This document shows, piece after piece, positions 1-64,000 of a DNA stretch of 64,000 bases (positions within the stretch are counted from its first letter, which is position 1; the number at the start of each line of letters is the position of its first letter). This stretch comes from a virus. Position numbers and translations under genes: made by a program. A model generated the notes under the pieces. The model was not told the DNA's origin. It searched no databases and worked only from the letters and a program-made list of their open reading frames with translations. The DNA is taken from positions 1-64,000 of the IMG/VR virus record IMGVR_UViG_3300047546_001437; one strand, 5' to 3'.

Positions 1-121
1 TAGCATTTCCAAAGTCTACGCATTTATTCCATACATCAACCGCCTCTAGCATATCTGCGGTCTTGAAATCAGCATACAATTCTCCGTCATAGGAGATAGT
101 TATAGCATAGTTATATTCCAT
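1..121 (-). CDS. Hypothetical protein, N-terminal part (runs off left edge)
   Basis: Starts at ATG 121 on the minus strand and stays open to the window edge, giving 40 residues beginning MEYNYAITISYDGELYADFK. I do not recognise it. It follows the 48-aa gene by one base and is probably the distal end of the same minus-strand transcript that begins at the promoter near 838. Composition (acidic, no membrane segment) fits a small early phage protein. The continuation to the left is not visible. Confidence 0.7.
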   Translation of the reverse strand, partial: MEYNYAITISYDGELYADFKTADMLEAVDVWNKCVDFGNA

Positions 122-122
122 T

Positions 123-269
123 TTAGTCCTCCAATTCAAATTCAATATAGTTGTCATTTCCGTCATCTTTTAGATTAGTATAGATAATTAGTTGTCCGTC
201 ATTATCTTCTTCAATCTGATATTCAGGAGCAATCTTAGCGAGTGCTGTTCTAAATTTATATCCATTCAT
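123..269 (-). CDS. Small acidic hypothetical protein, 48 aa
   Basis: ATG at 269, stop TAA at 123-125, beginning MNGYKFRTALAKIAPEYQIE and ending in an acidic tail (YIEFELED). The ribosome binding site (AAAGGG) lies inside the last codons of the upstream 98-aa gene, and the next gene starts two bases after its stop, so it sits in a tightly packed operon. The acidic C-terminus is the only striking property. No family recognised; function unknown. It is called real because of spacing, frame and Shine-Dalgarno placement. Confidence 0.65.
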   Translation of the reverse strand: MNGYKFRTALAKIAPEYQIEEDNDGQLIIYTNLKDDGNDNYIEFELED

Positions 270-270
270 T

Positions 271-567
271 TTAGTATTCCCTTTCTATTAGCCATGCCTC
301 TAAGTGGTGAGCCTCAATAATAGCAGAAGCAGGGGCTAAGTCGCTACCTCGCCACGATATACCTTCAGGAAGTTTTATAGGCAAATCCCAAAGTCCTGCG
401 TCATTTACTGCGTCAATAGCCTGAATACAAGGTGCGACCATGAATGAGGGAACGGGAGGATAGTGATTACTAGATAAGTGAATTGCTATCTGCTTTTCAA
501 TAGGAATATGAATACCCATATCCTCTAATACTCCACTTGCCATTTCGTTAGCCATATTACTTCCCAT
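271..567 (-). CDS. Conserved-looking phage hypothetical, 98 aa
   Basis: ATG at 567 is preceded by a GGAGG motif that lies inside the last codons of the upstream zinc-knuckle gene. A second Met (MANEMASG) lies four codons in and could be an alternative start. The protein has a PPVPSF motif, a helix with IQAIDAVNDAG, and a C-terminal His-rich helix (AIIEAHHLEAWLIERE). This composition resembles small conserved proteins of actinobacterial siphophages, but I cannot name a family. Soluble, no signal peptide or membrane segment. Part of the minus-strand early operon starting near 838; probably a takeover accessory protein by position only. Confidence 0.75.
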   Translation of the reverse strand: MGSNMANEMASGVLEDMGIHIPIEKQIAIHLSSNHYPPVPSFMVAPCIQAIDAVNDAGLWDLPIKLPEGISWRGSDLAPASAIIEAHHLEAWLIEREY

Positions 568-569
568 TA

Positions 570-782
570 TTATCGTGCCTCCATTGTTGCGAATAGTTCA
601 GGCTCACTTAGCAAACCATTATCATAGATTACTGAGCCATCTTCATCTAAAATAATTCCGTATATATTACACTCGCAGTCTTCAATATCATAGTCCTCGC
701 CATTAGCAAATCCATGATAACCTCTACCCTGACACAAATCGCAATTAGCAATAGTGCGTAGTGCGTATTCTAATTTATCCAT
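570..782 (-). CDS. Zinc-knuckle protein, DnaJ-type CxxCxGxG, 70 aa
   Basis: Residues 14-38 contain CDLCQGRGY and a paired CEC further on, the arrangement of a small zinc finger like the CxxCxGxG repeat of DnaJ. Such motifs bind one zinc ion and often touch nucleic acid or protein. First gene of the operon: promoter at 810-838 and an AAAGGAAATAAAA leader before ATG 782. A plus-strand gene at 4432-4542 carries the same motif (CDSCSGRG, then DY-I-CEC), so the two are likely paralogues in oppositely directed operons. Function beyond zinc binding is unknown. Confidence 0.78.
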   Translation of the reverse strand: MDKLEYALRTIANCDLCQGRGYHGFANGEDYDIEDCECNIYGIILDEDGSVIYDNGLLSEPELFATMEAR

Positions 783-809
783 TTTTATTTCCTTTCTTTC
801 AATACTGAA

Positions 810-838
810 ATCCTATCATGGGGGACTGACAAAATCAA
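810..838 (-). promoter_or_regulatory. Early promoter for the 570-782 operon
   Basis: On the minus strand: -35 TTGATT (838-833), 17-bp spacer starting TTGTCAGT and ending TGA, -10 TAGGAT (815-810). The extended -10 (TGA) and TGTCAG element recur in the promoters at 1594, 3759 and 3943. GGCGTG lies just upstream of the -35. Reads into the zinc-knuckle gene and those beyond it. Confidence 0.75.
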
Positions 839-852
839 ATCCCCCACGCCCT

Positions 853-1350
853 TTACCACGAAGAAGTGTAGTAAAAGGACAATTTGGACATTTCGGGCAG
901 AGCGAATATTCTGTCCAATTTAGTCTTAGTATTCTTTAGGTCATTCCAATACCATTCGTCAATATCATATGAACCAAAGAAAAATCCTGCTCTAGGTTGA
1001 AGCAGATTAGGGTTGCGTTCTGCCAAAGCCTTATTCACTAGATCAAGTAACTCTTTCAGTTTCTCATGAGATACATAGTATTCACCGCAGTCATCATTAC
1101 CCTGTTGAACATTATCAACAAACCATGCGTGTATCTGATTAGCCTTGCGCCAATAAGCACAAGTTACATCTACATTTACTCCATAGATATCAACTGCGAC
1201 ATCTGACATCTGAGCGGTATTTACAATTTCAGTCCAAAGTGGATTTACCACTTCTGGACTATCCATAGACAATTCATCATTATTCTGAAGTGTCTGCCAA
1301 TTTATTTTTTCCACGTATTTTTTAGCGTGGAGATACATATCTAGTCCCAT
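853..1350 (-). CDS. Conserved phage protein of the MGLDMYL family, 165 aa
   Basis: The start MGLDMYLHAKKYV, the central YWRKANQIHAWFVDNVQ, DDCGEYYVSHEKLKELLDLV and GFFFGSYDIDEWYWNDL are hallmarks of a widespread phage protein family of unknown function found in many unrelated tailed phages. Length (165 aa) is about normal for that family. Start at ATG 1350 has a good AAAGGAAAT leader. It lies 15 nt behind the 65-aa gene, so both probably come from the promoter at 1594-1622. The charged and aromatic conserved residues suggest a soluble enzyme or binding protein, but no catalytic motif can be named. Confidence 0.88.
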   Translation of the reverse strand: MGLDMYLHAKKYVEKINWQTLQNNDELSMDSPEVVNPLWTEIVNTAQMSDVAVDIYGVNVDVTCAYWRKANQIHAWFVDNVQQGNDDCGEYYVSHEKLKELLDLVNKALAERNPNLLQPRAGFFFGSYDIDEWYWNDLKNTKTKLDRIFALPEMSKLSFYYTSSW

Positions 1351-1365
1351 TTATTTATTTCCTTT

Positions 1366-1563
1366 CTATTCTGAAACCTTGACGGCAATAGTAGCCCAAC
1401 GATTACCATTGAAACGAATTGCGTAGGCTTCATAGTTTTCGCCTACCCAAACATCATCACGCTTTTCTGCGTAAGTAATTTCTCCGCCTTGATAACGGCG
1501 AGCAAGTGAGGTTGGTCTATAATACTGACCAACAAGTAAATCAACAATTGAGTAAGTTCTCAT
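1366..1563 (-). CDS. Small early protein, LLVG...YR family, 65 aa (paralogue of 2410-2613)
   Basis: Begins MRTYSIVDLLVGQYYRPTSL and ends AVKVSE. It shares a clear pattern with the product of 2410-2613: YSI-x-(D/E/N)LLVG-x2-YR near the start, (G)EI-x2-AEK in the middle, EAY, and (T/A)-x-AVKV-(S/N)-(E/D) at the end. The two are therefore paralogues, each the first gene behind its own promoter. Probably a small beta-rich domain. ATG 1563 is preceded by AAAGGAAAACTA. Unknown function; its position as promoter-proximal gene in two operons hints at an early role. Confidence 0.75.
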   Translation of the reverse strand: MRTYSIVDLLVGQYYRPTSLARRYQGGEITYAEKRDDVWVGENYEAYAIRFNGNRWATIAVKVSE

Positions 1564-1593
1564 TAGTTTTCCTTTCTTTATTTTCAGGCTTCT

Positions 1594-1622
1594 AGCCTAT
1601 CATTTTCTACTGACATTTTCAA
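1594..1622 (-). promoter_or_regulatory. Early promoter with upstream CGGCGTGTCGA element
   Basis: Minus strand: -35 TTGAAA (1622-1617), 17-bp spacer beginning ATGTCAGT and ending TGA, -10 TAGGCT (1599-1594). The motif CGGCGTGTCGA abuts the -35 (1634-1624). Drives 1366-1563 and 853-1350. Confidence 0.75.
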
Positions 1623-1635
1623 ATCGACACGCCGT

Positions 1636-1765
1636 AATTCTGGAAAAAATTCGGGTGTGTTTATAATCACATCTTAAGCCTGTGGATAAACCTGTGGAAA
1701 ACCCCTCGGGGGGATTTTGTTGAAACTTCAACTAAGTAATTGAAATCTCAACAAAACTTTTTGGA
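1636..1765. other. Candidate replication origin: DnaA box plus inverted repeats
   Basis: A non-coding stretch between two minus-strand operons. TGTGGATAA at 1681-1689 is a perfect reverse complement of the strong DnaA box TTATCCACA, and TGTGGAAAA at 1693-1701 is a near match 12 bp away. They are followed by CCCC-TCGG-GGGG and a 9-bp perfect inverted repeat, TTTTGTTGA (1715-1723) with TCAACAAAA (1748-1756), which itself encloses GTTGAA/TTCAAC. The hairpin may instead terminate the operon ending at 1766. Origin function is inference. Confidence 0.4.
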
Positions 1766-1846
1766 TCAATTTAGAATTAGATAAGCAACACTAAATCCAA
1801 TTCCAATACACATTGTTAGTAAACCAATTGTTTGTAAAACTATCAT
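1766..1846 (-). CDS. 26-aa single-helix membrane peptide
   Basis: ATG 1846 overlaps the stop of the upstream gene as ATGA, the usual translational coupling. The peptide MIVLQTIGLLTMCIGIGFSV continues into AYLILN and is almost entirely hydrophobic, so it should form one transmembrane helix. It is the last gene of an operon of five tightly overlapping genes. Tiny membrane peptides in phages can act in superinfection exclusion, lysis control or envelope remodelling, but nothing here decides among them. Confidence 0.5.
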   Translation of the reverse strand: MIVLQTIGLLTMCIGIGFSVAYLILN

Positions 1847-2034
1847 ACTGGAATAAATCCTAACTCATCAACGCCACACGCTTTTTCAAATTTTGCTTTA
1901 TCAAATCTTTCGTTATCTGCTGCGAAATATTGTGCGAATTCTTCTACTAAATCTTCGAAAACTTGTGGGTGAATTTCTTCACTAAATCCTTTTAGAATAT
2001 TTGAAGTTTTGACATAGTCTTTTCGTGTCATCAT
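1843..2034 (-). CDS. Small acidic helical protein, 63 aa
   Basis: Begins with two Met codons (MMTRKDYVKT); the first overlaps the upstream stop as TAATG, so 2034 is preferred. The sequence is helical and acidic (VFEDLVEEFAQYFAADNERF) with a conserved-looking CGVDELGF near the C-terminus. No signal or membrane segment. Coupled to 2034-2294 upstream and to the 26-aa membrane peptide downstream. Family not recognised. Confidence 0.7.
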   Translation of the reverse strand: MMTRKDYVKTSNILKGFSEEIHPQVFEDLVEEFAQYFAADNERFDKAKFEKACGVDELGFIPV

Positions 2035-2294
2035 TAGTTATTCTCCTCATCTAGTAGAATGAAAGCATGAGTGCCACCATCATTGACACGCTCTAATTCT
2101 GCAAGTAATTCATCACGAGTTAGAAGTGAAGCGTCACCTACTAATTCTGTTACTGCCTGCGTATTCATATCCGCTACAACCTGAGCAGGTAATTTAGCGA
2201 GTGAGCCTGCGAATGGAGAATTAGCGTCAATTCTTGAAATAAACTTTACACCATTAGCGGAAAATTTATAGTCTGTGAAATTAGTTGTAGTCAT
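2034..2294 (-). CDS. Hypothetical early protein, 86 aa
   Basis: Begins MTTTNFTDYKFSANGVKFIS; the C-terminal part, LLTRDELLAELERVNDGGTH followed by AFILLDEENN, looks like an alpha/beta fold. Start and stop overlap neighbouring genes as TAATG on both sides, so translation is probably coupled through the operon that starts at the 2648-2676 promoter. No catalytic motif or family recognised. Confidence 0.72.
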   Translation of the reverse strand: MTTTNFTDYKFSANGVKFISRIDANSPFAGSLAKLPAQVVADMNTQAVTELVGDASLLTRDELLAELERVNDGGTHAFILLDEENN

Positions 2295-2410
2295 TAGTTT
2301 TTACCTTTCGTGTTAGTTGTTGCTACAATTTTAGCGATTTTCTCTAAGTTTGTCAATTGTTGCGCTTTGCGCTGTTGCTCAATTAGAGCCTTGAATTCAT
2401 CTAGTTTCAT
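2294..2410 (-). CDS. 38-aa helical peptide between two coupled genes
   Basis: ATG 2410 overlaps the stop of 2410-2613 (TAATG), and its own stop overlaps the start of 2034-2294 in the same way. The sequence MKLDEFKALIEQQRKAQQLT is strongly helical and rich in Gln/Lys, with a basic end (TKGKN). It could be a small coiled-coil partner or merely a translational coupler. Called because both junctions are of the TAATG type used throughout this operon. Confidence 0.6.
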   Translation of the reverse strand: MKLDEFKALIEQQRKAQQLTNLEKIAKIVATTNTKGKN

Positions 2411-2613
2411 TAGTCATTTACCTTTACTGCTAGAGTGCGGAAAGTATAGCCACCTTTTAGGCTATCACGAACCTCAACGAGATACGCTTCAGCGTTTTCA
2501 TAGTGTAAGCAAGCAGGGTGTTTTTCTGCTGATACGATTTCACCTGTAAGGGTGCGAGAGCGATAAATTTTTCCTACAAGTAGGTTTTCAATTGAGTAGA
2601 TATTTGCTGACAT
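2410..2613 (-). CDS. Small early protein, LLVG...YR family, 67 aa (paralogue of 1366-1563)
   Basis: Begins MSANIYSIENLLVGKIYRSR and ends LAVKVND. It matches the 65-aa product of 1366-1563 across its length (YSI, LLVG, YR, GEI, AEK, EAY, AVKV). First gene of a five-gene coupled operon. Preceded by GAAAGGTGACAACTC before ATG 2613 and by the promoter at 2648-2676. Residues ACLHY and the basic stretch are unique to this copy. Likely a small beta-barrel-like domain; function unknown. Confidence 0.75.
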   Translation of the reverse strand: MSANIYSIENLLVGKIYRSRTLTGEIVSAEKHPACLHYENAEAYLVEVRDSLKGGYTFRTLAVKVND

Positions 2614-2647
2614 GAGTTGTCACCTTTCTTTAGTTTCTAATAATTAT

Positions 2648-2676
2648 ATTATTTCATATTTAGTTGTAAAAGTCAA
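2648..2676 (-). promoter_or_regulatory. Early promoter with upstream palindrome
   Basis: Minus strand: -35 TTGACT (2676-2671), 17-bp spacer ending TGA, -10 AATAAT (2653-2648). Directly upstream lies a perfect palindrome TTCGACA-CGC-TGTCGAA (2677-2693), a symmetric version of the CGACACGCCG motif seen near other promoters here, so probably an operator. Drives the 2613-to-1766 operon. Confidence 0.72.
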
Positions 2677-2694
2677 TTCGACACGCTGTCGAAA

Positions 2695-2859
2695 TTAGTG
2701 AGTTGCCTCACATTTTTCATTCGAACATTTGTTCGGAAGTGTAAAGAGATACTTCAAGAGAGCCTTACGCTCAGACATTGAAATTTCTGGGTGGTAATTC
2801 TGAACACCACCATGTTGATATTCATACACGATTTTATCTAAAGTTTTTTGAGTAAGCAT
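2695..2859 (-). CDS. Small protein with C-terminal Cys pair, 54 aa
   Basis: ATG 2859 has a strong GAAAGGAGCAGAA leader and lies 32 bp from the -10 at 2892-2897. The sequence begins MLTQKTLDKIVYEYQHGGVQ, has a helix SERKALLKYLFTLP, and ends with CSNEKCEATH, a possible half zinc site. A palindrome resembling an SOS box (2721-2736) lies inside the 3' coding part, about 45 bp upstream of the next promoter. Family not recognised. Confidence 0.68.
   Translation of the reverse strand: MLTQKTLDKIVYEYQHGGVQNYHPEISMSERKALLKYLFTLPNKCSNEKCEATH
2721..2736. promoter_or_regulatory. SOS-box-like palindrome TCGAAC-ATTT-GTTCGG
   Basis: Matches 11 of the 12 fixed positions of the mycobacterial LexA box TCGAAC-N4-GTTCGA. 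It lies about 45 bp upstream of the promoter at 2648-2676, within the preceding gene. A second near-identical copy is at 3845-3860. Binding by host LexA or a phage repressor is inference. Confidence 0.45.
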
Positions 2860-2891
2860 TTCTGCTCCTTTCTTATTTTCTAACTATCGTT

Positions 2892-2920
2892 AGTCTAACA
2901 TATAAATCTCAAAAAGTCAA
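2892..2920 (-). promoter_or_regulatory. Early promoter for 2695-2859
   Basis: Minus strand: -35 TTGACT (2920-2915), 17-bp spacer ending TGT, -10 TAGACT (2897-2892). GGCGTGTCGAA lies just upstream of the -35 (2931-2921), the same arrangement as at 1594-1634. Confidence 0.73.
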
Positions 2921-2934
2921 TTCGACACGCCGTA

Positions 2935-3008
2935 CAAATCGGACATTTTACAAAATATTTTTGTGGGGTTCGTCACACCCTGCTTAAAAGGTGCAAATCG
3001 GACATTTT
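2935..3008. repeat. Two copies of CAAATCGGACATTTT upstream of an early promoter
   Basis: CAAATCGGACATTTT occurs at 2935-2949 and again at 2994-3008; a third copy differing only at its first base (TAAATCGGACATTTT) is in the divergent control region at about 3791-3806. The intergenic placement in all three suggests a protein binding site rather than chance, but the binder is unknown. Confidence 0.5.
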
Positions 3009-3017
3009 GCTCGGGCA

Positions 3018-3055
3018 TTTTTTGCTAACTTTTTCAATTAGCAAAAAACTTTTTT
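3018..3055. terminator. Hairpin with T-tract below 3058-3207
   Basis: TTTTTTGCTAA (3018-3028) pairs perfectly with TTAGCAAAAAA (3038-3048) around a 9-nt loop; CTTTTTT follows on the plus strand. It lies right after the stop of the minus-strand gene, but the clearest T-tract is in the plus direction, so it may act on both strands. Confidence 0.5.
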
Positions 3056-3057
3056 AT

Positions 3058-3207
3058 TTATTCAACAACATCTAAAACTTCAAATGCATCAAATTTTACA
3101 ACATCAGATTCAGGAAGTTTATACATTACTTTATTCAAAGCAAAGATAGCATCAAGATCTGTTTCAGCATCAGTTACAAAACTGATTAGAATATTTTTCT
3201 TACTCAA
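3058..3207 (-). CDS. 49-aa hypothetical protein with TTG start
   Basis: No ATG is available at the front. TTG 3207 lies 9 nt behind GGAG and overlaps the stop of the upstream gene (the string TTTGAGTAA encodes both). The product begins (M)SKKNILISFVTDAETDLDAI and ends in an acidic DVVE. The strand-like start followed by DAETDLDAI looks like a small alpha/beta domain. The start choice is an inference from spacing. Followed by the hairpin at 3018-3055, so this is the end of the transcript. Confidence 0.6.
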   Translation of the reverse strand: MSKKNILISFVTDAETDLDAIFALNKVMYKLPESDVVKFDAFEVLDVVE

Positions 3208-3406
3208 AGTAAATCGCTCCTTTCGCATCTTTATGATTTACACAAACATTACCACGCTCTATACCTTTATGGCAAACAAAGCATAGCATTTGAAATTGCT
3301 TAGTCATTAGACCAAGTTCAATGTTCATTTGTTCATCTTTAGTAGCAGTTGAGAAATCTACCCAACCAGCACCATTTTCATCTATTCTAAAAATTTCTAT
3401 TGACAT
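3200..3406 (-). CDS. Small zinc-finger-like protein, 68 aa
   Basis: Residues 42-57 read CFVCHKGIERGNVCVNH, a CxxC pair followed by CxxH, the ligand set of a single zinc finger. The N-terminal half (MSIEIFRIDENGAGWVDFS) is a strand-rich segment. ATG 3406 follows AAAGGATAACTAA. The upstream gap holds a 24-bp tandem repeat. Zinc binding is predicted from the motif; the target is unknown. Confidence 0.7.
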   Translation of the reverse strand: MSIEIFRIDENGAGWVDFSTATKDEQMNIELGLMTKQFQMLCFVCHKGIERGNVCVNHKDAKGAIYFE

Positions 3407-3450
3407 TTAGTTATCCTTTCTAAGATACTTTCGTTTTGTTTTGCTGACCT

Positions 3451-3504
3451 GATTATTTGCTATCATAGGCTCACCTTTCGGATTATTTGCTATGATAGGC
3501 TCAC
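3451..3504. repeat. Two 24-bp direct repeats, 30-bp period
   Basis: GATTATTTGCTAT-(C/G)-ATAGGCTCAC occurs at 3451-3474 and 3481-3504 with a single C/G difference. Each copy contains a small palindrome (CTATCATAG or CTATGATAG). It lies in the 116-bp gap between two minus-strand genes. Three-turn spacing (30 bp) suits cooperative binding of a regulator; alternatively it affects RNA processing. Confidence 0.6.
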
Positions 3505-3522
3505 AGGATTTTTATTTAGTTT

Positions 3523-3720
3523 TTAGTATGGTAGAACATCTGTTCCGTAGTTTAGAACTGCGTCATACAGACTAGACATACCTTTGTAGTCTTTACAGCG
3601 AGGGCAAAAACTATTCCAACCATCTGTTAGAACTGAGCAGAATACGCAAATTTTATCTGTTACGCAGAAATCATTTTCTACTAAGTATTCAATTATTTCG
3701 TTTTTATTTAGTGTAGTCAT
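3523..3720 (-). CDS. Zinc-ribbon protein, 65 aa
   Basis: Two CxxC pairs, CVFC and CPRC, with a Trp/Phe-rich linker between them form a classic zinc ribbon in the middle of the protein. The N-terminus (MTTLNKNEIIEYLVENDFCV) looks like a short helix. ATG 3720 follows GAAAGGTAGGTCAAAAA. First gene after the promoter at 3759-3787. Zinc ribbons of this size often bind nucleic acid or RNA polymerase; no specific function can be assigned. Confidence 0.72.
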   Translation of the reverse strand: MTTLNKNEIIEYLVENDFCVTDKICVFCSVLTDGWNSFCPRCKDYKGMSSLYDAVLNYGTDVLPY

Positions 3721-3758
3721 TTTTTGACCTACCTTTCTTTTTTCTATCTAATACGAGT

Positions 3759-3787
3759 ATTCTAGCAGGGGGGTCTGACATTTTCAG
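3759..3787 (-). promoter_or_regulatory. Early promoter, minus arm of divergent control region
   Basis: Minus strand: -35 CTGAAA (3787-3782), 17-bp spacer beginning ATGTCAGA and ending TGC, -10 TAGAAT (3764-3759). Same TGTCAG element and extended -10 as the other early promoters. Reads into 3523-3720. Confidence 0.72.
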
Positions 3788-3942
3788 GGGTATAAATCGG
3801 ACATTTTGGACTTTGTGACGTAGAACACATGTGACGTAGCACACACGAACATCTGTTCGAATGCTCGGGGGCTCTCAGGAAACACTCAGGAATAGTGTGA
3901 TAGAAACCACAAAAATATTATTGCGACACGCCGAAAATGGAC
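3788..3942. promoter_or_regulatory. Divergent control region with SOS-like palindrome and repeats
   Basis: Lies between a leftward (3759-3787) and a rightward (3943-3971) promoter. It contains TAAATCGGACATTTT; two direct copies of GTGACGTAG-(A/C)-ACACA (about 3816-3846); the palindrome ACGAAC-ATCT-GTTCGA (3845-3860, 11 of 12 positions of the actinobacterial LexA box); a CTCAGGAA direct repeat; and CGACACGCCG (3924-3933). This density of repeats suggests the main early switch. The regulators are not identified. Confidence 0.5.
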
Positions 3943-3971
3943 TTGATTTTGTCAGTTATCTATGTTATTAT
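3943..3971 (+). promoter_or_regulatory. Rightward early promoter
   Basis: -35 TTGATT (3943-3948), 17-bp spacer starting TTGTCAGT and ending TGT, -10 TATTAT (3966-3971). The first 8 spacer bases equal those of the minus promoter at 810-838. Drives 4001-4830. Confidence 0.75.
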
Positions 3972-4000
3972 TCTCCTATAAATAAAGAAAGGAGTCAGAA

Positions 4001-4153
4001 ATGACTAACTACATAGGAAAACTTACAGACCATGATTTATACATGGCTAACAAAATCGCAGAGCGCACAGGCTCTACCTCAGCAAAAGTGCTGAAAGATT
4101 TCAACGATTTCCTCGCTCAGGTTTATGAGCGTGAGGAAGAAGATTGTGACTAA
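4001..4153 (+). CDS. Small acidic helical protein, 50 aa
   Basis: ATG 4001 follows a strong AAAGAAAGGAGTCAGAA leader, 29 nt after the -10 box. The product begins MTNYIGKLTDHDLYMANKIA and ends EREEEDCD, helical and acidic. First gene of the rightward early island. The helical stretch with SAKVLKDFNDFLAQV could be a dimerisation or ribbon-helix-type segment, but no family is recognised. Confidence 0.68.
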   Translation: MTNYIGKLTDHDLYMANKIAERTGSTSAKVLKDFNDFLAQVYEREEEDCD

Positions 4154-4181
4154 CCTCACACAAAAGGGGTAGCCCACTAGC

Positions 4182-4210
4182 CCCAAAATGTCAGTGGCAG
4201 GGTATAGGAT
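4182..4210 (+). promoter_or_regulatory. Probable promoter overlapping an unused upstream ATG
   Basis: CCCAAA at 4182-4187, then a 17-bp spacer starting ATGTCAGT, then TAGGAT (4205-4210). It copies the ATGTCAGT...TAGG-T pattern of the 1594 promoter, though it has GTA instead of TGN and a weak -35. The in-frame ATG at 4188 falls inside this pattern, which argues that the true start of the next gene is 4242. Confidence 0.5.
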
Positions 4211-4241
4211 AAGATTACTAAAAAGAAAGGTAGCAAAAGAA

Positions 4242-4430
4242 ATGCTAACACTAAATTACACAATAGAAAAAGACGGAATTACACTTTCCGAAACAAATAA
4301 ACTTATGCTCTCAGAGAGTCAAATAAATGACCTCATGGATAGCCTAGTAGCACATGGCTACATAGTAGAGTCTATGTCAGTAGAGTCTGCTACTATTACA
4401 CCTACAATTCACTACTCAGAAAGGAACTAA
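4242..4430 (+). CDS. Hypothetical protein, 62 aa
   Basis: The reading frame is open from ATG 4188, but that ATG is part of a promoter-like element, and ATG 4242 follows AAAGAAAGGTAGCAAAAGAA, so 4242 is chosen. The product begins MLTLNYTIEKDGITLSETNK and contains a helix (SESQINDLMDSLVAHGYIV) and a final strand rich in Thr/Ile. It looks like a small alpha/beta domain. No family recognised. Followed after one base by the zinc-knuckle gene at 4432. Confidence 0.62.
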   Translation: MLTLNYTIEKDGITLSETNKLMLSESQINDLMDSLVAHGYIVESMSVESATITPTIHYSERN

Positions 4431-4431
4431 G

Positions 4432-4542
4432 ATGATAAACTCAGTTCAGACAATAGATTGCGACTCATGCTCAGGCAGAGGACACATCTTCTATGGTGAT
4501 AACGAAGATTATCACATTGAGCCATGCGAGTGTGTGTTATGA
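4432..4542 (+). CDS. Mini zinc-knuckle protein, 36 aa (paralogue of 570-782)
   Basis: The whole product is little more than one zinc site: CDSCSGRGH near residue 10, then DNEDYHIEPCECVL at the end. The order CD-x-CSGRG ... DY-I-x2-CEC matches the 70-aa minus-strand protein at 570-782. ATG 4432 lies just behind AGAAAGGAACTAAG. The next gene starts inside its last codons (ATGA). A stand-alone CxxCxGxG module of this size is unusual; function unknown. Confidence 0.65.
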   Translation: MINSVQTIDCDSCSGRGHIFYGDNEDYHIEPCECVL

Positions 4543-4664
4543 CATACTCACATGAGCAACAACTAAGATTGGCATGGATAACTAAATACGGAAGCCCAGC
4601 AGGGTATCACAAAGCAACACAACAAGAGAAAGAAGAAATACTAAATGAAACTAACAATAACTAG
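4539..4664 (+). CDS. 41-aa hypothetical protein
   Basis: ATG 4539 overlaps the upstream stop as ATGA. The product begins MTYSHEQQLRLAWITKYGSP and ends NETNNN; it is helical, basic to neutral, with no cysteine. The C-terminal 20 nt overlap the start of the next gene. Supported mainly by coupling and by absence of another frame here. Confidence 0.5.
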   Translation: MTYSHEQQLRLAWITKYGSPAGYHKATQQEKEEILNETNNN

Positions 4665-4830
4665 CATGGCAGGAAATACTTTTGAGATGAACCTACCTAC
4701 AAAAGAAAATGTCTATTATTTTATTGACATGTATAAAAAATCACTCAAGAAAAATCAACGAGTAAAAATTACTTGTGATGTATTATCTATTGACGGATAC
4801 ATTCAAGGCACTGCCCCTATCAGAAATTAA
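4645..4830 (+). CDS. Hypothetical protein, 61 aa
   Basis: ATG 4645 follows AGAGAAAGAAGAAATACTAA, a purine-rich leader inside the previous gene. The product begins MKLTITSMAGNTFEMNLPTK and has a Lys-rich middle (DMYKKSLKKNQRVKITCDV). It could be a small beta-rich, basic binding protein. It is the last gene of the rightward island and is followed at once by a long perfect inverted repeat (4846-4895). Confidence 0.65.
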   Translation: MKLTITSMAGNTFEMNLPTKENVYYFIDMYKKSLKKNQRVKITCDVLSIDGYIQGTAPIRN

Positions 4831-4845
4831 ATAGGCAGTAGTGCT

Positions 4846-4895
4846 AAACAATTAGCAACGATCAAAAGTGCTCACTATATTTTTGCTAATTGTTT
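4846..4895. terminator. 13-bp perfect inverted repeat after the 4001-4830 island
   Basis: AAACAATTAGCAA (4846-4858) and TTGCTAATTGTTT (4883-4895) pair fully around a 24-nt loop, followed by TCTAAAT. It likely stops or stabilises the upstream mRNA. The core GCTAA/TTAGC is shared with the hairpin at 3018-3048. Confidence 0.6.
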
Positions 4896-4972
4896 TCTAA
4901 ATCCTGTATCATACATTTCTAAAAAATATTCAGATTTTTATAAAAGTGATTTTTAAAAATTTTTTCAGATTT

Positions 4973-4981
4973 TGATATAAT
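4973..4981 (+). promoter_or_regulatory. Extended -10 for a leaderless 48-aa gene
   Basis: TGA followed by TATAAT (4976-4981); the ATG of the next gene is only 6 nt further, leaving no room for a Shine-Dalgarno site. The upstream DNA is very A/T-rich with no clear -35. Confidence 0.6.
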
Positions 4982-4987
4982 AGATCT

Positions 4988-5134
4988 ATGACCGAAAATC
5001 GACGGGATATAGAATCTGAGTCCACACCAATGCCTAATACAGATAATGCTGGTAGGGAAAAGACTTGGGTAGAAATAGGATCTGAATCAAGATGCTATTG
5101 TAGTGGATGTGCTTGCAGCACAACTAATCCTTGA
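4988..5134 (+). CDS. Cys-rich-tailed 48-aa peptide, probably leaderless
   Basis: ATG 4988 lies 6 nt after a TATAAT box. The product begins MTENRRDIESESTPMPNTDN and ends RCYCSGCACSTTNP. An acidic, Ser/Pro-rich front of about 34 residues is followed by a compact cluster of four cysteines (C-x-C-x2-C-x-C). The overall shape, acidic leader then a Cys/Ser/Thr core, resembles ribosomally made, modified peptide precursors or a metal-binding tail, but no modifying enzyme is adjacent. Its 3' end overlaps the minus-strand HTH gene by 11 nt. Expression and function are inference. Confidence 0.5.
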   Translation: MTENRRDIESESTPMPNTDNAGREKTWVEIGSESRCYCSGCACSTTNP

Positions 5135-5276
5135 AAATGCCATAAATTTCAAGATAGAATTCGACTTCATAAGCATTGTTAGCCTCATCGCACATTTCTG
5201 CGATCTCTTGAGTTGTCTTATTTAAAACAACATACTGCTCTCTGAGCCAATCAGCATCTTTATATTTCGCTGACAC
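5124..5276 (-). CDS. Helix-turn-helix-like small protein, 50 aa, GTG start
   Basis: Starts at GTG 5276, overlapping the 3' end of the HIT gene in another frame. The product begins (M)SAKYKDADWLREQYVVLNKT and continues TQEIAEMCDEANNAYEVEFY. The YxDxxWLREQYV...K(S/T)TxEIAEMC pattern is that of the short HTH domains often found next to homing endonucleases and in phage regulators. The second helix departs from the usual CGVSxxTV turn, so DNA binding is uncertain. Its stop overlaps the convergent Cys-rich peptide gene. Confidence 0.6.
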   Translation of the reverse strand: MSAKYKDADWLREQYVVLNKTTQEIAEMCDEANNAYEVEFYLEIYGIFKD

Positions 5277-5799
5277 GATAAAAGTACCTCTTCTCTAAAA
5301 GTGCCTTAACACTTTCCTCATCTATTTTACCATCACAATTCATATGGAAATGAACATGGGGTATAGGTGGTTTGGTAGATTTTAAAGAAATACTAAGACT
5401 TGTCTCTGCCAAACCAGAAACTCTCATAATAGCCCAACCAGCCTTAATAATATAATCCAAAACCATATAGTCCTCATTTGTCTCAAATGTCTCTATATGT
5501 CGGACGGGAGATAAAAGAATATGCGTATTCTTAGTTGGCCTAGCAGCATAAGCAACCTCTATATACTCATCTACATATAGTTGAAGGTTTGGCTGATCTG
5601 CCACTAACTCTTTTATGTTGTTTGGTATATCTTCTTCTAACCTAGCATATTGAATTTCGCCAAGTAGTCTAGTATATTCTTCCTTGTTGTCCTGATATTT
5701 TCGTATTATTTTATTACCATAAGTACGTCTTATATCAGTTGGACAAAACATACATGACCCATCGATATAGCCATATCTTTTGGCTATAGGAGGTATCAT
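5260..5799 (-). CDS. HIT-family (histidine triad) nucleotide hydrolase/transferase
   Basis: The triad is seen as HVHFH (residues 148-152), preceded by the strand NTHILLSPVRHIETF (91-105) and an N-terminal CMFC (16-19); both are typical of HIT proteins. These cleave or transfer nucleoside phosphates using the middle His as nucleophile. Total 179 aa, a little longer than the common 110-150 aa forms because of a helical insert (residues 30-75). ATG 5799 follows GGCTATAGGAGGTATC-type spacing inside its own front, with no signal peptide. It lies between a 57-aa gene and the HTH gene. In a phage it may act on dinucleotide alarmones or nucleotide salvage; this is inference. Confidence 0.8.
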   Translation of the reverse strand: MIPPIAKRYGYIDGSCMFCPTDIRRTYGNKIIRKYQDNKEEYTRLLGEIQYARLEEDIPNNIKELVADQPNLQLYVDEYIEVAYAARPTKNTHILLSPVRHIETFETNEDYMVLDYIIKAGWAIMRVSGLAETSLSISLKSTKPPIPHVHFHMNCDGKIDEESVKALLEKRYFYRVSEI

Positions 5800-5808
5800 G
5801 AGATTATA

Positions 5809-5982
5809 TTAAAATCCCAAACGGTCAGCGATTTGTCCAGCAACAGCAACTAATCCAGGTCTATTCTGAATAAGTGCTTCCTTCTTCTGCTCGTCTGTCA
5901 TATCCTTTGGAAGGGTTGCTGAAATTCCTTCTTCAACGGTATCGACAACTGCTGCTACGATCTTTTCTCTTGTAAGTTCCAT
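5809..5982 (-). CDS. 57-aa helical hypothetical protein
   Basis: ATG 5982 lies 5 nt beyond the stop of the zinc-site gene. The product begins MELTREKIVAAVVDTVEEGI and ends GQIADRLGF; it is amphipathic and helical throughout with a DEQKKEALIQNRPG turn. No cysteine, no membrane segment. It is located between the 66-aa zinc protein and the HIT gene in the same direction, so all are probably co-transcribed from the promoter at 6364-6392. Not recognised. Confidence 0.68.
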   Translation of the reverse strand: MELTREKIVAAVVDTVEEGISATLPKDMTDEQKKEALIQNRPGLVAVAGQIADRLGF

Positions 5983-5986
5983 TTTT

Positions 5987-6187
5987 TCACCATTTTCCTA
6001 TCGGACATTTTGCTTGCTTTAGAGTTGTCTTAAGTTTCATAAAACAACCACACTTTTTACATTTTATCATACGCTTGTTGAACCATTCACAAGTATTACA
6101 AATACTCAAACGTGACTCTATGAGATCTCTATCGCTTCTTGGCTGATTTGGATCAAACAGGTCTATAAATTTAACATCATCAGCCAT
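5987..6187 (-). CDS. Zinc-site protein, CKKCGCFMKLKT family, 66 aa
   Basis: The C-terminal half has CNTCEWF, then CKKCGCFMKLKTTL and finally CPIGKW, giving five or more cysteines able to hold a zinc ion. This C-terminal module is widespread in phage genomes as a small protein of unknown function. A second copy occurs at 13863-14099 with a different N-terminus. ATG 6187 overlaps the 28-aa membrane peptide upstream. The TCCGAT...ATTTT repeat-like string near its stop is just its codons. Confidence 0.78.
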   Translation of the reverse strand: MADDVKFIDLFDPNQPRSDRDLIESRLSICNTCEWFNKRMIKCKKCGCFMKLKTTLKQAKCPIGKW

Positions 6188-6266
6188 TAAATGTTTTTTT
6201 GATCAATGTCAAAATACCATATGAGATCAGTCCAGCCAAAGCCATACCGATTAATGCCTCAATCAT
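6180..6266 (-). CDS. 28-aa single-helix membrane peptide
   Basis: The product begins MIEALIGMALAGLISYGILT and ends LIKKTFNG: one hydrophobic helix followed by a short basic tail, which suggests N-out/C-in insertion. Its last codons overlap the start of the zinc-site gene by 8 nt. Placed with a second tiny hydrophobic peptide (6284-6355) opposite the holin-like gene, it could be a holin modulator, but that is only a guess from position. Confidence 0.5.
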   Translation of the reverse strand: MIEALIGMALAGLISYGILTLIKKTFNG

Positions 6267-6283
6267 GATTTAACCACCATTTC

Positions 6284-6355
6284 TTAATATACCAAAATGT
6301 TAGGTTTGCAGCAATTATTGCTACATACACTTCTAAAATATTTATAATACTCATA
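6284..6355 (-). CDS. 23-aa hydrophobic leaderless peptide
   Basis: ATG 6355 is 8 nt from the -10 box TAGTAT (6369-6364, minus strand), the same spacing as the leaderless late genes. The product begins MSIINILEVYVAIIAANLNI and ends LVY; nearly all hydrophobic. Without the promoter geometry it would not be called. It opens the minus-strand cluster 6355-to-5124 and lies divergent from the holin-like gene at 6509. Confidence 0.4.
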   Translation of the reverse strand, partial: YEYYKYFRSVCSNNCCKPNILVY

Positions 6356-6363
6356 AGGTATCC

Positions 6364-6392
6364 ATACTACCATAATTTTCCATATAGTGCAA
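6364..6392 (-). promoter_or_regulatory. Minus promoter for 6355-to-5124 cluster
   Basis: -35 TTGCAC (6392-6387), 17-bp spacer ending TGG, -10 TAGTAT (6369-6364); first ATG 8 nt downstream. Confidence 0.65.
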
Positions 6393-6490
6393 ATCTTGTT
6401 TGCATATGTTATGGATAGGGGTGGTTTGGATATACGAAACTCTTATTTCGCCCCGCCGAAAGACGAGAGTTTACATTTTTTAAAAACACT

Positions 6491-6499
6491 TGTTATAAT
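6491..6499 (+). promoter_or_regulatory. Extended -10 for the holin-like gene
   Basis: TGT plus TATAAT (6494-6499), 9 nt before ATG 6509. A TTTACA about 18 bp upstream can serve as -35. Together with 6364-6392 it makes a divergent promoter pair. Confidence 0.65.
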
Positions 6500-6508
6500 T
6501 ATCGAGTT

Positions 6509-6808
6509 ATGTTTTCTGGAAACAATACTGCGCTAGTTATCGAAATTATTATCGGAGTATCAACGATTCTCGTCGGAATCGGTGGCGCAATTAGATGGCT
6601 TACAAAACATTATTTCGATGAAATCAAATCGGAATTTAAACCTAACGGCGGATCGAGTTTAAAAGATCAAGTTAATAGACTAGAAAGAAATCAGGCTGCT
6701 TTGCAAGAAAGAATTGATAAAGCCGAAGAAACTCGTAGAGAGATGAATGAAAAACTTGATCAGATGTATTTAATTTTACTTAAGCATATTGAAAAAACTA
6801 GCAAATAA
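6509..6808 (+). CDS. Holin-like protein: one membrane helix plus coiled coil, 99 aa
   Basis: A strongly hydrophobic segment (about residues 8-30, LVIEIIIGVSTILVGIGGAI) is followed by a charged coiled coil (LKDQVNRLERNQAALQERID and on to the end). One N-terminal helix with a long cytoplasmic coiled coil is the layout of small holin or DUF2746-like membrane proteins found next to tail or lysis genes in actinobacterial phages. No Shine-Dalgarno; leaderless promoter 9 nt upstream. The lytic transglycosylase at 14989-15549 is its likely functional partner. Holin function is inferred from topology only. Confidence 0.55.
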   Translation: MFSGNNTALVIEIIIGVSTILVGIGGAIRWLTKHYFDEIKSEFKPNGGSSLKDQVNRLERNQAALQERIDKAEETRREMNEKLDQMYLILLKHIEKTSK

Positions 6809-6814
6809 TTCCCT

Positions 6815-6888
6815 ATATATAATATATAATATATATAATATATTTATATATAATATATATACTATATATAATATAAATAAAATTATAC
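6815..6888. repeat. Alternating TA-rich tract
   Basis: About 70 bp of almost pure TATATAATATATA. It is self-complementary and easily melted. Could slip, extrude cruciforms or act as a weak terminator behind the holin-like gene. No gene. Confidence 0.6.
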
Positions 6889-6990
6889 ACTAAACTTTCT
6901 ATTCTTGAGGCCTTTTTAACCAATTTTCTTTGTGATCTTAGTCTCTTTTTCTTGAGGAATGTCCGTTTTATACCTATATGATATACTTTT

Positions 6991-7050
6991 AATAAGCCAA
7001 TACTTGAGGTTGTTCCTTATACCCACCACTTTAAGTATTGGTCTTATTTT
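6991..7050 (+). terminator. Strong bulged hairpin before the fibre module
   Basis: AATAAG-CCAATACTT (6991-7005) pairs with AAGTATTGG-T-CTTATT (7033-7048) with one bulged T, then TTTTAT. It would stop transcripts from the holin-like gene just before the next promoter (7052-7060). Confidence 0.65.
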
Positions 7051-7051
7051 A

Positions 7052-7060
7052 TGGTATAAT
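7052..7060 (+). promoter_or_regulatory. Late leaderless promoter TGGTATAAT
   Basis: TGG + TATAAT (7055-7060), 8 nt before ATG 7069. This exact nine-base box recurs before several late genes. No -35 is evident. Confidence 0.7.
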
Positions 7061-7068
7061 CATTGATT

Positions 7069-7452
7069 ATGGCACAATGCGGACCCGAAATCTTTGGAGC
7101 AGATCCAGTCAATATTAAATGGAATATTGTTAGAGGCGACACATCTCCGTTGCGTGTAGAATTTTACGAAAACGACGAAACAACATATTTTGATACAACT
7201 GGTTGGACATACGCTTCAACAACCTACGATGCAAAAGGCGACATTCTAGATGAACTAGAGGTTGATGCAGGAGATGGTTATGTAGAGATTATGGCATCTC
7301 CAGATATCACACAAAATTGGGGAAATGGCTATTCTTCAGTAGTATCAGAATTATTATTTGATCTTCAAGTAACCATTGACGGAGAAACTGTATGGACTCC
7401 CGTGATTGGTACCATAACAGTGCTTGGAGACGTCACAGGAGGTAGTTTGTAA
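7069..7452 (+). CDS. Tail-fibre/baseplate beta-domain protein (RGDT family, copy 1)
   Basis: 127 aa from ATG 7069; the frame is open six bases further (TTG 7063), but the promoter spacing favours 7069. The motif [14 protein letters not shown] near the front, and [20 protein letters not shown] leading into a DVT end, match two other proteins here (9053-9478 and 16213-16617). This looks like the small Ig-like/BppU-type N-terminal domain seen in receptor-binding proteins of siphophages. Coupled by TAATG to the collagen-like gene downstream, suggesting that the two form one fibre unit. Structural role is likely, exact place in the virion unknown. Confidence 0.65.
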
Positions 7453-8309
7453 TGCCAGTCATAAAGATAGTACCCTTCCCTGGTGTACCTGGCGCAAAAG
7501 GCGACACAGGGGCTACAGGAGCACAAGGACCAATTGGGCCAACTGGATTAACTGGGCCGATGGGACCACAAGGAGAGCCAGGGCCACAAGGTGAGCAAGG
7601 CCCACAGGGTGAACAGGGTTTACCAGGCGTTAATGGTGCAGACGCACTTTGGAATTTTGTTGGTGAATATAATAATGCAGCAGATTATAATATTGGCGAT
7701 GTTGTAACTTATGCTGGTGGAACATATTATAGGGTTCTTCCTTTAAATGCTGGATATCCACCAGGAACTGAATATTGGACAACTATTTCTGCACCTGGAT
7801 CACAAGGGCCTCAAGGCGAACCTGGTCCACAAGGAGAGCCAGGGGGATTAACTGGAGCAAAATTAGGTTCATTTTTTGATAATACAATTCAAACAGGTGG
7901 ATCAATTAAGCCTATAACTTTAAACTCTACAGATTTTTCAAACGGAGTAACCATTGTAGATGGATCAAGAATTACAATGGATACTTTGGGTATTTATAAT
8001 ATTGCATTTAGTTTGCAATTAGAAAAAACTGGAGGATCTTCAGCAGATATTTATATTTGGATGAGACACAACGATGTAGATGTTCCAGATACTGCAACAA
8101 TTATTCATATGGCCAACAATAATACTTATAATGTTGCTGCATGGAACTTCTTTGTAAACTGTGATGTTCTTCCTCAAGATTTTCAATTGATGTGGTATAC
8201 AGCAAGTACAAATGTATCTATTTCTGCCATTGCTGACGCTAGTACTCCAGTTGGAGTTCCATCAATTCCGTCGGTAATTGTTACAGTAAATAAAGTCGGA
8301 GATTTGTAA
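7452..8309 (+). CDS. Collagen-like tail fibre with C-terminal jelly-roll-like domain
   Basis: Residues about 10-60 are Gly-X-Y triplets (for example [20 protein letters not shown]), followed by a carbohydrate-binding-like segment ([20 protein letters not shown], the chitin-binding/ChtBD3-like pattern), a second short collagen run near residue 115, and a C-terminal domain of about 150 residues with many beta strands, typical of trimeric C1q/TNF-like heads. The arrangement predicts a trimeric, rod-like fibre with a host-binding knob. ATG overlaps the preceding stop (TAATG). Proline in the Y position is present, so hydroxylation by the phage 2OG oxygenase (25168) is conceivable but untested. Confidence 0.85.
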
Positions 8310-8319
8310 AGATTAAGCC

Positions 8320-9036
8320 ATGGCAGTATCTAAATCCATGGACTTTCCACAAAGCAAAAGCAATTATGCTTCTCAAGTAGTTCAGTCTCAAAACACTGTC
8401 GCTGATCAATTTATAAACTATGTACCAGTTGCTGGACCTCAAGGGCCAACAGGACCAATGGGCCCACCAGGTCCAAAAGGGGATCGTGGAGATAAGGGTG
8501 AGCGTGGTGAAAAGGGAGAACGTGGAACACCAGGAAAGGATGGCGAAAGTTCTCTTTCTTCATCTGGACAGCAGGCTGGTTGGGCATGTTATTATAATAA
8601 AACTAAAAAAGACATTAAAACAGGTGCTACACAAGGTGAAGATGGATGGGTTAGTGTTTTTGTTGATGGCAAGGGTAGTGGAACAACAGAACTTTATATA
8701 CCAAAAAACTCAGTAGGGTTATGGAATTCTGAGTCTAGAACACTAAATTTTAGAGGTTTAAAAGAAGGTGCTCAGGTTTTTATAACGTATAACTTTGATA
8801 TAACTACATTTAATAATAATACAGAGGTTTGGATAAGAACCCTGCTTTCTGGGGCAGATAGAGATATTTCTCAGTTTGTAGCATCTTTAAAGTACCAGTA
8901 TGATTACAGCATAAATGTTACACAGAATTTCTTTATAGAAAATGAGAAGATGAGATTCAGTCCAGGCATACCACAAATAAGAACAGACTACGACGGTATA
9001 GTAAAAATGAATTCTATACACGTTGCTGTGCTATAA
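8320..9036 (+). CDS. Second collagen-like tail fibre, 238 aa
   Basis: A short N-terminal segment of about 36 residues is followed by about 13 Gly-X-Y triplets (GPKGDRGDKGERGEKGERGT), much more charged than those of the first fibre, then a C-terminal domain with beta pattern (GLKEGAQVFITYNFDITTFN). Charged KGD/KGE triplets form stable trimers by salt bridges without hydroxyproline. No clear Shine-Dalgarno before ATG 8320. Likely a further trimeric fibre or fibre cap. It sits among other fibre genes. Confidence 0.8.
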   Translation: MAVSKSMDFPQSKSNYASQVVQSQNTVADQFINYVPVAGPQGPTGPMGPPGPKGDRGDKGERGEKGERGTPGKDGESSLSSSGQQAGWACYYNKTKKDIKTGATQGEDGWVSVFVDGKGSGTTELYIPKNSVGLWNSESRTLNFRGLKEGAQVFITYNFDITTFNNNTEVWIRTLLSGADRDISQFVASLKYQYDYSINVTQNFFIENEKMRFSPGIPQIRTDYDGIVKMNSIHVAVL

Positions 9037-9052
9037 TTGAGCAGGAGGAACT

Positions 9053-9478
9053 ATGGCATTTCCAGGTACATTCGATATTAAATATTATAAGGGCGACACC
9101 TATCAGTTTAGGATTTATCCAAAAGATACTGCTGGTAATGCTTTTGATCTATCTGATTACAGATACTTATATGATCATGACTCTAATCCATCTACCCCAA
9201 ATATTCAGTTTGATACAGCAATCTTTGCTTTTGCCGAAACAAGAGGTGGAGATTCTGCTCCTGGATATCATAAGTGTTTGGCAAAAATTTCTGATAATGC
9301 ACAATATGTAACTTGTACAATTAGGCCTGGAGATGCAGCATATTTAGATCCAACAAAAACCTATGTTTACGATGTTCAGGTAAGAAAACCAGGTGCTGAT
9401 TTTGATACAGTATTAACCCTATTAACTGGAACAATAACTATTACAGATCAAGTAACAAGTTCGTTAGGAACCCCATAA
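9053..9478 (+). CDS. Tail-fibre beta-domain protein (RGDT family, copy 2)
   Basis: Begins MAFPGTFDIKYYKGDTYQFR; KGDT replaces RGDT. The end has TYVYDVQVRKPGADFDTVLT then GTITITDQVT. It shares this plan with 7069-7452 and 16213-16617, so the domain was duplicated in the module. Good Shine-Dalgarno (GCAGGAGGAACT) before ATG 9053. Probably a small attachment or adaptor domain that links fibres to the tail tip. Confidence 0.62.
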   Translation: MAFPGTFDIKYYKGDTYQFRIYPKDTAGNAFDLSDYRYLYDHDSNPSTPNIQFDTAIFAFAETRGGDSAPGYHKCLAKISDNAQYVTCTIRPGDAAYLDPTKTYVYDVQVRKPGADFDTVLTLLTGTITITDQVTSSLGTP

Positions 9479-9479
9479 T

Positions 9480-10067
9480 ATGGCAGAGGTTGTATTATCT
9501 ACAGACGACCTCTTAGTTCTTGGAGGACCAGAGACAGTAAATGTTGAAGTTGATTATGGTCCAAAAGGTGATCGTGGAAGTTTATTTTTTGCTGGTAATG
9601 GAGAGCCAGGTCCTTTAACATTACCATCTTCAGTAGAGACAAAGGTTTTTGATTTTTATTTAAATACACAGCAATCACATACTAATTTTGCAAGCATATA
9701 TCAATTGTTGACTATTCCTGGAACTGGAACACAATGGCAAAAAATAATGTCTCTATTGCCAAATGTATATGCTGTTAATAAAGAGTCAATGAGTTTTGTT
9801 AATGGATCAGTAGGTCCAATAGTTATTCCTCTGATTAATCTTATACCGTCCGATATGGTTGGATCTGTAACTGCAGAAAACTTTAATATTCAATATTCTA
9901 TTAGTGGAACTAATCCTATTGCATCTTCTTTATCTGTAGGCGCCATCGGCGGAGGAGTTGGGACAGAGTCTCTTCCAATTACAATTTATGCAAAAGAACT
10001 TGTTGGAGGGGAATGGGTAAGTCCTTCTGGTGCTAGAACAATACATTTATTCATTTCTATGGTATAA
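9480..10067 (+). CDS. Fibre protein with vestigial collagen motif, 195 aa
   Basis: ATG 9480 follows the preceding stop almost directly. Residues 27-33 (PKGDRGS) and GEPGP near residue 40 look like a remnant of a collagen stretch. The rest is beta-rich, with a GAIGGGVGTESLPITIYAKE segment and a hydrophobic end (IHLFISMV), as in fibre knobs. The product probably trimerises with or replaces one of the collagen fibres. No catalytic motif. The promoter for the next gene (TGGTATAAT) lies across its last codons. Confidence 0.65.
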   Translation: MAEVVLSTDDLLVLGGPETVNVEVDYGPKGDRGSLFFAGNGEPGPLTLPSSVETKVFDFYLNTQQSHTNFASIYQLLTIPGTGTQWQKIMSLLPNVYAVNKESMSFVNGSVGPIVIPLINLIPSDMVGSVTAENFNIQYSISGTNPIASSLSVGAIGGGVGTESLPITIYAKELVGGEWVSPSGARTIHLFISMV

Positions 10068-10068
10068 T
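10060..10068 (+). promoter_or_regulatory. TGGTATAAT promoter before 10087
   Basis: TGG + TATAAT (10063-10068) overlapping the stop of 9480-10067; the next ATG is 18 nt away with a GGTGA, so this copy gives a short leader. Confidence 0.6.
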
Positions 10069-10086
10069 CGAAGATGGTGACCCATA

Positions 10087-11382
10087 ATGGCTGAAGACAT
10101 TGGTAATATTTACAAGACGAAGATCCCATCTTATGCTGAGGCAGCAGATATACAAGCAGCCCTAAAATTATTTCATTATGGAACAACAACAGTACCAACC
10201 ACAGAGGGTGAAATTCTTGCAGATTCTTTGGCTGGACATTTAAAAGCATTAGATACCAGACTTGACACAATAGAATCAGATCCAGCACGTTCAGACTTCC
10301 TGACTCAGGCTGAAATGGCAGTATCTTTTCCTACAAGAGTTAATGGATATATTTCAATGGATCCAAACTCAAATGGCGGATCTGTCGAAGAACTTTATGC
10401 ATCAGCAATTTATTCTAATGAACCACCAACAGTTGGATTGGTCAATGGTTTAATTTGGGTAGATAAAGATTCTCCTGCATTAGATACATATGTTTATGAC
10501 TCTACATCAACACCGTCTCCTTGGGTACGAATTAATGATATTAAAAAAATTGTTCAGTCTAAGGGAGACTTGTTGGTAGGAAGCACAAGCGCAGATGTTG
10601 ACAATCTGTCAGTTGGTGCTAATGGAACAGTTCTTACTGCAGATGACACACAAACACTTGGAGTTAAATGGCAAGCGGTATCAACATATTCGCAACCAAC
10701 TCTTGGATCAACAGCAATTCCTTCTGGATCAACAATAAGTAATGTTAATGGTTTAACAATTAACTCTACTACTATTCCAACATCTAAAACTTTAGTTGCT
10801 ACAGATTCTTATGCATACGTTATTCCATCTATGTCTGGTAACTCAGGAAAGTATTTGACAAATAATGGAGATACACCTTCATGGGCAACCCTTCCAACAT
10901 CTGGGGGAATGACATTATTGGCAAGCGGAACATTAACTGGTGCTAGTATTTCTATTGATTCGATTAGTGGGTCGTATCAAGATTTGCGATTGATTGTTCG
11001 TAACTTTAGACCTGCTACAGACGGCGCAGCGCTTAATGGAAGGGTAAATAACGATTCTTCTGCTATCTATGGTAATAGGACTGGAGTTGCTGAATCAGAT
11101 AACAGTTTTAGCAATACATCTTGGAATAATTTAAGTTATAATCAAGATAATGGATCAAGCACAAGTTTAATACGTTTAACATTTATTGATTATGCTAATA
11201 CTACAACATTAAAGGTTGCAGAACTTTATTCAGTAACAAATAATGAAACAACACCAACAAATATAAACTATACAACAGGTATTGCAATTGCCAGAACTAC
11301 AAGCGCTATTTCTTCAATACAACTATTTCCTAGTAGCGGTAATTTTACTTCTGGTAATTATTACCTTTATGGAGTCAAATAA
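10087..11382 (+). CDS. Tail fibre, 431 aa
   Basis: N-terminal helical segment with SLAGHLKALDTRLDTIESDP (trimerising coiled coil), a middle with VKWQAVSTYSQ and other short repeats typical of fibre shafts, and a C-terminal beta-sandwich (GSYQDLRLIVRNFRPATDGA ... YLYGVK) of the kind found at the tips of many environmental phage fibres. Ends in TAATG overlap with the 745-aa gene. Probably a receptor-binding shaft plus knob. No chaperone gene is recognisable beside it. Confidence 0.75.
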   Translation: MAEDIGNIYKTKIPSYAEAADIQAALKLFHYGTTTVPTTEGEILADSLAGHLKALDTRLDTIESDPARSDFLTQAEMAVSFPTRVNGYISMDPNSNGGSVEELYASAIYSNEPPTVGLVNGLIWVDKDSPALDTYVYDSTSTPSPWVRINDIKKIVQSKGDLLVGSTSADVDNLSVGANGTVLTADDTQTLGVKWQAVSTYSQPTLGSTAIPSGSTISNVNGLTINSTTIPTSKTLVATDSYAYVIPSMSGNSGKYLTNNGDTPSWATLPTSGGMTLLASGTLTGASISIDSISGSYQDLRLIVRNFRPATDGAALNGRVNNDSSAIYGNRTGVAESDNSFSNTSWNNLSYNQDNGSSTSLIRLTFIDYANTTTLKVAELYSVTNNETTPTNINYTTGIAIARTTSAISSIQLFPSSGNFTSGNYYLYGVK

Positions 11383-13619
11383 TGTCAACAGTTAGTTCAT
11401 CAAGCAAAGTAGCATACATGTATGACGCAGCGTCAGATACTTGGTATGCAGTTGCTGGTGTTGCTAACACAAATGTCCCATACTCTTGGACTCAAACACA
11501 TACATTTGGTTCTGTAGTTACAGCAAATGATGTTATTCGTGCTAAGGCTGGTGTAAATAGATTCCAAAATCCTGCTGCTAGAGATGCAGTTATAACATCT
11601 CCACAAGAAGGAACTGTATGCTATGTTGAACAAACAAATGGCGGAACAGATATTAAAGAGATTCAATGTTATGTAAATGGAAGTTGGAGAGGACTAACCA
11701 ATACCGCTTTATTTGTTGAAAAAGTTTCAAATCATACACTAAATATATCTGATCCAGGGAAAACAGTATTAATGAATTCAGGAACAAGTGTTAATGTTAC
11801 AGTTCCTTCAAATACTGATGTTCAATTTGCTATAGGACACACGATTAAAGTAGTTGCTATGGGTGCTGGTACTGTAAATTTTGTTGAAGGTTCTGGAGTA
11901 ACAATATTAAGTAAAAACTCTAGTAAAACAATTGCCTATAGATACGGAGAAGCAGAATTAAAGAAAACTGGAACAAACACTTGGCTACTTACTGGAGATT
12001 TAATTACTGGTGGAGGATTACTTTCTACTTTTAGTGTTACTTATGATTGTGATGGTGGAAGCAACTGTCCAGCAAACTCAAGTCACGCAAGCCCATATAC
12101 AATACCATCAACTATTCCTGTAAAATCTGGATACCAGTTCCTTGGTTATGAAGTATCAGCAGCACCTGGAGCACTTTGTGTATTCCCATCAGTAGTTCCA
12201 AATGCACAGCCAGGACATACTATTAATTGTGAGTCTAACCTAACCATTAAGGCAGTCTGGACACCATTACATACAGACCCACCATCAACTACCCAGGCAA
12301 CTACCCAGGCAACTACCCAGGCAACTACCCAGGCAACTACCCAGGCAACTACCCAGGCAACTACCCAGGCAACTACCCAGGCAACTACCCAGGGTACAAC
12401 AGAAGGAACTACACAGGGTACTACTCAAGGCACTACTGCATCAACAACCACCACTAGCGGTGGAGGACAGGTAGTTTGTGGCGACTGTGAGGCATATACT
12501 GTTGAACAGCCTACCTGTAATGGAGAAGATGTTTATGTTGGTATTTATACTGGAACAAGAAAACTATGTTCTGATGGATCATATCAGATTTGTACACAGC
12601 CAACACTTACTTCGTGGGGAGCATGCGTTGCAACAAATGTAAGTTCTTGTGGCGGTTCTGGTGGATCTGGATCTCCATGCATAGCAACAACAACCACAAC
12701 TGCTGGTCCGTACAACCCACCTACTGAGGCAACAACAACCACAACTGCTGGTCCGTACAACCCACCTACTGAGGCAACAACAACCACAACTAGTGGATAT
12801 GGGGCACCAACAAGTGCAACCACCACAACAACACAAAATTGTACGCCAGTTCAAACTACTAATGAAGTAAGAGTATGTAATGGAACTCCAACATCTGTTG
12901 TAATGTATGTAAACCCATGTACAGGTGCTGAATCGTGGACATGTCCAGAAACCACAACCACAACTGCGGCTCCTTACAACCCACCTGCTCAAGTAACTAC
13001 AACTACAACAGCAGCACCAGTAGCAACTACAACTACAACAGCAGCACCGACAATTACAACAACACAAAATTGTACGCCAGTTGCAACAAATAATGAGGTT
13101 AGAACCTGTAATGGTGTACCAACAAGTGTTGTAATTTATGTAAACCCATGTACAGGTGCAGAATCATGGAATTGTCCACCTGCTGCAACTACAACTGCTG
13201 CACCAGCAGTAACTACAACTGCTGCACCATATAATCCACCTGTTCAAGCAACAACAACTGCTGCACCAACAGTAACTACAACTGCTGCTTCAACTGTAAC
13301 TACAACAGCAGCATCAGGTGGCGGTGGATGTGTAAGTTATGCTGATTTTGCTTGTGGATGGGATTGGAGCGGTCAATATGACTGTGCTGGTAACTGTGTA
13401 GGAGTTAATCCACAACCTACAACAACAGAAGCATCATCTGGCTCAGGAGGCACTGGCTCAGGAGGCACTGGCTCAGGAGGCACTGGATCAGGAGGCACTG
13501 GCTCAGGCGGATCCAATACAACTGAGGCTACACAAGGTACAACTGCAGCAGATCCATGTTCACAATGCTCATCATGTGAATATTGCTATGCTGGGGCATG
13601 CTGGAGTGATGGCTGTTAG
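11382..13619 (+). CDS. Mucin-like Thr-rich surface/fibre protein with Cys-rich modules, 745 aa
   Basis: Order: fibre-like N-terminal 220 residues (SWTQTHTFGSVVTANDVIRA, then CYVNGSWRGL); an InlB/Flg_new-type repeat (FSVTYDCDGG ... GYQFLGYEVSA, about 220-270); a (TTQA)n tract (nine units); Thr/Pro spacers (TTTTTAGPYNPPTEA and variants); two copies of a Cys module (NCTPVQTTNEVRVCNGTPTS ... NPCTGAESW); GSGGT repeats; and a Cys-rich tail. The Thr/Ser/Pro tracts look like mucin or adhesin stalks and are good targets for O-glycosylation, and a glycosyltransferase lies three genes away. Expected to extend from the virion and bind host surface sugars or protein. Confidence 0.78.
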   Translation: MSTVSSSSKVAYMYDAASDTWYAVAGVANTNVPYSWTQTHTFGSVVTANDVIRAKAGVNRFQNPAARDAVITSPQEGTVCYVEQTNGGTDIKEIQCYVNGSWRGLTNTALFVEKVSNHTLNISDPGKTVLMNSGTSVNVTVPSNTDVQFAIGHTIKVVAMGAGTVNFVEGSGVTILSKNSSKTIAYRYGEAELKKTGTNTWLLTGDLITGGGLLSTFSVTYDCDGGSNCPANSSHASPYTIPSTIPVKSGYQFLGYEVSAAPGALCVFPSVVPNAQPGHTINCESNLTIKAVWTPLHTDPPSTTQATTQATTQATTQATTQATTQATTQATTQATTQGTTEGTTQGTTQGTTASTTTTSGGGQVVCGDCEAYTVEQPTCNGEDVYVGIYTGTRKLCSDGSYQICTQPTLTSWGACVATNVSSCGGSGGSGSPCIATTTTTAGPYNPPTEATTTTTAGPYNPPTEATTTTTSGYGAPTSATTTTTQNCTPVQTTNEVRVCNGTPTSVVMYVNPCTGAESWTCPETTTTTAAPYNPPAQVTTTTTAAPVATTTTTAAPTITTTQNCTPVATNNEVRTCNGVPTSVVIYVNPCTGAESWNCPPAATTTAAPAVTTTAAPYNPPVQATTTAAPTVTTTAASTVTTTAASGGGGCVSYADFACGWDWSGQYDCAGNCVGVNPQPTTTEASSGSGGTGSGGTGSGGTGSGGTGSGGSNTTEATQGTTAADPCSQCSSCEYCYAGACWSDGC
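12286..12393 (+). repeat. Nine tandem 12-bp units encoding TTQ(A/G)
   Basis: CAACTACCCAGG is repeated nine times without any base change over 108 bp. Perfect identity points to recent expansion and length variation by slippage. Confidence 0.92.
13437..13513 (+). repeat. 15-bp repeats encoding GSGGT
   Basis: About five units of GGCTCAGGAGGCACT with rare changes. They make a flexible Gly/Ser linker before the final Cys-rich tail. Confidence 0.8.
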
Positions 13620-13625
13620 TTGATA

Positions 13626-13634
13626 TGATATACT
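13626..13634 (+). promoter_or_regulatory. Extended -10 TGATATACT before 13653
   Basis: TGA + TATACT (13629-13634). ATG 13653 follows with an AAAGGAG site, so a short leader is made. Confidence 0.55.
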
Positions 13635-13652
13635 TTATAAAAAGGAGAAAAA

Positions 13653-13859
13653 ATGTCTAAATTTAAATTTGCTATTGTTGTAGGAAATGATGTGGCTGGA
13701 ACTGTTGCTTTACAACAGGGCATAGATAGTACATTGGATGCTATTATTGCTGCCTATCAATCAGATCCAAAAATTATTCCAATCACAGATGATAATATTA
13801 ATTTTGGATGGACTTACGACGGCACTAACTTTTTCCCACCACTACCACCACAAGGATAA
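13653..13859 (+). CDS. Small structural-type hypothetical, 68 aa
   Basis: Begins MSKFKFAIVVGNDVAGTVAL and ends with a Phe/Pro motif (FFPPLPPQG). The GWTYDGTNFFPP end is common in small proteins beside fibre genes of T4-like and other environmental phages, where it forms the last strand of a fibre-bound cap. Strong leader (AAAAGGAGAAAAA). Three bases before the zinc-site gene. Role inferred from neighbours only. Confidence 0.65.
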   Translation: MSKFKFAIVVGNDVAGTVALQQGIDSTLDAIIAAYQSDPKIIPITDDNINFGWTYDGTNFFPPLPPQG

Positions 13860-13862
13860 TAA

Positions 13863-14099
13863 ATGTCAGAGTTGTCTGCTTGGCAAAAATACAAGCAAAA
13901 TCTTGGCGAAACTCGTCCATGGGATTTGCTAAATCCAAATACACAATACGTTTCTGAGTATGAAAGTGACAAAAGATTTTCTATTTGTCAGGGGTGTCCA
14001 GAATTAATTGCACTTACAACTCAGTGCAAAAAATGTGGATGCATTATGAAATTAAAAACAAAACTAGAAAAGGCAACATGTCCATTAGGAAAATGGTAG
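13863..14099 (+). CDS. Zinc-site protein, CKKCGCIMKLKT family, 78 aa
   Basis: C-terminal ICQGCPEL, CKKCGCIMKLKTKL and CPLGKW match the 66-aa product at 5987-6187 nearly residue for residue, while the N-terminus (AWQKYKQNLGETRPWDLLNP) is different. These modules bind zinc through 4-5 Cys. Their frequent place next to glycosyltransferases or fibre genes in phages suggests a structural or assembly role, not proven. Followed 15 nt later by the glycosyltransferase start. Confidence 0.75.
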   Translation: MSELSAWQKYKQNLGETRPWDLLNPNTQYVSEYESDKRFSICQGCPELIALTTQCKKCGCIMKLKTKLEKATCPLGKW

Positions 14100-14100
14100 A

Positions 14101-14106
14101 TATAAT
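14101..14106 (+). promoter_or_regulatory. -10 box of leaderless glycosyltransferase gene
   Basis: TATAAT, 8 nt before ATG 14115; no Shine-Dalgarno. Confidence 0.6.
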
Positions 14107-14114
14107 CAATAATT

Positions 14115-14996
14115 ATGGACAAAATATTTGTATCTATTGCATCTTATAGAGATCAAGAATTACTAGATACTGTTTTTTCTATTTTAAAACAAGCAAAAAA
14201 TCCAGAAAGACTATTTTTATCAATATTTTCTCAGGATGACAATCACCCAAATTTAGAACACTTGTTTGAGTTGTTTAACGTGAAACATTATGTTTATAAA
14301 AAAATACATTATAGCGATGCTCGTGGTGTTGGTTATGCTAGAGCAGAAACCCAAAAACCTTTAAATAATTCTTATAAATATTATTTACAAGTAGACAGTC
14401 ATACACAGTTTATTGAACACTGGGATGAAAAAATCGTAGATCATTACGAAAAGGCTATAGGGTATTGGGGAGACCTGATCTTTACAGCCTATCCAGGCAC
14501 CTATGAGTACACAGAAACAGGCAACCTAAAGTTTGCTACCGTTCTTGTTCCAACATGCCTTAGAATCCAACCTGCGACTGAAAACAGCCCAATCAGGTTT
14601 GAACCAAAATATAAGGACTATGTTGGCGGAGACATAGGTGAGTTTCATGGATATTTTTGTGCTGGTTTGGCTTTTGGATACTCTGAACATTTTTTAAAAG
14701 TTCCGTATGATGATCAAATTTATTTCAATGGAGAAGAGCAAACACTAGCAATAAGATTTTATTGTAATGACATTAAATTGGTTGCTCCACCATACAATTA
14801 TTGTTTTCATCATTATACTGGTAAAAAACGCATAAGACATTGGGAGCAAAGTGAAACCTGGAAAAAATATGATGAAATTGGTACAAAAAGATTAAATGAT
14901 TTTTACGAATATAAACTAGATGCCACATACGGTATTTCCAATAAAGAAAAGTACCATATGTGGCAATCTTGTTTTGTAACTCCTAGAGTTACTTAG
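14115..14996 (+). CDS. GlcNAc-type glycosyltransferase
   Basis: 293 aa. The front MDKIFVSIASYRDQELLDTV and the metal/nucleotide motif YYLQVDSHTQFIEHWDEKI (about residues 93-111) are typical of the eukaryote-like and viral GlcNAc-transferase family (PF11397), which moves N-acetylglucosamine from UDP-GlcNAc to hydroxyproline/Ser/Thr or to glycans. Conserved ARAETQ before it and the late GEEQTLAIRFY and YNYCFHHYTG motifs also fit. Length matches the core enzyme. Likely acts in the host cytoplasm on virion or cell-surface substrates; the Thr-rich 745-aa protein nearby is a natural candidate. The 3' end overlaps the convergent transglycosylase by 8 nt. Confidence 0.82.
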   Translation: MDKIFVSIASYRDQELLDTVFSILKQAKNPERLFLSIFSQDDNHPNLEHLFELFNVKHYVYKKIHYSDARGVGYARAETQKPLNNSYKYYLQVDSHTQFIEHWDEKIVDHYEKAIGYWGDLIFTAYPGTYEYTETGNLKFATVLVPTCLRIQPATENSPIRFEPKYKDYVGGDIGEFHGYFCAGLAFGYSEHFLKVPYDDQIYFNGEEQTLAIRFYCNDIKLVAPPYNYCFHHYTGKKRIRHWEQSETWKKYDEIGTKRLNDFYEYKLDATYGISNKEKYHMWQSCFVTPRVT

Positions 14997-15549
14997 GGAA
15001 TTTTTCCATCCACTGTTTTGTTCTTTGGGTTAGACCCTTCCAAGAACTCCAGTCCTGTCCTCCATTGGACATATGATATGCAATTTCTGCATTTATTACT
15101 GGATTAAATAAGTCTGCATTATGGTCTAACTCAAATTTGTCACGACGATCTAGACCAAGAACACCAAGCATATTAATCTGAAAGATACCATACGAACTGT
15201 CACCAGTTGAGATATTTCCGTTAAATGCTAGTGGACGACCATTACTTTCTTTTTTAGCAACAGCCCATGCCTCCTTTAGATTTTGACCTTCAAAGCCCAC
15301 TAACTTCAGTAGATTTTTTAGGTCTTTGTCAGATAGAGATGTAGCGTTTTGATATTTTTCTAACTGATCTTCTTTAGCCTTAGAAACGACTTTGGCCACT
15401 TCCGTGGCCTCTATTGTTTCTGTCAGCACGACACTAGTGCCGTCTAATCGGTTTTCAGAAGCATTAGCAGCGTTTGACCAAACGGCAAACATTGCCAATA
15501 TGCTGAGTGTACCAATGATTTGCCTGTTATTATTCATAAAGTTAATCAT
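14989..15549 (-). CDS. Secreted SLT-type lytic transglycosylase
   Basis: 186 aa from ATG 15549, chosen over an upstream in-frame ATG because AAGGAGGAAACT lies just before it. N-terminal signal peptide (IIGTLSILAMFAVWSNAANA, cleavage after ANA). The catalytic region has KKESNGRPLAFN with the expected Glu at about 101 and SSYGIFQINMLGV near 118-130, the lysozyme-like SLT pattern that cleaves peptidoglycan between MurNAc and GlcNAc. The only minus-strand gene in the fibre module, with its own consensus promoter. Could serve in lysis with the holin-like protein, or be an early-expressed cell-wall enzyme. Confidence 0.8.
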   Translation of the reverse strand: MINFMNNNRQIIGTLSILAMFAVWSNAANASENRLDGTSVVLTETIEATEVAKVVSKAKEDQLEKYQNATSLSDKDLKNLLKLVGFEGQNLKEAWAVAKKESNGRPLAFNGNISTGDSSYGIFQINMLGVLGLDRRDKFELDHNADLFNPVINAEIAYHMSNGGQDWSSWKGLTQRTKQWMEKFPK

Positions 15550-15603
15550 AGTTTCCTCCTTAGAAACGAATGACACCTTTTTAGGGGTGCCATGTTACTT
15601 CTT

Positions 15604-15653
15604 AGTATAACATAAATTTATTCTTATTGTCAAATACCTAAAAGTGGTATAAT
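15604..15653. promoter_or_regulatory. Overlapping divergent promoters
   Basis: Minus: -35 TTGACA (15633-15628), 18-bp spacer ending TGT, -10 TATACT (15609-15604), for the transglycosylase. Plus: TGG + TATAAT (15648-15653), 8 nt before ATG 15662; its possible -35 TTGTCA overlaps the minus -35. The two RNA polymerases would exclude each other. Confidence 0.72.
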
Positions 15654-15661
15654 AAAACCAT

Positions 15662-16192
15662 ATGGCAACAGGAAATACAAATGATGGGGTATTTAATTTA
15701 CCCTTTCCAATAGCAGAAGATCCAGTAAATGTACACGGAGATATTGAGCAGTTAGCAGATAGATTACGTGTTGTTTTACCACCGCTTGGCATTTCTGCTT
15801 TTCAGATGAATGTTAAAAATGTGAGCGGTATCACATTAGAGGCAAGAACTCCCGTATATGTAACAACCTCAGTTAATGGTGTTACACATGTCACAAAAGC
15901 AACATCATCAACAACTCAACCTATTCTTGGATTATTAAAAGAGACATTAGATAATAATGAAGAAGGTTTGGTAATTGTTGCTGGTGTTTTAGATAATATT
16001 AATACAAGTGATTTATCTCCAGCAGGTGCTGTTGTTTATGTTGGTACAACTGGAGGATTAACAACTACTAGACCATCAACAGGTTCTGGGGCAGTTGGAA
16101 TTGTTGCAAATGTATCTCCAACAGCAGGAATTATAATTGTTGAGGCTAAAGGCAACGGTACCTGGGGAGCACTCAGAGACGGTTTAGCCTAA
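15662..16192 (+). CDS. Structural protein, beta-rich, 176 aa
   Basis: Leaderless start at ATG 15662. N-terminal segment FNLPFPIAEDPVNVHGDIEQ with LADRLRVVLPPLG, then a beta-rich half with ARTPVYVTTSVNGVTHVTKA and repeated short strands up to GTWGALRDGLA. It resembles fibre-head or decoration domains that carry a C-terminal beta-helix-like repeat. It begins the second, rightward half of the fibre module. No enzyme motif. Confidence 0.62.
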   Translation: MATGNTNDGVFNLPFPIAEDPVNVHGDIEQLADRLRVVLPPLGISAFQMNVKNVSGITLEARTPVYVTTSVNGVTHVTKATSSTTQPILGLLKETLDNNEEGLVIVAGVLDNINTSDLSPAGAVVYVGTTGGLTTTRPSTGSGAVGIVANVSPTAGIIIVEAKGNGTWGALRDGLA

Positions 16193-16195
16193 TTG

Positions 16196-16204
16196 TGGTA
16201 TAAT
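16196..16204 (+). promoter_or_regulatory. Late leaderless promoter TGGTATAAT
   Basis: TGG + TATAAT (16199-16204), 8 nt before ATG 16213. Confidence 0.7.
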
Positions 16205-16212
16205 CTAATATT

Positions 16213-16617
16213 ATGGCAACACTGCGTGGATCTGCTTCTTATTACGATGTAGGAAATAAACCTCCAACAGTTTCTTGGACGGTTGTGCGTGGTGATACAG
16301 CATCATTTAGAGTCTATGTAACAGATGACGAAAAACAACCCTTAAACATTCCTGACTGGACTATCGATATGAAAATTAAACGTCCAAACAATTCATCAGA
16401 TCTTGGGGTAATTACAGATAATGCAACATTAATACTATCATTAAATCCAGCAGCAGATGCAGATGACCTACCAGGCGAATTTACAGTGTCTTTATTATCA
16501 TCAGAATCACAAATACTTGAAACAGGAGATATCTTTGATATACAGTTGTCAAACGCAGCATATGTTTGGACAGTGGCTCAGGGTAAGATGACGATTCTTG
16601 AAGATGTAACAGATTAA
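16213..16617 (+). CDS. Tail-fibre beta-domain protein (RGDT family, copy 3)
   Basis: WTVVRGDTASFRVYVTDDEK and FDIQLSNAAYVWTVAQGKMT leading into EDVTD match the RGDT proteins at 7069-7452 and 9053-9478. This copy has an added LSLLSSESQ segment, like the N-terminal domain of BppU-type receptor-binding proteins. Coupled to the next gene (the stop and ATG overlap as TTAATGG). Three dispersed copies suggest one is needed per fibre set. Confidence 0.65.
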   Translation: MATLRGSASYYDVGNKPPTVSWTVVRGDTASFRVYVTDDEKQPLNIPDWTIDMKIKRPNNSSDLGVITDNATLILSLNPAADADDLPGEFTVSLLSSESQILETGDIFDIQLSNAAYVWTVAQGKMTILEDVTD

Positions 16618-16841
16618 TGGCATCAGCAAAAATATTAGATAAAAATAATAATAAACTCAAGGCAATCAATGCAGTATCTTATGCAATAATTAATGTAGCA
16701 AATGACACTAGAACAGTAAAAATTAACGAGGTACTGCCATTTAGAGTCAAGTTTACAAATATAGGAATTGAAGGATATAACAGGTTAAATCCAGCAGGTA
16801 TTGGAATCGCAGTAATTGGTTTCAATAACTATATTCTTTAA
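16617..16841 (+). CDS. Small conserved structural-type protein, 74 aa
   Basis: The end FTNIGIEGYNRLNPAGIGIA with IGFNNYIL is a motif found in small proteins beside fibre genes in several environmental phages. The front MASAKILDKNNNKLKAINAV is strand-like. Start overlaps the preceding stop, so it is translated with copy 3 of the RGDT family. Probably a single beta-sandwich subunit. Function not known. Confidence 0.65.
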   Translation: MASAKILDKNNNKLKAINAVSYAIINVANDTRTVKINEVLPFRVKFTNIGIEGYNRLNPAGIGIAVIGFNNYIL

Positions 16842-16871
16842 TAATACAAAAATGGAGGTTATAATATAGCC

Positions 16872-17318
16872 ATGGCAAAAATAACAATCCCTGCCGTTAA
16901 AGCAAAGTTCAGAACAGGTGATCGTCCTACACAGGAAGATTACGAAGATTTAATTGACACCCTTGCAGGTGCTGGAAATGATCTTGGCTCATCTGGTAAT
17001 AATGAAAACACAATCTCTGGCATTGAAAATGTTACAGTGATAGATAATTTTGACGCCACACAATGGCGTATGGTTAAGTACTTGGTCTCCATAGCAAAAA
17101 CAACTGCTGGAGATAACAAGTTTTATGCAACAGAGTTGACCATACTTGTAGACGGTACAAATGTAAACGTCTCTGAGTATGGCACTATAGACAATGATGG
17201 GAATATTGGCACCATTAGCGTCTCACGGACTGGAAATACCGTGGCTTTAACAGTCACTCCAGATCCTGCAATTAAGCCAGTCACAGTTCGTTATGCACGA
17301 ATTGGACTTAAGGCATAA
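16872..17318 (+). CDS. Fibre-associated protein, 148 aa
   Basis: N-terminal KFRTGDRPTQEDYEDLIDTL is a frequent fibre N-terminal motif in environmental phages. The C-terminal 90 residues (WRMVKYLVSIAKTTAGDNKF ... VSEYGTIDNDGNIGTISV) share the pattern LV-x-IA-x(n)-L-x(n)-EY-x(4)-G-x-(I/L)G-x-(I/V)S with the C-terminus of 17335-19116, so this knob domain is used twice. GGAGG and a TATAAT box both precede ATG 16872. Likely forms a short fibre or knob. Confidence 0.65.
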   Translation: MAKITIPAVKAKFRTGDRPTQEDYEDLIDTLAGAGNDLGSSGNNENTISGIENVTVIDNFDATQWRMVKYLVSIAKTTAGDNKFYATELTILVDGTNVNVSEYGTIDNDGNIGTISVSRTGNTVALTVTPDPAIKPVTVRYARIGLKA

Positions 17319-17334
17319 ATAAGGAGATAAAAAT

Positions 17335-19116
17335 ATGGCAACAGTAACAAAAGACTTCAAAGTAAAGAACGGTCTTATTGTTGAAGGCACAACAGGTACC
17401 ATCAATAACCACGACATTCTTACAAAGAAGACAGACGATCAAAATTATATCGTCAACTTAATTGGTGGAACAGCCACCTCAGCAAACGAAGCAAACAAGG
17501 TTGTAAAGCGTGATGGCTCAGGCAACTTTGCTGCAGGAGTAGTAACAGCAGACCTCGTTGGTGATGTAACTGGTAATGCAGACACAGCAACAACACTTGA
17601 AACATCAAGAAAGATTGAACTTTCTGGAGATGTTACTGGTGAAGTAATGTTTAATGGCTCACAAAATGTAGTCATTACAGCAACAATTGATGGATCTTTT
17701 GCAACAGATTCAGAAGTTGCTACAGCAAAGTCTGAAGCAATTTCAAGTGCAAATGATTATACAGATGATGAAATTGCAGCAGAAGTAACTGCTCGTAATT
17801 CAGCAATTGCTACAGCAAAGTCTGAAGCACTTTCAGATGCAGCAGCAGATGCTACCTCAAAGGCTAATGCAGCAGAAGCAGCAGCAATCGCTGCAGCAGC
17901 AGCAGATGCAACAACTAAGGCTAATGCTGCCGAGGTTGCTGCAAAGGCATACACAGATACTCGTGAGACTGCTATCACAAATGCATATCAGTCATATGCT
18001 AATCAAGCAGAACTTGATGCTATTTCATCAGCAAATGCTTATGCCGATGATAAGATTGCAGATCTTGTAGATTCTGCTCCAGCACTTCTTGATACACTCA
18101 ATGAGTTGGCTGCAGCAATTAACGATAATCCAAACTTCTCAACAACAATCGCTACACAGATTGGTGAAAAGGTTGCTAAGTCTGGAGATACAATGTCTGG
18201 CGACCTTAATATGGGAAGCAACAAGGTTACAAGCCTTGCAGCACCAACTGCTAATGGAGATGCAGCAAACAAACTTTATGTTGATAATGCAGAGCAATCA
18301 GCAAAAGATTATGCTGATGACCTTGCATCAAATTATGATGCAGCAGGTTCTGCAGCAGCAGCACAGGCAGCAGCAGAAACATTTGCTACAAATGCAGATT
18401 CAGCACTTTATAATACAGTAACAGGTGATATTGCAACTGCTGTTTCAACTGCATCATCAGATGCTACAAATAAAGCAAACACTGCACAATCAAATGCGGA
18501 AGCATTTGCTACAAATGCAATTAATGCACTTACAACTTCAGATATTGAAGAAGGTACAAACCAATACTTCACATCTAATCGTGCAAAGATTGCAGCAGCA
18601 CAATTAATCACAAGTGCAACAAAGACAAACATTCAAATCACAGGTGATGAGAATGGACTTACAATTACTGCAGAAAATGGTGTTGCAGACTCTACAACAT
18701 CAGATCTTGCAGAAGGATCAAACCTTTACTTCACAAATGCTCGTGCAGTTTCTGCTCTTGAAGCAGTAACTCCAGATTTCCCTGCAGTAGAGATTGCTTC
18801 CGTAGCAAAGCAGGTAGCGTCACAGGCAACTGTTACAACTGCAAGCACAAACACAGCAGTTTCATGGGCTAAGGCAGATTATCGTTCTGCTGAATTCCTT
18901 GTTAAGATTGCTAATGGAACTCATACAGAAGTTTCAAAGGTTATCCTAACACTTGATACATCAGATAATATCGCAGTTACAGAATATGCAATGGTTGGAA
19001 CAAACGGTTCTCTTGGATCAGTTTCAGCAGATGTTTCTGGAGCGGATGTTCGTCTTCGTGTAACAACTGATAACAACAACTCAACAGTTGCTGTTGTTGG
19101 AACACTTTTAAAGTAA
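17335..19116 (+). CDS. Long coiled-coil tail fibre, 593 aa
   Basis: Starts MATVTKDFKVKNGLIVEGTT. The shaft (about residues 110-430) is Ala/Asp/Asn-rich heptad coiled coil (AIATAKSEALSDAAADATSK and many variants) with NGDAANKLYVDNAEQSAKDY, the T4-like fibre tag. The knob (about 490-593) resembles that of 16872-17318. AAGGAGATAAAAAT precedes ATG 17335. A trimeric fibre carrying an exchangeable tip is the likely product. The high Ala content and uniform codons suggest repeat expansion by unequal recombination. Confidence 0.82.
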   Translation: MATVTKDFKVKNGLIVEGTTGTINNHDILTKKTDDQNYIVNLIGGTATSANEANKVVKRDGSGNFAAGVVTADLVGDVTGNADTATTLETSRKIELSGDVTGEVMFNGSQNVVITATIDGSFATDSEVATAKSEAISSANDYTDDEIAAEVTARNSAIATAKSEALSDAAADATSKANAAEAAAIAAAAADATTKANAAEVAAKAYTDTRETAITNAYQSYANQAELDAISSANAYADDKIADLVDSAPALLDTLNELAAAINDNPNFSTTIATQIGEKVAKSGDTMSGDLNMGSNKVTSLAAPTANGDAANKLYVDNAEQSAKDYADDLASNYDAAGSAAAAQAAAETFATNADSALYNTVTGDIATAVSTASSDATNKANTAQSNAEAFATNAINALTTSDIEEGTNQYFTSNRAKIAAAQLITSATKTNIQITGDENGLTITAENGVADSTTSDLAEGSNLYFTNARAVSALEAVTPDFPAVEIASVAKQVASQATVTTASTNTAVSWAKADYRSAEFLVKIANGTHTEVSKVILTLDTSDNIAVTEYAMVGTNGSLGSVSADVSGADVRLRVTTDNNNSTVAVVGTLLK

Positions 19117-19145
19117 TAAAATAAAATAAGAGGGAGTGGTAGATC

Positions 19146-19601
19146 TTGGCAACAGTAGATAAAGATTTCAAGGTCAAAAACGGACTAGTCGTAAATAACG
19201 GCGGTAGTTTTGGAGGTTCAGTAGTAGTTGGAGCACCAACACTTGCTTCACATGCTGCTACCAAAGAATACGTAGATTCTGTAATAGGCGGAATGGCTGT
19301 TGGATCTACCGCTCCTTCTTCACCAGATAATGGTGATTTATGGTTTGATACATTAACAGAAAGAGTTAATGTATATTATGGTGGCTCTTGGCTAACCATA
19401 GCAACAATTGATGATACTTTGAATTTGCCTCAACATATTCACGATACAGCAATTGATGGAACTGGATTTATTGTTACAACCTTCCGTGAGGGTGGTAGTT
19501 TCAATAGCCCACAGGGCACAGGATTAGATGGTGGAGGACCAGCAAGTACTGTTTGGGCTCAAACATTTGACGGTGGCTCACCTGTGGATAACTTCAATTA
19601 A
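19146..19601 (+). CDS. Short fibre protein with DFKVKNGL N-terminus, 151 aa, TTG start
   Basis: The TTG at 19146 follows AGAGGGAGTGGTAGATC. The first 20 residues (MATVDKDFKVKNGLVVNNGG) copy the start of the 593-aa fibre, so both probably attach to the same baseplate site. Residues 40-100 carry a GSTAPSSPDNGDLWFDTLTE motif (the DLWFDT tag common in fibre proteins), and the end is Gly-rich (TGLDGGGPASTVW). It may be an alternative or accessory tip. Confidence 0.7.
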   Translation: MATVDKDFKVKNGLVVNNGGSFGGSVVVGAPTLASHAATKEYVDSVIGGMAVGSTAPSSPDNGDLWFDTLTERVNVYYGGSWLTIATIDDTLNLPQHIHDTAIDGTGFIVTTFREGGSFNSPQGTGLDGGGPASTVWAQTFDGGSPVDNFN

Positions 19602-19630
19602 AAACTGATGTTATAATAAGATATAAATTC

Positions 19631-19645
19631 ATGGGTAGAACCCAT
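19631..19645 (+). promoter_or_regulatory. Small hairpin in the leader of 19660
   Basis: ATGGGT-AGA-ACCCAT forms a 6-bp stem right before the AAGGAGA site; a TGTTATAAT box lies about 15 bp upstream. It may stabilise the mRNA end or tune translation. Confidence 0.45.
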
Positions 19646-19659
19646 AAGGAGAGATGTAA

Positions 19660-21777
19660 ATGGCAACAAGAATGCAACAGCGCAGAGGAACTGCAGCACA
19701 ATGGACTGCAGCAAATCCAATTTTAGCAGCAGGAGAAATCGGATATGAAACCGACACTGGTAAATTTAAAATTGGTGACGGTACTAACACTTGGTCTCTC
19801 CTCAAGTACTTCCTTAACTTAGAAGCATTAGACATAGATGCAGAGGGCTTTATTACAGATGATCAAAAAGGCGTTAATAACGGTGTAGCAACACTAGACT
19901 CAAATGGTCTTGTTCCAGTTATACAGATGCCAGATCAATATATTACAGATAAAATTATTACAAAAATTGGAGAGGTTGTAGGGGCTGCCCCATCAACACT
20001 AAATACCCTTAATGAAATTGCAGCAGCATTTGACAACGATCCAAACTATGCAGATACAATTTCTGCAGCATTAGATTTAAAGGCACCAAAGGCAAGCCCA
20101 GCAATTACTGGAACAGCAACATTTGTAAATGCAACATTTAGTGGAGATGTAGATGTTCAAACTATGCCATTAAATGATAGTTCAACAAGACCTGCTACAA
20201 CTGCATATGTTTCAGGAAGAATTCAAAATGTTAATACAGTTATATCAACATTAGCATCAGAAATAGACGCAAGTCTTGAAACGCTTGGAGCAAACGATGC
20301 ATCACAGGCAAGTTCTTTAGAAGCGCTTGATGTTCGTTTAGATTCAGCAGAGGCATCAATTACTGGAAATACAGCATCAATTGCAACAATTAATACAACT
20401 CTATCTGACCATACATCAGATATATCAGCATTAGATGTAAGAGTTGACGCAACTGAGTCTGATATTTCTACAATTAATGCAGATATCACATCTATTGAAT
20501 CAAATATTGATACAGTAGAAGCAAATATAACAGGAATTCAAAGCGATGTAACAACATTGCAAAATGATTTAAATGCTGCAGAAACAGATATCTCAGCATT
20601 GCAATCAGGAGCAACAACTACAACATCAACTATTTCAACAATACAAAATAATCTTACATCAATGAGTACTGAAATAGATGGAATTGATACAAGATTAACA
20701 GCAGCCGAAACTGATATTGATGCACTACAAACAAGTGCTACATCAGCAAGTGGACATGCTTCTGCAACAACAAATGTTCATGGAATTGCAAATACAGCAG
20801 ATCTTGCAACAAAGTCTTATGCAGATAATGCTAAGACTGAGGCAATTTCTACTTCAGCAACAGCAATTGCCTTAAAGGCAGATATTGCTTCTCCAACATT
20901 TACTGGAACAGTAGTTCTTCCAGCAACAACATCTATCGGAACAGTATCTGCAACAGAGATCGGATATGTTGATGGTGTAACATCAGCAATTCAAACTCAG
21001 TTAGATGCAAAGGCTCCTTTGGCATCACCAGCATTAACTGGTACACCAACTGCTCCTACCGCTACTGCTGGTACCAATACTACTCAGGTAGCAACTACAG
21101 CATTCGTTAAGACTGCCGTTGATAATGTAGTAGCAGCAGCACCTGGTGCACTAGATACTCTTAATGAGTTAGCAGCAGCACTTGGTAATGATGCAAACTT
21201 CTCAACAACATTAACAAACAATTTAGCAGCAAAGGCACCACTTGCTTCTCCAACATTTACTGGAACAGTAACATTGCCTTCATCTACAAGTATTGGAAAT
21301 GTTAGTTCAACAGAAATTGGCTATATTGATGGTGTAACGTCATCAATCCAGACACAATTAGATGCAAAAGCACCTTCTGCAAGTCCAACACTTACAGGAA
21401 CAGTTGCTCTTCCAGCAGCATCTTCTGTAACTTTAAATGGTACAGCACTCTCAACAACATTGGCTCTTAAGGCAGATAATGCAGCAACAATTAACACTAT
21501 GAGTGGTTCACACACAATTGTTTCTGCAGATGTTAGCAACGTACGTGAAATGAGCAATGGAGGAACAATTACAATTCCTTCAGACAACTCTTTCTGGCCA
21601 GTAGGAGCAACCATGGATGTTATTCAAACTGGTTCTTCACAAGTAACAATCGGAGCAGGATCTGGAGTAACATTAAATGCTACACCAGGACTTAAACTTC
21701 GTGCACAATGGTCTTCTGCAACAATTCTTAAGAGAGCAGCAAATACATTCGTTGCTCTTGGCGACTTGTCAGCATAA
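19660..21777 (+). CDS. Mtd-like tail fibre with repeated shaft, 705 aa
   Basis: The N-terminus MQQRRGTAAQWTAANPILAA then GEIGYETDTGKFKIGDGTNT is the Mtd_N-type domain found at the front of many phage receptor-binding proteins (the first domain of the Bordetella major tropism determinant). The shaft holds coiled coil (TTLQNDLNAAETDISALQSG) and repeated APLASPALTGTPTAPTATAG-like segments (three or more copies of the ASPTFTGTV motif). The end is a beta domain (LKLRAQWSSATILKRAANTF). No variable repeat or reverse transcriptase was seen, so no evidence for diversity generation. Confidence 0.82.
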   Translation: MATRMQQRRGTAAQWTAANPILAAGEIGYETDTGKFKIGDGTNTWSLLKYFLNLEALDIDAEGFITDDQKGVNNGVATLDSNGLVPVIQMPDQYITDKIITKIGEVVGAAPSTLNTLNEIAAAFDNDPNYADTISAALDLKAPKASPAITGTATFVNATFSGDVDVQTMPLNDSSTRPATTAYVSGRIQNVNTVISTLASEIDASLETLGANDASQASSLEALDVRLDSAEASITGNTASIATINTTLSDHTSDISALDVRVDATESDISTINADITSIESNIDTVEANITGIQSDVTTLQNDLNAAETDISALQSGATTTTSTISTIQNNLTSMSTEIDGIDTRLTAAETDIDALQTSATSASGHASATTNVHGIANTADLATKSYADNAKTEAISTSATAIALKADIASPTFTGTVVLPATTSIGTVSATEIGYVDGVTSAIQTQLDAKAPLASPALTGTPTAPTATAGTNTTQVATTAFVKTAVDNVVAAAPGALDTLNELAAALGNDANFSTTLTNNLAAKAPLASPTFTGTVTLPSSTSIGNVSSTEIGYIDGVTSSIQTQLDAKAPSASPTLTGTVALPAASSVTLNGTALSTTLALKADNAATINTMSGSHTIVSADVSNVREMSNGGTITIPSDNSFWPVGATMDVIQTGSSQVTIGAGSGVTLNATPGLKLRAQWSSATILKRAANTFVALGDLSA

Positions 21778-21816
21778 AACAGTAGTATAATTTAAAAAAT
21801 AAGGAGATTGATCTAG

Positions 21817-22944
21817 ATGGCACTATCAAGAGGTAAAGGTGGAAGAAACATTAGAAAGGCGTCGGTGCCTTCCTTTGACCAAACATATACAAGAAGTTCA
21901 TACCAATCATATTTATCAAGCATTGGTCTGTTTTATTCAGAAAACTCTACCAACACCTCTGATAGTGGTCTAGATCAGCGCTGGAATTCACAAAATATTG
22001 CTCCAGGTACAGTAGTTCCATTTGGAACAACTATTGGTATTAATTACTACATTTATGTATACCCTGGTTTTAGCCATTATGGTGGTTTCTATCATGGCTT
22101 CTATCATGGATTTGGTCACTATGCTGGATTTACACACTATGCAGCATTTAGCCACTATGCTGGTTTCACACACTATGCAGCATTTGGACACTATGCAGCA
22201 TTCGGACACTATGCAGCATTCGGACACTATGCTGGATTCTATCATGGTTTCTATCACTCATTTGCACACTATTCTTCATTTGCACACTATTCTTCATTTG
22301 CACACTACGCAAACTTTAGCCACTACTATAGTGGATTCTCTCATGGTTATGGCGGATTCGGACATGGTTATGGCGGATTCGGACATGGTTATGGCGGATT
22401 CTATCATGGATTCGGACACGGTTATGGCGGATTCGGACACTACGGTGGCTTTGGTGGTGGCGGAGGTGCCAGAGGCTACTCAATTGGTGGAGAAACTGGT
22501 CTATTAAGTCCAACAGGAGTTATCTTGGCTGAAAACTTAAAGGTAGGAGACAAGTTATTAGCACTAGATATTTCAGAAATAGATATGGCTGGATTTAATC
22601 CTTCACAATGGTCTTCAGAAACAATATCTGGAAACGGTATAGTAGAGACAACAGTAGTATCAATTAATAGCAGAGTCTCAGATCGTGCTATTGTTATAAA
22701 TGGAGATATTTACTCTATACATCACTGGATCTTAGCAAGAAAAGATGGCGTTATTAGATTCGTAAGTTCTTCAGACATAGATACAACATATGAAGTTTAT
22801 AACTTCCAGACTCTAGACTGGGTCGAGGTTCAGTCTGCTGAAAGTATCGCTTACATTGATAGAGTTTATACAATTAACTGTGAGCCTTACGATATGTTCT
22901 TTACTAACTCAATGTTAGTATATGACCGAGTAGAAACTGACTAA
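21817..22944 (+). CDS. His/Tyr/Phe-Gly repeat protein with degenerate Hint domain, 375 aa
   Basis: Residues about 83-216 are built of six-residue units such as FGHYAA, FTHYAG and FYHGFY, then FGHGYGG units, with no known structural precedent to me. From about 220 a Hint (hedgehog/intein) fold is visible: SIGGETGLLSPTGVILAENL, KVGDKLLALD, SIHHWILARKDG (TxxH-like block) and VYTINCEPYDMFFTNSMLVY. The usual Cys1 is replaced (Ser or Tyr) and the terminal His-Asn by Tyr-Asp, so splicing or self-cleavage is doubtful. It may be a sticky, phase-forming adhesin or a crosslinked surface protein. AAGGAGATTGATCTAG leader. Confidence 0.72.
   Translation: MALSRGKGGRNIRKASVPSFDQTYTRSSYQSYLSSIGLFYSENSTNTSDSGLDQRWNSQNIAPGTVVPFGTTIGINYYIYVYPGFSHYGGFYHGFYHGFGHYAGFTHYAAFSHYAGFTHYAAFGHYAAFGHYAAFGHYAGFYHGFYHSFAHYSSFAHYSSFAHYANFSHYYSGFSHGYGGFGHGYGGFGHGYGGFYHGFGHGYGGFGHYGGFGGGGGARGYSIGGETGLLSPTGVILAENLKVGDKLLALDISEIDMAGFNPSQWSSETISGNGIVETTVVSINSRVSDRAIVINGDIYSIHHWILARKDGVIRFVSSSDIDTTYEVYNFQTLDWVEVQSAESIAYIDRVYTINCEPYDMFFTNSMLVYDRVETD
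22069..22465 (+). repeat. 18- to 21-bp repeats coding for (F-x-H-Y-x-x) units
   Basis: Tandem CACTATGCAGCATTCGGA-type units with drift, then CATGGTTATGGCGGATTCGG-type units. Two repeat families next to each other show two rounds of expansion. Confidence 0.85.
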
Positions 22945-22945
22945 T

Positions 22946-23692
22946 TTGGCCAGACTACCCAATCACGATTACTATTCTGATGAGTGGGCAAACGAACCAT
23001 TCATAATACCTGATCAATTATTGGCATTACAGCAAAAAAGAATTGGCAGTGCAACACCATATAGCATAAGCCCTCAAATTGCAACATTTACTAGAAAGTA
23101 TAGTGAAAAAATACAAAATGCTCCAGATCACGATGCTGTAGAATTTGCAAAATATGAGGTAGATTGGCAAAAAGAATATCGTGAGCAAAAACATTTATTT
23201 GTTCCGCAAAATCGATGGGCACATGAAGTTGTTGAGCCACCAGTTCACATAAAAGATAATTTATACAAAATAAATGTATCTGCTGATGTTTATCCACATT
23301 TAGAACCTTTAGAGCATCAGTATGAAGAATCTGGAACAATCATACGTGAAAAAGAATATAGGTTTATTACTAGAACACTTTATAAGTATGTGGATGCTAC
23401 AAAAAATGTTGTTTTGGAAAAGGATTTAGATCCAGAGTGGTGTTCGAGAGTTTATGTTTGGAAAATTAGATGGCTACCACAAAAACCAGCAGTTTTAACA
23501 TTTTTTTCAAATGAGGATATGGTATACTGGAAGACACCAGAAACAATAGTTGATACAAAAGATATTGCAGAAGATGCACAAGGAGTGATAGACGTGCCAG
23601 TTATATTTAAAAAAGGACTTAAGCGCAGTATGCACTACATAAAGCATGATACAACAATACTATATATGAAGGTAGATTTTCATGAAGAATAA
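22946..23692 (+). CDS. Unknown protein, 248 aa, TTG start
   Basis: TTG 22946 directly after the stop of the Hint-domain gene; no ATG near. Begins (M)ARLPNHDYYSDEWANEPFII. Rich in Trp, Tyr and charged residues, e.g. VYVWKIRWLPQKPAVLTFFS, with a C-terminal HYIKHDTTILYMKVDFHEE that reads as a beta-rich fold. The last 11 nt overlap the next gene. I do not recognise it. It starts the auxiliary block that contains paralogous 'WW' proteins and an oxygenase, and may be coupled to the Hint-domain gene. Confidence 0.62.
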   Translation: MARLPNHDYYSDEWANEPFIIPDQLLALQQKRIGSATPYSISPQIATFTRKYSEKIQNAPDHDAVEFAKYEVDWQKEYREQKHLFVPQNRWAHEVVEPPVHIKDNLYKINVSADVYPHLEPLEHQYEESGTIIREKEYRFITRTLYKYVDATKNVVLEKDLDPEWCSRVYVWKIRWLPQKPAVLTFFSNEDMVYWKTPETIVDTKDIAEDAQGVIDVPVIFKKGLKRSMHYIKHDTTILYMKVDFHEE

Positions 23693-24398
23693 AACAAACA
23701 TTATAACATTTATACCTAAAAATGAATTTGTTATAGAGTATACAGATAAACCAGAACCTATGATAAAAAATCTTCCTTCTTGGTGGAGAAAGGTTCATCC
23801 ATATGTTAATGGAGAAAAAACTTTACGTAATGGTCAATATAGTGAGACTGTAAAAAAGTGTCCTGGAATATTAGATTTGCTATCTACAGGATATTTATTA
23901 AAAACACCATGCGATATTTTTCTAGATGCAACTGGACCAAAACTAGATTGGCAAGTTCACCATGCACACAAAGAATCTGTTACAGTTCATTCTCAACCAC
24001 AAGTTGAAGGCTGGGATTTTGACAAAAATGATTGGATGGAAGATATATTTAGAATTCATCCAATGTGGGTAGTAGCAACAGAAAAAGGTTATAGTACTTT
24101 ATTTGTGCAGCCATCATTTCATACAAGCCTACCATTTGAAATAGTTCCAGCAATTATTGATACAGACATGTATCCTTCAGATGGACCATTCTCTATGAGA
24201 GTTAAAAGAGGCTTTAAAGGTGTCCTAGAGGCAGGAACTCCACTAGTTCAATGTATTCCTTATAGAAGAGAAAAGTGGGAAGCAAATATACTTGAAAAGC
24301 CAGATTTGAAAGTTTTAAACTCTATACCTTGGAAATTAAGGCATAAGTTTGGCGGGGCATACAAAAAACTTATGTGGGAAAAGAAGGTGTTTAATTAA
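23682..24398 (+). CDS. LPxWW-family phage protein, copy 1, 238 aa
   Basis: Contains NLPSWWRKVHPY near residue 31, VKKCPGILDLLSTGYLLKTP around 60-80, VEGWDFDKNDWM, then a beta-rich C-terminal half ending PWKLRHKFGGAYKKLMWEKK. The LP-x-WW plus K-x-CP-x(2-3)-D-x(2-3)-GY plus TP-D pattern recurs in the next gene and, to my memory, in T4-like cyanophage and pelagiphage proteins of unknown function. ATG 23682 overlaps the previous gene. Not a known enzyme; the cupin-like strand pattern and the nearby oxygenase suggest a biosynthetic or modifying role. Confidence 0.65.
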   Translation: MKNKTNIITFIPKNEFVIEYTDKPEPMIKNLPSWWRKVHPYVNGEKTLRNGQYSETVKKCPGILDLLSTGYLLKTPCDIFLDATGPKLDWQVHHAHKESVTVHSQPQVEGWDFDKNDWMEDIFRIHPMWVVATEKGYSTLFVQPSFHTSLPFEIVPAIIDTDMYPSDGPFSMRVKRGFKGVLEAGTPLVQCIPYRREKWEANILEKPDLKVLNSIPWKLRHKFGGAYKKLMWEKKVFN

Positions 24399-25159
24399 TG
24401 GATAAATTTGAAGAAAGATATGCAAACCCAGAACCACTTGAAAATTTAAAGGTTCAGTTTTATACATCTAATGCATATGTAAATACAACTCCTGGTCCAG
24501 TGCCAGCAATTGACAATCTTCCAGAATGGTGGAAGGATCGTCCTATATATCAAAAAAATGATCAAATTGATAGACTATCTATCATGAATAATCGTGGTGC
24601 AGATGCTGCATCAATTAGTGTAAAGCATTGTATGCCATTTTTTGATGCAATAACTTGTGGATATCATTATTTATTGCCAACAGATGTTCATGTTGCAAAA
24701 ACAGAAGACCCAGATAGACCAGATATTTGGTGGGATGAAGATGCTCCAAGACCAATTGAGATGCGTGGTCATTTAGAGTTACCAGTTCCATCTGGATGCT
24801 ATCCAATTCATTTTGTTTGGGATATGAGATGGGGAACAAAGATGCCAGACGGATGGTCTGCAATGATCACACACCCTATAGACAGATATGATTTACCATT
24901 CTTTACTATGACAGCCATACAGGATTCTGACAGATGGTTTACTGGAAACGTTGTTACCTTCTTTTTAAGAAAAGATTTTGAAGGTACAATTAAAAAGGGT
25001 ACACCAATAATGTCAATTATTCCAATAAAAAGAGCAAACTGGAATATGGAAATAGACCATTCCCTACAAACTGAGGGTTTATGGGATCTTGAAAGAAAAA
25101 GAAATTACATTTATGGATTTTATAAAAAACATAGATGGATCAGAAAGAAATATAGATAG
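24398..25159 (+). CDS. LPxWW-family phage protein, copy 2, 253 aa
   Basis: Contains NLPEWWKDRPIYQ near 41, VKHCMPFFDAITCGYHYLLP near 75-95 and a C-terminal DLERKRNYIYGFYKKHRWIR. All three blocks line up with copy 1, so the pair arose by duplication; identity by eye is low except at the motifs. Start codon shares a base with the previous stop (TAATG). Probably a partner of copy 1; the two might form a heterodimer. Confidence 0.65.
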   Translation: MDKFEERYANPEPLENLKVQFYTSNAYVNTTPGPVPAIDNLPEWWKDRPIYQKNDQIDRLSIMNNRGADAASISVKHCMPFFDAITCGYHYLLPTDVHVAKTEDPDRPDIWWDEDAPRPIEMRGHLELPVPSGCYPIHFVWDMRWGTKMPDGWSAMITHPIDRYDLPFFTMTAIQDSDRWFTGNVVTFFLRKDFEGTIKKGTPIMSIIPIKRANWNMEIDHSLQTEGLWDLERKRNYIYGFYKKHRWIRKKYR

Positions 25160-25167
25160 GATAAATA

Positions 25168-25830
25168 ATGGAAAAACATTACGAATATGGTGATGCTAAT
25201 CAACCAAGTAATAGCAAGTCTACTAAAGAGCATAAATTCTTCGATAGAAATATAGAGATTAATAATCTTGAACAACTTGAGAAATTATTAATTACTCAAT
25301 ATGAAAGAATTAATCGTGGAGAGATTATTAAGGGGAACAAAAATGAGCATACCCCTTGGGATCAATCTGGTAGTGCAACTACAATAAATTGGAATAAGTA
25401 TAATGTCTTTCAATTCTATGATGAGAATATCTATACTCTTTTCAGAGCGGTAAGAGACATGACAGTTGATGCTTGTCAGCATTATGAATTAGATTTTATA
25501 AAAGAACAATTTTATGTTCAGGGATGGTTCAATGTTAACTATAACCATATTGGAAAGTTAGATTGGCATGAACATGGTGGAGAAGGTGCACCACATTTCC
25601 ATGGCTATTATTGTGTAAAGGCAGAGCCATCTAAAACTCATTATAGAGTTTTTGAAAAAGAAATTGAAGTAAATAATAAAAATAACCGTGCCATTCTTTC
25701 AGAAACTGGCCATCCTCACGCAATGGGTGACTGGGATTGGGATGGACCAAGAATCACAATAGCATATGACGTAATTCCACTAAGATTTATACCAAAAGAG
25801 TGGGAACAACACTGGATACCACTAATCTAA
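25168..25830 (+). CDS. Putative 2-oxoglutarate/Fe(II)-dependent oxygenase, 220 aa
   Basis: The core has GWFNVNYNHIGKLDWHEHGG (metal ligands among H134 and H136), APHFHGYYCVKAEPSKTHYR, then GHPHAMGDWDWDGPRITIAY (distal His 182/184 and the Arg that holds 2-oxoglutarate). This order fits the small phage 2OG-Fe(II) oxygenase family (PF13759-like) that hydroxylates proteins, nucleobases or small molecules. Length (220) is normal. ATG 25168 follows AGGATAAATA. The target is unknown; virion collagen-like fibres or DNA are candidates. It lies next to a ferredoxin and unknown 'WW' proteins. Confidence 0.75.
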   Translation: MEKHYEYGDANQPSNSKSTKEHKFFDRNIEINNLEQLEKLLITQYERINRGEIIKGNKNEHTPWDQSGSATTINWNKYNVFQFYDENIYTLFRAVRDMTVDACQHYELDFIKEQFYVQGWFNVNYNHIGKLDWHEHGGEGAPHFHGYYCVKAEPSKTHYRVFEKEIEVNNKNNRAILSETGHPHAMGDWDWDGPRITIAYDVIPLRFIPKEWEQHWIPLI

Positions 25831-25840
25831 GGAGGAAGTT

Positions 25841-25954
25841 ATGGACGTAAGAATAGAAATTGCTGGTCAATATCAGTTCACTGTTATTAAAGAACTAGCA
25901 GATCTTCTGGCTAAAGAATGCCCAGATACAGTTAAACTTGTCATTGAGGAATAA
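25841..25954 (+). CDS. 37-aa alpha/beta peptide with strong ribosome binding site
   Basis: ATG 25841 follows TAAGGAGGAAGTT, one of the best Shine-Dalgarno sites in the window. The product begins MDVRIEIAGQYQFTVIKELA and ends KLVIEE, a strand-helix-strand peptide. It fills the gap between the oxygenase and the membrane coiled-coil gene in the same direction. Function unknown; the strong initiation site is the reason it is called. Confidence 0.65.
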   Translation: MDVRIEIAGQYQFTVIKELADLLAKECPDTVKLVIEE

Positions 25955-25957
25955 TTA

Positions 25958-26299
25958 ATGCGTATAGCATCTTTAACTTTCTTAATGCTATTAGTATCTT
26001 TGATGGTAGGTTTAGTGATCTATAAATATACTATAGACACAAGACTTACCATTAAAGAACTAAAAAAAGATCGTGATACCTATAGAAATAATATTTGGAA
26101 TTTCATGAAGGGTATGGATAAAGAAAGAAAACGTATGGAACAAATAAATGAACAAACAAATAATTTGGCCTATACTAATTTAAAGAAAAAGATTAAAAAA
26201 CTTCATGATGACATAGAGGATACAGATTTTACAACTTTTGAAAATGTAAAAGAAGAAATTTTGTCTTCATTAAAGGATATAGACTCATATGGCGATTAG
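25958..26299 (+). CDS. Membrane-anchored coiled-coil protein, 113 aa
   Basis: Residues 4-24 (ASLTFLMLLVSLMVGLVIYK) are one membrane helix, followed by a long Lys/Glu-rich coiled coil (IKELKKDRDTYRNNIWNFMK, EQINEQTNNLAYTNLKKKIK). The layout is like an i-spanin or other membrane-tethered rod, but no outer partner is seen, and an actinobacterial envelope would need a different lysis plan. Overlaps the ferredoxin gene by 11 nt. Its role is open. Confidence 0.62.
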   Translation: MRIASLTFLMLLVSLMVGLVIYKYTIDTRLTIKELKKDRDTYRNNIWNFMKGMDKERKRMEQINEQTNNLAYTNLKKKIKKLHDDIEDTDFTTFENVKEEILSSLKDIDSYGD

Positions 26300-26492
26300 T
26301 ATTAAAATAAACAAAGATTGCCAGGCTTGGGGTCAATGTGTATTTGATGCTCCAGAAGTATTTGATTTAGTTGAAAGTGAAAGAAAGACCTGGAAGTATG
26401 TTGTAGATGATTCTCTTTTAGAAAAAGTAAAGATGGCTCATTCTCATTGTCCAAATAGAGCAATTTCTTTCGAGGTGCTTAAAGATGAATAA
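26289..26492 (+). CDS. Small ferredoxin, probable [3Fe-4S] type, 67 aa
   Basis: DCQAWGQCVFDAPEVFDL gives two Cys at x5 spacing, and HCPNRAISFE gives the third Cys followed by Pro. This C-x5-C ... CP plan is that of actinobacterial P450-type ferredoxins (usual form D-x-C-x-G-x-G-x-C ... CP-x-x-AI). The fourth ligand seen in [4Fe-4S] forms is absent, so a [3Fe-4S] cluster is likely. About 65 aa is the standard size. Likely passes electrons to an oxygenase or to the reductase system. It sits between the 2OG oxygenase and the ribonucleotide reductase. Confidence 0.78.
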   Translation: MAISIKINKDCQAWGQCVFDAPEVFDLVESERKTWKYVVDDSLLEKVKMAHSHCPNRAISFEVLKDE

Positions 26493-26601
26493 AATTAAAT
26501 GTTTAATTTTTGGTCACAGAATTGAAGAATCTTCTTGTCCATATACAATGAGGACATATCAAACCTGCATCCGTTGTGGATCTAAAGGTATTAAGTCTTA
26601 A
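26485..26601 (+). CDS. Mini zinc-site protein (DUF1660-like), 38 aa
   Basis: Overlaps the ferredoxin stop by 8 nt. The product MNKIKCLIFGHRIEESSCPY then CIRCG shows the CLxFGH ... CxRCG plan of the small prophage zinc proteins known as DUF1660. Four cysteines plus one His can bind one zinc. No promoter of its own. Function unknown. Confidence 0.62.
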   Translation: MNKIKCLIFGHRIEESSCPYTMRTYQTCIRCGSKGIKS

Positions 26602-26628
26602 CAATAAACATAAACAGTAAGTTGAGAG

Positions 26629-26657
26629 TTTACAAAAATTAAAAACTCTGCTATACT
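26629..26657 (+). promoter_or_regulatory. Promoter of the ribonucleotide reductase with nested inverted repeats
   Basis: -35 TTTACA (26629-26634), 17-bp spacer ending TGC, -10 TATACT (26652-26657). The 7-bp inverted repeat AGAGTTT/AAACTCT brackets the -35, and AGTAAG/CTTACT lies outside it. A regulator (NrdR-like or phage) could bind here. No riboswitch fold for B12 was recognised. Confidence 0.65.
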
Positions 26658-26690
26658 TACTCAATCACAGTTTTTAAAAAGGAGAAACAC

Positions 26691-28721
26691 GTGTCAGATT
26701 TTTTTAGTTTTCGTTTGCCAGATGAGTTCATTAATGAGTATAAAGACAAGGAGTCGCCTTTTGGTTTTATAGACGCTGGTGGTAACTCATTAGGAGAGAT
26801 TACCTTTATTAGAACCTACTCAAGAATGAAGGAAGACGGAACTAAAGAGCGTTGGCACGAAGTTTGTCGTCGTGTAATCGAAGGTATGTATTCAGTACAA
26901 AAGAATCATGCTAAGGAAAACAGACTACCTTGGAATGACTATAAGGCTCAGAAGTCAGCACAAGAAGCATTCCAAAGAATGTTTGAATTAAAGTGGACAC
27001 CACCAGGTCGTGGTATGTGGGCATTTGGAACCCCTATGACCATGGAGAAAAAGAACTCTGCAGCATTACAAAACTGTGCCATGGTTTCAACAAAGGACCT
27101 TGACAAGAATGATCCAGGAGCATTATTTGCTTGGGTTATGGACGCATTGATGCTTGGCATTGGTGTAGGGTTTGACACAGTAGGACAGGATAAGAATTTT
27201 CATATTTATGCACCTACAGAGCCAATTGTCACCTATGAAATACCAGACACACGTGAGGGCTGGGTTGAATCAGTTCGTCTTCTCTTGAACTCATTCCTTA
27301 GACCAAATCAAAATATACAGGAATTTAATTATGATCTAATACGTCCACTGGGAGCACCCATTAAGGGCTTTGGAGGGGTTGCTAGTGGCCCAGAACCATT
27401 AATTAGGTTACACAACAACATACGCACCGTCATTGGCTCTAGAAATGGCGAGACGCTTGATTCTAGGGCTATTGTTGATATTGTTAATTTAATTGGAACA
27501 TGTGTTGTGGCAGGAAATGTTAGAAGGTCTGCAACACTTGCCCTTGGTTCTTCTGGAGACGAAAATTTTATTAATTTAAAAAATCCAGAAATGTTTCCAG
27601 AACGAAACTCCTTTGACCCAGAAAATCCAGGTTGGGCATGGATGTCAAATAATTCTATATCTGCAACAGTTGGAACAAATTATGAACAATATGTTGACAG
27701 AATAGTAGATAACGGAGAGCCAGGATTTATCTGGCTTGATGTAGCAAGAAACTATGGCAGACTTAAGGATGCGCCAGACGGTAAGGATTATAGAGTTATG
27801 GGCTTTAATCCTTGTGCAGAGCAGCCACTAGAGTCATACGAACTCTGTACACTTGTAGAAGTACATTTAAATCGTCATGAATCCAAGGAAGACTTTTTGC
27901 GTACCCTTAAGTTTGCCTATCTTTATGGCAAAACAGTAACTCTTGTACCAACACATTGGCAACAGACAAATGGAATTATGCAACGAAATCGTCGTATCGG
28001 TACATCACTTACTGGTATCGCATCATTCTCTGATAAAAATGGTTTGCCAACAGTTCGTGAATGGATGGATGAGGGATATAATACAATACGTAAATATGAT
28101 CATCAATATTCAGAATGGCTATGTGTGCGTGAGTCAATTCGTGTAACGACAGTTAAGCCTTCGGGTTCAGTATCAATTCTTTCTGGTGCAACCCCTGGGG
28201 TACATTGGGGTCCAGGAGGAAACTTCTTCCTTCGTGCAATTAGATTTGGTGAAACAGATCCAATGATGCACCTATTTAAGGCTGCAGGTTATAAAATAGA
28301 AAAAGACCTGGTTTCAGCAAATACATCAGTTGTATATTTTCCAGTAAAATCTGGACATGCAAGATCAGAAAAAGATGTAACATTATTTGAAAAGATTGCT
28401 CTTGCAGCAACCGCTCAAAAATATTGGTCAGATAATGGTGTTTCTGTAACATTATCCTTTGATAAGGAAACAGAGTCAAAGCATGTCGCACCAGCACTAC
28501 ACATGTATGAAGGACAACTAAAGGCTGTTTCTTTCCTACCCATGGGCAACACGGTATATCCACAACAACCGTATACACAAATAACAGAGCAAGAATATAA
28601 TGAATATATTGGAAAAATCAAGAAAATTGATTGGTCTGCAATATATGACGGTGTAGATAATCTAGAGGCTCAAGGCGAGGCTTACTGCACAACAGATGCT
28701 TGCGAAATAAAAATCTCGTAG
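26691..28721 (+). CDS. nrdJ: Class II (adenosylcobalamin-dependent) ribonucleotide reductase
   Basis: 676 aa, monomeric RTPR type. Active site: C129 in LQNCAMVST, GNVRRSATLALG, NPCAE (C375, E377) and C386 eleven residues later, matching C119, C408/E410 and C419 of the Lactobacillus enzyme. The C-terminal CTTDACEIK (C666, C671) is the CX4C redox pair that reloads the active site. It makes dNTPs for phage replication using B12 instead of oxygen. GTG start with AAGGAG six nt before. Slightly shorter than RTPR (739). Known in many actinobacterial phages. Host or habitat must supply cobalamin. Confidence 0.93.
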   Translation: MSDFFSFRLPDEFINEYKDKESPFGFIDAGGNSLGEITFIRTYSRMKEDGTKERWHEVCRRVIEGMYSVQKNHAKENRLPWNDYKAQKSAQEAFQRMFELKWTPPGRGMWAFGTPMTMEKKNSAALQNCAMVSTKDLDKNDPGALFAWVMDALMLGIGVGFDTVGQDKNFHIYAPTEPIVTYEIPDTREGWVESVRLLLNSFLRPNQNIQEFNYDLIRPLGAPIKGFGGVASGPEPLIRLHNNIRTVIGSRNGETLDSRAIVDIVNLIGTCVVAGNVRRSATLALGSSGDENFINLKNPEMFPERNSFDPENPGWAWMSNNSISATVGTNYEQYVDRIVDNGEPGFIWLDVARNYGRLKDAPDGKDYRVMGFNPCAEQPLESYELCTLVEVHLNRHESKEDFLRTLKFAYLYGKTVTLVPTHWQQTNGIMQRNRRIGTSLTGIASFSDKNGLPTVREWMDEGYNTIRKYDHQYSEWLCVRESIRVTTVKPSGSVSILSGATPGVHWGPGGNFFLRAIRFGETDPMMHLFKAAGYKIEKDLVSANTSVVYFPVKSGHARSEKDVTLFEKIALAATAQKYWSDNGVSVTLSFDKETESKHVAPALHMYEGQLKAVSFLPMGNTVYPQQPYTQITEQEYNEYIGKIKKIDWSAIYDGVDNLEAQGEAYCTTDACEIKIS

Positions 28722-28723
28722 TA

Positions 28724-28732
28724 TGATAAAAT
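28724..28732 (+). promoter_or_regulatory. Extended -10 TGA-TAAAAT before 28742
   Basis: TAAAAT (28727-28732) with TGA in front, spanning the end of nrdJ; 9 nt to ATG 28742. Confidence 0.55.
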
Positions 28733-28741
28733 AGACTCATA

Positions 28742-31700
28742 ATGTCTAGTCCATCAAATCTATATGCAGAAAAGGTATTTTCGGAACATCCGACAGTTCT
28801 TTGGGCATTGGACGATCAGGCAGACTACATATCTTTAATATCTGAAAATGATCGTAAAGTATACAACTGGACAGTAACTGGCGGAACTGCAACATTAGAG
28901 CCTTCTATTGTAGACGAACCATTTCCACTATCTGCAACAACAAAGTTGGTAGGAAATGTAACAACTGAAGACTATTCTAAGGTTGTATGTGTCAGCAATG
29001 ATGTGTTTAATTTAGAAGATCTCAATACCTATATGGGAACATTTTCTATAGGATCTTATGTGTACTCTGACAGCCCCTATATTTCTGGTATTGAAATTGG
29101 ATATCAGTATTATGATGAAACAACTGCATCTATTGTAGAAAAATTAAAAAATTATGGAACTTCTGTTTATGGAAGATGGATATTTGTATCTGAGACATTT
29201 AATATACCATCTGAGATAGCAGCAGTAAAATTGGTTATAAAAATTAACTATATTGGTGGAGCAGAATCCACAGACGACTATGTATTTTTTGTTAATGGTG
29301 TTACTGCTGGTCAATGGTCAGAAGAATTTAACTCTAGTTCTCTTGGATCAAACAAGATCGCTCTTCCATCAACAATAGCACTAGACCCATCATTTGTCAT
29401 AGAAGCATTGTCATATGGTTTGCAAGAAACTCCTGGTTATTATTTTATAAACGATAACTCATTAGTTGCAAAAAATTCTGGTATACCAATTGTATATGGA
29501 TCAAGCAATACAACTATTCTATATCCTAATAACAACAAGCCATCATTAATAATTCCTGGTTATGGGTTCTTAAACAATTCTGGTAAATTTAAAGAATATA
29601 CAGTAGAAATGTGGCTAAGAGTAAACTCTGATTCATTTACAAGAAAAAGAATTTTTGGGCCAATAGCATCAACAGACGGACTATATGTTGAGGGACCGTT
29701 TATATTATTAAAAATTGGTAATAATTTTGCATCACATTATATTGGAGAATGGACAAGGCCCATGATTGTTCATATTAAATATAGTAACAATACTGCCTCA
29801 TTAATGATTAATGGGGAAGAAGTTATATCGTTAAATATTATTACATCAGATCTTTCTTTTCCAGATATACTTTCAGACCAGGGAAAGACTCAAGATTGGT
29901 TGGGCTTTTACGCTTACGAAGATGTAACCCCAATAGAGGTTGACTGTGTATCTATTTATTCTTATCCAGTTCCATCTTTAGTTGCAAAAAGAAGGTTTGT
30001 ATACGGACAAGGAGTCGAGGTACCAGAAAATATTAATGCATCATATAGTGGAACATCTATGTTTATAGATTATCCTTTTGCCGATTATGCAAATAACTAT
30101 ATGTATCCAGACCTTGGATCTTGGTCTCAGGCATCTATAGACAACCTATCTGTTAATAAAAATTTTTTAACAACTAAAGAATACTCTTTGCCAGAAATAT
30201 TTTTAAGTAATAAAACAACAGAAGAGTTGTATGCTGCATGTAAGAATCTTCCAACAGAAGATAACTTATATCTAAGACTTAAGCCAGCAGGCTGGGATAC
30301 TACAACTGGCTACTTACTGTTTAATGATATTTCATTGCTAACATCTTCAAAGGCATTTTATGGTATCTTTAAAGCATTGAATGTTAGCGGAACCAAAATT
30401 TTATTTAGAATAGACAACTCAGTTACAAAAGAATATTTCAGTATTGAACTTGTTCCAAGCACAACTGCTTCTGGAAATGAAATAAAGTATTTACATAAAT
30501 ATGAAAAGGTTCAGGAAAATGGATCTGTAGTTGATCAGATAGATGTTATATATACTTCAAATCCGATATCTGTCGGCGAGGACTTTGTTGCTGGAATTGA
30601 TGTACCAACTTTTATTTCTGGTTTTGGAGGAAGGTTAACATCATTTTTTGGTAATCTTTCTTCAGCAAAATTATATGTAGGTGGTTGTAAAGAATTAACT
30701 AACACTTTTGATGGAAATATTTATCATGTTGGATTTTGTAGTAGCAAAAACTTTTTACCAATTTCGCACGTCTTTAATTCTACATTAGGAATTCCAGCAG
30801 ATTTTGAAAATATCTTCAACCTATATTCCTCTCAAGTAGACTATGATGCTGGAGAATATTATGGAACCAATCAATATTTTTGGCTATATATATTAGATGG
30901 AGGATCTCCAACATCTTTTGCAAGCAATACATTAGATCTTCATACTGCAAGTTATACACTTTCACCAGTTCTTGATTTTAACAAGTTTTCTTTAGGTATA
31001 GATATCCAGGGAACCTGGGAAGATCAAATACCGCTTTCTTATTTTGCAAAGTATGTAACAGATGCAAGAGGTGATTCATACTACGATTTAGATTTTATAC
31101 AGTTTAATTTAAATTATCCAGCACCATCAATATTTTTAGAACAAGAAACAGAAGGTACATGGAATTACGGAGAACTACACTCTGAGTATTCAAACCCAAT
31201 TCTAAGAACGTATGAGTCGTTAGATAATCATCTATTTACAGGATACCTTAATTACGAAGATTTAGAAAATAGATCTCAAAAAAATTATAAATACGATACG
31301 TCAAATTCTTTGGTTAAGTCATACATAACATTTCAGTATATAGCAACAGGTGCTAATGCACCAGATTCATTTTTTATAAACAAAGAACTAGCACCAAAAA
31401 ATGGAATCATTGATCCACAAGATGACTGGGTTCAAACAAAATATGAGATTGTAGACAATATGCTTATATATCCACCAAAGGGTGCAAAGTTTGAGGACTT
31501 GTCTATTGTTGTAGAACTAAACTTTAAGGTTAAGAATATTTTAAAGAATAAGGTTCAAGTTAAAAAATTACAACTTGCTTCTCAGGCATTTAATGATGTA
31601 TCCCCAAATGAAATTGGAACAAGATTTGCTGTACCAATTTATCCTTATAGGAAAACTGGGTTTTACTATGATTTTAAAAATCAAAATCCTTTTACTATAT

Positions 31701-32470
31701 ACAAGGGAAGTTCTCCATATCTTTATTTAACAAGATATTCTGGCATTCAGGTTCGTGGTCAATATGACCCAGTTATAAATAGAGGAATATTTGTTCCCAT
31801 AAATCCTGGATCTGCATCAAATTATAAAGTGATGGCTATGCAAGCAGCAATTAGATTTGATGAAGACTTTTTCCCATATGCACCAACACAAATCTTTGAA
31901 ATAGAAGGCAAGGATAATCTAATTAAATTTTTTATGGTTGCATCACATCCAGACGGAAAGAGAGCAAGAATATATGCAATTAATGCAAAGACTGGACAAG
32001 TGGAAGAGGGCATAGGATTTTATCTAAATGGAAAAATAGTCAAGGATCCAACAATAACTGTTAAAGAATGGTCTATGCTTGGTATTTCATTTTCTAGTTT
32101 ATTAGATTTTAATAACTATGTTGGTTCTATTAAAATCAATGGGCCTCTTCTTGTTAATCTTGTTTCGCATTATAAATCAACTAACCTTCAGGAAGTTCAA
32201 AATGTTATAGAAAGGCCATGGTTTAGGGTTAAAAGAGACGGCGGGTTACAGTTTGACTGGCAGTACTGGGAGTCTGCATATATTTGGCAGGGTGTATTGG
32301 TCCTATCAACAACATCTTATTATGGTGTAAAACCATCAGATATTTATAAAAGTTATACAGGAACCAATAAAATTATAGTTGACGATACAAGAGAGTTTAG
32401 GCTAAACTCGTATCAATATAAGGTCTATGCAGATATTTCATGGCAGTCAAAGATCCAAAATGCCGTATAG
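28742..32470 (+). CDS. Large LamG-containing virion protein, 1242 aa
   Basis: The segment YTVEMWLRVNSDSFTRKRIF ... FILLKIGNNFASHYIGEW ... VHIKYSNNTASLMINGEEVI (around residues 295-360) is a LamG/concanavalin-like sandwich, a common sugar- or protein-binding module. Near residue 560, RLKPAGWDTTTGYLLFNDIS may start a second such domain. A repeat-poor, beta-rich protein of this size upstream of the portal is not part of the standard head plan, so it is likely a tail-tip or host-binding protein. No terminase-like Walker motifs were seen in it. Probably leaderless. Confidence 0.72.
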   Translation: MSSPSNLYAEKVFSEHPTVLWALDDQADYISLISENDRKVYNWTVTGGTATLEPSIVDEPFPLSATTKLVGNVTTEDYSKVVCVSNDVFNLEDLNTYMGTFSIGSYVYSDSPYISGIEIGYQYYDETTASIVEKLKNYGTSVYGRWIFVSETFNIPSEIAAVKLVIKINYIGGAESTDDYVFFVNGVTAGQWSEEFNSSSLGSNKIALPSTIALDPSFVIEALSYGLQETPGYYFINDNSLVAKNSGIPIVYGSSNTTILYPNNNKPSLIIPGYGFLNNSGKFKEYTVEMWLRVNSDSFTRKRIFGPIASTDGLYVEGPFILLKIGNNFASHYIGEWTRPMIVHIKYSNNTASLMINGEEVISLNIITSDLSFPDILSDQGKTQDWLGFYAYEDVTPIEVDCVSIYSYPVPSLVAKRRFVYGQGVEVPENINASYSGTSMFIDYPFADYANNYMYPDLGSWSQASIDNLSVNKNFLTTKEYSLPEIFLSNKTTEELYAACKNLPTEDNLYLRLKPAGWDTTTGYLLFNDISLLTSSKAFYGIFKALNVSGTKILFRIDNSVTKEYFSIELVPSTTASGNEIKYLHKYEKVQENGSVVDQIDVIYTSNPISVGEDFVAGIDVPTFISGFGGRLTSFFGNLSSAKLYVGGCKELTNTFDGNIYHVGFCSSKNFLPISHVFNSTLGIPADFENIFNLYSSQVDYDAGEYYGTNQYFWLYILDGGSPTSFASNTLDLHTASYTLSPVLDFNKFSLGIDIQGTWEDQIPLSYFAKYVTDARGDSYYDLDFIQFNLNYPAPSIFLEQETEGTWNYGELHSEYSNPILRTYESLDNHLFTGYLNYEDLENRSQKNYKYDTSNSLVKSYITFQYIATGANAPDSFFINKELAPKNGIIDPQDDWVQTKYEIVDNMLIYPPKGAKFEDLSIVVELNFKVKNILKNKVQVKKLQLASQAFNDVSPNEIGTRFAVPIYPYRKTGFYYDFKNQNPFTIYKGSSPYLYLTRYSGIQVRGQYDPVINRGIFVPINPGSASNYKVMAMQAAIRFDEDFFPYAPTQIFEIEGKDNLIKFFMVASHPDGKRARIYAINAKTGQVEEGIGFYLNGKIVKDPTITVKEWSMLGISFSSLLDFNNYVGSIKINGPLLVNLVSHYKSTNLQEVQNVIERPWFRVKRDGGLQFDWQYWESAYIWQGVLVLSTTSYYGVKPSDIYKSYTGTNKIIVDDTREFRLNSYQYKVYADISWQSKIQNAV

Positions 32471-32472
32471 TA

Positions 32473-32481
32473 TGGTATACT
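32473..32481 (+). promoter_or_regulatory. Leaderless promoter TGGTATACT of head module
   Basis: TGG + TATACT (32476-32481), 7 nt before ATG 32489. Confidence 0.65.
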
Positions 32482-32488
32482 TGTGGTT

Positions 32489-32857
32489 ATGAAAGACCCT
32501 AAAAAGCCAAATATAGGTAAAACTAAAATAAAAGTCATAGACAAGAACTATGACTGGGGTGTTTATGTTTGGAAAAAGTCAAATGGTAAGTGGTTTACAG
32601 ATGGACAGGGAAATGTCTTAAATATACCAGCCATGAAGGGTGATATCGCCAAAATTGCAGAATTAAAACAGGCTGCAGCACATTATGGTGAGCCAGATGG
32701 AGAAGCAATATTTTTTGCTGGATTAAACAGAATCTCGGATGAAGAATATGCGGAACAGCAAGAGAGAATGCGTCAGGGTCTAATCCCAAATCTAAACGAT
32801 CTTGGTGCAGTGCATGCAGCACAACAAACAATTAAGCGTTATGGAGCACAAGACTAA
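32489..32857 (+). CDS. Conserved protein before the portal, 122 aa
   Basis: ATG 32489 is chosen over an in-frame GTG six bases earlier because of the -10 spacing. DWGVYVWKKSNGKWFTDGQG and NIPAMKGDIAKIAELKQAAA are a tryptophan-rich beta part followed by a helix, then a charged tail (EQQERMRQGLIPNLNDLGAV). I recall similar proteins in the same position in actinobacterial siphophages. It may be a small terminase partner or portal-associated factor; no HTH is evident. Stop overlaps the portal ATG (TAATG). Confidence 0.65.
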   Translation: MKDPKKPNIGKTKIKVIDKNYDWGVYVWKKSNGKWFTDGQGNVLNIPAMKGDIAKIAELKQAAAHYGEPDGEAIFFAGLNRISDEEYAEQQERMRQGLIPNLNDLGAVHAAQQTIKRYGAQD

Positions 32858-34425
32858 TGTCAGAAGAAAATGAATATATTATAGGCGCAAGAATTGATAA
32901 TGCGATTCAGCAAGATGACTCTTTTGTAAAGGCAGATCCATTTAATAAAAGTTGGGAAGACTTAAAGTCTTTATCTGGTTTGGACAATAACTTTAAACGT
33001 AGAGCAGCAAGAATATCAAAAGCAAATGAGCCTGGTCAGGCATACATGGATAGTGCACGAACAAATCAGGCTGGTATTAACGGAGCACAATCTAAAGAAA
33101 TTAATCCTGGCACTGTATATAGAAATGGTTATGGTTTGTTTGATGTTATTACACCACCATGGAATTTATATGAATTAGCAAACTATTACGATACATCTTT
33201 TGCAAACCATGCAGCAATCGATGCAAAAGTAGAAAACATCGTGGGCTTAGGCTACGACTTTGAAATTTCTCCAAGAACCATGTTGAAGTTAGAATCTTCA
33301 AGTGATAGAGATGCTGTTGGTCGTGCACGTAATCGAATTGAAAGAGCAAAAATAGAACTGCGTGACTGGCTTGAATCCTTAAATGATGATGACTCATTTA
33401 CAACAACAATGGAAAAAGTTTATACAGATGTTCAGGCTACAGGAAATGGTTATTTAGAAATAGGAAGAACCGTAACTGGAGAAATTGGATACGTTGGACA
33501 CATTCCAGCAACCACAATTCGTGTTCGTAGATTGCGTGATGGCTATCTACAAATTATTGGAAACAAGGTTGTATATTTCCGTAATTTTGGTGCAACTAAC
33601 CCAAATCCAGTAACCGATGATGCTAGACCAAATGAAATAATTCATTTTAAACAATATTCACCATTAAACACATTTTATGGTGTTCCAGACATAATGTCTG
33701 CAATTACATCTTTGCAGGGAGATCAGTTAGCAGCACAATACAACATAGATTATTTTGGAAACAAGGCAGTGCCTAGATATGTTGTTTGGCTTAAGGGTGC
33801 AAAACTATCTGCTGATGCAGAAGATAAGATGTTTAGATTTTTACAAACTGGACTTAAGGGGCAAAACCACAGAACTCTATATATTCCTCTTCCAGGAGAT
33901 ACAGATACAAATAAGGTAGAGTTTAAGATGGAGCCGATTGAAAATGGGGTACAAGAGGGCTCATTTGAAAGATATCGTAAGCAAAATCGTGATGATATTT
34001 TGATCGCACATCAGGTTCCGTTGTCTAAAATTGGTGGCGGAGATTCTGGGGCTATTGCAGCAGCCCTAGCCCAAGATCGTACATTTAAAGAACAGGTCGC
34101 AAGACCAGCACAGCGTCAACTTGAAAAGATGATTAACAAAGTAATAAGAGAAAAAACAGATATTTTGGAGTTAAAGTTTAATGAACTCACTCTAACAGAC
34201 GAAATTGCACAGTCTCAAATCTTGGAGCGATATGTAAAAACCCAGGTCATGGTTCCAAATGAGGCACGACAAATTCTTGGTTTGCCAATGATTGCTGGAG
34301 GAGACGAGCCAGCAGAATTAAATCAGGGTAGACAAAGAGATGCAGAAAGAGTTAATAATCAGTCCGATGGATCAGCCACCGTTAATGGGAGAAATCCCAA
34401 GGGTGAAGGCAGGGCATCAGAATAA
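32857..34425 (+). CDS. Portal protein
   Basis: 522 aa, normal for siphophage portals. Typical elements: WNLYELANYYDTSFANHAAI (wing), GYLEIGRTVTGEIGYVGHIP, IIHFKQYSPLNTFYGVPDIM, then AAQYNIDYFGNKAVPRYVVW, and RYRKQNRDDILIAHQVPLSK leading to the crown helices. It forms the dodecameric ring at one capsid vertex through which DNA enters. Translationally coupled to the preceding gene. Followed by a protease as expected. The partner large terminase is not in this window. Confidence 0.88.
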   Translation: MSEENEYIIGARIDNAIQQDDSFVKADPFNKSWEDLKSLSGLDNNFKRRAARISKANEPGQAYMDSARTNQAGINGAQSKEINPGTVYRNGYGLFDVITPPWNLYELANYYDTSFANHAAIDAKVENIVGLGYDFEISPRTMLKLESSSDRDAVGRARNRIERAKIELRDWLESLNDDDSFTTTMEKVYTDVQATGNGYLEIGRTVTGEIGYVGHIPATTIRVRRLRDGYLQIIGNKVVYFRNFGATNPNPVTDDARPNEIIHFKQYSPLNTFYGVPDIMSAITSLQGDQLAAQYNIDYFGNKAVPRYVVWLKGAKLSADAEDKMFRFLQTGLKGQNHRTLYIPLPGDTDTNKVEFKMEPIENGVQEGSFERYRKQNRDDILIAHQVPLSKIGGGDSGAIAAALAQDRTFKEQVARPAQRQLEKMINKVIREKTDILELKFNELTLTDEIAQSQILERYVKTQVMVPNEARQILGLPMIAGGDEPAELNQGRQRDAERVNNQSDGSATVNGRNPKGEGRASE

Positions 34426-34471
34426 GTGATTTTTAACACATAGTAAAAAAGGTTATATAATATATTCTAGT

Positions 34472-35815
34472 ATGACTATATCTAAAGCCCATTGGAATAC
34501 AGAGGGCGACAACGTTCGCCTTTCACTACCATTTGCCAAGGTAGATAAGGAGCGTCGCATCGTCTCTGGTTTTGCATCCCTTGACAATGTTGATAAGCAG
34601 GGTGATATAGTTACAGCAGAAGCATCAATGAAGGCATTTTCAGAATTCCGTGGAAATATTCGTGAGATGCATCAGCCATCTGCAGTTGGAAAGATGGTTT
34701 CATTTAAGCAAGATAGATATTTTGATCCAAACTCAAAAAAGTTTTATAACGGAGTGTTTGTTTCTGCATATGTTTCAAAGGGTGCACAAGATGCATGGGA
34801 AAAAGTTTTAGATGGCACATACACAGGATTTTCAATTGGTGGTCGCATGAACAAGTGGGATGATGGATATGACGAAAAGTCAGATACCACAATTAGAATT
34901 ATTAAAGATTATGATCTCGTAGAGTTGTCACTCGTTGACTCTCCAGCAAATCAATTTGCAAATATCATGCACGTTGAAAAGGTTGATGGTGTTGCTGTTG
35001 TTAAGGGTCAGGATGTTGCACTTGAAAATGTTTTTTATGATGAAGAGTCTGGAATTGTTATGGTTTCAGAAGAGGAATCTGTTATTAGTCCAACAAGCGG
35101 AAACCCAATGAAAAATATAGGATTCGTTGAAAAAACGGATAATGAAAAGATAGATATGGTCAAATTCTTAGTTGATAGTGCTAAAGGCATTAATACTTCT
35201 AAGATTAACAAGGAGGTAAATCCTATGACAGAAGAAACAACAGTTGTTGAAGAAACAACAGAAGTTACAAAGTCAGAAGAAATCGCTCCAGAGGCAGATG
35301 CCGTAGTAGAGGCTCCTGTTGCAGAAGTTGCTGAAAAGTCAGATGAGACTCCAGTAGCAGAAGAAGTTGCTAAGGCTGAAGAAGCCACAGCAACAGAGGA
35401 AGTTGCAAAGTCTGAAGAGACAGTTGTAGCAGAATCAACAGAAGAAACTTCAGAAGTATCTAAATCAGATGATGTAGTTGCAGAGTCAATTGCAGAAATC
35501 AAGAACACTATTACATCAGCCTTTAGCGATTTAGTAGAAACTGTAAAATCTTTGCAGGCAGAAGTAGAAATGCTTAAGTCAAACAAAGTTGATACAGCAG
35601 CAGTAAAGAGTTCACTTGAAGCAGTCGCCAAAGACATTGCTGCAACAAATGAGCGTTTTAATGAGTTTGGAAAGAGAGTCGACGCTGTAGAAGCAGATAC
35701 CGCTTTCCGAAAGTCTGGCGATCTAGGCGAGATCGTACAGGAACTTCAGATGGAAAAATCTGAAAAATCCCTATGGGGCGGACGTTTCCTCAAAACAGCC
35801 GACTTATTTAAATAG
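34472..35815 (+). CDS. Prohead protease fused to a scaffold-like coiled-coil domain
   Basis: Residues 15-170 form the HK97/XkdF-type serine protease fold: H67 in REMHQPSAVG, S121 in GFSIGGRM and E151/D156 in YDLVELSLVDSP make up the likely triad. From residue about 245 the sequence is Glu/Ala/Val-rich with repeated AEEVAKAEE, then a coiled coil (KSLQAEVEMLKSNKVDTAAV). That makes 447 aa, about twice a stand-alone protease, and no separate scaffold gene is present, so the tail probably works as an internal scaffold that the protease itself removes. TATAAT lies 10 nt before ATG 34472. Confidence 0.8.
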   Translation: MTISKAHWNTEGDNVRLSLPFAKVDKERRIVSGFASLDNVDKQGDIVTAEASMKAFSEFRGNIREMHQPSAVGKMVSFKQDRYFDPNSKKFYNGVFVSAYVSKGAQDAWEKVLDGTYTGFSIGGRMNKWDDGYDEKSDTTIRIIKDYDLVELSLVDSPANQFANIMHVEKVDGVAVVKGQDVALENVFYDEESGIVMVSEEESVISPTSGNPMKNIGFVEKTDNEKIDMVKFLVDSAKGINTSKINKEVNPMTEETTVVEETTEVTKSEEIAPEADAVVEAPVAEVAEKSDETPVAEEVAKAEEATATEEVAKSEETVVAESTEETSEVSKSDDVVAESIAEIKNTITSAFSDLVETVKSLQAEVEMLKSNKVDTAAVKSSLEAVAKDIAATNERFNEFGKRVDAVEADTAFRKSGDLGEIVQELQMEKSEKSLWGGRFLKTADLFK

Positions 35816-35840
35816 GTTAAATCACTTAGGAGGTGACAAT

Positions 35841-36971
35841 ATGTCGGAAGAGATTAAGAAAAACCAGCCAGGAGAAACTGGCGAACTAGGCGGAACAGCA
35901 CCTGGTCTATATCAAGGCCAAGGCGCATTCGCTTCAGGTGGTATTGGTGGTGTAACAGATCCAGGTGCAAGTACACTTGGCAACATCCCTAATGCTAACT
36001 TTGGTGTAACATCTGGTCCTAATGCCGTAAACCCTTCGGGTGATGCTGCAAGCGGAATTCTACGTCCTGAACAAGCACAACGTTTTATTGACTATGTGTG
36101 GGATGCAACCGTTCTCGCCCAGGATGGTCGTCGTGTGACCATGAGAGCAAACACCATGGAACTAGAGAAGATTAACGTAGGTGAGCGTGTAATTCGTGCT
36201 GCTGCACAAGCAGTTGGTAACTACACTAACACAGGCGCAACCTTCTCCAAGGTCGAATTAACAACAAAGAAACTTCGCCTTGATTGGGAAGTTTCTGCAG
36301 AAGCACTTGAAGACAATGTCGAGGGGGCTGCATTAGAAGATCATCTTGTTCGCTTGATGACCAATGCATTCGCTAATGACATCGAAGACCTCGCTATCAA
36401 TGGCGACGGTGCAACAGGTGACTTCCTCTCAATTATGCCTGGCTTCATCAAGAAGCACAAGGATAATGGAGATTCCCATGAATCTGTAGTAACAGTTGCA
36501 GATAATGCATGGACACCAGAAGTTATGCAAAACATCATCCTTGCGATGCCACGTAAGTATCGTGCACTTAAGAACAATCTTAAGTTCTATGCAGGTACAG
36601 ACGCATTCGCAGGTATTGTTAAGAATAACGGAACACTCGCTGATGCAGTAGCAGAAGCGTTTGCTGGCCGTGTTGCTGGCACATCCGCTAACCGTCAAGC
36701 ATACCTTGATGGTGGCGCACAGACATTCGGTGGAGCACGTACAACTCGTGTTCTCGGAATCGATGTACAAGAAGTTCCTTACTACCCTGCAGGATATGTC
36801 GATTTGACATTCCCACAGAACCGTGTTTGGGGCTTCCAGCGTGATATCGTCGTCAACCGTGAATATGTTGCGAAGAAGGATACAATTGAATATACTGTAT
36901 TCGTTCGCTTCGGTATTCAATGGGAAGAAGAAGACGCAATTGCGTGGGCAGATGCTGCAGCAGATGCATAA
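35841..36971 (+). CDS. Major capsid protein (HK97 fold)
   Basis: 376 aa. A Gly/Ala-rich front (GGTAPGLYQGQGAFASGGIG) is followed by LRPEQAQRFIDYVWDATVLA, RVTMRANTMELEKINVGERV, AAQAVGNYTNTGATFSKVEL and DWEVSAEALEDN, typical of HK97-type capsid proteins (E-loop, spine helix). C-terminal REYVAKKDTIEYTVFVRFGI is the P-domain strand. It has a perfect TTAGGAGGTGA ribosome binding site and the window's most C/G-ending codons, in line with very high expression. Possible N-terminal processing by the preceding protease. Confidence 0.9.
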   Translation: MSEEIKKNQPGETGELGGTAPGLYQGQGAFASGGIGGVTDPGASTLGNIPNANFGVTSGPNAVNPSGDAASGILRPEQAQRFIDYVWDATVLAQDGRRVTMRANTMELEKINVGERVIRAAAQAVGNYTNTGATFSKVELTTKKLRLDWEVSAEALEDNVEGAALEDHLVRLMTNAFANDIEDLAINGDGATGDFLSIMPGFIKKHKDNGDSHESVVTVADNAWTPEVMQNIILAMPRKYRALKNNLKFYAGTDAFAGIVKNNGTLADAVAEAFAGRVAGTSANRQAYLDGGAQTFGGARTTRVLGIDVQEVPYYPAGYVDLTFPQNRVWGFQRDIVVNREYVAKKDTIEYTVFVRFGIQWEEEDAIAWADAAADA

Positions 36972-36990
36972 TCTGTGATCAGTACCTTTT

Positions 36991-37025
36991 GAGAGGGGGC
37001 AGGGGTTATATCTCCTCCCCCTCTT
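36991..37025 (+). terminator. Strong hairpin after the major capsid gene
   Basis: AGAGGGGG (36992-36999) pairs with CCCCCTCT (37017-37024), then TTAATCTTT. Stable stem, modest T-run; it likely limits read-through so that capsid mRNA is most abundant. Confidence 0.7.
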
Positions 37026-37039
37026 AATCTTTAGTATTC

Positions 37040-37048
37040 TGTTATAAT
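37040..37048 (+). promoter_or_regulatory. Extended -10 TGTTATAAT before 37070
   Basis: TGT + TATAAT (37043-37048) right after the terminator; ATG 37070 follows with CAGGAGG, so a short leader. Confidence 0.6.
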
Positions 37049-37069
37049 AGACACACAGGAGGTATAAAA

Positions 37070-37600
37070 ATGTCAGAAGAAAACAACAATGGTTCAGTAG
37101 AATATACAGCACCAGAAGTACAGTTTGCACCATATATGGCTCCAGAAAATTCTGTAGATTCAATTTGGGGTAGCCCAGCAGCACCTGCTACTTATGAGGC
37201 TCCAGGAGCACCAGAAGAAACTCCAGCCCCAGCATATGAAGCACCAGTTGCTCCAGTAGAAGTTCCTGCAGCGTATGAGGCACCAGTAGCACCATCAGAC
37301 AATGTAATTACAGCACCAGCATTTGCTAGGTCAGAAGTTCCAGCAATGGGAGTTGTTGAAAATGGTGTAATTGGAGCAACCGTATTAAAGCCAGAACCTA
37401 AAAAGACTGGTAAAAAGCCTGCTTCAAAGAAGGCAGAAACTGTTGCAATTTATTCAACCAAAAATGTAACATGGAACGGTGTTGGAAAAGTTTATCGTGG
37501 CTACAATATTGTAGAAAAAGATGCTGCAGATAAATGGCTTACCCGTGATCATTGCCGTATTGCTACACCAGAAGAAGTAAAAAAGGAATTTGGTAAGTAG
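37070..37600 (+). CDS. Pro/Ala-rich head protein with conserved C-terminal domain, 176 aa
   Basis: Residues 25-90 carry repeated (Y)EAP-(G/V)AP units (ATYEAPGAPEETPAPAYEAP), an extended flexible arm. The C-terminal 55 residues (NVTWNGVGKVYRGYNIVEKD and DHCRIATPEEVKKEFG) form a compact domain seen in proteins just after the capsid gene in actinobacterial phages. Probably a head decoration or head-tail factor with a flexible tether. The EAP repeats may vary in length among relatives. Confidence 0.7.
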   Translation: MSEENNNGSVEYTAPEVQFAPYMAPENSVDSIWGSPAAPATYEAPGAPEETPAPAYEAPVAPVEVPAAYEAPVAPSDNVITAPAFARSEVPAMGVVENGVIGATVLKPEPKKTGKKPASKKAETVAIYSTKNVTWNGVGKVYRGYNIVEKDAADKWLTRDHCRIATPEEVKKEFGK

Positions 37601-37602
37601 TA

Positions 37603-38478
37603 ATGGAAATTTTGAGAGTTCCGCCACTTCCAATAACTGTACTTATTGATGTACCAAGTGCATCAACTGAGTACGAGTATAAGGTTATTGATTTGGCGGA
37701 CTCATCAGAAATTAATGAAACCGTTACATCAAATACATCATCAAAAATATTAGTTACGCTACCATCAATATACGATAATGATTATGAAGTTGTTGTCGAA
37801 GGAAACTCACACTTCTATGAATTAAGAAGGCCTTATTCAAATCCAGAAAATTATGGAACAACTGCGTCAGAGATTAACGCATACAAACTTAATGAAGAAT
37901 TAGCAAGAGCAATTATAGATGCAGATAGCGAAGAATTTTATTATAAAAAAGAAGTAATAGAAACAACAGGTCTAGGCTTAGACTATATTCCTGTTTGGAA
38001 AGAAGTTCACAAAGTACTTAAAGTCTATGAAAACAATGTTTTGGTTTGGGATGCAGATAATCCAGACGATTATTCAGTTGAATATGTATTAACAGATGAC
38101 AAGACCGCTATAACTATGGCCTCGTCTGAACCAGTAAATAGAGATGAGTCTGCAAGAATATTATTACCAGCATCTCCTACAGATGTAGTTGATTTTCATT
38201 ATGCTCCACGAGGATTTCCAAAAGGCTGGGATTATAAAATAATTGTTGCAACAGGATATCCATCATTGCCATCAGACATTACTAGAGCAGCAGAGATTTT
38301 GATTCATGATATTGAGTGTGGAAAGTTAGATTATTATAAAAGATATATTGCTGCATACAATACGGATCAATTTAGAATTCAGTTTGACAAATCGGTTTTT
38401 AGTGGAACAGGGAACCTAATCGTAGACAAAATACTATCTAAGTATGAAAAGTCTATTAAATATATCGGGGTGTTGTAA
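37603..38478 (+). CDS. Head-tail connector protein 1
   Basis: 291 aa in the position of the gp6-like adaptor. N-terminal beta domain (LRVPPLPITVLIDVPSASTE), a central helical part (INAYKLNEELARAIIDADSE) and TDVVDFHYAPRGFPKGWDYK, then a long helix with DITRAAEILIHDIECGKLDY. The helical bundle with the late charged end fits adaptors that bind the portal. Three bases behind the preceding stop. Name is from gene order rather than clear homology. Confidence 0.62.
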   Translation: MEILRVPPLPITVLIDVPSASTEYEYKVIDLADSSEINETVTSNTSSKILVTLPSIYDNDYEVVVEGNSHFYELRRPYSNPENYGTTASEINAYKLNEELARAIIDADSEEFYYKKEVIETTGLGLDYIPVWKEVHKVLKVYENNVLVWDADNPDDYSVEYVLTDDKTAITMASSEPVNRDESARILLPASPTDVVDFHYAPRGFPKGWDYKIIVATGYPSLPSDITRAAEILIHDIECGKLDYYKRYIAAYNTDQFRIQFDKSVFSGTGNLIVDKILSKYEKSIKYIGVL

Positions 38479-38927
38479 TGGTAATATGCGAAACACCAGA
38501 CTTCGCCTTCCCAATGCTTGCTGACGTATATCATCCAATTGTAGAGCAAGGAGTTTATGGAGAAGTTAAAAAGACTTGGATTTTGGATAGAACAATAGCA
38601 TGTTCTTTTAATTCAGCAGGAACTGCTTTTAAAGAAGAGATCACACCAAACATAAATATAACACAAGACAAACTACTTCTTGGTAGGGCAAAGAATGATA
38701 TAAGAATGTCAAGTTTAGAGGCTCGTAACTCTATAAATAATGTTATTATTACAAATATTCGTGATAAAAATTGTAATGAAATATATACAGAAACATCAGG
38801 GCCACGTGCAGGCAAGTCTACAATTTTTGAGATTGCAACTCAAGACCCATTTACTGGTCCGTTTGGAAATGTTGAATATTATAAATTAGTTATACGTAGA
38901 TCAGAAAATCAGGCGGTAGACGTATGA
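38478..38927 (+). CDS. Head-closure (stopper)-like protein, 149 aa
   Basis: TAATG overlap with the adaptor gene. Begins MVICETPDFAFPMLADVYHP; then GEVKKTWILDRTIACSFNSA and a beta-rich body to the end (NVEYYKLVIRRSENQAVDV). The small, all-beta composition at the second place after the capsid and adaptor is that of head-closure proteins (gp16/FII-like). Positional inference with moderate confidence. Confidence 0.58.
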   Translation: MVICETPDFAFPMLADVYHPIVEQGVYGEVKKTWILDRTIACSFNSAGTAFKEEITPNINITQDKLLLGRAKNDIRMSSLEARNSINNVIITNIRDKNCNEIYTETSGPRAGKSTIFEIATQDPFTGPFGNVEYYKLVIRRSENQAVDV

Positions 38928-39598
38928 TAGTTAAATTTAATAATGCAATGTTTAAAAAAGATATGAAGAACATAATTGATTATTCTATTGGCTTTTTAGA
39001 TGGTGTAAAAAAGGGCAAGACCCCATTCTTACAGGCAGTAGGTTTAGAAACAGTAGAATTAATGAAGCAATACATTGACTCAAGTGCAAGAACAAATCCA
39101 GCAGTTCTTCATCACGTATATGAGTGGAATCAGGCTGGAAGTCCAAATGCAAGATTATTTGATATTAATTATACGGTTAGTGGGCTCGGACTTTCTTTTA
39201 GATCTACATTTACACAATCTACATCGATTAAAAACGGATCTCGTGTTCCATTTTATGACAAAGCAAGAATTATGGAGCAAGGAATTTCTGTAACAATAAA
39301 ACCAAAGCAGGCTCAGGTTTTAGCATTTACTGATAATGGTGAAGAGATTTTTACTAAGGGGCCAGTTAACGTAAGTAATCCTGGTGGCGATGCCGTTGCT
39401 GGAGGATTTGAGAGAACGTTTGATGAATTTTTTAATAGATACTTTACTCAGGCATTTTTAAGAGTAAGCGGTGTTGCAAAATATTTAGAAAATCCAATAG
39501 CGTATAAGAAAAATCTTCCTGCAGGTAAAAGGACTGGAAGATCAAAGGGTATCGAAACAGGATATCGCTGGATAGCAAACGCAGGAGTAGGTGCATAA
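38924..39598 (+). CDS. Neck/tail-completion protein (HK97 gp10-like), 224 aa
   Basis: ATG 38924 overlaps the stop of the previous gene by four bases (ATGA). Helical start (MFKKDMKNIIDYSIGFLDGV, KKGKTPFLQAVGLETVELMK) then beta strands with NYTVSGLGLSFRSTF and IMEQGISVTIKPKQAQVLAF. The helical-then-beta form and order (third after capsid) fit gp10-like completion proteins that join head and tail. An FTDNGEEIFTKGPVNVSNPG loop is notable. Confidence 0.6.
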   Translation: MIVKFNNAMFKKDMKNIIDYSIGFLDGVKKGKTPFLQAVGLETVELMKQYIDSSARTNPAVLHHVYEWNQAGSPNARLFDINYTVSGLGLSFRSTFTQSTSIKNGSRVPFYDKARIMEQGISVTIKPKQAQVLAFTDNGEEIFTKGPVNVSNPGGDAVAGGFERTFDEFFNRYFTQAFLRVSGVAKYLENPIAYKKNLPAGKRTGRSKGIETGYRWIANAGVGA

Positions 39599-40200
39599 TG
39601 GCCATTTCATATCCACCAATATTTATAAATGACTATTTGCAGGAAAAGATTGCACAAGCCTTTGAAACTGAGTGGAAGTTTGAGGACGATGTCACACGTA
39701 CCAAACTTAATATCCCATTTTTCCCAACAGGTCCAAGCACAATAGAGCAACTTACATCACAGTTTCCAAGTTCTGAATATGGACTATTTTGTGTATATGA
39801 CAGAATGTTCAGGATGCGTCGCAAAGCATTCCCACACATTAAAGACGAACAAATTTTGTATTATTTTTATAAAACTGTGGGGGACCCAGCATTACTTATA
39901 GAAACTACTCAGAAGGTTCAAGATCTGCTCGACAGAGGCGATGAGTCTGCACAAGAAGTCAATAAATGGATTCAGGATAAACTGGACCCAGAGACAAAAT
40001 TATATAAAGGTAAATTTCTTCCAGTATATTTTCATGAATTTACGATATATCAATTAGAAGAGGCACGAGATATAATTGATTTTGGTACGGCCAGAACCTA
40101 TGCTGGAAATAAGATAATTATTAGTTATTGTTATCACTCCAAGGGTGAGGGCAAAAATGCAGACGGAAATCGCACATATAATAGTACAATAATTTCATAA
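39598..40200 (+). CDS. Tail terminator-like protein, 200 aa
   Basis: TAATG overlap with the completion protein. Sequence includes PPIFINDYLQEKIAQAFETE and TQKVQDLLDRGDESAQEVNK, with a C-terminal beta sheet (ARTYAGNKIIISYCYHSKGE). The alpha/beta order and location directly before the tail-tube gene match tail terminators (gpU/gp17-like), which stop tube growth and join it to the head. Ends at a short hairpin (40199-40238). Confidence 0.6.
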   Translation: MAISYPPIFINDYLQEKIAQAFETEWKFEDDVTRTKLNIPFFPTGPSTIEQLTSQFPSSEYGLFCVYDRMFRMRRKAFPHIKDEQILYYFYKTVGDPALLIETTQKVQDLLDRGDESAQEVNKWIQDKLDPETKLYKGKFLPVYFHEFTIYQLEEARDIIDFGTARTYAGNKIIISYCYHSKGEGKNADGNRTYNSTIIS

Positions 40201-40238
40201 AAGGCCTGTATAATAATAAACGAGGAAACACGCCTTTT
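40199..40238 (+). terminator. Weak hairpin before the tail-tube gene
   Basis: AAAAGGC (40199-40205) pairs with GCCTTTT (40232-40238) around a 26-nt loop that includes TGTATAAT. It could be a leaky terminator enclosing a promoter. Confidence 0.45.
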
Positions 40239-40267
40239 ATTTCTATAGAAAAAAAGAGGTGAAATTA

Positions 40268-40882
40268 ATGGCTCTAGGTAATAGCAGTAATATTATCGTA
40301 GGTGCAGCGCAGGTCTGGGTACATGACGGACTACTTACGGACGCCGCTCTGCCAGCATATGTTGATGCCGTAAAGTACGGAACAACACTTGATGCAGATG
40401 CTGACTTCCGCAATGTTGGTTACACCATGAATGGTTTGGAACTACAGTTCCAGCCAGATTTTGGTGAAGTCGCAGTAGATCAGGTTCTTGACGTTGCCAA
40501 GTTGTTCAAGCAAGGTATGCAGGTAAACCTAAATACCACATTTGCTGAATCAACACTAGAAAATCTTCTTGTTGCAACTGCAGGATCTGACTCAGATCTT
40601 AGCACTGTATCAGGAAACCCAACACTCAATCTTAAGGCAGGAACCCTTGGTGAATGTCCTATTGAGCGTGGTATTGTAGCGGTTGGACCAGGAACAGGTG
40701 ACTGTGAAGCAGGTTCAAACTTGGAACGAGTCTATGTTGCGTATCGTGCACTTTCAATTGAGAGCGTAACGGTATCTGCAAAGCGTGATGAGGCAACAAT
40801 GTTTGAAGTTTCATTCCGCCTACTCCCTAATGACAATGGATCTTATGGTAAGATCGTTGATCGTACAGTCGACGTAGCATAA
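40268..40882 (+). CDS. Major tail (tube) protein, 204 aa
   Basis: ATG 40268 is preferred because AGAGGTG lies 7 nt upstream; a GTG at 40259 is open too. MALGNSSNIIVGAAQVWVHD, YTMNGLELQFQPDFGEVAVD and VLDVAKLFKQGMQVNLNTTF show the pattern of tail-tube subunits of gpV/YSD-like type: beta sandwich with long hairpin. Length near 200 is usual. A terminator follows, as often for abundant tube protein, and the tail-chaperone genes come next. Confidence 0.82.
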   Translation: MALGNSSNIIVGAAQVWVHDGLLTDAALPAYVDAVKYGTTLDADADFRNVGYTMNGLELQFQPDFGEVAVDQVLDVAKLFKQGMQVNLNTTFAESTLENLLVATAGSDSDLSTVSGNPTLNLKAGTLGECPIERGIVAVGPGTGDCEAGSNLERVYVAYRALSIESVTVSAKRDEATMFEVSFRLLPNDNGSYGKIVDRTVDVA

Positions 40883-40907
40883 TACAATTTAATAATACAG
40901 ATAGCCC

Positions 40908-40930
40908 AGCCCACAAGGTTGGGCTTTTCT
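40908..40930 (+). terminator. Hairpin terminator after the tail-tube gene
   Basis: AGCCCA-CAAGGT-TGGGCT (40908-40925) followed by TTT-C-TGTTTT. Classic rho-independent form, 27 nt downstream of the stop. Confidence 0.8.
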
Positions 40931-40934
40931 GTTT

Positions 40935-40943
40935 TGGTATACT
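40935..40943 (+). promoter_or_regulatory. Leaderless promoter TGGTATACT
   Basis: TGG + TATACT (40938-40943), 8 nt before ATG 40952, overlapping the terminator T-run. Confidence 0.65.
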
Positions 40944-40951
40944 TATATGTA

Positions 40952-41638
40952 ATGGCAACAAAGATATATGATACAGCAAAAATATCACTGGTAGATGGAG
41001 AGGAAATAACTTTAACTCCATTAAAAATAAAATACCTTCGTGAGTTTATGTCAGCATTTGAATTAGTTAAAGATGCAAAAGATGACGATGATGCAATAAC
41101 TAAACTATCTGAATGCGCTAGAATAACTATGCAACAGTATTGTCCTAGAATAAAAACAATTGAAGATTTAGAAGATAATTTAGATTTGCCATCAATTTAT
41201 AAAATATTAGATATTGCAGCAGGTATTAAGGTAAGTGACAAATCTGATAAATCTGTCAAAAATCAGGCAACCGAAAGTGGTTCTACATGGGAAACACTAG
41301 ATTTGGCTAAACTAGAATCAGAAACATTTTTATTAGGAATTTGGAAAGACTATGAAGAATTGGAAACATCTCTTTCTATGCCAGAAATGCTTGCTACACT
41401 AGAAATAAAAAGAGAACTAGACTACTCTGAAAAGAAGTTCTTGGCTGCAATTCAAGGGGTAGATCTAGACAAGCAGTCAAATAAATCTAATGCTTGGGAA
41501 GATATGAAGGCTAGAGTATTCAGCAAGGGCAAGGCTAAAGATGCAAATGATATTGTGGCCCTACAAGGTGTTAATGCACAACAGGCTGGATTTGGTATTG
41601 GTTTGGGATTAGACTATGAGGATCTCACCAAAAAATAA
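40952..41638 (+). CDS. Tail assembly chaperone, long form (G plus T-like), 228 aa
   Basis: The frame is open from TTG 40919, inside the terminator, so ATG 40952 (MATKIYDTAK) is taken. The first about 100 residues (LTPLKIKYLREFMSAFELVK, NLDLPSIYKILDIAAGIKVS) are a tail-chaperone G-type domain; the rest (LESETFLLGIWKDYEELETS to FSKGKAKDANDI) is a T-type extension. In most siphophages these are made by frameshift from one gene. Here the long form is a whole gene and a separate short copy follows (41684-42013). Confidence 0.72.
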   Translation: MATKIYDTAKISLVDGEEITLTPLKIKYLREFMSAFELVKDAKDDDDAITKLSECARITMQQYCPRIKTIEDLEDNLDLPSIYKILDIAAGIKVSDKSDKSVKNQATESGSTWETLDLAKLESETFLLGIWKDYEELETSLSMPEMLATLEIKRELDYSEKKFLAAIQGVDLDKQSNKSNAWEDMKARVFSKGKAKDANDIVALQGVNAQQAGFGIGLGLDYEDLTKK

Positions 41639-41647
41639 AGTGCACTA

Positions 41648-41656
41648 TGGTATAAT
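41648..41656 (+). promoter_or_regulatory. TGGTATAAT promoter before 41684
   Basis: TGG + TATAAT (41651-41656); ATG 41684 follows with AAGGAGG, so a 20-nt leader with strong Shine-Dalgarno. Confidence 0.65.
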
Positions 41657-41683
41657 TAATTCAACCTTATAAGGAGGCAATAA

Positions 41684-42013
41684 ATGGCTACTACCGTACA
41701 TGAAGAAAAAACGGTAACATTAATCGATGGAACAACAATAAAGGTACGCCCTTTGAAGATCTCTCTACTTCGTCAGTTTATGTCTAAGTTTGAGGGTATC
41801 GCTGCTGTGGCGGAAGATAATGAAAAATCAATGAATCTACTTATGGAGTGTGTTGCTATTGCAATGAAGCAATACAAGCCTGAGTTAGCAGAAGACATGG
41901 AGGCTCTAGAAGAAAATCTAGATCTTCCAACTGTATACAAGATTGTCGAAGAAGCATCTGGAATCAAATTAACTGATGCATCGCTAGTAGGCAGTTTTGT
42001 AACAAACAGTTAA
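41684..42013 (+). CDS. Tail assembly chaperone, short form (G-like), 109 aa
   Basis: Paralogue of the first 100 residues of the preceding gene: LIDGTTIKVRPLKISLLRQF, MECVAIAMKQYKPELAED and NLDLPTVYKIVEEASGIKLT line up with it. Has its own promoter and strong ribosome binding site (TATAAGGAGGCAATAA), which would give an excess of short over long form, as the frameshift ratio does in lambda. The tape measure gene starts 15 nt later, leaving no space for a frameshift extension. Confidence 0.75.
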   Translation: MATTVHEEKTVTLIDGTTIKVRPLKISLLRQFMSKFEGIAAVAEDNEKSMNLLMECVAIAMKQYKPELAEDMEALEENLDLPTVYKIVEEASGIKLTDASLVGSFVTNS

Positions 42014-42028
42014 TAGAGGTGCAAGTGA

Positions 42029-45000
42029 ATGGCTGATATTCAGTCAAATATTCAAGTAAATATAGATACGTCGGAAGCGTTAGCAAGTATAAAGGCGCTT
42101 CAACGACAGATATCAGCCTTTCACACCTCAATGGCAAAAAGTGGTGCTGCTGCTGCTGCAGTATCCGCTAACTTACAACAAAACTTAGTTAACTCTCTTA
42201 ATGCTACTGGTAAGTTTGCAGCAGAGATGCGAACAATTCGCACAAGTACAGAATCATTTACAAATTCTTTAGAAAAAAATAAATTTACAATGCGGGAATA
42301 CTTCCGCTATGCTGGTGCATCAACAAAAACCTTTGGCAGACTTTTTAGATCCGAATTTGATACTATTGAAAAGGTTGCTCGTGAAAGAGTAAAAACTTTA
42401 CAAACACAATACATAAAGATGGGCCGTGATGCCAACGGTGCAATGAAGGCAATTGCTGTTAGACCTCTTGCACTCGATATGGAAAATCTTGCTACAAAAA
42501 CTCAAATTGCAGCACAAAGACAGCAACTCCTAAATCAACTTCTTAAGCAAGGCTCTACAAATCTTCTAAATTTTGGTAAGAATACACAGTGGGCTGGTCG
42601 TCAGTTAATGGTTGGTTTCACAATTCCTTTGATGTATCTTGGCACTGCAGCATCTAAAACATTTATGAAATTAGAAGAGCAGGCTATTAGATTTAAGCGT
42701 GTTTATGGTGAAATGTTTACAACTGGACAAGAGACAGACAAGATGCTCAAAGAGGTTCAGTTACTTGCAAAAGAGTTTACAAAGTATGGCGTTGCTGTTG
42801 AAAAAACAATGGAAATGGCTGCAACTGCAGCAGCAAGCGGTAAAATGGGAGCAGACTTACTTGCACAAGTAAATCAGGCAACACGACTTGCAGTTCTTGG
42901 TGGAGTAGAGCAAGAGCAAGCACTCGAGACAACAATTTCATTAACTAATGCTTTTGGTGTAGCAGCAGAAGATTTAACTAAAAAGATTAACTTCCTTAAC
43001 GCAGTTGAAAATCAAACTGTTGTATCTATTGAAGACTTAACAGTTGCAATTCCAAAGGCTGGACCAGTGGTTCAACAATTGGGTGGAGACGTAGAGGATT
43101 TAGCATTCTTCCTAACTGCCATGAAGGAAGGTGGAATTAATGCATCAGAAGGTGCCAACGCACTCAAGTCTGGTCTTGCATCATTAATTAATCCAACTAA
43201 AAAAGCAAGCGCAATGCTTGCTGATATGGGAATTAATATTACAGGAATTGTTGAAGCAAACAAGGGTAACGTAAAGGGAGTAGTTGTTGAATTTGCTAAA
43301 GCATTAGATACTCTAGATCCACTAAATCGTGCTCGTGCAATTGAGCAGTTATTTGGCAAGTTCCAGTTTTCACGTTTGTCTACATTATTTCAAAATGTTA
43401 TTGCACAAGGCAGTCAGGCAAGTCGTGTTTTATCTTTAACACAGGCAACCACTGAAGAGTTAGCAATTCTAGCAGAACGAGAATTAAAGCGTGTTGAAGA
43501 ATCCCCAATGTATAAATTTAAGAAATCTATTGAAGATCTTAAAGTTACTCTTGCGCCAGTAGGAGAAGCATTCCTTAAGGCTGTAACACCAATTGTAGAA
43601 TTTGTTGCAAAAATATTAGATAAGTTTAATAACTTAGGTGATGGTGCCAAAAACTTTGTTGTTATTTTAACAACTGTTCTTGCTGGTATTGGTCCAGTAG
43701 CACTTATGACATTTGGTTTGCTTGCAAACGGATTAGCAAACATTATTAAACTGTTTACAAGTGTTAAAAGTTTATTTAATCGTGTAGGACAGTCATCTCA
43801 AACACTTGGTGCCACAACCGAATACATGACACAAGAACAACTACAGGCTGCTGCAGTAGCGTCGTCGCTTGATCAAGTTCATAATAAATTAATACAAACA
43901 TTTACATCTGAAAGAAATGCACTTACTGCTTTAATTGCTGCATATCAAAGAGCAGTTGCAGCACAAGCAGCATTTATGCCAGTTGCTGGAATGGTTCGTG
44001 GCAAGGGTGGTCCAAAGAAATTTAATAAGGGTACAGTTGGTGTACGTTATTATGCTAATGGAACAGATACAGTTCCAGCAATGCTAACTCCTGGTGAAGC
44101 AGTAATTCCTGCAGGACCAGCACAACATCCAGCCAATAAACCAGCAATTGCATACATGGTTGCAGGTGGTATTCTTGGACAACATGCTACTGGAACCACA
44201 AAAATTGTTGGAGACAGATCTGTTGGTTTTGGTGGAAAGCAGTTTGTTGCATCTACCAGTGCCAGCGTTATTGGAATTCAGAATTTAATTAAAGATGCAC
44301 AAAGACTATCTGGTGTAATCTCAAATATAGACGATTTAATTTTACAGGCATTGAATGAAGCAGTAAACGCAATTAACTCAAAGGGTAAAGTTTCTATTAA
44401 AAACTTTAAGTCTGCACTTGCAACTGTGGGTGGCGGAGCAATTCCTATGGGCAAAACAACAAAGGCTTATCAAGGTGGATTTGCTGGAAATGCTGGAGTT
44501 GTTGCTGCACACGGAACTCCTGGTGTAGTTCTTTCTGCATCTCAGGCAAATAAACTTGGAGCACAACTAGCCCCAGGTGCAGTGGCAAGTCAATTAATGC
44601 AAACAACTGGAAATGTAAGAATGCTTTCAAACATGACATTCCCAATGCCAGCATCATTTAATAAAGGACAAATGACTGGTGCAGAAGGTGCAAAATGGGT
44701 TGGACAAAATAGAGCAAGATTTACATCTATGATTGCACAACAGCATGGCTTAAGTCCAAATGATCCAGGACTACTTGAGTTTGGAAAAATTATTGGACAA
44801 GCCTTAAAACGTATGGGTAATACTGTTGTTAGCGAAAGTCAGTTTGAAGAGATTATTGAACAAGGACTAAAGAGAGATCTTGATGCAGCAGCAAAGGGAG
44901 CATTATTAAAGTCTAAGAATACATTTGCAACTGCACAAATTGGTGGATTTGCTGGACGTGCAGGACATGGTGGAATACAAAGAGTAAATCTTCCAGCAAA

Positions 45001-48000
45001 TGCAGCAGGACAAAGTTTTGCTGGACTTAATTTAGGTGGAAGAAGTTATAGGTCTCAAAATATTGCTCAATACAATGAACAGGCAGATAAGTTTGTAGTA
45101 AAAAGAGTTAGAGAACGTGCAAAGAGATTTGCAATTACAACTGCAACAGCATTTGAGTCTGGAATAAAAGAAGTTCTTCAGGTCGCATCTCCTTCAAAGA
45201 GAATGCAAAAAATTGGACAAGACTCTGGTCGTGGTCTTATTCTTGGAGCACAAGAGTTTGTAGATGATGCAAGAGCAGCAGGACAACAAATTGGTGGCGC
45301 TGCTGCACAAGGAGTGATGAGCCAATCTCAAAAGATTGCAGCCTCAAGAACAGCACTTTATGGAACTGGGCCAATAGATCCTGCACAGAAATCAATAAGA
45401 AGACAATTAGAAAAACAAGAAAGACTTCGTGCTATTCAAGAAAGAAGAATGCTTCAGCAAAGTACAGTTGCTGGAATGGTAGCAGGCGGAGCAGGAGTAA
45501 AGAATGCACCAGCACCTGCCGATCCAGATGGTCCTGGAACTACTAGAGGAAGAATGGGTGCTGGAACAGGAATGATGGCAGCATCTGGGGTTATGATGGC
45601 AGCATCAATGGCACCAGGAAAAGTTGGCGAGGTAGCACAAAAATTAATGATGCCATTAATGACATTAACAATGCTCCTTCCATTAATTCAAAGCCCATTG
45701 GGAGCATTTGCAGTTGGTTTAACAGCAGTTGTTGCAGCAACCCTTGCTCTAAGGATGGCATTTGACAAAGCACAAGATAATGCAATGAAAATGGCTGAAG
45801 CCATGGGTAGTGGTGAAAAGGCCATTCAAGATTTATCTGAGTTTGCTGGAACTGCTCGTGCTGGAGAAATTATGGATAAGAGAAGGTCAAATGCTCTTTC
45901 ACAATTCCAGGTTCAACCAGGAAAGACTACATTTGGACAAGCATATGTTCAGTCTGAACAAGGCAAGGCAATGCTTAAGAATATAACAGAAACAATGCAG
46001 ACTGGTGGTAAGGGTGCTGCTAAGAGCCAACTAATTAATCAATTAACAACTGGTGTTGCATCTGGTGCAATCACTGTAGAACAAGCAAGAAGTATGGCAG
46101 CAAACATATCACAGCAACTAGGAGATTATGGTTTTGGAATACAGGTAAGTGCAAAGTTAACTGAATTGCTTGGTGTTAATGGAGAAAACTTACAGAAAGA
46201 TCCATTAACGCTTAGAGTAAGATTGGTAGAAGAATCAAGAAAAGATTTGCAATCAAAATCTAAACTACTCAACACTGCTGCCCCAGGAGCATTGACACAA
46301 ACACAAGGTAAGGTCCAAATGGCTGGTCTTGGTGCTGTAGGAGCCATAGCAGGAGGCAGTTTAGCAGCAGGTGCATTAGCGGGTGCAACAGCAGGATCTG
46401 TAGTCCCAGTAGTTGGAACTGCAATTGGTGCTGCGATTGGTGCAACAATTGCTGCAGGTGTTGGATACTTTGCTCAAAAAGGTCAGCAGGAAAAACTTGG
46501 TCGTGCTTCTGGAGCACATGTTGCAATGCAAAAAATGGCATTAGAACAAAGTCAAGAAATGCAAGATTCACTTAGACTTGAATACGAACAAAGAATTGCT
46601 AATGCTAAGGCAGCAGGAGACACTGCTGAAGCAATAAGATTACAAGGAGAGTATGAGGCAGCAAATGCTAAACTACTTGCTGAAAATGGAAGACTTGTAA
46701 CGGATATACAGACGACATATGCTAATGCATCAGGTGCGGTTAAGGGAGCACTTGAAACTGGTGTTGATAAAGCAATCACACAAAAATACAAGGGTACAGC
46801 AATGGAAGACATTGCACCAATGGCAAAAGATTTAATTAATGATAGTGGGCTATCTAAAGAGCAGCAATATACATTAAAGATGCAAGTTGCATCTGGCAAT
46901 ATGGACCCAATGCAAATTGTAAATCTTATGGATTCATTTGGAAAAGATCAACAAACACTTACAAAGGTAATGGAAATTGTTACAAAATTTGGTGGAACTT
47001 TTGCAAATCAAGCGATGTCTATATCTAGTTTGTTTGTCGACAAAGATGGTAAGCCACTTAAGAAACAACAGACAAAGTTTATTGCAGATATTAGTACTAA
47101 GACTCCAGCAGAAGCAGAAAAATATCTAAATCTATTTACTCAAATTGGCAAAGTCGGACAATCTGAACTTGTAGATCTTGGAGTTGCACTAACATATTAT
47201 AATAATAATCCAGAAGCAGCACAAAAACTAGATGAAACTATTAATAAGATTAATGAACAAAAAGGAAAGATAAGTCTTGATATTGCAACAAAAATTGTTG
47301 GTGCAAAGGAAATGGAAGTTCTTAGAGCAAATCAGGAATACTTTAACTCTCTTCCACCAGAACAACAAAAGATATACTTGCAAACACTAACAACTGTTGT
47401 TAATATGGAAGGTAATAATAAAGATGCAGTTCAGGCTTGGCTTAAGGCAAATCCTGGAAAAACAGAATTAGATTATTATGGTCAAGCAACATACCAAGTA
47501 ACAAAAACATCTTCAGACTCAACAACTAAACCAACTGGCAAAACTCCAAGCAGTGCAGGTAAGGCAGAGTCCTCCGTTCTTGACGACCTATTAAAGAAAT
47601 TAAGAGATGTTAGAAAGAATCAGATTAAGGTTACTGAAGGCTGGGGCGCTTCTCGTAAAGCATTAGAAAGTTTGTTTGGTGGAAAGAAAACAATTACAGC
47701 ATTTAGTGGTATAGAGCAAGACTTAAGAAAACTTGGTGCTGGACAAAATCTTATTGAACTTATCATTGGTATGGATCCAAAAGAATATGAGAAACGTAAA
47801 AAATCTTTATTTAAGTTTGATAATAAAGGAAATATTATTGGTCTAAAAAGAGATGCTAAGAATATTCAAGAAGCACTCAATTCAATAGTTGCTGGACAGT
47901 TCCAGTCAGGAATCGAAGAGCAGAGACAAGGAATTATAGATCAAAATAAAGCATTTGAAAAACTATCACAACTAGGAGTTCCAGTAGGAAAGGCGTATGA

Positions 48001-50116
48001 ACTTATTGCTGATAAATCTTTTAGAGCAATGATTGCTACCGCTAAAAATAAAAAAGAACTTAAGTCAATGATTGACCTTTATAATAAATTTATTAAAGAG
48101 CAAGCAGCAAGTGATGCTGTCGCAGATGCAAATAAGGCTTTAGAAGATTTTGGCAAAGACTTTAATTTAACTGAAAAAATTAAAATGAATTTTTCATACG
48201 AAGAAGCCCAAGCAATATTTGCAGACCCAGTACTTAAAGCATTGGTAGAGGCTGGTCAAGAGGGCTCTGAACAATTTAAAAAACTACTAGAAGCAAGAAT
48301 GAGCACTATTGACTTTATGCAGGGAATATTTGATGACGGATTTAATAAAGCGATGGAATGGTTTGATGTACAAGAAAAATCAATTCAACTAGACTTTGAA
48401 TTGGGAACAAACATTAGTGGAAAAAATACTGTATCAGATGCTCTTGCCAAACTTTATGAAGGTACCCCAGTATTTACTGGTCCAGATGGAAAACCAATTT
48501 TAACTTTTAATCTTGAAGCAGATGCAAAGAATATATTAAAGTATGAAGATGAAGTTGCAAGAATGCAATACCAGATTGATGACTGGGAGTATTCGTTAAA
48601 GGAAATTGAAGATCAAGAAAATAAAATTAATGAATCTTATGATGCTAAATATAAAGCATTAGATGCAATTGCACAAGTTAATGCTAGAATAACTCAGCAA
48701 AATAAATCACAGTTAACTATTGCAGATGCTTTAGCGCAAGGAGATATTGCAGCAGCAGCAAAGGCTGTTCAAGAAGCACGTGCTCAAGCAGCACAAAACG
48801 CAATAGATGACCAAAAGAAGGCTTTAGATCAGGCAAAAGAAAACGCATTGGCCAATGTTAGAAATTCTCAAGGCTTTACAAGAGTTCAGATAGAAGAAAA
48901 AATAAAAAATCTTCAGGATGAAATTGCAAAGATTGAAGAGGCACAACTTGAGCCAGCAAGAGAAAGAAATAGACTTGCAGAAGTATTAAAGGAGCAGGCT
49001 GTTTCTACTTTAGAAGTTCTTGGAAAAACACGTACCGAATGGGAGCAGGTAAAGAACGGTATTGATTTGGCAAGAGTAACGAGCAAAGAATATCTTGCTG
49101 CAATGCAGGCTGCCCTTGATATTGTAGATAAAATTAAGAAATACTGGAATGATTTAAATAATAAAGAATATAAGACTTATCATAAAATAATAACAACCTT
49201 TGAATCAGGAACTGGTGGACCAGGTCCAGAGACACCACCAGTAGAACCACCACCATTTGTTCCGCCATCTGGTCCATATACTGCGCCAGACGATCCATTT
49301 ATTCCTAGTGGTGGATACACCGCTCCAAGTGGTTCAACGAATGGTTCAAAGGGAGGCTCATCAGGAGGATCGACAAATAAAGGTTCTTATTCAGCACCTG
49401 GCACAGACATTAATTATGGTTTAAATACTGGTGGATCCACTGCTGCACTACATTTACAAGATTTAGCAAGATTGGCAAATGCTGTAACAGTTGCTAATAT
49501 TACAAAAAATGCTGGACAGACTGCTGGTCAGCATGTTAATGATTTATTAAATATGAATGCTAGAGCAGATGCATTTTCAAAAGAAATAATTAATGCTAAT
49601 GTAAAAAAGATGGGTTCAACTGCATACGGACATCTAGACGAACTCACAAACACTCCAGCACAAAAAGCAGCATCAGCAGCAGCCTTCGCTGCAGAGGCAA
49701 AAGCAGCAGCAGCAAAGAAAGCAGCAGAGGAAGCAGCAAAGAAAAAGGCTGCAGCAGATATTAAAAAGTTTGGTGGAAATGCAATAGCAGCATCACAGTT
49801 TGCAAATTGGCCTAGTGGAAAAGCATCTGGTGGATTAATTAAAAGATTTGCCTTGGGTGGACCAATTATAGGAACCGATGTTGTTCCAGCAATGTTGACA
49901 CCAGGTGAATTTATAATGAGCAGATATGCGGTCGAGTCATTTGGTGTAGATAAGATGAAGGCTATTAATAGCGGAACATATGATTCTGGTTCAGTGTATA
50001 ATTATAACTTAAGCGTAAACGTAAGGTCTGACGCAAATCCAGATCAGATTGCAAATACTGTTATGGCAAAAATACGACAGATTGATTCGTTGAGGCTGAG
50101 AGGCGGAAGAATGTAA
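42029..50116 (+). CDS. Tape measure protein, 2695 aa
   Basis: Residues about 215-420 (AIRFKRVYGEMFTTGQETDK, MEMAATAAASGKMGADLLAQ and on) are the conserved phage tail tape-measure core domain. Hydrophobic segments lie near 540-575, 1195-1240 and 1434-1480 (for example AGATAGSVVPVVGTAIGAAI), as expected for a protein inserted in the host membrane at DNA entry. Long helical stretches and a Pro-rich linker (PPVEPPPFVPPSGPYTAPDD, about 2405) follow. The motif TD-(T/V)-VPAMLTPGE occurs at about 680 and 2616. At about 1.5 A per residue, a tail near 400 nm is predicted. No peptidase or lysozyme motif seen. Confidence 0.93.
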   Translation: MADIQSNIQVNIDTSEALASIKALQRQISAFHTSMAKSGAAAAAVSANLQQNLVNSLNATGKFAAEMRTIRTSTESFTNSLEKNKFTMREYFRYAGASTKTFGRLFRSEFDTIEKVARERVKTLQTQYIKMGRDANGAMKAIAVRPLALDMENLATKTQIAAQRQQLLNQLLKQGSTNLLNFGKNTQWAGRQLMVGFTIPLMYLGTAASKTFMKLEEQAIRFKRVYGEMFTTGQETDKMLKEVQLLAKEFTKYGVAVEKTMEMAATAAASGKMGADLLAQVNQATRLAVLGGVEQEQALETTISLTNAFGVAAEDLTKKINFLNAVENQTVVSIEDLTVAIPKAGPVVQQLGGDVEDLAFFLTAMKEGGINASEGANALKSGLASLINPTKKASAMLADMGINITGIVEANKGNVKGVVVEFAKALDTLDPLNRARAIEQLFGKFQFSRLSTLFQNVIAQGSQASRVLSLTQATTEELAILAERELKRVEESPMYKFKKSIEDLKVTLAPVGEAFLKAVTPIVEFVAKILDKFNNLGDGAKNFVVILTTVLAGIGPVALMTFGLLANGLANIIKLFTSVKSLFNRVGQSSQTLGATTEYMTQEQLQAAAVASSLDQVHNKLIQTFTSERNALTALIAAYQRAVAAQAAFMPVAGMVRGKGGPKKFNKGTVGVRYYANGTDTVPAMLTPGEAVIPAGPAQHPANKPAIAYMVAGGILGQHATGTTKIVGDRSVGFGGKQFVASTSASVIGIQNLIKDAQRLSGVISNIDDLILQALNEAVNAINSKGKVSIKNFKSALATVGGGAIPMGKTTKAYQGGFAGNAGVVAAHGTPGVVLSASQANKLGAQLAPGAVASQLMQTTGNVRMLSNMTFPMPASFNKGQMTGAEGAKWVGQNRARFTSMIAQQHGLSPNDPGLLEFGKIIGQALKRMGNTVVSESQFEEIIEQGLKRDLDAAAKGALLKSKNTFATAQIGGFAGRAGHGGIQRVNLPANAAGQSFAGLNLGGRSYRSQNIAQYNEQADKFVVKRVRERAKRFAITTATAFESGIKEVLQVASPSKRMQKIGQDSGRGLILGAQEFVDDARAAGQQIGGAAAQGVMSQSQKIAASRTALYGTGPIDPAQKSIRRQLEKQERLRAIQERRMLQQSTVAGMVAGGAGVKNAPAPADPDGPGTTRGRMGAGTGMMAASGVMMAASMAPGKVGEVAQKLMMPLMTLTMLLPLIQSPLGAFAVGLTAVVAATLALRMAFDKAQDNAMKMAEAMGSGEKAIQDLSEFAGTARAGEIMDKRRSNALSQFQVQPGKTTFGQAYVQSEQGKAMLKNITETMQTGGKGAAKSQLINQLTTGVASGAITVEQARSMAANISQQLGDYGFGIQVSAKLTELLGVNGENLQKDPLTLRVRLVEESRKDLQSKSKLLNTAAPGALTQTQGKVQMAGLGAVGAIAGGSLAAGALAGATAGSVVPVVGTAIGAAIGATIAAGVGYFAQKGQQEKLGRASGAHVAMQKMALEQSQEMQDSLRLEYEQRIANAKAAGDTAEAIRLQGEYEAANAKLLAENGRLVTDIQTTYANASGAVKGALETGVDKAITQKYKGTAMEDIAPMAKDLINDSGLSKEQQYTLKMQVASGNMDPMQIVNLMDSFGKDQQTLTKVMEIVTKFGGTFANQAMSISSLFVDKDGKPLKKQQTKFIADISTKTPAEAEKYLNLFTQIGKVGQSELVDLGVALTYYNNNPEAAQKLDETINKINEQKGKISLDIATKIVGAKEMEVLRANQEYFNSLPPEQQKIYLQTLTTVVNMEGNNKDAVQAWLKANPGKTELDYYGQATYQVTKTSSDSTTKPTGKTPSSAGKAESSVLDDLLKKLRDVRKNQIKVTEGWGASRKALESLFGGKKTITAFSGIEQDLRKLGAGQNLIELIIGMDPKEYEKRKKSLFKFDNKGNIIGLKRDAKNIQEALNSIVAGQFQSGIEEQRQGIIDQNKAFEKLSQLGVPVGKAYELIADKSFRAMIATAKNKKELKSMIDLYNKFIKEQAASDAVADANKALEDFGKDFNLTEKIKMNFSYEEAQAIFADPVLKALVEAGQEGSEQFKKLLEARMSTIDFMQGIFDDGFNKAMEWFDVQEKSIQLDFELGTNISGKNTVSDALAKLYEGTPVFTGPDGKPILTFNLEADAKNILKYEDEVARMQYQIDDWEYSLKEIEDQENKINESYDAKYKALDAIAQVNARITQQNKSQLTIADALAQGDIAAAAKAVQEARAQAAQNAIDDQKKALDQAKENALANVRNSQGFTRVQIEEKIKNLQDEIAKIEEAQLEPARERNRLAEVLKEQAVSTLEVLGKTRTEWEQVKNGIDLARVTSKEYLAAMQAALDIVDKIKKYWNDLNNKEYKTYHKIITTFESGTGGPGPETPPVEPPPFVPPSGPYTAPDDPFIPSGGYTAPSGSTNGSKGGSSGGSTNKGSYSAPGTDINYGLNTGGSTAALHLQDLARLANAVTVANITKNAGQTAGQHVNDLLNMNARADAFSKEIINANVKKMGSTAYGHLDELTNTPAQKAASAAAFAAEAKAAAAKKAAEEAAKKKAAADIKKFGGNAIAASQFANWPSGKASGGLIKRFALGGPIIGTDVVPAMLTPGEFIMSRYAVESFGVDKMKAINSGTYDSGSVYNYNLSVNVRSDANPDQIANTVMAKIRQIDSLRLRGGRM

Positions 50117-50799
50117 TGGCAGCACCAACATATTTAACGGGACGTAAAAAATATCAGAGACCACAGGCTATGCTATGGTCAGAAAATGCTGGCACCCTAG
50201 TTGCTGCTCCTACCCCAACTGATCCAGATTTTACCCTATATGTTCCAACAGGCCTAGAGATAGGCTCAGATCCTGGCTCAGAGACCAATACAGCCATGAT
50301 TGACCAGTTCTTGATACTTTCAGATGACAATCGCAGTCCAATCGATTTTAGGCCTATTAGAATCGAAAAGCGGGAAAGAATGGTAAATGGCCGTATGAGG
50401 TCCTATCATATTGCAGATAAGATGGGTATTGATGTCTCATGGCAAATGTTACCATCTAGATCATTTTATACTAGACCAGATTTTAATTCAACAACTGGAT
50501 TACCATCAGTTAGCGGGTATGGCAGACCAAACTATTTAGACGAGCAATATACAACAGATGGTGGAGCAGGCGGAGTTGAACTATTAGACTGGTATAAAAA
50601 TCATACTGGCTCATTTTGGGTTTATCTTTCATATGACAATTATGCAAACTTTGGTAAAGACGAAAAGGCTTATGGGCATCTTGGTCAATATAATGAATTA
50701 ATTGAAATGTTTTTTACAGACTTTCAATATACCGTTGTTAAGCGTGGTGGAAGTAACTATGATTTTTGGAATATTTCTGTAACTCTGGAAGAGGTATAA
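50116..50799 (+). CDS. Distal tail-like protein, 227 aa
   Basis: First gene after the tape measure (TAATG overlap). Begins MAAPTYLTGRKKYQRPQAML; the core FRPIRIEKRERMVNGRMRSY with HIADKMGIDVSWQMLPSRSF and the end FTDFQYTVVKRGGSNYDFWN are typical of the minor tail protein that begins the distal tail (Dit-type) in actinobacterial phages. Likely forms the ring joining tube and tip. Predicted from order and composition. Confidence 0.7.
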   Translation: MAAPTYLTGRKKYQRPQAMLWSENAGTLVAAPTPTDPDFTLYVPTGLEIGSDPGSETNTAMIDQFLILSDDNRSPIDFRPIRIEKRERMVNGRMRSYHIADKMGIDVSWQMLPSRSFYTRPDFNSTTGLPSVSGYGRPNYLDEQYTTDGGAGGVELLDWYKNHTGSFWVYLSYDNYANFGKDEKAYGHLGQYNELIEMFFTDFQYTVVKRGGSNYDFWNISVTLEEV

Positions 50800-50800
50800 A

Positions 50801-53800
50801 GTGTTTCAGAATGAAGAATTAAAAAATCATTTAGAGACATCTTCTGTTATTAGAACTCAATCTGCTGTAATTGCAGAATGGAATATGAATATTCCTAATA
50901 ATATTTTACAAATAGGAAATTATAGATATAGACCAACTGCATCAGATTCTAGCGCAGACGCAAAATATAGAATACCAGCAGGAACATTTGATATTAATGA
51001 TTCTGGTAATTTTTATACTGGTGCAACAGATGCAGATATTAAAATAGATGGTGGCCTAGATCCAGAAGATAATGCAACACCAATGTTTTTAATTTCTAAA
51101 AAAGAAAAACAAAAAATGCTATATTCTTTAGAAGACTGTTTTAATAGATTTAGACCAAGATCTGGAATTAATAAAGCCTCATATATGAGTGGTAGATTTT
51201 TACATCATGCAAACTTGAACATGTTTAATCGTCCAAGATACTATATGCCAGACAAGAATGACTCTTTTAAATACTGGACATCTCATAGAACAGAAAATGG
51301 AAATGAATATGGCATTGCAAATATATTGTTAAATGGTCAAAATTATATAGATGATGCAGCACCATATGTTGTTTACAAAGAAAAGGTTCCAGCAAATAGA
51401 ATTGTTGTAAAAATGCAAACTCACGTAGGAGAAACCGATCTTGGAACTTTTACTAGTTTAGGTAAAACATTTTCAGACCCATTTTATGGCGATGTAAATA
51501 AGAGAACGCCAACTAAGTGGAAAGTTCAGTATCTAGACGACAAAAATAATTGGATAGATATTATAGGATTTAATGGCTCTTCAAAAAGAAGAGACGGAAC
51601 TCCAGTAATTAAATCTGACGGGTATGTAGAGTTAGCATATGGTTTAATAGTTCCAGATAAATATAGAGACACCTTTATTAAGGCTGAAGAGTTTGCAACA
51701 GCGCTTTTATTGCCAAAAGAGAGTTTAGTTGGGTATGCCTACCTCATCAAATCTTCTGAAACAGATATTGGTACATACCATATTTGGACTGGTAATACTC
51801 CAAGCGGTTACGAACAGTTTACCCCAGTTTATGGTTGGTACTTAGAAGAGGAGACAGTTGATAGATTAACAAATTTTGTAACAGATCTTACATCTCCAAT
51901 ATCATATAAAGGTGCCCAAGATAATCAAACCAAATATCGTGAATTCTCTTATATAAATGGGCTCAGGGTTGTTGTAGAAACAATGAACAAGTTCGACTCA
52001 TGTTTTGAACTAATTGAATTATCGCCAAGATTATGCGTAGATTTATCTGATAAAACCACAGCGTTTTCATTAAATAAAATAGGGTCAGATATTGGAACAT
52101 CTGGCCTACCAGTTGGTCAGTTATTAGCATCTAATGGCTCACTAACATTGTTTGATTATGATCAAGCATTTAATACAAATAATTTAACTAGCATAGTTAA
52201 AGACTTTATTACAAAAAATATACAGATTAAGTTCTATGAAATAATTATTGACGTTGATGGATATGATTATTTTATTCCATTAAAAACGATGTATACAGAA
52301 GGATTTCCAACAACAGATAGTAGGTCTAGAACAGTTACTTTAACCCTAAGAGACATGTTCTTTTATATGGAATCGCTGCTTGCCCCACAAATTTTACTTA
52401 CAAATGTTTCATTAAGTAGTGCTGTATCAATGCTATTAGATTCAGTAGGATTTTCTAATTACACATTTAAAAGATTATCTTCAGATAAAGAAAGTATTAT
52501 TCCATATTTCTTTATTCCACCAGATAAAACGATAGCAGAAATATTAAATGACATTGCTCGATCTACACAAACTGCAATGTTTTTTGACGAATATAATAAT
52601 TTAGTCTGTATGAGTAAAGAATACATGTTGCCGACATTGACACAAAGAGATACAGATTTTACGCTTATTGGATCAAAGGATATGCAACAAGACGGCGCTA
52701 TTAAAAATAAAACTACCTCTAATAAATTATCTAATATTATTGGAATATCTTCTCAAAATAGTGATGTATTTAATGATGGGTCAATTAGATATAAGACACG
52801 GTATATTCAAAAAACATATGGCAGTATTCGTCAGGCCAGTTTAATTGATAGAGAAAAAACCTGGATTTATAAACCCGTACTTTTATGGGAGGTCGAAGGA
52901 ACAGAAAATACAAAATCTGTAAATGATCAATCTGGAAAGCAGTCAGACTATGTTCTTAGTGCTATTCCACTAAACTCAGATTTAAGCAATACAGTTCCCA
53001 CAGTATCAAATAACACTGTAATTAATAATACTATGGATTTAGGCGAAGGTGTTTATTGGATAAGCAGATATAACGGATATTTTTATGCAAATGGAGAAAT
53101 TATTAAGTATGATGCTGTTCAATATAGTATTACAGATTTTGGAAATGTTTGGATTACGAGCACAAGAGATTATCAAAACTACTTTTCAAAATTAAGACAT
53201 AATGGCAAAATATATCCAACAGGACTTGTAAGAATCTATACTAAGCCATACTATGAGATTATAAATGGAACAACAAGGCTAAAGTCTGGAGCAGTAGAAA
53301 AGCATGGTCGTGGGCAGTTTGGTACATCTGTTGTTTCTCATAATGCTGGCCTGTCTTCATATTGGTCAGACAATGCGAATGTACGTGGATGCTCCATGAA
53401 GTCAGAATTCTTATTTTCATTAATACCAACATCAGACGCTAAAGAAGCATCCCTTGAATTAGAACTTGATAACGGTCCTGCTGGAATAAATAATGAATTA
53501 GCAAAACAAACTGTTAGAAACGGAACTATAAAAAATTTCCTTGCCTTGTCTTATTCAAATGAAACATCTTCTAATGCAATATCATCTACACAATCTGGAA
53601 CAATTCAGTCATCTGCATTAGTTATGAACGGTCCATCTTTTCCTACAACTCAAAAGAGTATTGACTTTATATCATATATAAATAAGCCATTAGATAATAG
53701 ATTTAAGCACTTTGGAACACGAATGAGAATTATCGGAAAAATAGAAAATAATGAAAATCGTGGACAAACTCCAATTGGCTCAACAACATATTTTGTTGTA

Positions 53801-55165
53801 ACAGGAAATACTCCAGATCAAAATATCAACGTAAGTGGTGGCTCTGGAGGATTAGCAGTAATGCTCAATCCATCTACAAATGTTGGATACTACTTTGAGA
53901 TCATGGCTCTTACTGAAAATAACATAACTGATTATAATTCGTCTGCAGAAAATTTGCATAACATTATTTTTTATAAAGTTTTAAGAAGTTCTGAGGATGT
54001 AGAAAATACAACAATCAAACAGGGAGATGCAATTCCAGTAAAACTATGGGGAGGATTATCAAACATTATTGTTGATGATGGAAACTTTACTGGTCAATAT
54101 AGAATGACTGGAGAAGAGAACCCAACAGTTTATGATCTTGCTGTTGAATATCAGGATATTGGAACATTTAGAAGATTCTTTCTTTATATCAATAATAAAA
54201 TAGTGGCAACTGTTGATGATACAGAACCATTACCAATTTATAATAATATGGCACCATTTATTCGTGGTTCTGCACGATGCATGTTTGAGAATATATATGC
54301 ATTGACAAATAACTATAGTCAAAATACTGTGTTTGCTTTAGACACACCGATTATGTCTGCAATCAATGACTCTGAAATTGATGTCAATGAGTCATTTAGA
54401 AAATATTCTATGAGTGGTATTGTTCAATCTACATACCTTTCTGGAATTAGCCCGAACGATCCTCCAAAATACAATATGTATTTTGAAGAATTTGGAACTA
54501 TTATGCGTGAGGCCTCCTATTTTAATATTAGATATGATAAGGCATATCCAGCACTATACGCCAAAATGTCTCCAACATTCAACAAACTAAAGGGGTATGT
54601 TGTTTCTGGATTTAGGGCGGGATCTTATGGTGCAGAATTTTTAATATTTAATGCCACAGACACAGCATTAAACCTAGATGCAAGTAGTGGTAATTATTTA
54701 AGAATACAAGGAATAACCTTTACACAGGAATCAGAGCATGATTATAAGGTTGATGAATATTTTTCTAGAAATAGTGATTTTTCAAATCCACAATTTAAAG
54801 CGGATACACTTGTTAGATCACCATTAATAATTAAACAGCAATATGATGATATTAAGGCAAGTAGAATGACATACGGTAAAAAAGACTTCTCTATTGATGC
54901 ACCATATTTACAAACACAAGATGATGCACAAAATATTATGTCTTGGATTATTTCTAAAATTATGAAGCCAAGAAAGTCTGTAGGAGTTCAGGCTTTTGGA
55001 GTTCCTATATTACAATTAGGAGATATTGTAAAAATTGACTATAAGGACTCAGAAGGAAATAATGAGATTTGCTCAGATGACTCTAGATTTGTTGTTTATA
55101 ATATTGAATATAGTAGGCAGTCCGATGGACCAGAGGCTAAAATATATTTAAGTGAGGTTGTGTAA
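50801..55165 (+). CDS. Large minor tail / tail-tip protein, 1454 aa
   Basis: GTG start 2 nt after the Dit-like gene. N-terminal SVIRTQSAVIAEWNMNIPNN and RPRYYMPDKNDSFKYWTSHR, a middle PYFFIPPDKTIAEILNDIAR (baseplate hub-like), a LamG-like or beta region around 1050-1140, and a C-terminal PRKSVGVQAFGVPILQLGDI with VKIDYKDSEGNN. The LQLGDIVKIDY end is found in many Tal/hub proteins. It probably forms the tip complex that opens the envelope. No catalytic site identified. Confidence 0.78.
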   Translation: MFQNEELKNHLETSSVIRTQSAVIAEWNMNIPNNILQIGNYRYRPTASDSSADAKYRIPAGTFDINDSGNFYTGATDADIKIDGGLDPEDNATPMFLISKKEKQKMLYSLEDCFNRFRPRSGINKASYMSGRFLHHANLNMFNRPRYYMPDKNDSFKYWTSHRTENGNEYGIANILLNGQNYIDDAAPYVVYKEKVPANRIVVKMQTHVGETDLGTFTSLGKTFSDPFYGDVNKRTPTKWKVQYLDDKNNWIDIIGFNGSSKRRDGTPVIKSDGYVELAYGLIVPDKYRDTFIKAEEFATALLLPKESLVGYAYLIKSSETDIGTYHIWTGNTPSGYEQFTPVYGWYLEEETVDRLTNFVTDLTSPISYKGAQDNQTKYREFSYINGLRVVVETMNKFDSCFELIELSPRLCVDLSDKTTAFSLNKIGSDIGTSGLPVGQLLASNGSLTLFDYDQAFNTNNLTSIVKDFITKNIQIKFYEIIIDVDGYDYFIPLKTMYTEGFPTTDSRSRTVTLTLRDMFFYMESLLAPQILLTNVSLSSAVSMLLDSVGFSNYTFKRLSSDKESIIPYFFIPPDKTIAEILNDIARSTQTAMFFDEYNNLVCMSKEYMLPTLTQRDTDFTLIGSKDMQQDGAIKNKTTSNKLSNIIGISSQNSDVFNDGSIRYKTRYIQKTYGSIRQASLIDREKTWIYKPVLLWEVEGTENTKSVNDQSGKQSDYVLSAIPLNSDLSNTVPTVSNNTVINNTMDLGEGVYWISRYNGYFYANGEIIKYDAVQYSITDFGNVWITSTRDYQNYFSKLRHNGKIYPTGLVRIYTKPYYEIINGTTRLKSGAVEKHGRGQFGTSVVSHNAGLSSYWSDNANVRGCSMKSEFLFSLIPTSDAKEASLELELDNGPAGINNELAKQTVRNGTIKNFLALSYSNETSSNAISSTQSGTIQSSALVMNGPSFPTTQKSIDFISYINKPLDNRFKHFGTRMRIIGKIENNENRGQTPIGSTTYFVVTGNTPDQNINVSGGSGGLAVMLNPSTNVGYYFEIMALTENNITDYNSSAENLHNIIFYKVLRSSEDVENTTIKQGDAIPVKLWGGLSNIIVDDGNFTGQYRMTGEENPTVYDLAVEYQDIGTFRRFFLYINNKIVATVDDTEPLPIYNNMAPFIRGSARCMFENIYALTNNYSQNTVFALDTPIMSAINDSEIDVNESFRKYSMSGIVQSTYLSGISPNDPPKYNMYFEEFGTIMREASYFNIRYDKAYPALYAKMSPTFNKLKGYVVSGFRAGSYGAEFLIFNATDTALNLDASSGNYLRIQGITFTQESEHDYKVDEYFSRNSDFSNPQFKADTLVRSPLIIKQQYDDIKASRMTYGKKDFSIDAPYLQTQDDAQNIMSWIISKIMKPRKSVGVQAFGVPILQLGDIVKIDYKDSEGNNEICSDDSRFVVYNIEYSRQSDGPEAKIYLSEVV

Positions 55166-55166
55166 T

Positions 55167-55772
55167 ATGTCATTTGATTATAGTGGATATCCAGAAACAC
55201 CAGACGTTATATATCACCATAAAGGGTACTCTGCACCTACAGCAGCATCATCCAATGTTGAGGCAGTATCCGCAAGCCTTATGGGAATTTCTGGATCACA
55301 AAATACTGGTTCCTCTTCTAGCGCTTCAACGACAGATTCTGTTAAGGCAGCAAGGCCAGACATTATTATTACAACAGAAGAAGCAACACCAATTGAGTTA
55401 ATGACAGACCTTATATTTGAGGATATAGGTGGACAAGAATTAATTAATATTGCAAGAACAGATATTGTAAATGGTCAAAATGTTCTTTATCATCCAATTA
55501 AAAATTTAAGCAGTATATATTTTAAGTATAATCCACAAAATATATTAGCACTACAAAAAACCTCTGAAGAGTATTTTAAAAAATTTCCAATAAAACTGGG
55601 TGATAAAATCCCTACCTGCGGAACTGGGCCAGATTGTAAAACAGTATATTTAGAGGATGGAACAGGAAATCTTATCATAAACGTGATAAATCTTGAGGAT
55701 GATGAGCAGGTAGAGGTTCAGATCCTTATTAATGGAAAAATTTATAATGGTACAATATATGAGGCGGAATAA
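55167..55772 (+). CDS. Minor tail protein, 201 aa
   Basis: ATG 55167 lies one base after the previous stop. Ser-rich linker (SGSQNTGSSSSASTTDSVKA) followed by a beta domain with IELMTDLIFEDIGGQELINI, ARTDIVNGQNVLYHPIKNLS and a C-terminal ILINGKIYNGTIYEAE. The EDIGGQELI-x(2)-AR-x-D-x-VNG stretch recurs in tip proteins of actinophages. Probably a small subunit on the tail tip. Confidence 0.68.
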   Translation: MSFDYSGYPETPDVIYHHKGYSAPTAASSNVEAVSASLMGISGSQNTGSSSSASTTDSVKAARPDIIITTEEATPIELMTDLIFEDIGGQELINIARTDIVNGQNVLYHPIKNLSSIYFKYNPQNILALQKTSEEYFKKFPIKLGDKIPTCGTGPDCKTVYLEDGTGNLIINVINLEDDEQVEVQILINGKIYNGTIYEAE

Positions 55773-55774
55773 CT

Positions 55775-56917
55775 ATGATAACTAATACTGGTAAAAACAT
55801 ACTTGCAAAATATTTGATAGGACAGGCCCCTGCGTATGCCTCATATATTGCAATAGGCTGTGGAGCAAAGCCATTATCCTTAGATGCTAATTTTGGAGAT
55901 TATTCAAATAAAACACGTTTAGATTTTGAAATGCTGCGTGTACCAATTACTTCTCGTGGGTATGTAACAGAAGATGGCATTTCTAAGATAGTTTTAACTG
56001 CAGAACTTCCAAGCGAAGAAAGATATGAGATTTCTGAGGTTGGTGTATTTTCTGCTGGAGCAAATTCTCAGGCTGGGGCATATGACAGTAAGACAGTTTA
56101 TGCATTTACTCAGGATGAAAATTGGCAGCATCACGTTCCATCTTCTGGCACGGGTTTAGCAACAGCGATTCCAATTGTTTATTCTCCATTAGACGGAGAC
56201 CTAGAAAATAATGTTATTAATCAACCATATTCAGTTTTTCAAACAAATGCAGATAATAGAATTTTTACAAATTCAAATAGAGTAAATAGATACGAAAGAT
56301 GTAGATTTTTTAATAATATTGTTGTAATGCGTGGTAATTCATCATCTCTTACCTCTTCAGGTGGGCACATTAATGTTGGCTCTGGATCAGAGCACATACA
56401 CCTAACTGGAGCAATAGTTGACTTTACCAAAAACTCACCAACAGACGATATCAAATTTGGATTTACTGTTATAAATAAAACAGGCAACTCTATTGCTGTT
56501 CCAGACAATGTAAAAATTCTTTTAGAATTTTCTTCTACGGATGTTCATAATACGGGGCAGTGGGCCAGATTTGAGTTAGATTTAAGCAATGGTACGGGTG
56601 CTAATCAACATGACTTTTCTACAAGCAGATACGTTGTAGCATCTAAGCAATTACAACAGTTATATATGAGTGACGGGTTTACTTGGAATAGCGTAGATGT
56701 TGTAAAAATTTATGCATGTGTTACTGAAAACGGTTCGCCATCAGAAGATTTTTATGTATGTTTTGATGCAATTAGATTAGAAAATAATAGCAGTATAAAT
56801 CCATTATATGGAATGACTGGTTACTCTGTTATAAAGACAAATGGATCTCAAACAATTGTTAAGGCAGCAAATACTACTAACTATATAGAATTTAGATTTG
56901 CTTTGGATGTACAATAA
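55775..56917 (+). CDS. Tail-tip fibre/collar protein, 380 aa
   Basis: MITNTGKNILAKYLIGQAPA with YIAIGCGAKPL and EERYEISEVGVFSAGAN are a common baseplate-attached N-terminal domain of phage fibres (tail-collar-like). The C-terminal 200 residues are beta-rich (LTGAIVDFTKNSPTDDIKFG, FDAIRLENNSSINPLYGMTG). No coiled coil; possibly a globular receptor binder. Coupled to the next gene by TAATG. Confidence 0.72.
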   Translation: MITNTGKNILAKYLIGQAPAYASYIAIGCGAKPLSLDANFGDYSNKTRLDFEMLRVPITSRGYVTEDGISKIVLTAELPSEERYEISEVGVFSAGANSQAGAYDSKTVYAFTQDENWQHHVPSSGTGLATAIPIVYSPLDGDLENNVINQPYSVFQTNADNRIFTNSNRVNRYERCRFFNNIVVMRGNSSSLTSSGGHINVGSGSEHIHLTGAIVDFTKNSPTDDIKFGFTVINKTGNSIAVPDNVKILLEFSSTDVHNTGQWARFELDLSNGTGANQHDFSTSRYVVASKQLQQLYMSDGFTWNSVDVVKIYACVTENGSPSEDFYVCFDAIRLENNSSINPLYGMTGYSVIKTNGSQTIVKAANTTNYIEFRFALDVQ

Positions 56918-57351
56918 TGGCAGATAATAATATTAAAAAAGTTATTATACTAAAAAAAGATTTGCCACAATTTTATGGTTCAGATCAAGAGTATGTAGTT
57001 AAATATAGAATAATCACAGAAGATAAGAACAGGACTTCTCATTGGTCTCCAAACTATAAATTACCTGTAGCACCAGTTACAGCAATAGATTATAGAATTG
57101 CTGTAGAGCAGTCTCACGATATGATCAATGCTGTATGGACTCCAAATTCTACAACAAAGTCAGAATTTGATATTTATGTTAAATGGGACAGTGATCCATG
57201 GCAGTTTATATCTACTGTTTTTACAACAAGTTATTCTACAATTATTAAATCTGGAGCAGCACATTTTCAACTTGCTGTACAGGTTCCAACATTTCCGAAG
57301 GAGCGTTTTTCTGGGGCTACATTATTTGAGTCTACCCAGATAAACGTTTAA
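56917..57351 (+). CDS. Fibronectin-III-like minor tail protein, 144 aa
   Basis: Pattern YVVKYRIITEDKNRTSHWSP, then AVWTPNSTTKSEFDIYVKWD, and a final strand (FQLAVQVPTFPKERFSGATL) with SSW-like spacing is that of FN3 domains that decorate tail-tip proteins. Only two modules fit. A TGGTATAAT box overlaps its end. Probably displays on the tail tip. Confidence 0.62.
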   Translation: MADNNIKKVIILKKDLPQFYGSDQEYVVKYRIITEDKNRTSHWSPNYKLPVAPVTAIDYRIAVEQSHDMINAVWTPNSTTKSEFDIYVKWDSDPWQFISTVFTTSYSTIIKSGAAHFQLAVQVPTFPKERFSGATLFESTQINV

Positions 57352-57360
57352 TGGTATAAT
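57352..57360 (+). promoter_or_regulatory. Leaderless promoter TGGTATAAT
   Basis: TGG + TATAAT (57355-57360), 5 nt before ATG 57366; overlaps the stop of 56917-57351. Confidence 0.65.
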
Positions 57361-57365
57361 TAAAT

Positions 57366-57809
57366 ATGGCAAAATTACCTTTACCAGAAAGAGGGCAGCC
57401 ACTAGATGTTGCCTATATATATGAACTTGCAAATGCATTAAACGATGTTGCATCTCAAGTTTCCTACTCTACAAATAAGTATGTTTCTGTAGATGCACCA
57501 GGCGTTGGAAGGCAGAACGTAAAAGCATCTGAAGCAAGAATAATTGGTGGATACGTAGATGTTGTAATTAGTTCTACAAGAACAAAGGGACAGGAGTCAC
57601 CATTCTCATATGACTTTCCAACCGATTTTAAGTATACCCCAATAGTTACAGCAACTCCTATAAATGTGGGAGCAACGGATGCTGGAAAAGATGTCACGGT
57701 AGTACTAAAGAGTATTACAACTTCTAAAGTTGAGGGCGTTATAAGATTTAACAATACGGGTGATGTATCTGTTGCGGTCAATCTTATAATTGTTGGTATA
57801 CCTAATTAA
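57366..57809 (+). CDS. Small tail-tip protein, 147 aa
   Basis: Helical N-terminus (LDVAYIYELANALNDVASQV) then a beta domain: VKASEARIIGGYVDVVISST, FSYDFPTDFKYTPIVTATPI and GVIRFNNTGDVSVAVNLIIV. This helix-plus-sandwich layout with the (F/Y)KYTPIVTATP motif is met in the H-type receptor-binding proteins of other phages. Last structural gene. Leaderless start; couples by TAATG to the zinc ribbon. Confidence 0.68.
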   Translation: MAKLPLPERGQPLDVAYIYELANALNDVASQVSYSTNKYVSVDAPGVGRQNVKASEARIIGGYVDVVISSTRTKGQESPFSYDFPTDFKYTPIVTATPINVGATDAGKDVTVVLKSITTSKVEGVIRFNNTGDVSVAVNLIIVGIPN

Positions 57810-58000
57810 TGATTGTATGTCAAAAATGCAAAAAAAGAATGTTTGTAGATAGGCAATACAGCAAGATAGACCATCTTGAGGTATACTGTTTGTATTGTGG
57901 ATCACGAAGATTTTTTCATCCACCTAGTCAATCCTTGGAGGGGCAATGGCTACTAGAAAAGGAAAAGTCTCTAGCGAAGAGTACAATAGCGCCCCTGTAA
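57809..58000 (+). CDS. Zinc-ribbon protein, 63 aa
   Basis: CQKCKKRMFVDRQYSKIDHL, then CLYCGSRRF, gives CxxC ... CxxC for one zinc. TAATG overlap with the tail-tip gene, and its last 55 nt overlap the regulator's start in another frame. The Arg/Lys content suits nucleic acid binding, e.g. as an adapter of the next gene. It links the late structural and the replication modules. Confidence 0.7.
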   Translation: MIVCQKCKKRMFVDRQYSKIDHLEVYCLYCGSRRFFHPPSQSLEGQWLLEKEKSLAKSTIAPL

Positions 58001-58488
58001 TACCTGGAAATAAAAAAGTTTGGTTTTTAAATAAAGATTTAGTTAGGGTGCACCATATAAATAGATCTAATGGGATTATGTCTATTTATAATATAACACA
58101 AGATAGACTGGAAAGTTGTTTGATAAGTGATTTTAAAAAACATCGTGAAAGAGCATATACAGTTGGAGAAACAGCAGATCTTGTTAATAGGCATAAAAAA
58201 TATATGCCATCTTTAATGAAGCGTGGGATTATTCCATTTCCAACTGGATCACAAAAGGGTGGTGCACGAGGGTGGCAGGTGAGATCATATTACTCAGAAT
58301 CTCAAATTTTTGAAATTAGAGATATTCTTGCTACATACCATATAGGTAGACCTAGAAAAGATAAATTAGTTACAAATGATATTACGCCTAGTAAAGCAGA
58401 GTTGACACGAAGAATGGGCGGTGGTATAATTACTTATACGAGAACGGAAGATGGAAGATTTATACCAGTTTGGTCAGAAAGTATATAA
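57946..58488 (+). CDS. MerR-like helix-turn-helix DNA-binding protein, 180 aa
   Basis: ATG 57946 follows TGGAGGGGCA. RAYTVGETADLVNRHKKYMP, then SLMKRGIIPFPTGSQKGGAR and GWQVRSYYSESQIFEIRDIL is a winged-helix pattern of the MerR/excisionase kind: recognition helix followed by wing. Basic stretches RPRKDKL and a late RTEDGRFIPVW follow. It is the gene next to the operator-containing promoter at 58503-58531 and may bind it. DNA binding is likely; the target is inferred. Confidence 0.72.
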   Translation: MATRKGKVSSEEYNSAPVIPGNKKVWFLNKDLVRVHHINRSNGIMSIYNITQDRLESCLISDFKKHRERAYTVGETADLVNRHKKYMPSLMKRGIIPFPTGSQKGGARGWQVRSYYSESQIFEIRDILATYHIGRPRKDKLVTNDITPSKAELTRRMGGGIITYTRTEDGRFIPVWSESI

Positions 58489-58502
58489 TTAAATTTAGTG
58501 GC

Positions 58503-58531
58503 TTGACATGTATCAAAGAGTTTGATACCAT
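58503..58531 (+). promoter_or_regulatory. Replication-module promoter with palindromic operator
   Basis: -35 TTGACA (58503-58508), 17-bp spacer ending TGA, -10 TACCAT (58526-58531). The spacer holds a perfect palindrome GTATCAAA-GAG-TTTGATAC (58510-58528), so a repressor or MerR-type activator sitting there would control RNA polymerase directly. GGAGGAACA precedes ATG 58550. Confidence 0.8.
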
Positions 58532-58549
58532 AGATATAACGGAGGAACA

Positions 58550-58762
58550 ATGACAGAAAACGATTCTACAAAAGTAAATGTAACACTTGGATATACACTT
58601 AATCTTGGTAATTTTCAGTCTTTAAGGCTGGATCTTGGAATTATTGATTCAAAGCGTGATGGAGAAAATATTGATCAGGCTTTTGAAAGAGTATATAAAT
58701 TTGTTGAAGACAAATTAACAGAAAAAATCGCAGAAGCAAAGTCTGAGTTAGACGAACAGTAA
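58550..58762 (+). CDS. Small conserved phage protein, 70 aa
   Basis: KVNVTLGYTLNLGNFQSLRL with DLGIIDSKRDGE and a C-terminal helix (AFERVYKFVEDKLTEKIAEA). This beta-hairpin plus helix form recurs as a small early phage protein of unknown function (the pattern LN-x-G-x-(F/Y)QS-x-(R/K)-(L/V)-x-(L/V)G). First gene after the replication promoter, coupled to the next gene by TAATG. May be a DNA-binding accessory to the replisome; not shown. Confidence 0.7.
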   Translation: MTENDSTKVNVTLGYTLNLGNFQSLRLDLGIIDSKRDGENIDQAFERVYKFVEDKLTEKIAEAKSELDEQ

Positions 58763-59070
58763 TGGCAGAACGCAAAGACCGAATGGCTTTGCTTAGTCGT
58801 TATAGCAAGTTACATACTCAGCGATATGAGCAGAAGCCTTCTCTCAATCTTAATGTAGAGCAATGGGCTGCCGATGCACTCATAGAATCATATGGTATTG
58901 CTGCTTGCTATGATTTACTGGCATATTATTTTGAAGTAGCATCTTCTCCTTCTTGGAAGTACTTTGTAAATTATGCTGATGATATAATTGAAAAAAAGGA
59001 ACAATTGATACAAGATAAAAAAGAAAGAGAGCAGAGAAGGGCTATGGCGAGGAAGTGGTTAAGTGAATAA
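58762..59070 (+). CDS. Protein before the helicase, possible helicase loader, 102 aa
   Basis: All-helical and basic: RMALLSRYSKLHTQRYEQKP, NVEQWAADALIESYGIAACY, LLAYYFEVASSPSWKYFVNY, then a highly charged tail (EKKEQLIQDKKEREQRRAMA). The WAADALIESYG-x(3)-C-x-(D/S)LL-x-YYF-x(3)-S-(P)-x-W pattern is shared, to my memory, with other phages where it always lies before the DnaB gene. Loader function is inferred from that position and the small helical form. Overlaps the helicase by 8 nt. Confidence 0.6.
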   Translation: MAERKDRMALLSRYSKLHTQRYEQKPSLNLNVEQWAADALIESYGIAACYDLLAYYFEVASSPSWKYFVNYADDIIEKKEQLIQDKKEREQRRAMARKWLSE

Positions 59071-60280
59071 TACAGAGGCAAAACTAATTTCCGCAGTCCT
59101 TAATGATAAGCAAATACATGTATTATTACAGGCAAATGTAGAAAACTTGCTAAGAACTCATAATGATATTTGGCAATTTATTAGAAGATATTCAGAAGCA
59201 AACGGTTCTGTTCCACCAGAAAGTTTAGTTGTAGAAAAGTTTAGAGACTTTGTTCCAGTCAAGGGTGTTGGCGCAACAAAGCACCACCTTGATGAATTAC
59301 AAACAGAATACTTGAATGATAGTCTAAAAGATATTTTAAGATCTACTGCATCAGAGGTACAAAGTGGTTTGGGTGTAGAGGCGCTAGAATCATTAATTAC
59401 AAAAACATCAGAGTTAAAAAAGAATACTGCAGCAATTAGAGACATTGATGTAACTGATTTAGATTCTGCAATTGGATATTTTGAAAATGTAAAGAAACAG
59501 CAAGAGTTGGGTGCTGTAGGAATTAAGACTGGTCTCCCAGGGTTTGACAACTATCTGCCTGCAGGAATTATGCCAGGTCAACTTGGAGTATTCTTAGCAT
59601 ATCCTGGAATTGGAAAGTCTTGGCTATCTTTATATTTTGCTGTTCAGGCTTGGAAACAAGGCAGAAGCCCTCTTGTAATTTCCTTAGAAATGTCTGAAAC
59701 AGAGGTTAGAAATCGTGTCTTTGCCATTATGGGAGAGGGACTGTGGTCTCATAGAAAGTTAAGTTCTGGACAGGTTGAGATTGACATGTTAAAACAATGG
59801 CATGCCAAAAACCTAGCAGGCAAGCCTGAGTTCCATATTATTTCTAATGATAACGGTGGAGAAATTACACCATCAGTTCTTCGTGGAAAGATAGATCAGT
59901 ATAAGCCAGACTTTGTAATTGTGGATTATCTGCAATTAATGAGTCCTAATCAAAAGTCAGATAACGAGACGGTACGAATGAAGAATCTTTCAAGAGAATT
60001 AAAGTTAATGGCTATTGCAGAAGAGGTTCCAATTATTGCTATTTCTTCTGCTACTCCAGATGACGTTACTAAGTTAGATACCGTGCCAACACTTGGTCAA
60101 ACTGCTTGGTCTCGCCAGATTGCATATGATGCAGACTGGGTATTGGCTCTTGGTCGTGGTCCAAATAGTGATATTATTGAATGCGTATTTCGTAAAAATC
60201 GTAACGGTTTTATGGGAGAGTTTTTAGTACAGGCTGATTTTGACAAAGGATACTATAGATACAAGGACTATGAAAATTAA
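59063..60280 (+). CDS. DnaB-like replicative helicase
   Basis: 405 aa, GTG start. N-terminal helical domain (residues 1-110); RecA-type core with Walker A AYPGIGKSW (179-187; Ala for the usual first Gly), VISLEMSETEVRNRVFA (motif H1a), Walker B FVIVDYLQLM (284-293), then AEEVPIIAISSATPDD and RNGFMGEFLVQADFDKGYYR. Ring helicase that unwinds DNA at the fork using ATP. Linker to N-domain is shorter than in bacterial DnaB (450-470 aa). Stays in one operon with primase and SSB. Confidence 0.87.
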   Translation: MNNTEAKLISAVLNDKQIHVLLQANVENLLRTHNDIWQFIRRYSEANGSVPPESLVVEKFRDFVPVKGVGATKHHLDELQTEYLNDSLKDILRSTASEVQSGLGVEALESLITKTSELKKNTAAIRDIDVTDLDSAIGYFENVKKQQELGAVGIKTGLPGFDNYLPAGIMPGQLGVFLAYPGIGKSWLSLYFAVQAWKQGRSPLVISLEMSETEVRNRVFAIMGEGLWSHRKLSSGQVEIDMLKQWHAKNLAGKPEFHIISNDNGGEITPSVLRGKIDQYKPDFVIVDYLQLMSPNQKSDNETVRMKNLSRELKLMAIAEEVPIIAISSATPDDVTKLDTVPTLGQTAWSRQIAYDADWVLALGRGPNSDIIECVFRKNRNGFMGEFLVQADFDKGYYRYKDYEN

Positions 60281-60303
60281 TATAATTCATTATAATATAC
60301 AGT

Positions 60304-60630
60304 ATGGCAAATTTTCACCACAAGCCCATAAAGAAGTTTGGTTTAGATGGAGTAATCCATGATGAATCTGCTATTGGCAGGCTTAAGGGTGAATATATCA
60401 GACTTATCGTATCTGAAATGCGATTATCTGGATATGTTCCAAGATTTGACATCGAGCCAGACTTTACTATAGACTATAATGAGAAAAAGAAATACTTTGA
60501 ATTTGAATTAACAGTACATGGAGTATACACAGGAAGAAAACAGAGCGAATGGATACTAGGAATAGACGAAACCAAACCGATATATATACAAAAGAGCAAA
60601 TCAAGCGAGTACTCTCAGGTTCAGGAATAA
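60304..60630 (+). CDS. Conserved phage protein between helicase and primase, 108 aa
   Basis: MANFHHKPIKKFGLDGVIHD, AIGRLKGEYIRLIVSEMRLS, GYVPRFDIEPDFTIDYNEKK, then YFEFELTVHGVYTGRKQSEW. It begins leaderless (TATAAT at 60291-60296, 7 nt before ATG). I recall close relatives in actinobacterial phages, with no known function. The basic helix followed by a strongly conserved YFEFE-x(4)-VHGVYTG sheet could be a replisome accessory. The primase gene starts 82 nt before its end in another frame. Confidence 0.68.
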   Translation: MANFHHKPIKKFGLDGVIHDESAIGRLKGEYIRLIVSEMRLSGYVPRFDIEPDFTIDYNEKKKYFEFELTVHGVYTGRKQSEWILGIDETKPIYIQKSKSSEYSQVQE

Positions 60631-61493
60631 CTGTAGAGTCAGAGGTAGACTCTGATTATATTATTTTTTGTCCATTTCACTCAAACTCAAGAACCCCTGC
60701 TGGAGAAGTTGATAAGCGTACAGGTAAGTTTTTTTGTTTCTCTTGCCAACACGTTGCTGATTTAACAGAACTAGTTATGCATACCTCAAGCAGGACTTAC
60801 TTTGAAGCAATTAGGTTTATTAAAAGTAAGCAGACAGAGACAAACTTAGAAAAAGAAGTTAACCAGGCTCTATTTGTAAAACCAGACTTTATCCAATTTG
60901 ATGAATCTCTTCTTGCAAGGTTGCATGGCACACTAATGAGCGTAGAAAGAGCAAGACAATATTTCTTATCTAGAAAAATAGTAGAGTCTTCATGGGTAAA
61001 ATTTTCATTGGGGTATTCAGAAAAACAGGATATGGTTACTGTTCCAGTACACAGTCCAGATGGTATGCCTATAGGATTTGTTGGAAGATCTATAGAAGGT
61101 AAAGAGTTTAAGAATACTCCAGGATTACCTAAATCAAAGACATTGTTTAATTTAAATAGAGTTAAAACTGCAGACAGGGTTTATGTTGTAGAATCTTCAT
61201 TTGATGCTATAAGATTAGATCAGGTTGGATTTCCAGCAGTTGCAACATTAGGTGCTAATGTATCAAATGCACAAGTAGAATTGCTTCAAAAGTATTTTAA
61301 TAATATAATTATTATTGCTGATAACGATGAAGCAGGCGGTAACATGAAAGAGAGAATCTTAGAAAGATTAGGCTCACGTGTTAGCGTAATACAATTAGAT
61401 AATCAGTATAAGGATATAGGCGATATGACAGATGATGCAATTAAAAATTTAGAGTATCAGTTTGACAAATCAATACTATCTATGCTAAACTAG
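60549..61493 (+). CDS. DnaG-type primase, short form, 314 aa
   Basis: CHC2-type zinc site: CPFH (41-44) and CFSC (63-66). The Toprim core has VYVVESSFDA (211-220) with the catalytic Glu and IIADNDEAGG (255-264), the DxDxxG pair, with NTPGLPKSKTLFNL before. Makes RNA primers at the fork. The helicase-binding C-terminal domain of bacterial DnaG is missing. ATG 60549 lies 82 nt inside the preceding gene; no later start would keep the zinc site, so the long overlap is real. Its end carries the SSB promoter. Confidence 0.84.
   Translation: MDTRNRRNQTDIYTKEQIKRVLSGSGITVESEVDSDYIIFCPFHSNSRTPAGEVDKRTGKFFCFSCQHVADLTELVMHTSSRTYFEAIRFIKSKQTETNLEKEVNQALFVKPDFIQFDESLLARLHGTLMSVERARQYFLSRKIVESSWVKFSLGYSEKQDMVTVPVHSPDGMPIGFVGRSIEGKEFKNTPGLPKSKTLFNLNRVKTADRVYVVESSFDAIRLDQVGFPAVATLGANVSNAQVELLQKYFNNIIIIADNDEAGGNMKERILERLGSRVSVIQLDNQYKDIGDMTDDAIKNLEYQFDKSILSMLN
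61462..61491 (+). promoter_or_regulatory. Strong promoter for the ssDNA-binding protein
   Basis: -35 TTGACA (61462-61467), 18-bp spacer ending TGC, -10 TAAACT (61486-61491), inside the last primase codons. AAAGGAG follows before ATG 61517. Confidence 0.75.
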
Positions 61494-61516
61494 ACAATAC
61501 ACAAAGGAGAAAAACT

Positions 61517-62170
61517 ATGAGCGTAATTAAGGGACTAAAAGATATAAACGCCCTGCTCGAAAAACCAAAATATGATGGAAACGCACAAAAGGTTCGTTGG
61601 TTGAAGTTGGCTGACGGACAATCCGCAAAGATTCGATTTGTGGAAGAATTGGATCCAGATTCAGCAAACTATGATGAATCTCGTGGTCTATCTGTTGTTG
61701 TAGCAGAACATACAAATCCAAAGGACTATAAGCGTAAAGCAGCATGTACTCAGGAAACAGAGGGTCGTTGCTTCGGTTGCGAAATGGCACGTAAAGAGCC
61801 AAAAAGCGGTTGGAGAGCACGTCTTCGTTTTTACTGCAACGTTCTTGCAGATGATGGGTTAGAAGATCCATATATTGCTGTTTGGTCACAAGGCATTAGC
61901 AAGCAATCAGCATTCAACACTATTCGTGAGTATGCACTTGAAACAGGAAGCATCTCAAATCTAGAGTGGAAGTTAAAGCGTAATGGACAGGGAACTGAAA
62001 CCAATTACACACTCCTTCCAACAAAACCAGACTCTGAGCCATTTAAGTGGGAAGGTAAAGAGTATTTCAACCTAGAAAAGGTTGTTCGTGAAGTTCCTTA
62101 TCCAGAGCAAGAAGCATTTTACTTTGGGTTTGACACTCCATCAGTTACCTCAACAAACATTGACTGGTAA
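61517..62170 (+). CDS. ssDNA-binding protein, gp32/zinc-knuckle type
   Basis: 217 aa. KVRWLKLADGQSAKIRFVEE (OB-fold start), AEHTNPKDYKRKAACTQETE, then CFGCEMARKEPKSGWRARLR gives Cys-x(n)-C-x2-C plus His as zinc ligands, followed by FYCNVLADDGLEDPYIAVWS and an acidic end region. This is the phage SSB form with zinc inserted in the OB fold, as in T4 gp32 (H-x..C-C-C). Coats single strands and recruits the polymerase. Own strong promoter, so higher expression than the primase. Many codons end in C/G, as for the capsid protein. Confidence 0.75.
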   Translation: MSVIKGLKDINALLEKPKYDGNAQKVRWLKLADGQSAKIRFVEELDPDSANYDESRGLSVVVAEHTNPKDYKRKAACTQETEGRCFGCEMARKEPKSGWRARLRFYCNVLADDGLEDPYIAVWSQGISKQSAFNTIREYALETGSISNLEWKLKRNGQGTETNYTLLPTKPDSEPFKWEGKEYFNLEKVVREVPYPEQEAFYFGFDTPSVTSTNIDW

Positions 62171-62173
62171 TTG

Positions 62174-64000
62174 ATGCAATACGTAGGCTTACACGTTCAT
62201 ACCCATTACTCGCTGTTTGACGGAATCGCTACTCCACAAGAGTATGTAGATCGTGCAGTGAGTTTGGGTATGCCAGCAATAGCGATTACAGACCATGGCT
62301 CCCTTTCTGGCCATAGAGAGATGTATCGTGCTGCTAAAGAAAAAGGTGTTAAGCCTATACTTGGCATAGAAGGATATATGTGCGATGATCGATTTGATCG
62401 TAGAGACAAAGAAGATCGCAAAGAGCCATTAGATATGGTTTATAACCACATTATCCTTCTTGCCAAGAATCAAAAAGGTTTAGAAAATCTAAATAAGTTA
62501 AATGAAATTGCTTGGACTGAAGGCTATTATAAAAAACCAAGAATTGATTTTGAAGTTTTAGAGAAGTATTCTGAAGGAATCATTGTTTCTTCTGCATGCC
62601 CAAGTGGAATTATTGCTAAGTCAATTGAACTTGGAGAACTGGCAATAGCAAAAAAGCATATTGAATGGTTTAAGAAAGTTTTTAAAGATGATTACTACAT
62701 AGAAGTTATGCCACATAACTCTCCAGAAATAAATAAAGTTTTATTAGAATTGGCAGATCAATATAAGATTAAGGCAATTGCAACACCAGACTGCCACCAT
62801 GTAGATCCATCTCAAAAAGAGATTCAAGAATTTAAATTAATTTTAAATACCTATAGCAATAAAACACAAAAAGATGCGACTTATGAAAAATCTAAAAAGT
62901 ATAAAGACATGATGTCTAGACTAGATTATTTATATGGAGCCGATAGGCAAATGTCGTTTAATAAGTTTGAAATACATCTTTTGTCGTATGAAGAAATCAA
63001 GTCTGCCATGCAGAAGCAGGGTATTGATAGAGAAGATATTTATCAAAACACCATTGACCTTGCAAATAAGGTAGAAGACTACGATATTCGTGATGGATTA
63101 AATTTACTACCAGTACAATATAAAAACCCAGACAAAGAATTAGAAGATTTAGCAATTGCTGGACTAAAAGAAAAAGGTCTAGATGTTGATGAAAGATATA
63201 TAGAAAGAATTCAAGAAGAATTATCTATAATTAAAGATAAAAAGTTTGCACCATACTTTCTTGTAGTTAGAAGCATGATTGCTTGGGCTAAAAAGGAAGG
63301 CATCATGGTTGGTCCTGGTCGTGGATCGTCTGCTGGCTCACTTCTTTGCTACACACTTGGAATTACCGACATTGATCCAATTAAGCACGGCCTACTCTTT
63401 TTCCGTTTTATTAATCCAGAACGTAATGACTTTCCAGATATTGATACAGATATTCAAGATTCACGTCGTGAAGAGGTAAAAGATTATTTAGTTAGACAGT
63501 ATAGGCATGTTGCTTCTATTGCAACATTTTTATCATTTAAAGATAAGGGTGTTGTAAGAGATATTTCTCGAGTATTAAATATACCATTACCAGATGTTAA
63601 CAAGGTATTAAAACTTGTAGATGGATGGGATGATTTTTGTACATCAAAAACAACAGAATGGTTTAGAGAAAAATATCCAGAAGTAGAAATTTATGGAGAA
63701 ATGATTCGTGGCAGAATTCGTGGAACTGGTATTCATGCTGCTGGTGTTGTAACAAGTAAAGAGCCTATCTTTAAGTATGCTCCAATGGAAACAAGAAATT
63801 CTCCAGGAAGCGATGAAAGAATTCCTGTTGTTGCAGTCGACATGGAAGAAGCAGAAAAAATTGGTTTAATTAAAATTGATGCTCTAGGATTAAAGACACT
63901 ATCAGTATTAAAAGATACTTTAGATATTATAGAATCTAGAGAGGGCAAGAAAATTGACCTATTGTCTATAGACATGGATGACAAAAATGTATACCAGATG
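62174..64000 (+). CDS. dnaE: DNA polymerase III alpha subunit (DnaE type), 5' part
   Basis: Starts ATG 62174, four bases after SSB; 609 codons are open to the window edge. PHP domain at the front: GLHVHTHYSLFDGIATPQEY and AIAITDHGSLSGHREMY (His/Asp metal sites). Pol3 core: PGRGSSAGSLLCYTLGITDI at about residue 380-400, and PDIDTDI (about 421-427) with two of the three catalytic Asp. Family-C polymerase with a possible PHP exonuclease; the third Asp and the C-terminal domains lie beyond the edge. Phage copies of DnaE are typical of actinobacterial siphophages with this operon order. Confidence 0.9.
   Translation, partial: MQYVGLHVHTHYSLFDGIATPQEYVDRAVSLGMPAIAITDHGSLSGHREMYRAAKEKGVKPILGIEGYMCDDRFDRRDKEDRKEPLDMVYNHIILLAKNQKGLENLNKLNEIAWTEGYYKKPRIDFEVLEKYSEGIIVSSACPSGIIAKSIELGELAIAKKHIEWFKKVFKDDYYIEVMPHNSPEINKVLLELADQYKIKAIATPDCHHVDPSQKEIQEFKLILNTYSNKTQKDATYEKSKKYKDMMSRLDYLYGADRQMSFNKFEIHLLSYEEIKSAMQKQGIDREDIYQNTIDLANKVEDYDIRDGLNLLPVQYKNPDKELEDLAIAGLKEKGLDVDERYIERIQEELSIIKDKKFAPYFLVVRSMIAWAKKEGIMVGPGRGSSAGSLLCYTLGITDIDPIKHGLLFFRFINPERNDFPDIDTDIQDSRREEVKDYLVRQYRHVASIATFLSFKDKGVVRDISRVLNIPLPDVNKVLKLVDGWDDFCTSKTTEWFREKYPEVEIYGEMIRGRIRGTGIHAAGVVTSKEPIFKYAPMETRNSPGSDERIPVVAVDMEEAEKIGLIKIDALGLKTLSVLKDTLDIIESREGKKIDLLSIDMDDKNVYQM

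Follow-up and report, generated by a model that had tools for sequence, protein, structure and literature searches.

PafBC-type promoters at the start of the phage record

In mycobacteria, PafBC is the chief regulator of the response to DNA damage. The DNA-damage (RecA-NDp) promoters of actinobacteria follow the consensus tTGTCRgtg-8nt-TAnnnT (PMC5656591). PafBC reads the motif at -26 via PafB and touches domain 4 of sigma-A via PafC; it is switched on by single-stranded DNA (ssDNA) in its WYL domains, and it joins RNA polymerase (RNAP)-sigma-A that already sits on the promoter and does not bind the holoenzyme by itself (PMC11804915). Judged by the titles and abstracts of the literature on PafBC or sigma adaptation together with phage, we found no paper on phage promoters of the PafBC type, and PafBC promoters are described in the literature searched solely in bacteria. 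The promoter class is known; a viral array of it is new as far as this literature shows.

The window, that is, the whole stretch of 64,000 nucleotides that was analysed, comprises positions 1 to 64,000 of the IMG/VR virus record IMGVR_UViG_3300047546_001437 (G000). The initial annotation had described seven promoters of one architecture between positions 810 and 4210, with exactly 17 bp between the -35 and the -10, TGN before the -10 in six of them, and TGTCAG just after the -35 in five. We recovered all seven 29-bp strings at these positions and on the strands assigned to them; TGN does precede the -10 in six of the seven, and TGTCAG near the -35 has its first letter at spacer position 2 in the five sites at 810, 1594, 3759, 3943 and 4182. 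The common architecture holds for these five sites, but not for those at 2648 and 2892, which are without TGTCAG, and a further site on the plus strand (4375-4396) had been missed. The predicted promoters in the window are as follows.

810-838, minus strand: PafBC-type promoter; TGTCAG 831-826, TGA and TAGGAT 815-810, optional -35 TTGATT; before ORF 782-570
1594-1622, minus strand: PafBC-type promoter; TGTCAG 1615-1610, TGA and TAGGCT 1599-1594, -35 TTGAAA; before ORF 1563-1366
2648-2676, minus strand: ordinary sigma-A-like promoter, TTGACT-17-AATAAT; before ORF 2613-2410; no TGTCRG, not a member of the family
2892-2920, minus strand: ordinary sigma-A-like promoter, TTGACT-17-TAGACT; before ORF 2859-2695; no TGTCRG, not a member of the family
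3759-3787, minus strand: PafBC-type promoter; TGTCAG 3780-3775, TGC and TAGAAT 3764-3759, weak -35 CTGAAA; before ORF 3720-3523
3943-3971, plus strand: PafBC-type promoter; TGTCAG 3950-3955, TGT and TATTAT 3966-3971, -35 TTGATT; before ORF 4001-4153
4182-4210, plus strand: PafBC-type promoter; TGTCAG 4189-4194, TAGGAT 4205-4210, no -35 (CCCAAA in its place); before ORF 4242-4430
4375-4396, plus strand: PafBC-type promoter within the end of the upstream ORF; TGTCAG 4375-4380, TGC and TACTAT 4391-4396; before a ribosome-binding site (RBS) and the 36-codon ORF 4432-4542
21767-21788, plus strand: possible PafBC-type promoter, TTGTCAG-N10-TAGTAT; before ORF 21817-22944; a chance match remains possible

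The 17-bp spacer stressed in the initial annotation is partly a product of how the sites were picked. The true invariant is the distance of 16 bp from the first T of TGTCAG to the first T of the -10 hexamer, while the -35 shifts or is absent. Of the five TGTCAG sites first described, three have a good putative -35 (TTGATT, TTGAAA and TTGATT), the one at 3759 has a weak one (CTGAAA) and the one at 4182 has none (CCCAAA), and the -35 therefore had to be given up as a common feature.

The published consensus is matched letter for letter, including the R, which is A or G and is followed by G, the 16-bp register and the dispensable -35. Like the RecA-NDp/P1 promoters of the PafBC regulon in mycobacteria and other Actinobacteria, the phage sites have TGTCRG at -26, 16 bp to TAnnnT, a weak or absent -35 and an optional extended -10; unlike them, they lie on a virus, many per genome, in front of small genes of unknown function with leaders and GAAAGGA-type RBSs. 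The assignment of the phage sites to the RecA-NDp/PafBC type of promoter element is strongly supported by this agreement in sequence. The proposal that the motif in the spacer is contacted by a specific sigma factor or activator fits well with a -26 element read by PafB, although the motif turns out to be a known host motif and not a new phage element. One of the sites, TGTCAGTGGCAGG at 4189, agrees in every letter with a site that precedes recA in several high-GC Actinomycetes. In the large-genome Actinomycetes sampled, TTGTCAGTGGCAGGCGTTAGCGT is found upstream of recA, and it has 13 consecutive bases in common with the phage site at 4189, TGTCAGTGGCAGGGTATAGGAT.

In positions 1-5000 of the window, TGTCRG-N10-TAnnnT occurs six times, whereas 1000 dinucleotide shuffles of these 5 kb gave 0.09 on average and 3 at most. 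The whole record of 72,666 bp contains eight matches, namely, these six, the one at 21767 (plus strand) and one at 25474 inside an ORF; beyond the early region, the count in this whole-record scan is at chance level. A generic sigma-70 scan of positions 1-8000 did no better than chance (38 found versus 31.5 +/- 5.4 expected), and therefore it is the -26 element that carries the signal. Early expression of the genes behind the array is plausible from their position and size. The product of ORF 21817-22944 contains long GFGHY/GFYHG repeats followed by a C-terminal part that, judged by eye, is Hint/intein-like.

Conservation in uncultured viral relatives

Using the 165-aa gene at 853-1350 (minus strand) as the query, we collected 80 viral contigs, 48 of which are nearer to the phage (L004-L051). 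Each of these 48 loci harbors 3-17 sites, and the distance from TGTCRG to TAnnnT is 16 bp in 359 cases, 15 bp in two and 17 bp in none. When the core was varied by one letter at the spacing of 16 bp, TGTCAG (282) and TGTCGG (77) were followed by variants with at most 33 occurrences each, most of them near background (e.g., TGTCTG 14, TGTCAA 3 and TGTCCG 1). Among the remaining 32 viral loci, which form a natural negative control, a handful have the motif array and most have none. Furthermore, all 37 whole viral records are enriched in the motif over the reversed pattern, with 5-20 copies each.

The logo of 155 non-redundant sites reads (A/T)TGTC(A/G)G-T-(G/C)-(G/C)-n-n-n-n-T-G-n-TA(G/T)(A/G)AT. 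An RBS and a start codon follow within 78 nt in 130 of these sites (84%). TTGA (three or four of its four letters) is present at -7, in the 17-bp register, in 34% of the sites and at -8, in the 18-bp register, in 16%, and is absent from the rest. Loss of TGTCAG in relatives, which the initial annotation had named as the outcome that would speak against its motif, was looked for and not seen: at the orthologous site adjoining the 165-aa gene, TGTCRG-16-TAnnnT is intact in all 29 loci counted. At this same site, considered over 46 loci, TGTCRG and the -10 persist, but the bases upstream vary between TTGATT, TTGACA in another register and nothing. The site at 810-838 has an orthologous site kept in relatives, and the promoter at 1594-1622 is also present in L004, L009, L021, L085 and others. 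The gene behind the ordinary promoter at 2648 has an ortholog in L021, L039 and L047 with a PafBC-type promoter instead: at a single gene, the two promoter types are exchanged for one another.

An ordinary sigma-A extended -10 promoter with a free spacer does not agree with the invariant TGTCRG, and TGN precedes the -10 in only 101 of the 155 sites. A palindromic operator (TGA-N5-TCA around the -35) suits four of the sites in the window but fails across the family, because the bases upstream of TGTCRG vary. TGTCRG might instead be the operator of a phage or host repressor acting on ordinary sigma-A promoters, in immunity or silencing, as some sites have a good -35 and an extended -10 and could work without an activator. 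We consider such an operator very unlikely, since many sites are without any -35 (for instance, those at 4182 and 4375), which fits activation and not repression, since operators are not usually held in one helical register with the -10 (two sites at 15 bp and none at 17), and since 282 of the 390 TGTCAG words in the 48 nearer loci already stand in the promoter register, with few elsewhere.

The motif is not enriched in the 11 cultured relatives examined, which are phages of Streptomyces, Rhodococcus, Microbacterium, Gordonia and Tsukamurella; they have 0-1 matches, a count that the control pattern also gives. This result rules out the motif as a general trait of the Stanwilliamsviridae; the trait therefore belongs to the uncultured clade, and perhaps to others too. 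As these nearest cultured relatives live in PafBC-bearing hosts and are without the motif, phages of this group do not generally require it. A stricter pattern was found in at least 120 viral stretches of IMG/VR, most of them with several further sites; 44 of these stretches have no homologue of the proteins of this phage, though the stretches are short.

The putative host and the proposed use of its PafBC

The terminase of the phage is 54% identical to that of Stanwilliamsviridae of Streptomyces, 42% to that of a Rhodococcus phage and 30% to that of a Microbacterium phage, most others being below about 30%, and the major capsid protein (MCP) shows the same pattern (about 42-43% to Stanwilliamsviridae). 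The gene order is that of Streptomyces phage Yaboi (RNR, portal, protease, MCP, tape measure, DnaE, UvsX and terminase). WhiB exceeds the cut-off in 15 of 36 relatives, and among 14 control genomes the WhiB family was found only in Corynebacterium. Taken together, these affinities, the gene order and WhiB make an actinobacterial host very probable. The record encodes a B12-type RNR, a RecA-like protein and a DnaE-like polymerase fragment. Related viral records are often 101-119 kb long and Yaboi is 131 kb, and hence the record, at 72,666 bp, is probably an incomplete genome. A search for the host by matching genome contigs led to one contig, L085, of 65% identity and from a lake MAG with the label Phycisphaerae. 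It was rejected as a host; it is probably a mis-binned viral contig, and it carries two of the promoters.

Tandem PafB-PafC genes, i.e., two adjacent WYL genes, are present in all 15 small (1.2-1.5 Mb) genomes of the class Actinomycetes that were analysed. The encoded proteins match the solved PafB/PafC chains at E-values of 1e-24 to 1e-36 and keep the RMFER recognition-helix arginines, loss of which abolishes PafBC function. The strict motif occurs in 14 of the 15 genomes, being rare in the two of lowest GC content (none in G127 and one in G157), and lies upstream of recA in at least seven of the 15, with a LexA box directly after it in those inspected. The presence of PafBC in the phage's own host is thus predicted from class-level relatives. 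In two of three small genomes inspected, the WYL pair adjoins a tatC-like gene. In small actinobacterial genomes (loci L195, L214, L221, L223, L200, L196 and L203), the strict motif also precedes genes that by eye encode DNA methyltransferases, a phospholipase-D-like protein and membrane proteases, possibly damage-induced defence genes; some of these genes are apparently transcribed without a leader, the ATG lying about 6 nt behind the -10.

No WYL protein is encoded in the 37 phage records; a phage-encoded WYL factor was rejected on this ground, and the activator would therefore be the host's. Another activator or a sigma factor of the phage might read TGTCRG, the likeness to the host promoters being due to convergence or mimicry of PafBC: phages commonly have transcription factors of their own, most early ORFs are without a family match, and the Planktophila phage isolates, whose sequences are available from ENA as PRJEB57446, have a sigma-70 factor of their own (PMC10202952). 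We regard this as improbable, as an unrelated protein would hardly reproduce both the degeneracy at R and the 16-bp register.

With a probability of about 0.78, we favour the reading that an actinophage acquired or evolved PafBC-dependent promoters of the RecA-NDp type, at which PafBC of the host redirects sigma-A RNAP. We infer binding by and dependence on PafBC, as well as early timing, for the phage promoters, and an ssDNA trigger from the biochemistry of PafBC. On binding ssDNA, the heterodimeric WYL-domain activator of the host would become active; PafB would contact TGTCRG at -26 and PafC domain 4 of sigma-A, and the housekeeping polymerase would be loaded on the often extended -10 with no need for a -35. 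Processing of the incoming linear genome, phage replication or breakdown of host DNA could supply the ssDNA that turns the array on, and the few sites with a real -35 may have basal activity. Such an arrangement suggests that this lake-type phage and its uncultured relatives borrow the alarm system of the host to time their genes. With rather less assurance, we lean towards the broader view that a large uncultured, probably freshwater clade of actinophages relies on host PafBC for part of its gene programme, with the ssDNA of infection as the timing signal, and that a single damage-sensing activator is contested between host and virus.

In a further explanation, the array chiefly titrates active PafBC away from the damage-response and restriction-modification genes of the host and its promoter role is secondary. 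The 5-20 motif copies per viral record would suit a sink, as would the same motif before DNA methyltransferase genes in small actinobacterial genomes. We give titration as the chief role hardly any weight, since an RBS and a start lie at promoter distance after 84% of the sites, and since PafBC joins RNAP-sigma-A already on the promoter and not the holoenzyme alone (PMC11804915); it may be a side effect of the array.

The PafBC-driven array proposed here resembles phage genes under host SOS control, such as those with LexA boxes in temperate phages, in that the virus reads the DNA-damage state of the host via a host regulator, but it differs in that activation by PafBC is proposed rather than derepression from LexA. 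No integrase or repressor was seen in the phage, and therefore this is not obviously prophage induction. With phage sigma appropriation and with sigma adaptation in the style of AfsR and PafBC, the array has in common that the host sigma-A holoenzyme is redirected to promoters without a normal -35; unlike in sigma appropriation, the part of the adaptor seems to fall to PafBC from the host and not to a phage protein. If the viral PafBC array is true, phages exploit the WYL pathway that senses ssDNA. The array would also supply dozens of natural PafBC promoters, and it would be a sequence signature for spotting uncultured phages of small-genome Actinobacteria, for which host links are few because the order 'Ca. 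Nanopelagicales' is without CRISPR spacers (PMC10202952).

LexA boxes and other repeated elements

Two perfect actinobacterial LexA-type boxes lie in the window.

2722-2735: LexA-type box CGAACATTTGTTCG, inside ORF 2859-2695
3846-3859: actinobacterial LexA-type box CGAACATCTGTTCG, in the divergent intergenic region

The latter agrees with the box next to PafBC-type promoters ahead of a gene of 91-93 aa in two small actinobacterial genomes. CGAAC-N4-GTTCG occurs twice in this phage versus not at all in 477 kb of its relatives, and LexA/SOS control of the whole promoter set was rejected on this account.

A second element, CGACACGCC / GGCGTGTCG, is present at positions 1625, 2679, 2923 and 3924 of the window and in L004-L051, and is perhaps the operator of a second regulator. 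At 2677-2693 it makes the inverted repeat TTCGACA-N3-TGTCGAA. In the 48 loci, CGACACGC was counted 164 times, whereas permuted words average 4.4; it often lies, in either orientation, 10-29 nt upstream of TGTCRG. Another repeat, AAATCGGACATTTT, is found at 2936, 2995 and 3794 of the window and in relatives, often 20-50 nt upstream of PafBC-type promoters; ATCGGACATT occurs 49 times in the relatives versus 0.7 expected.
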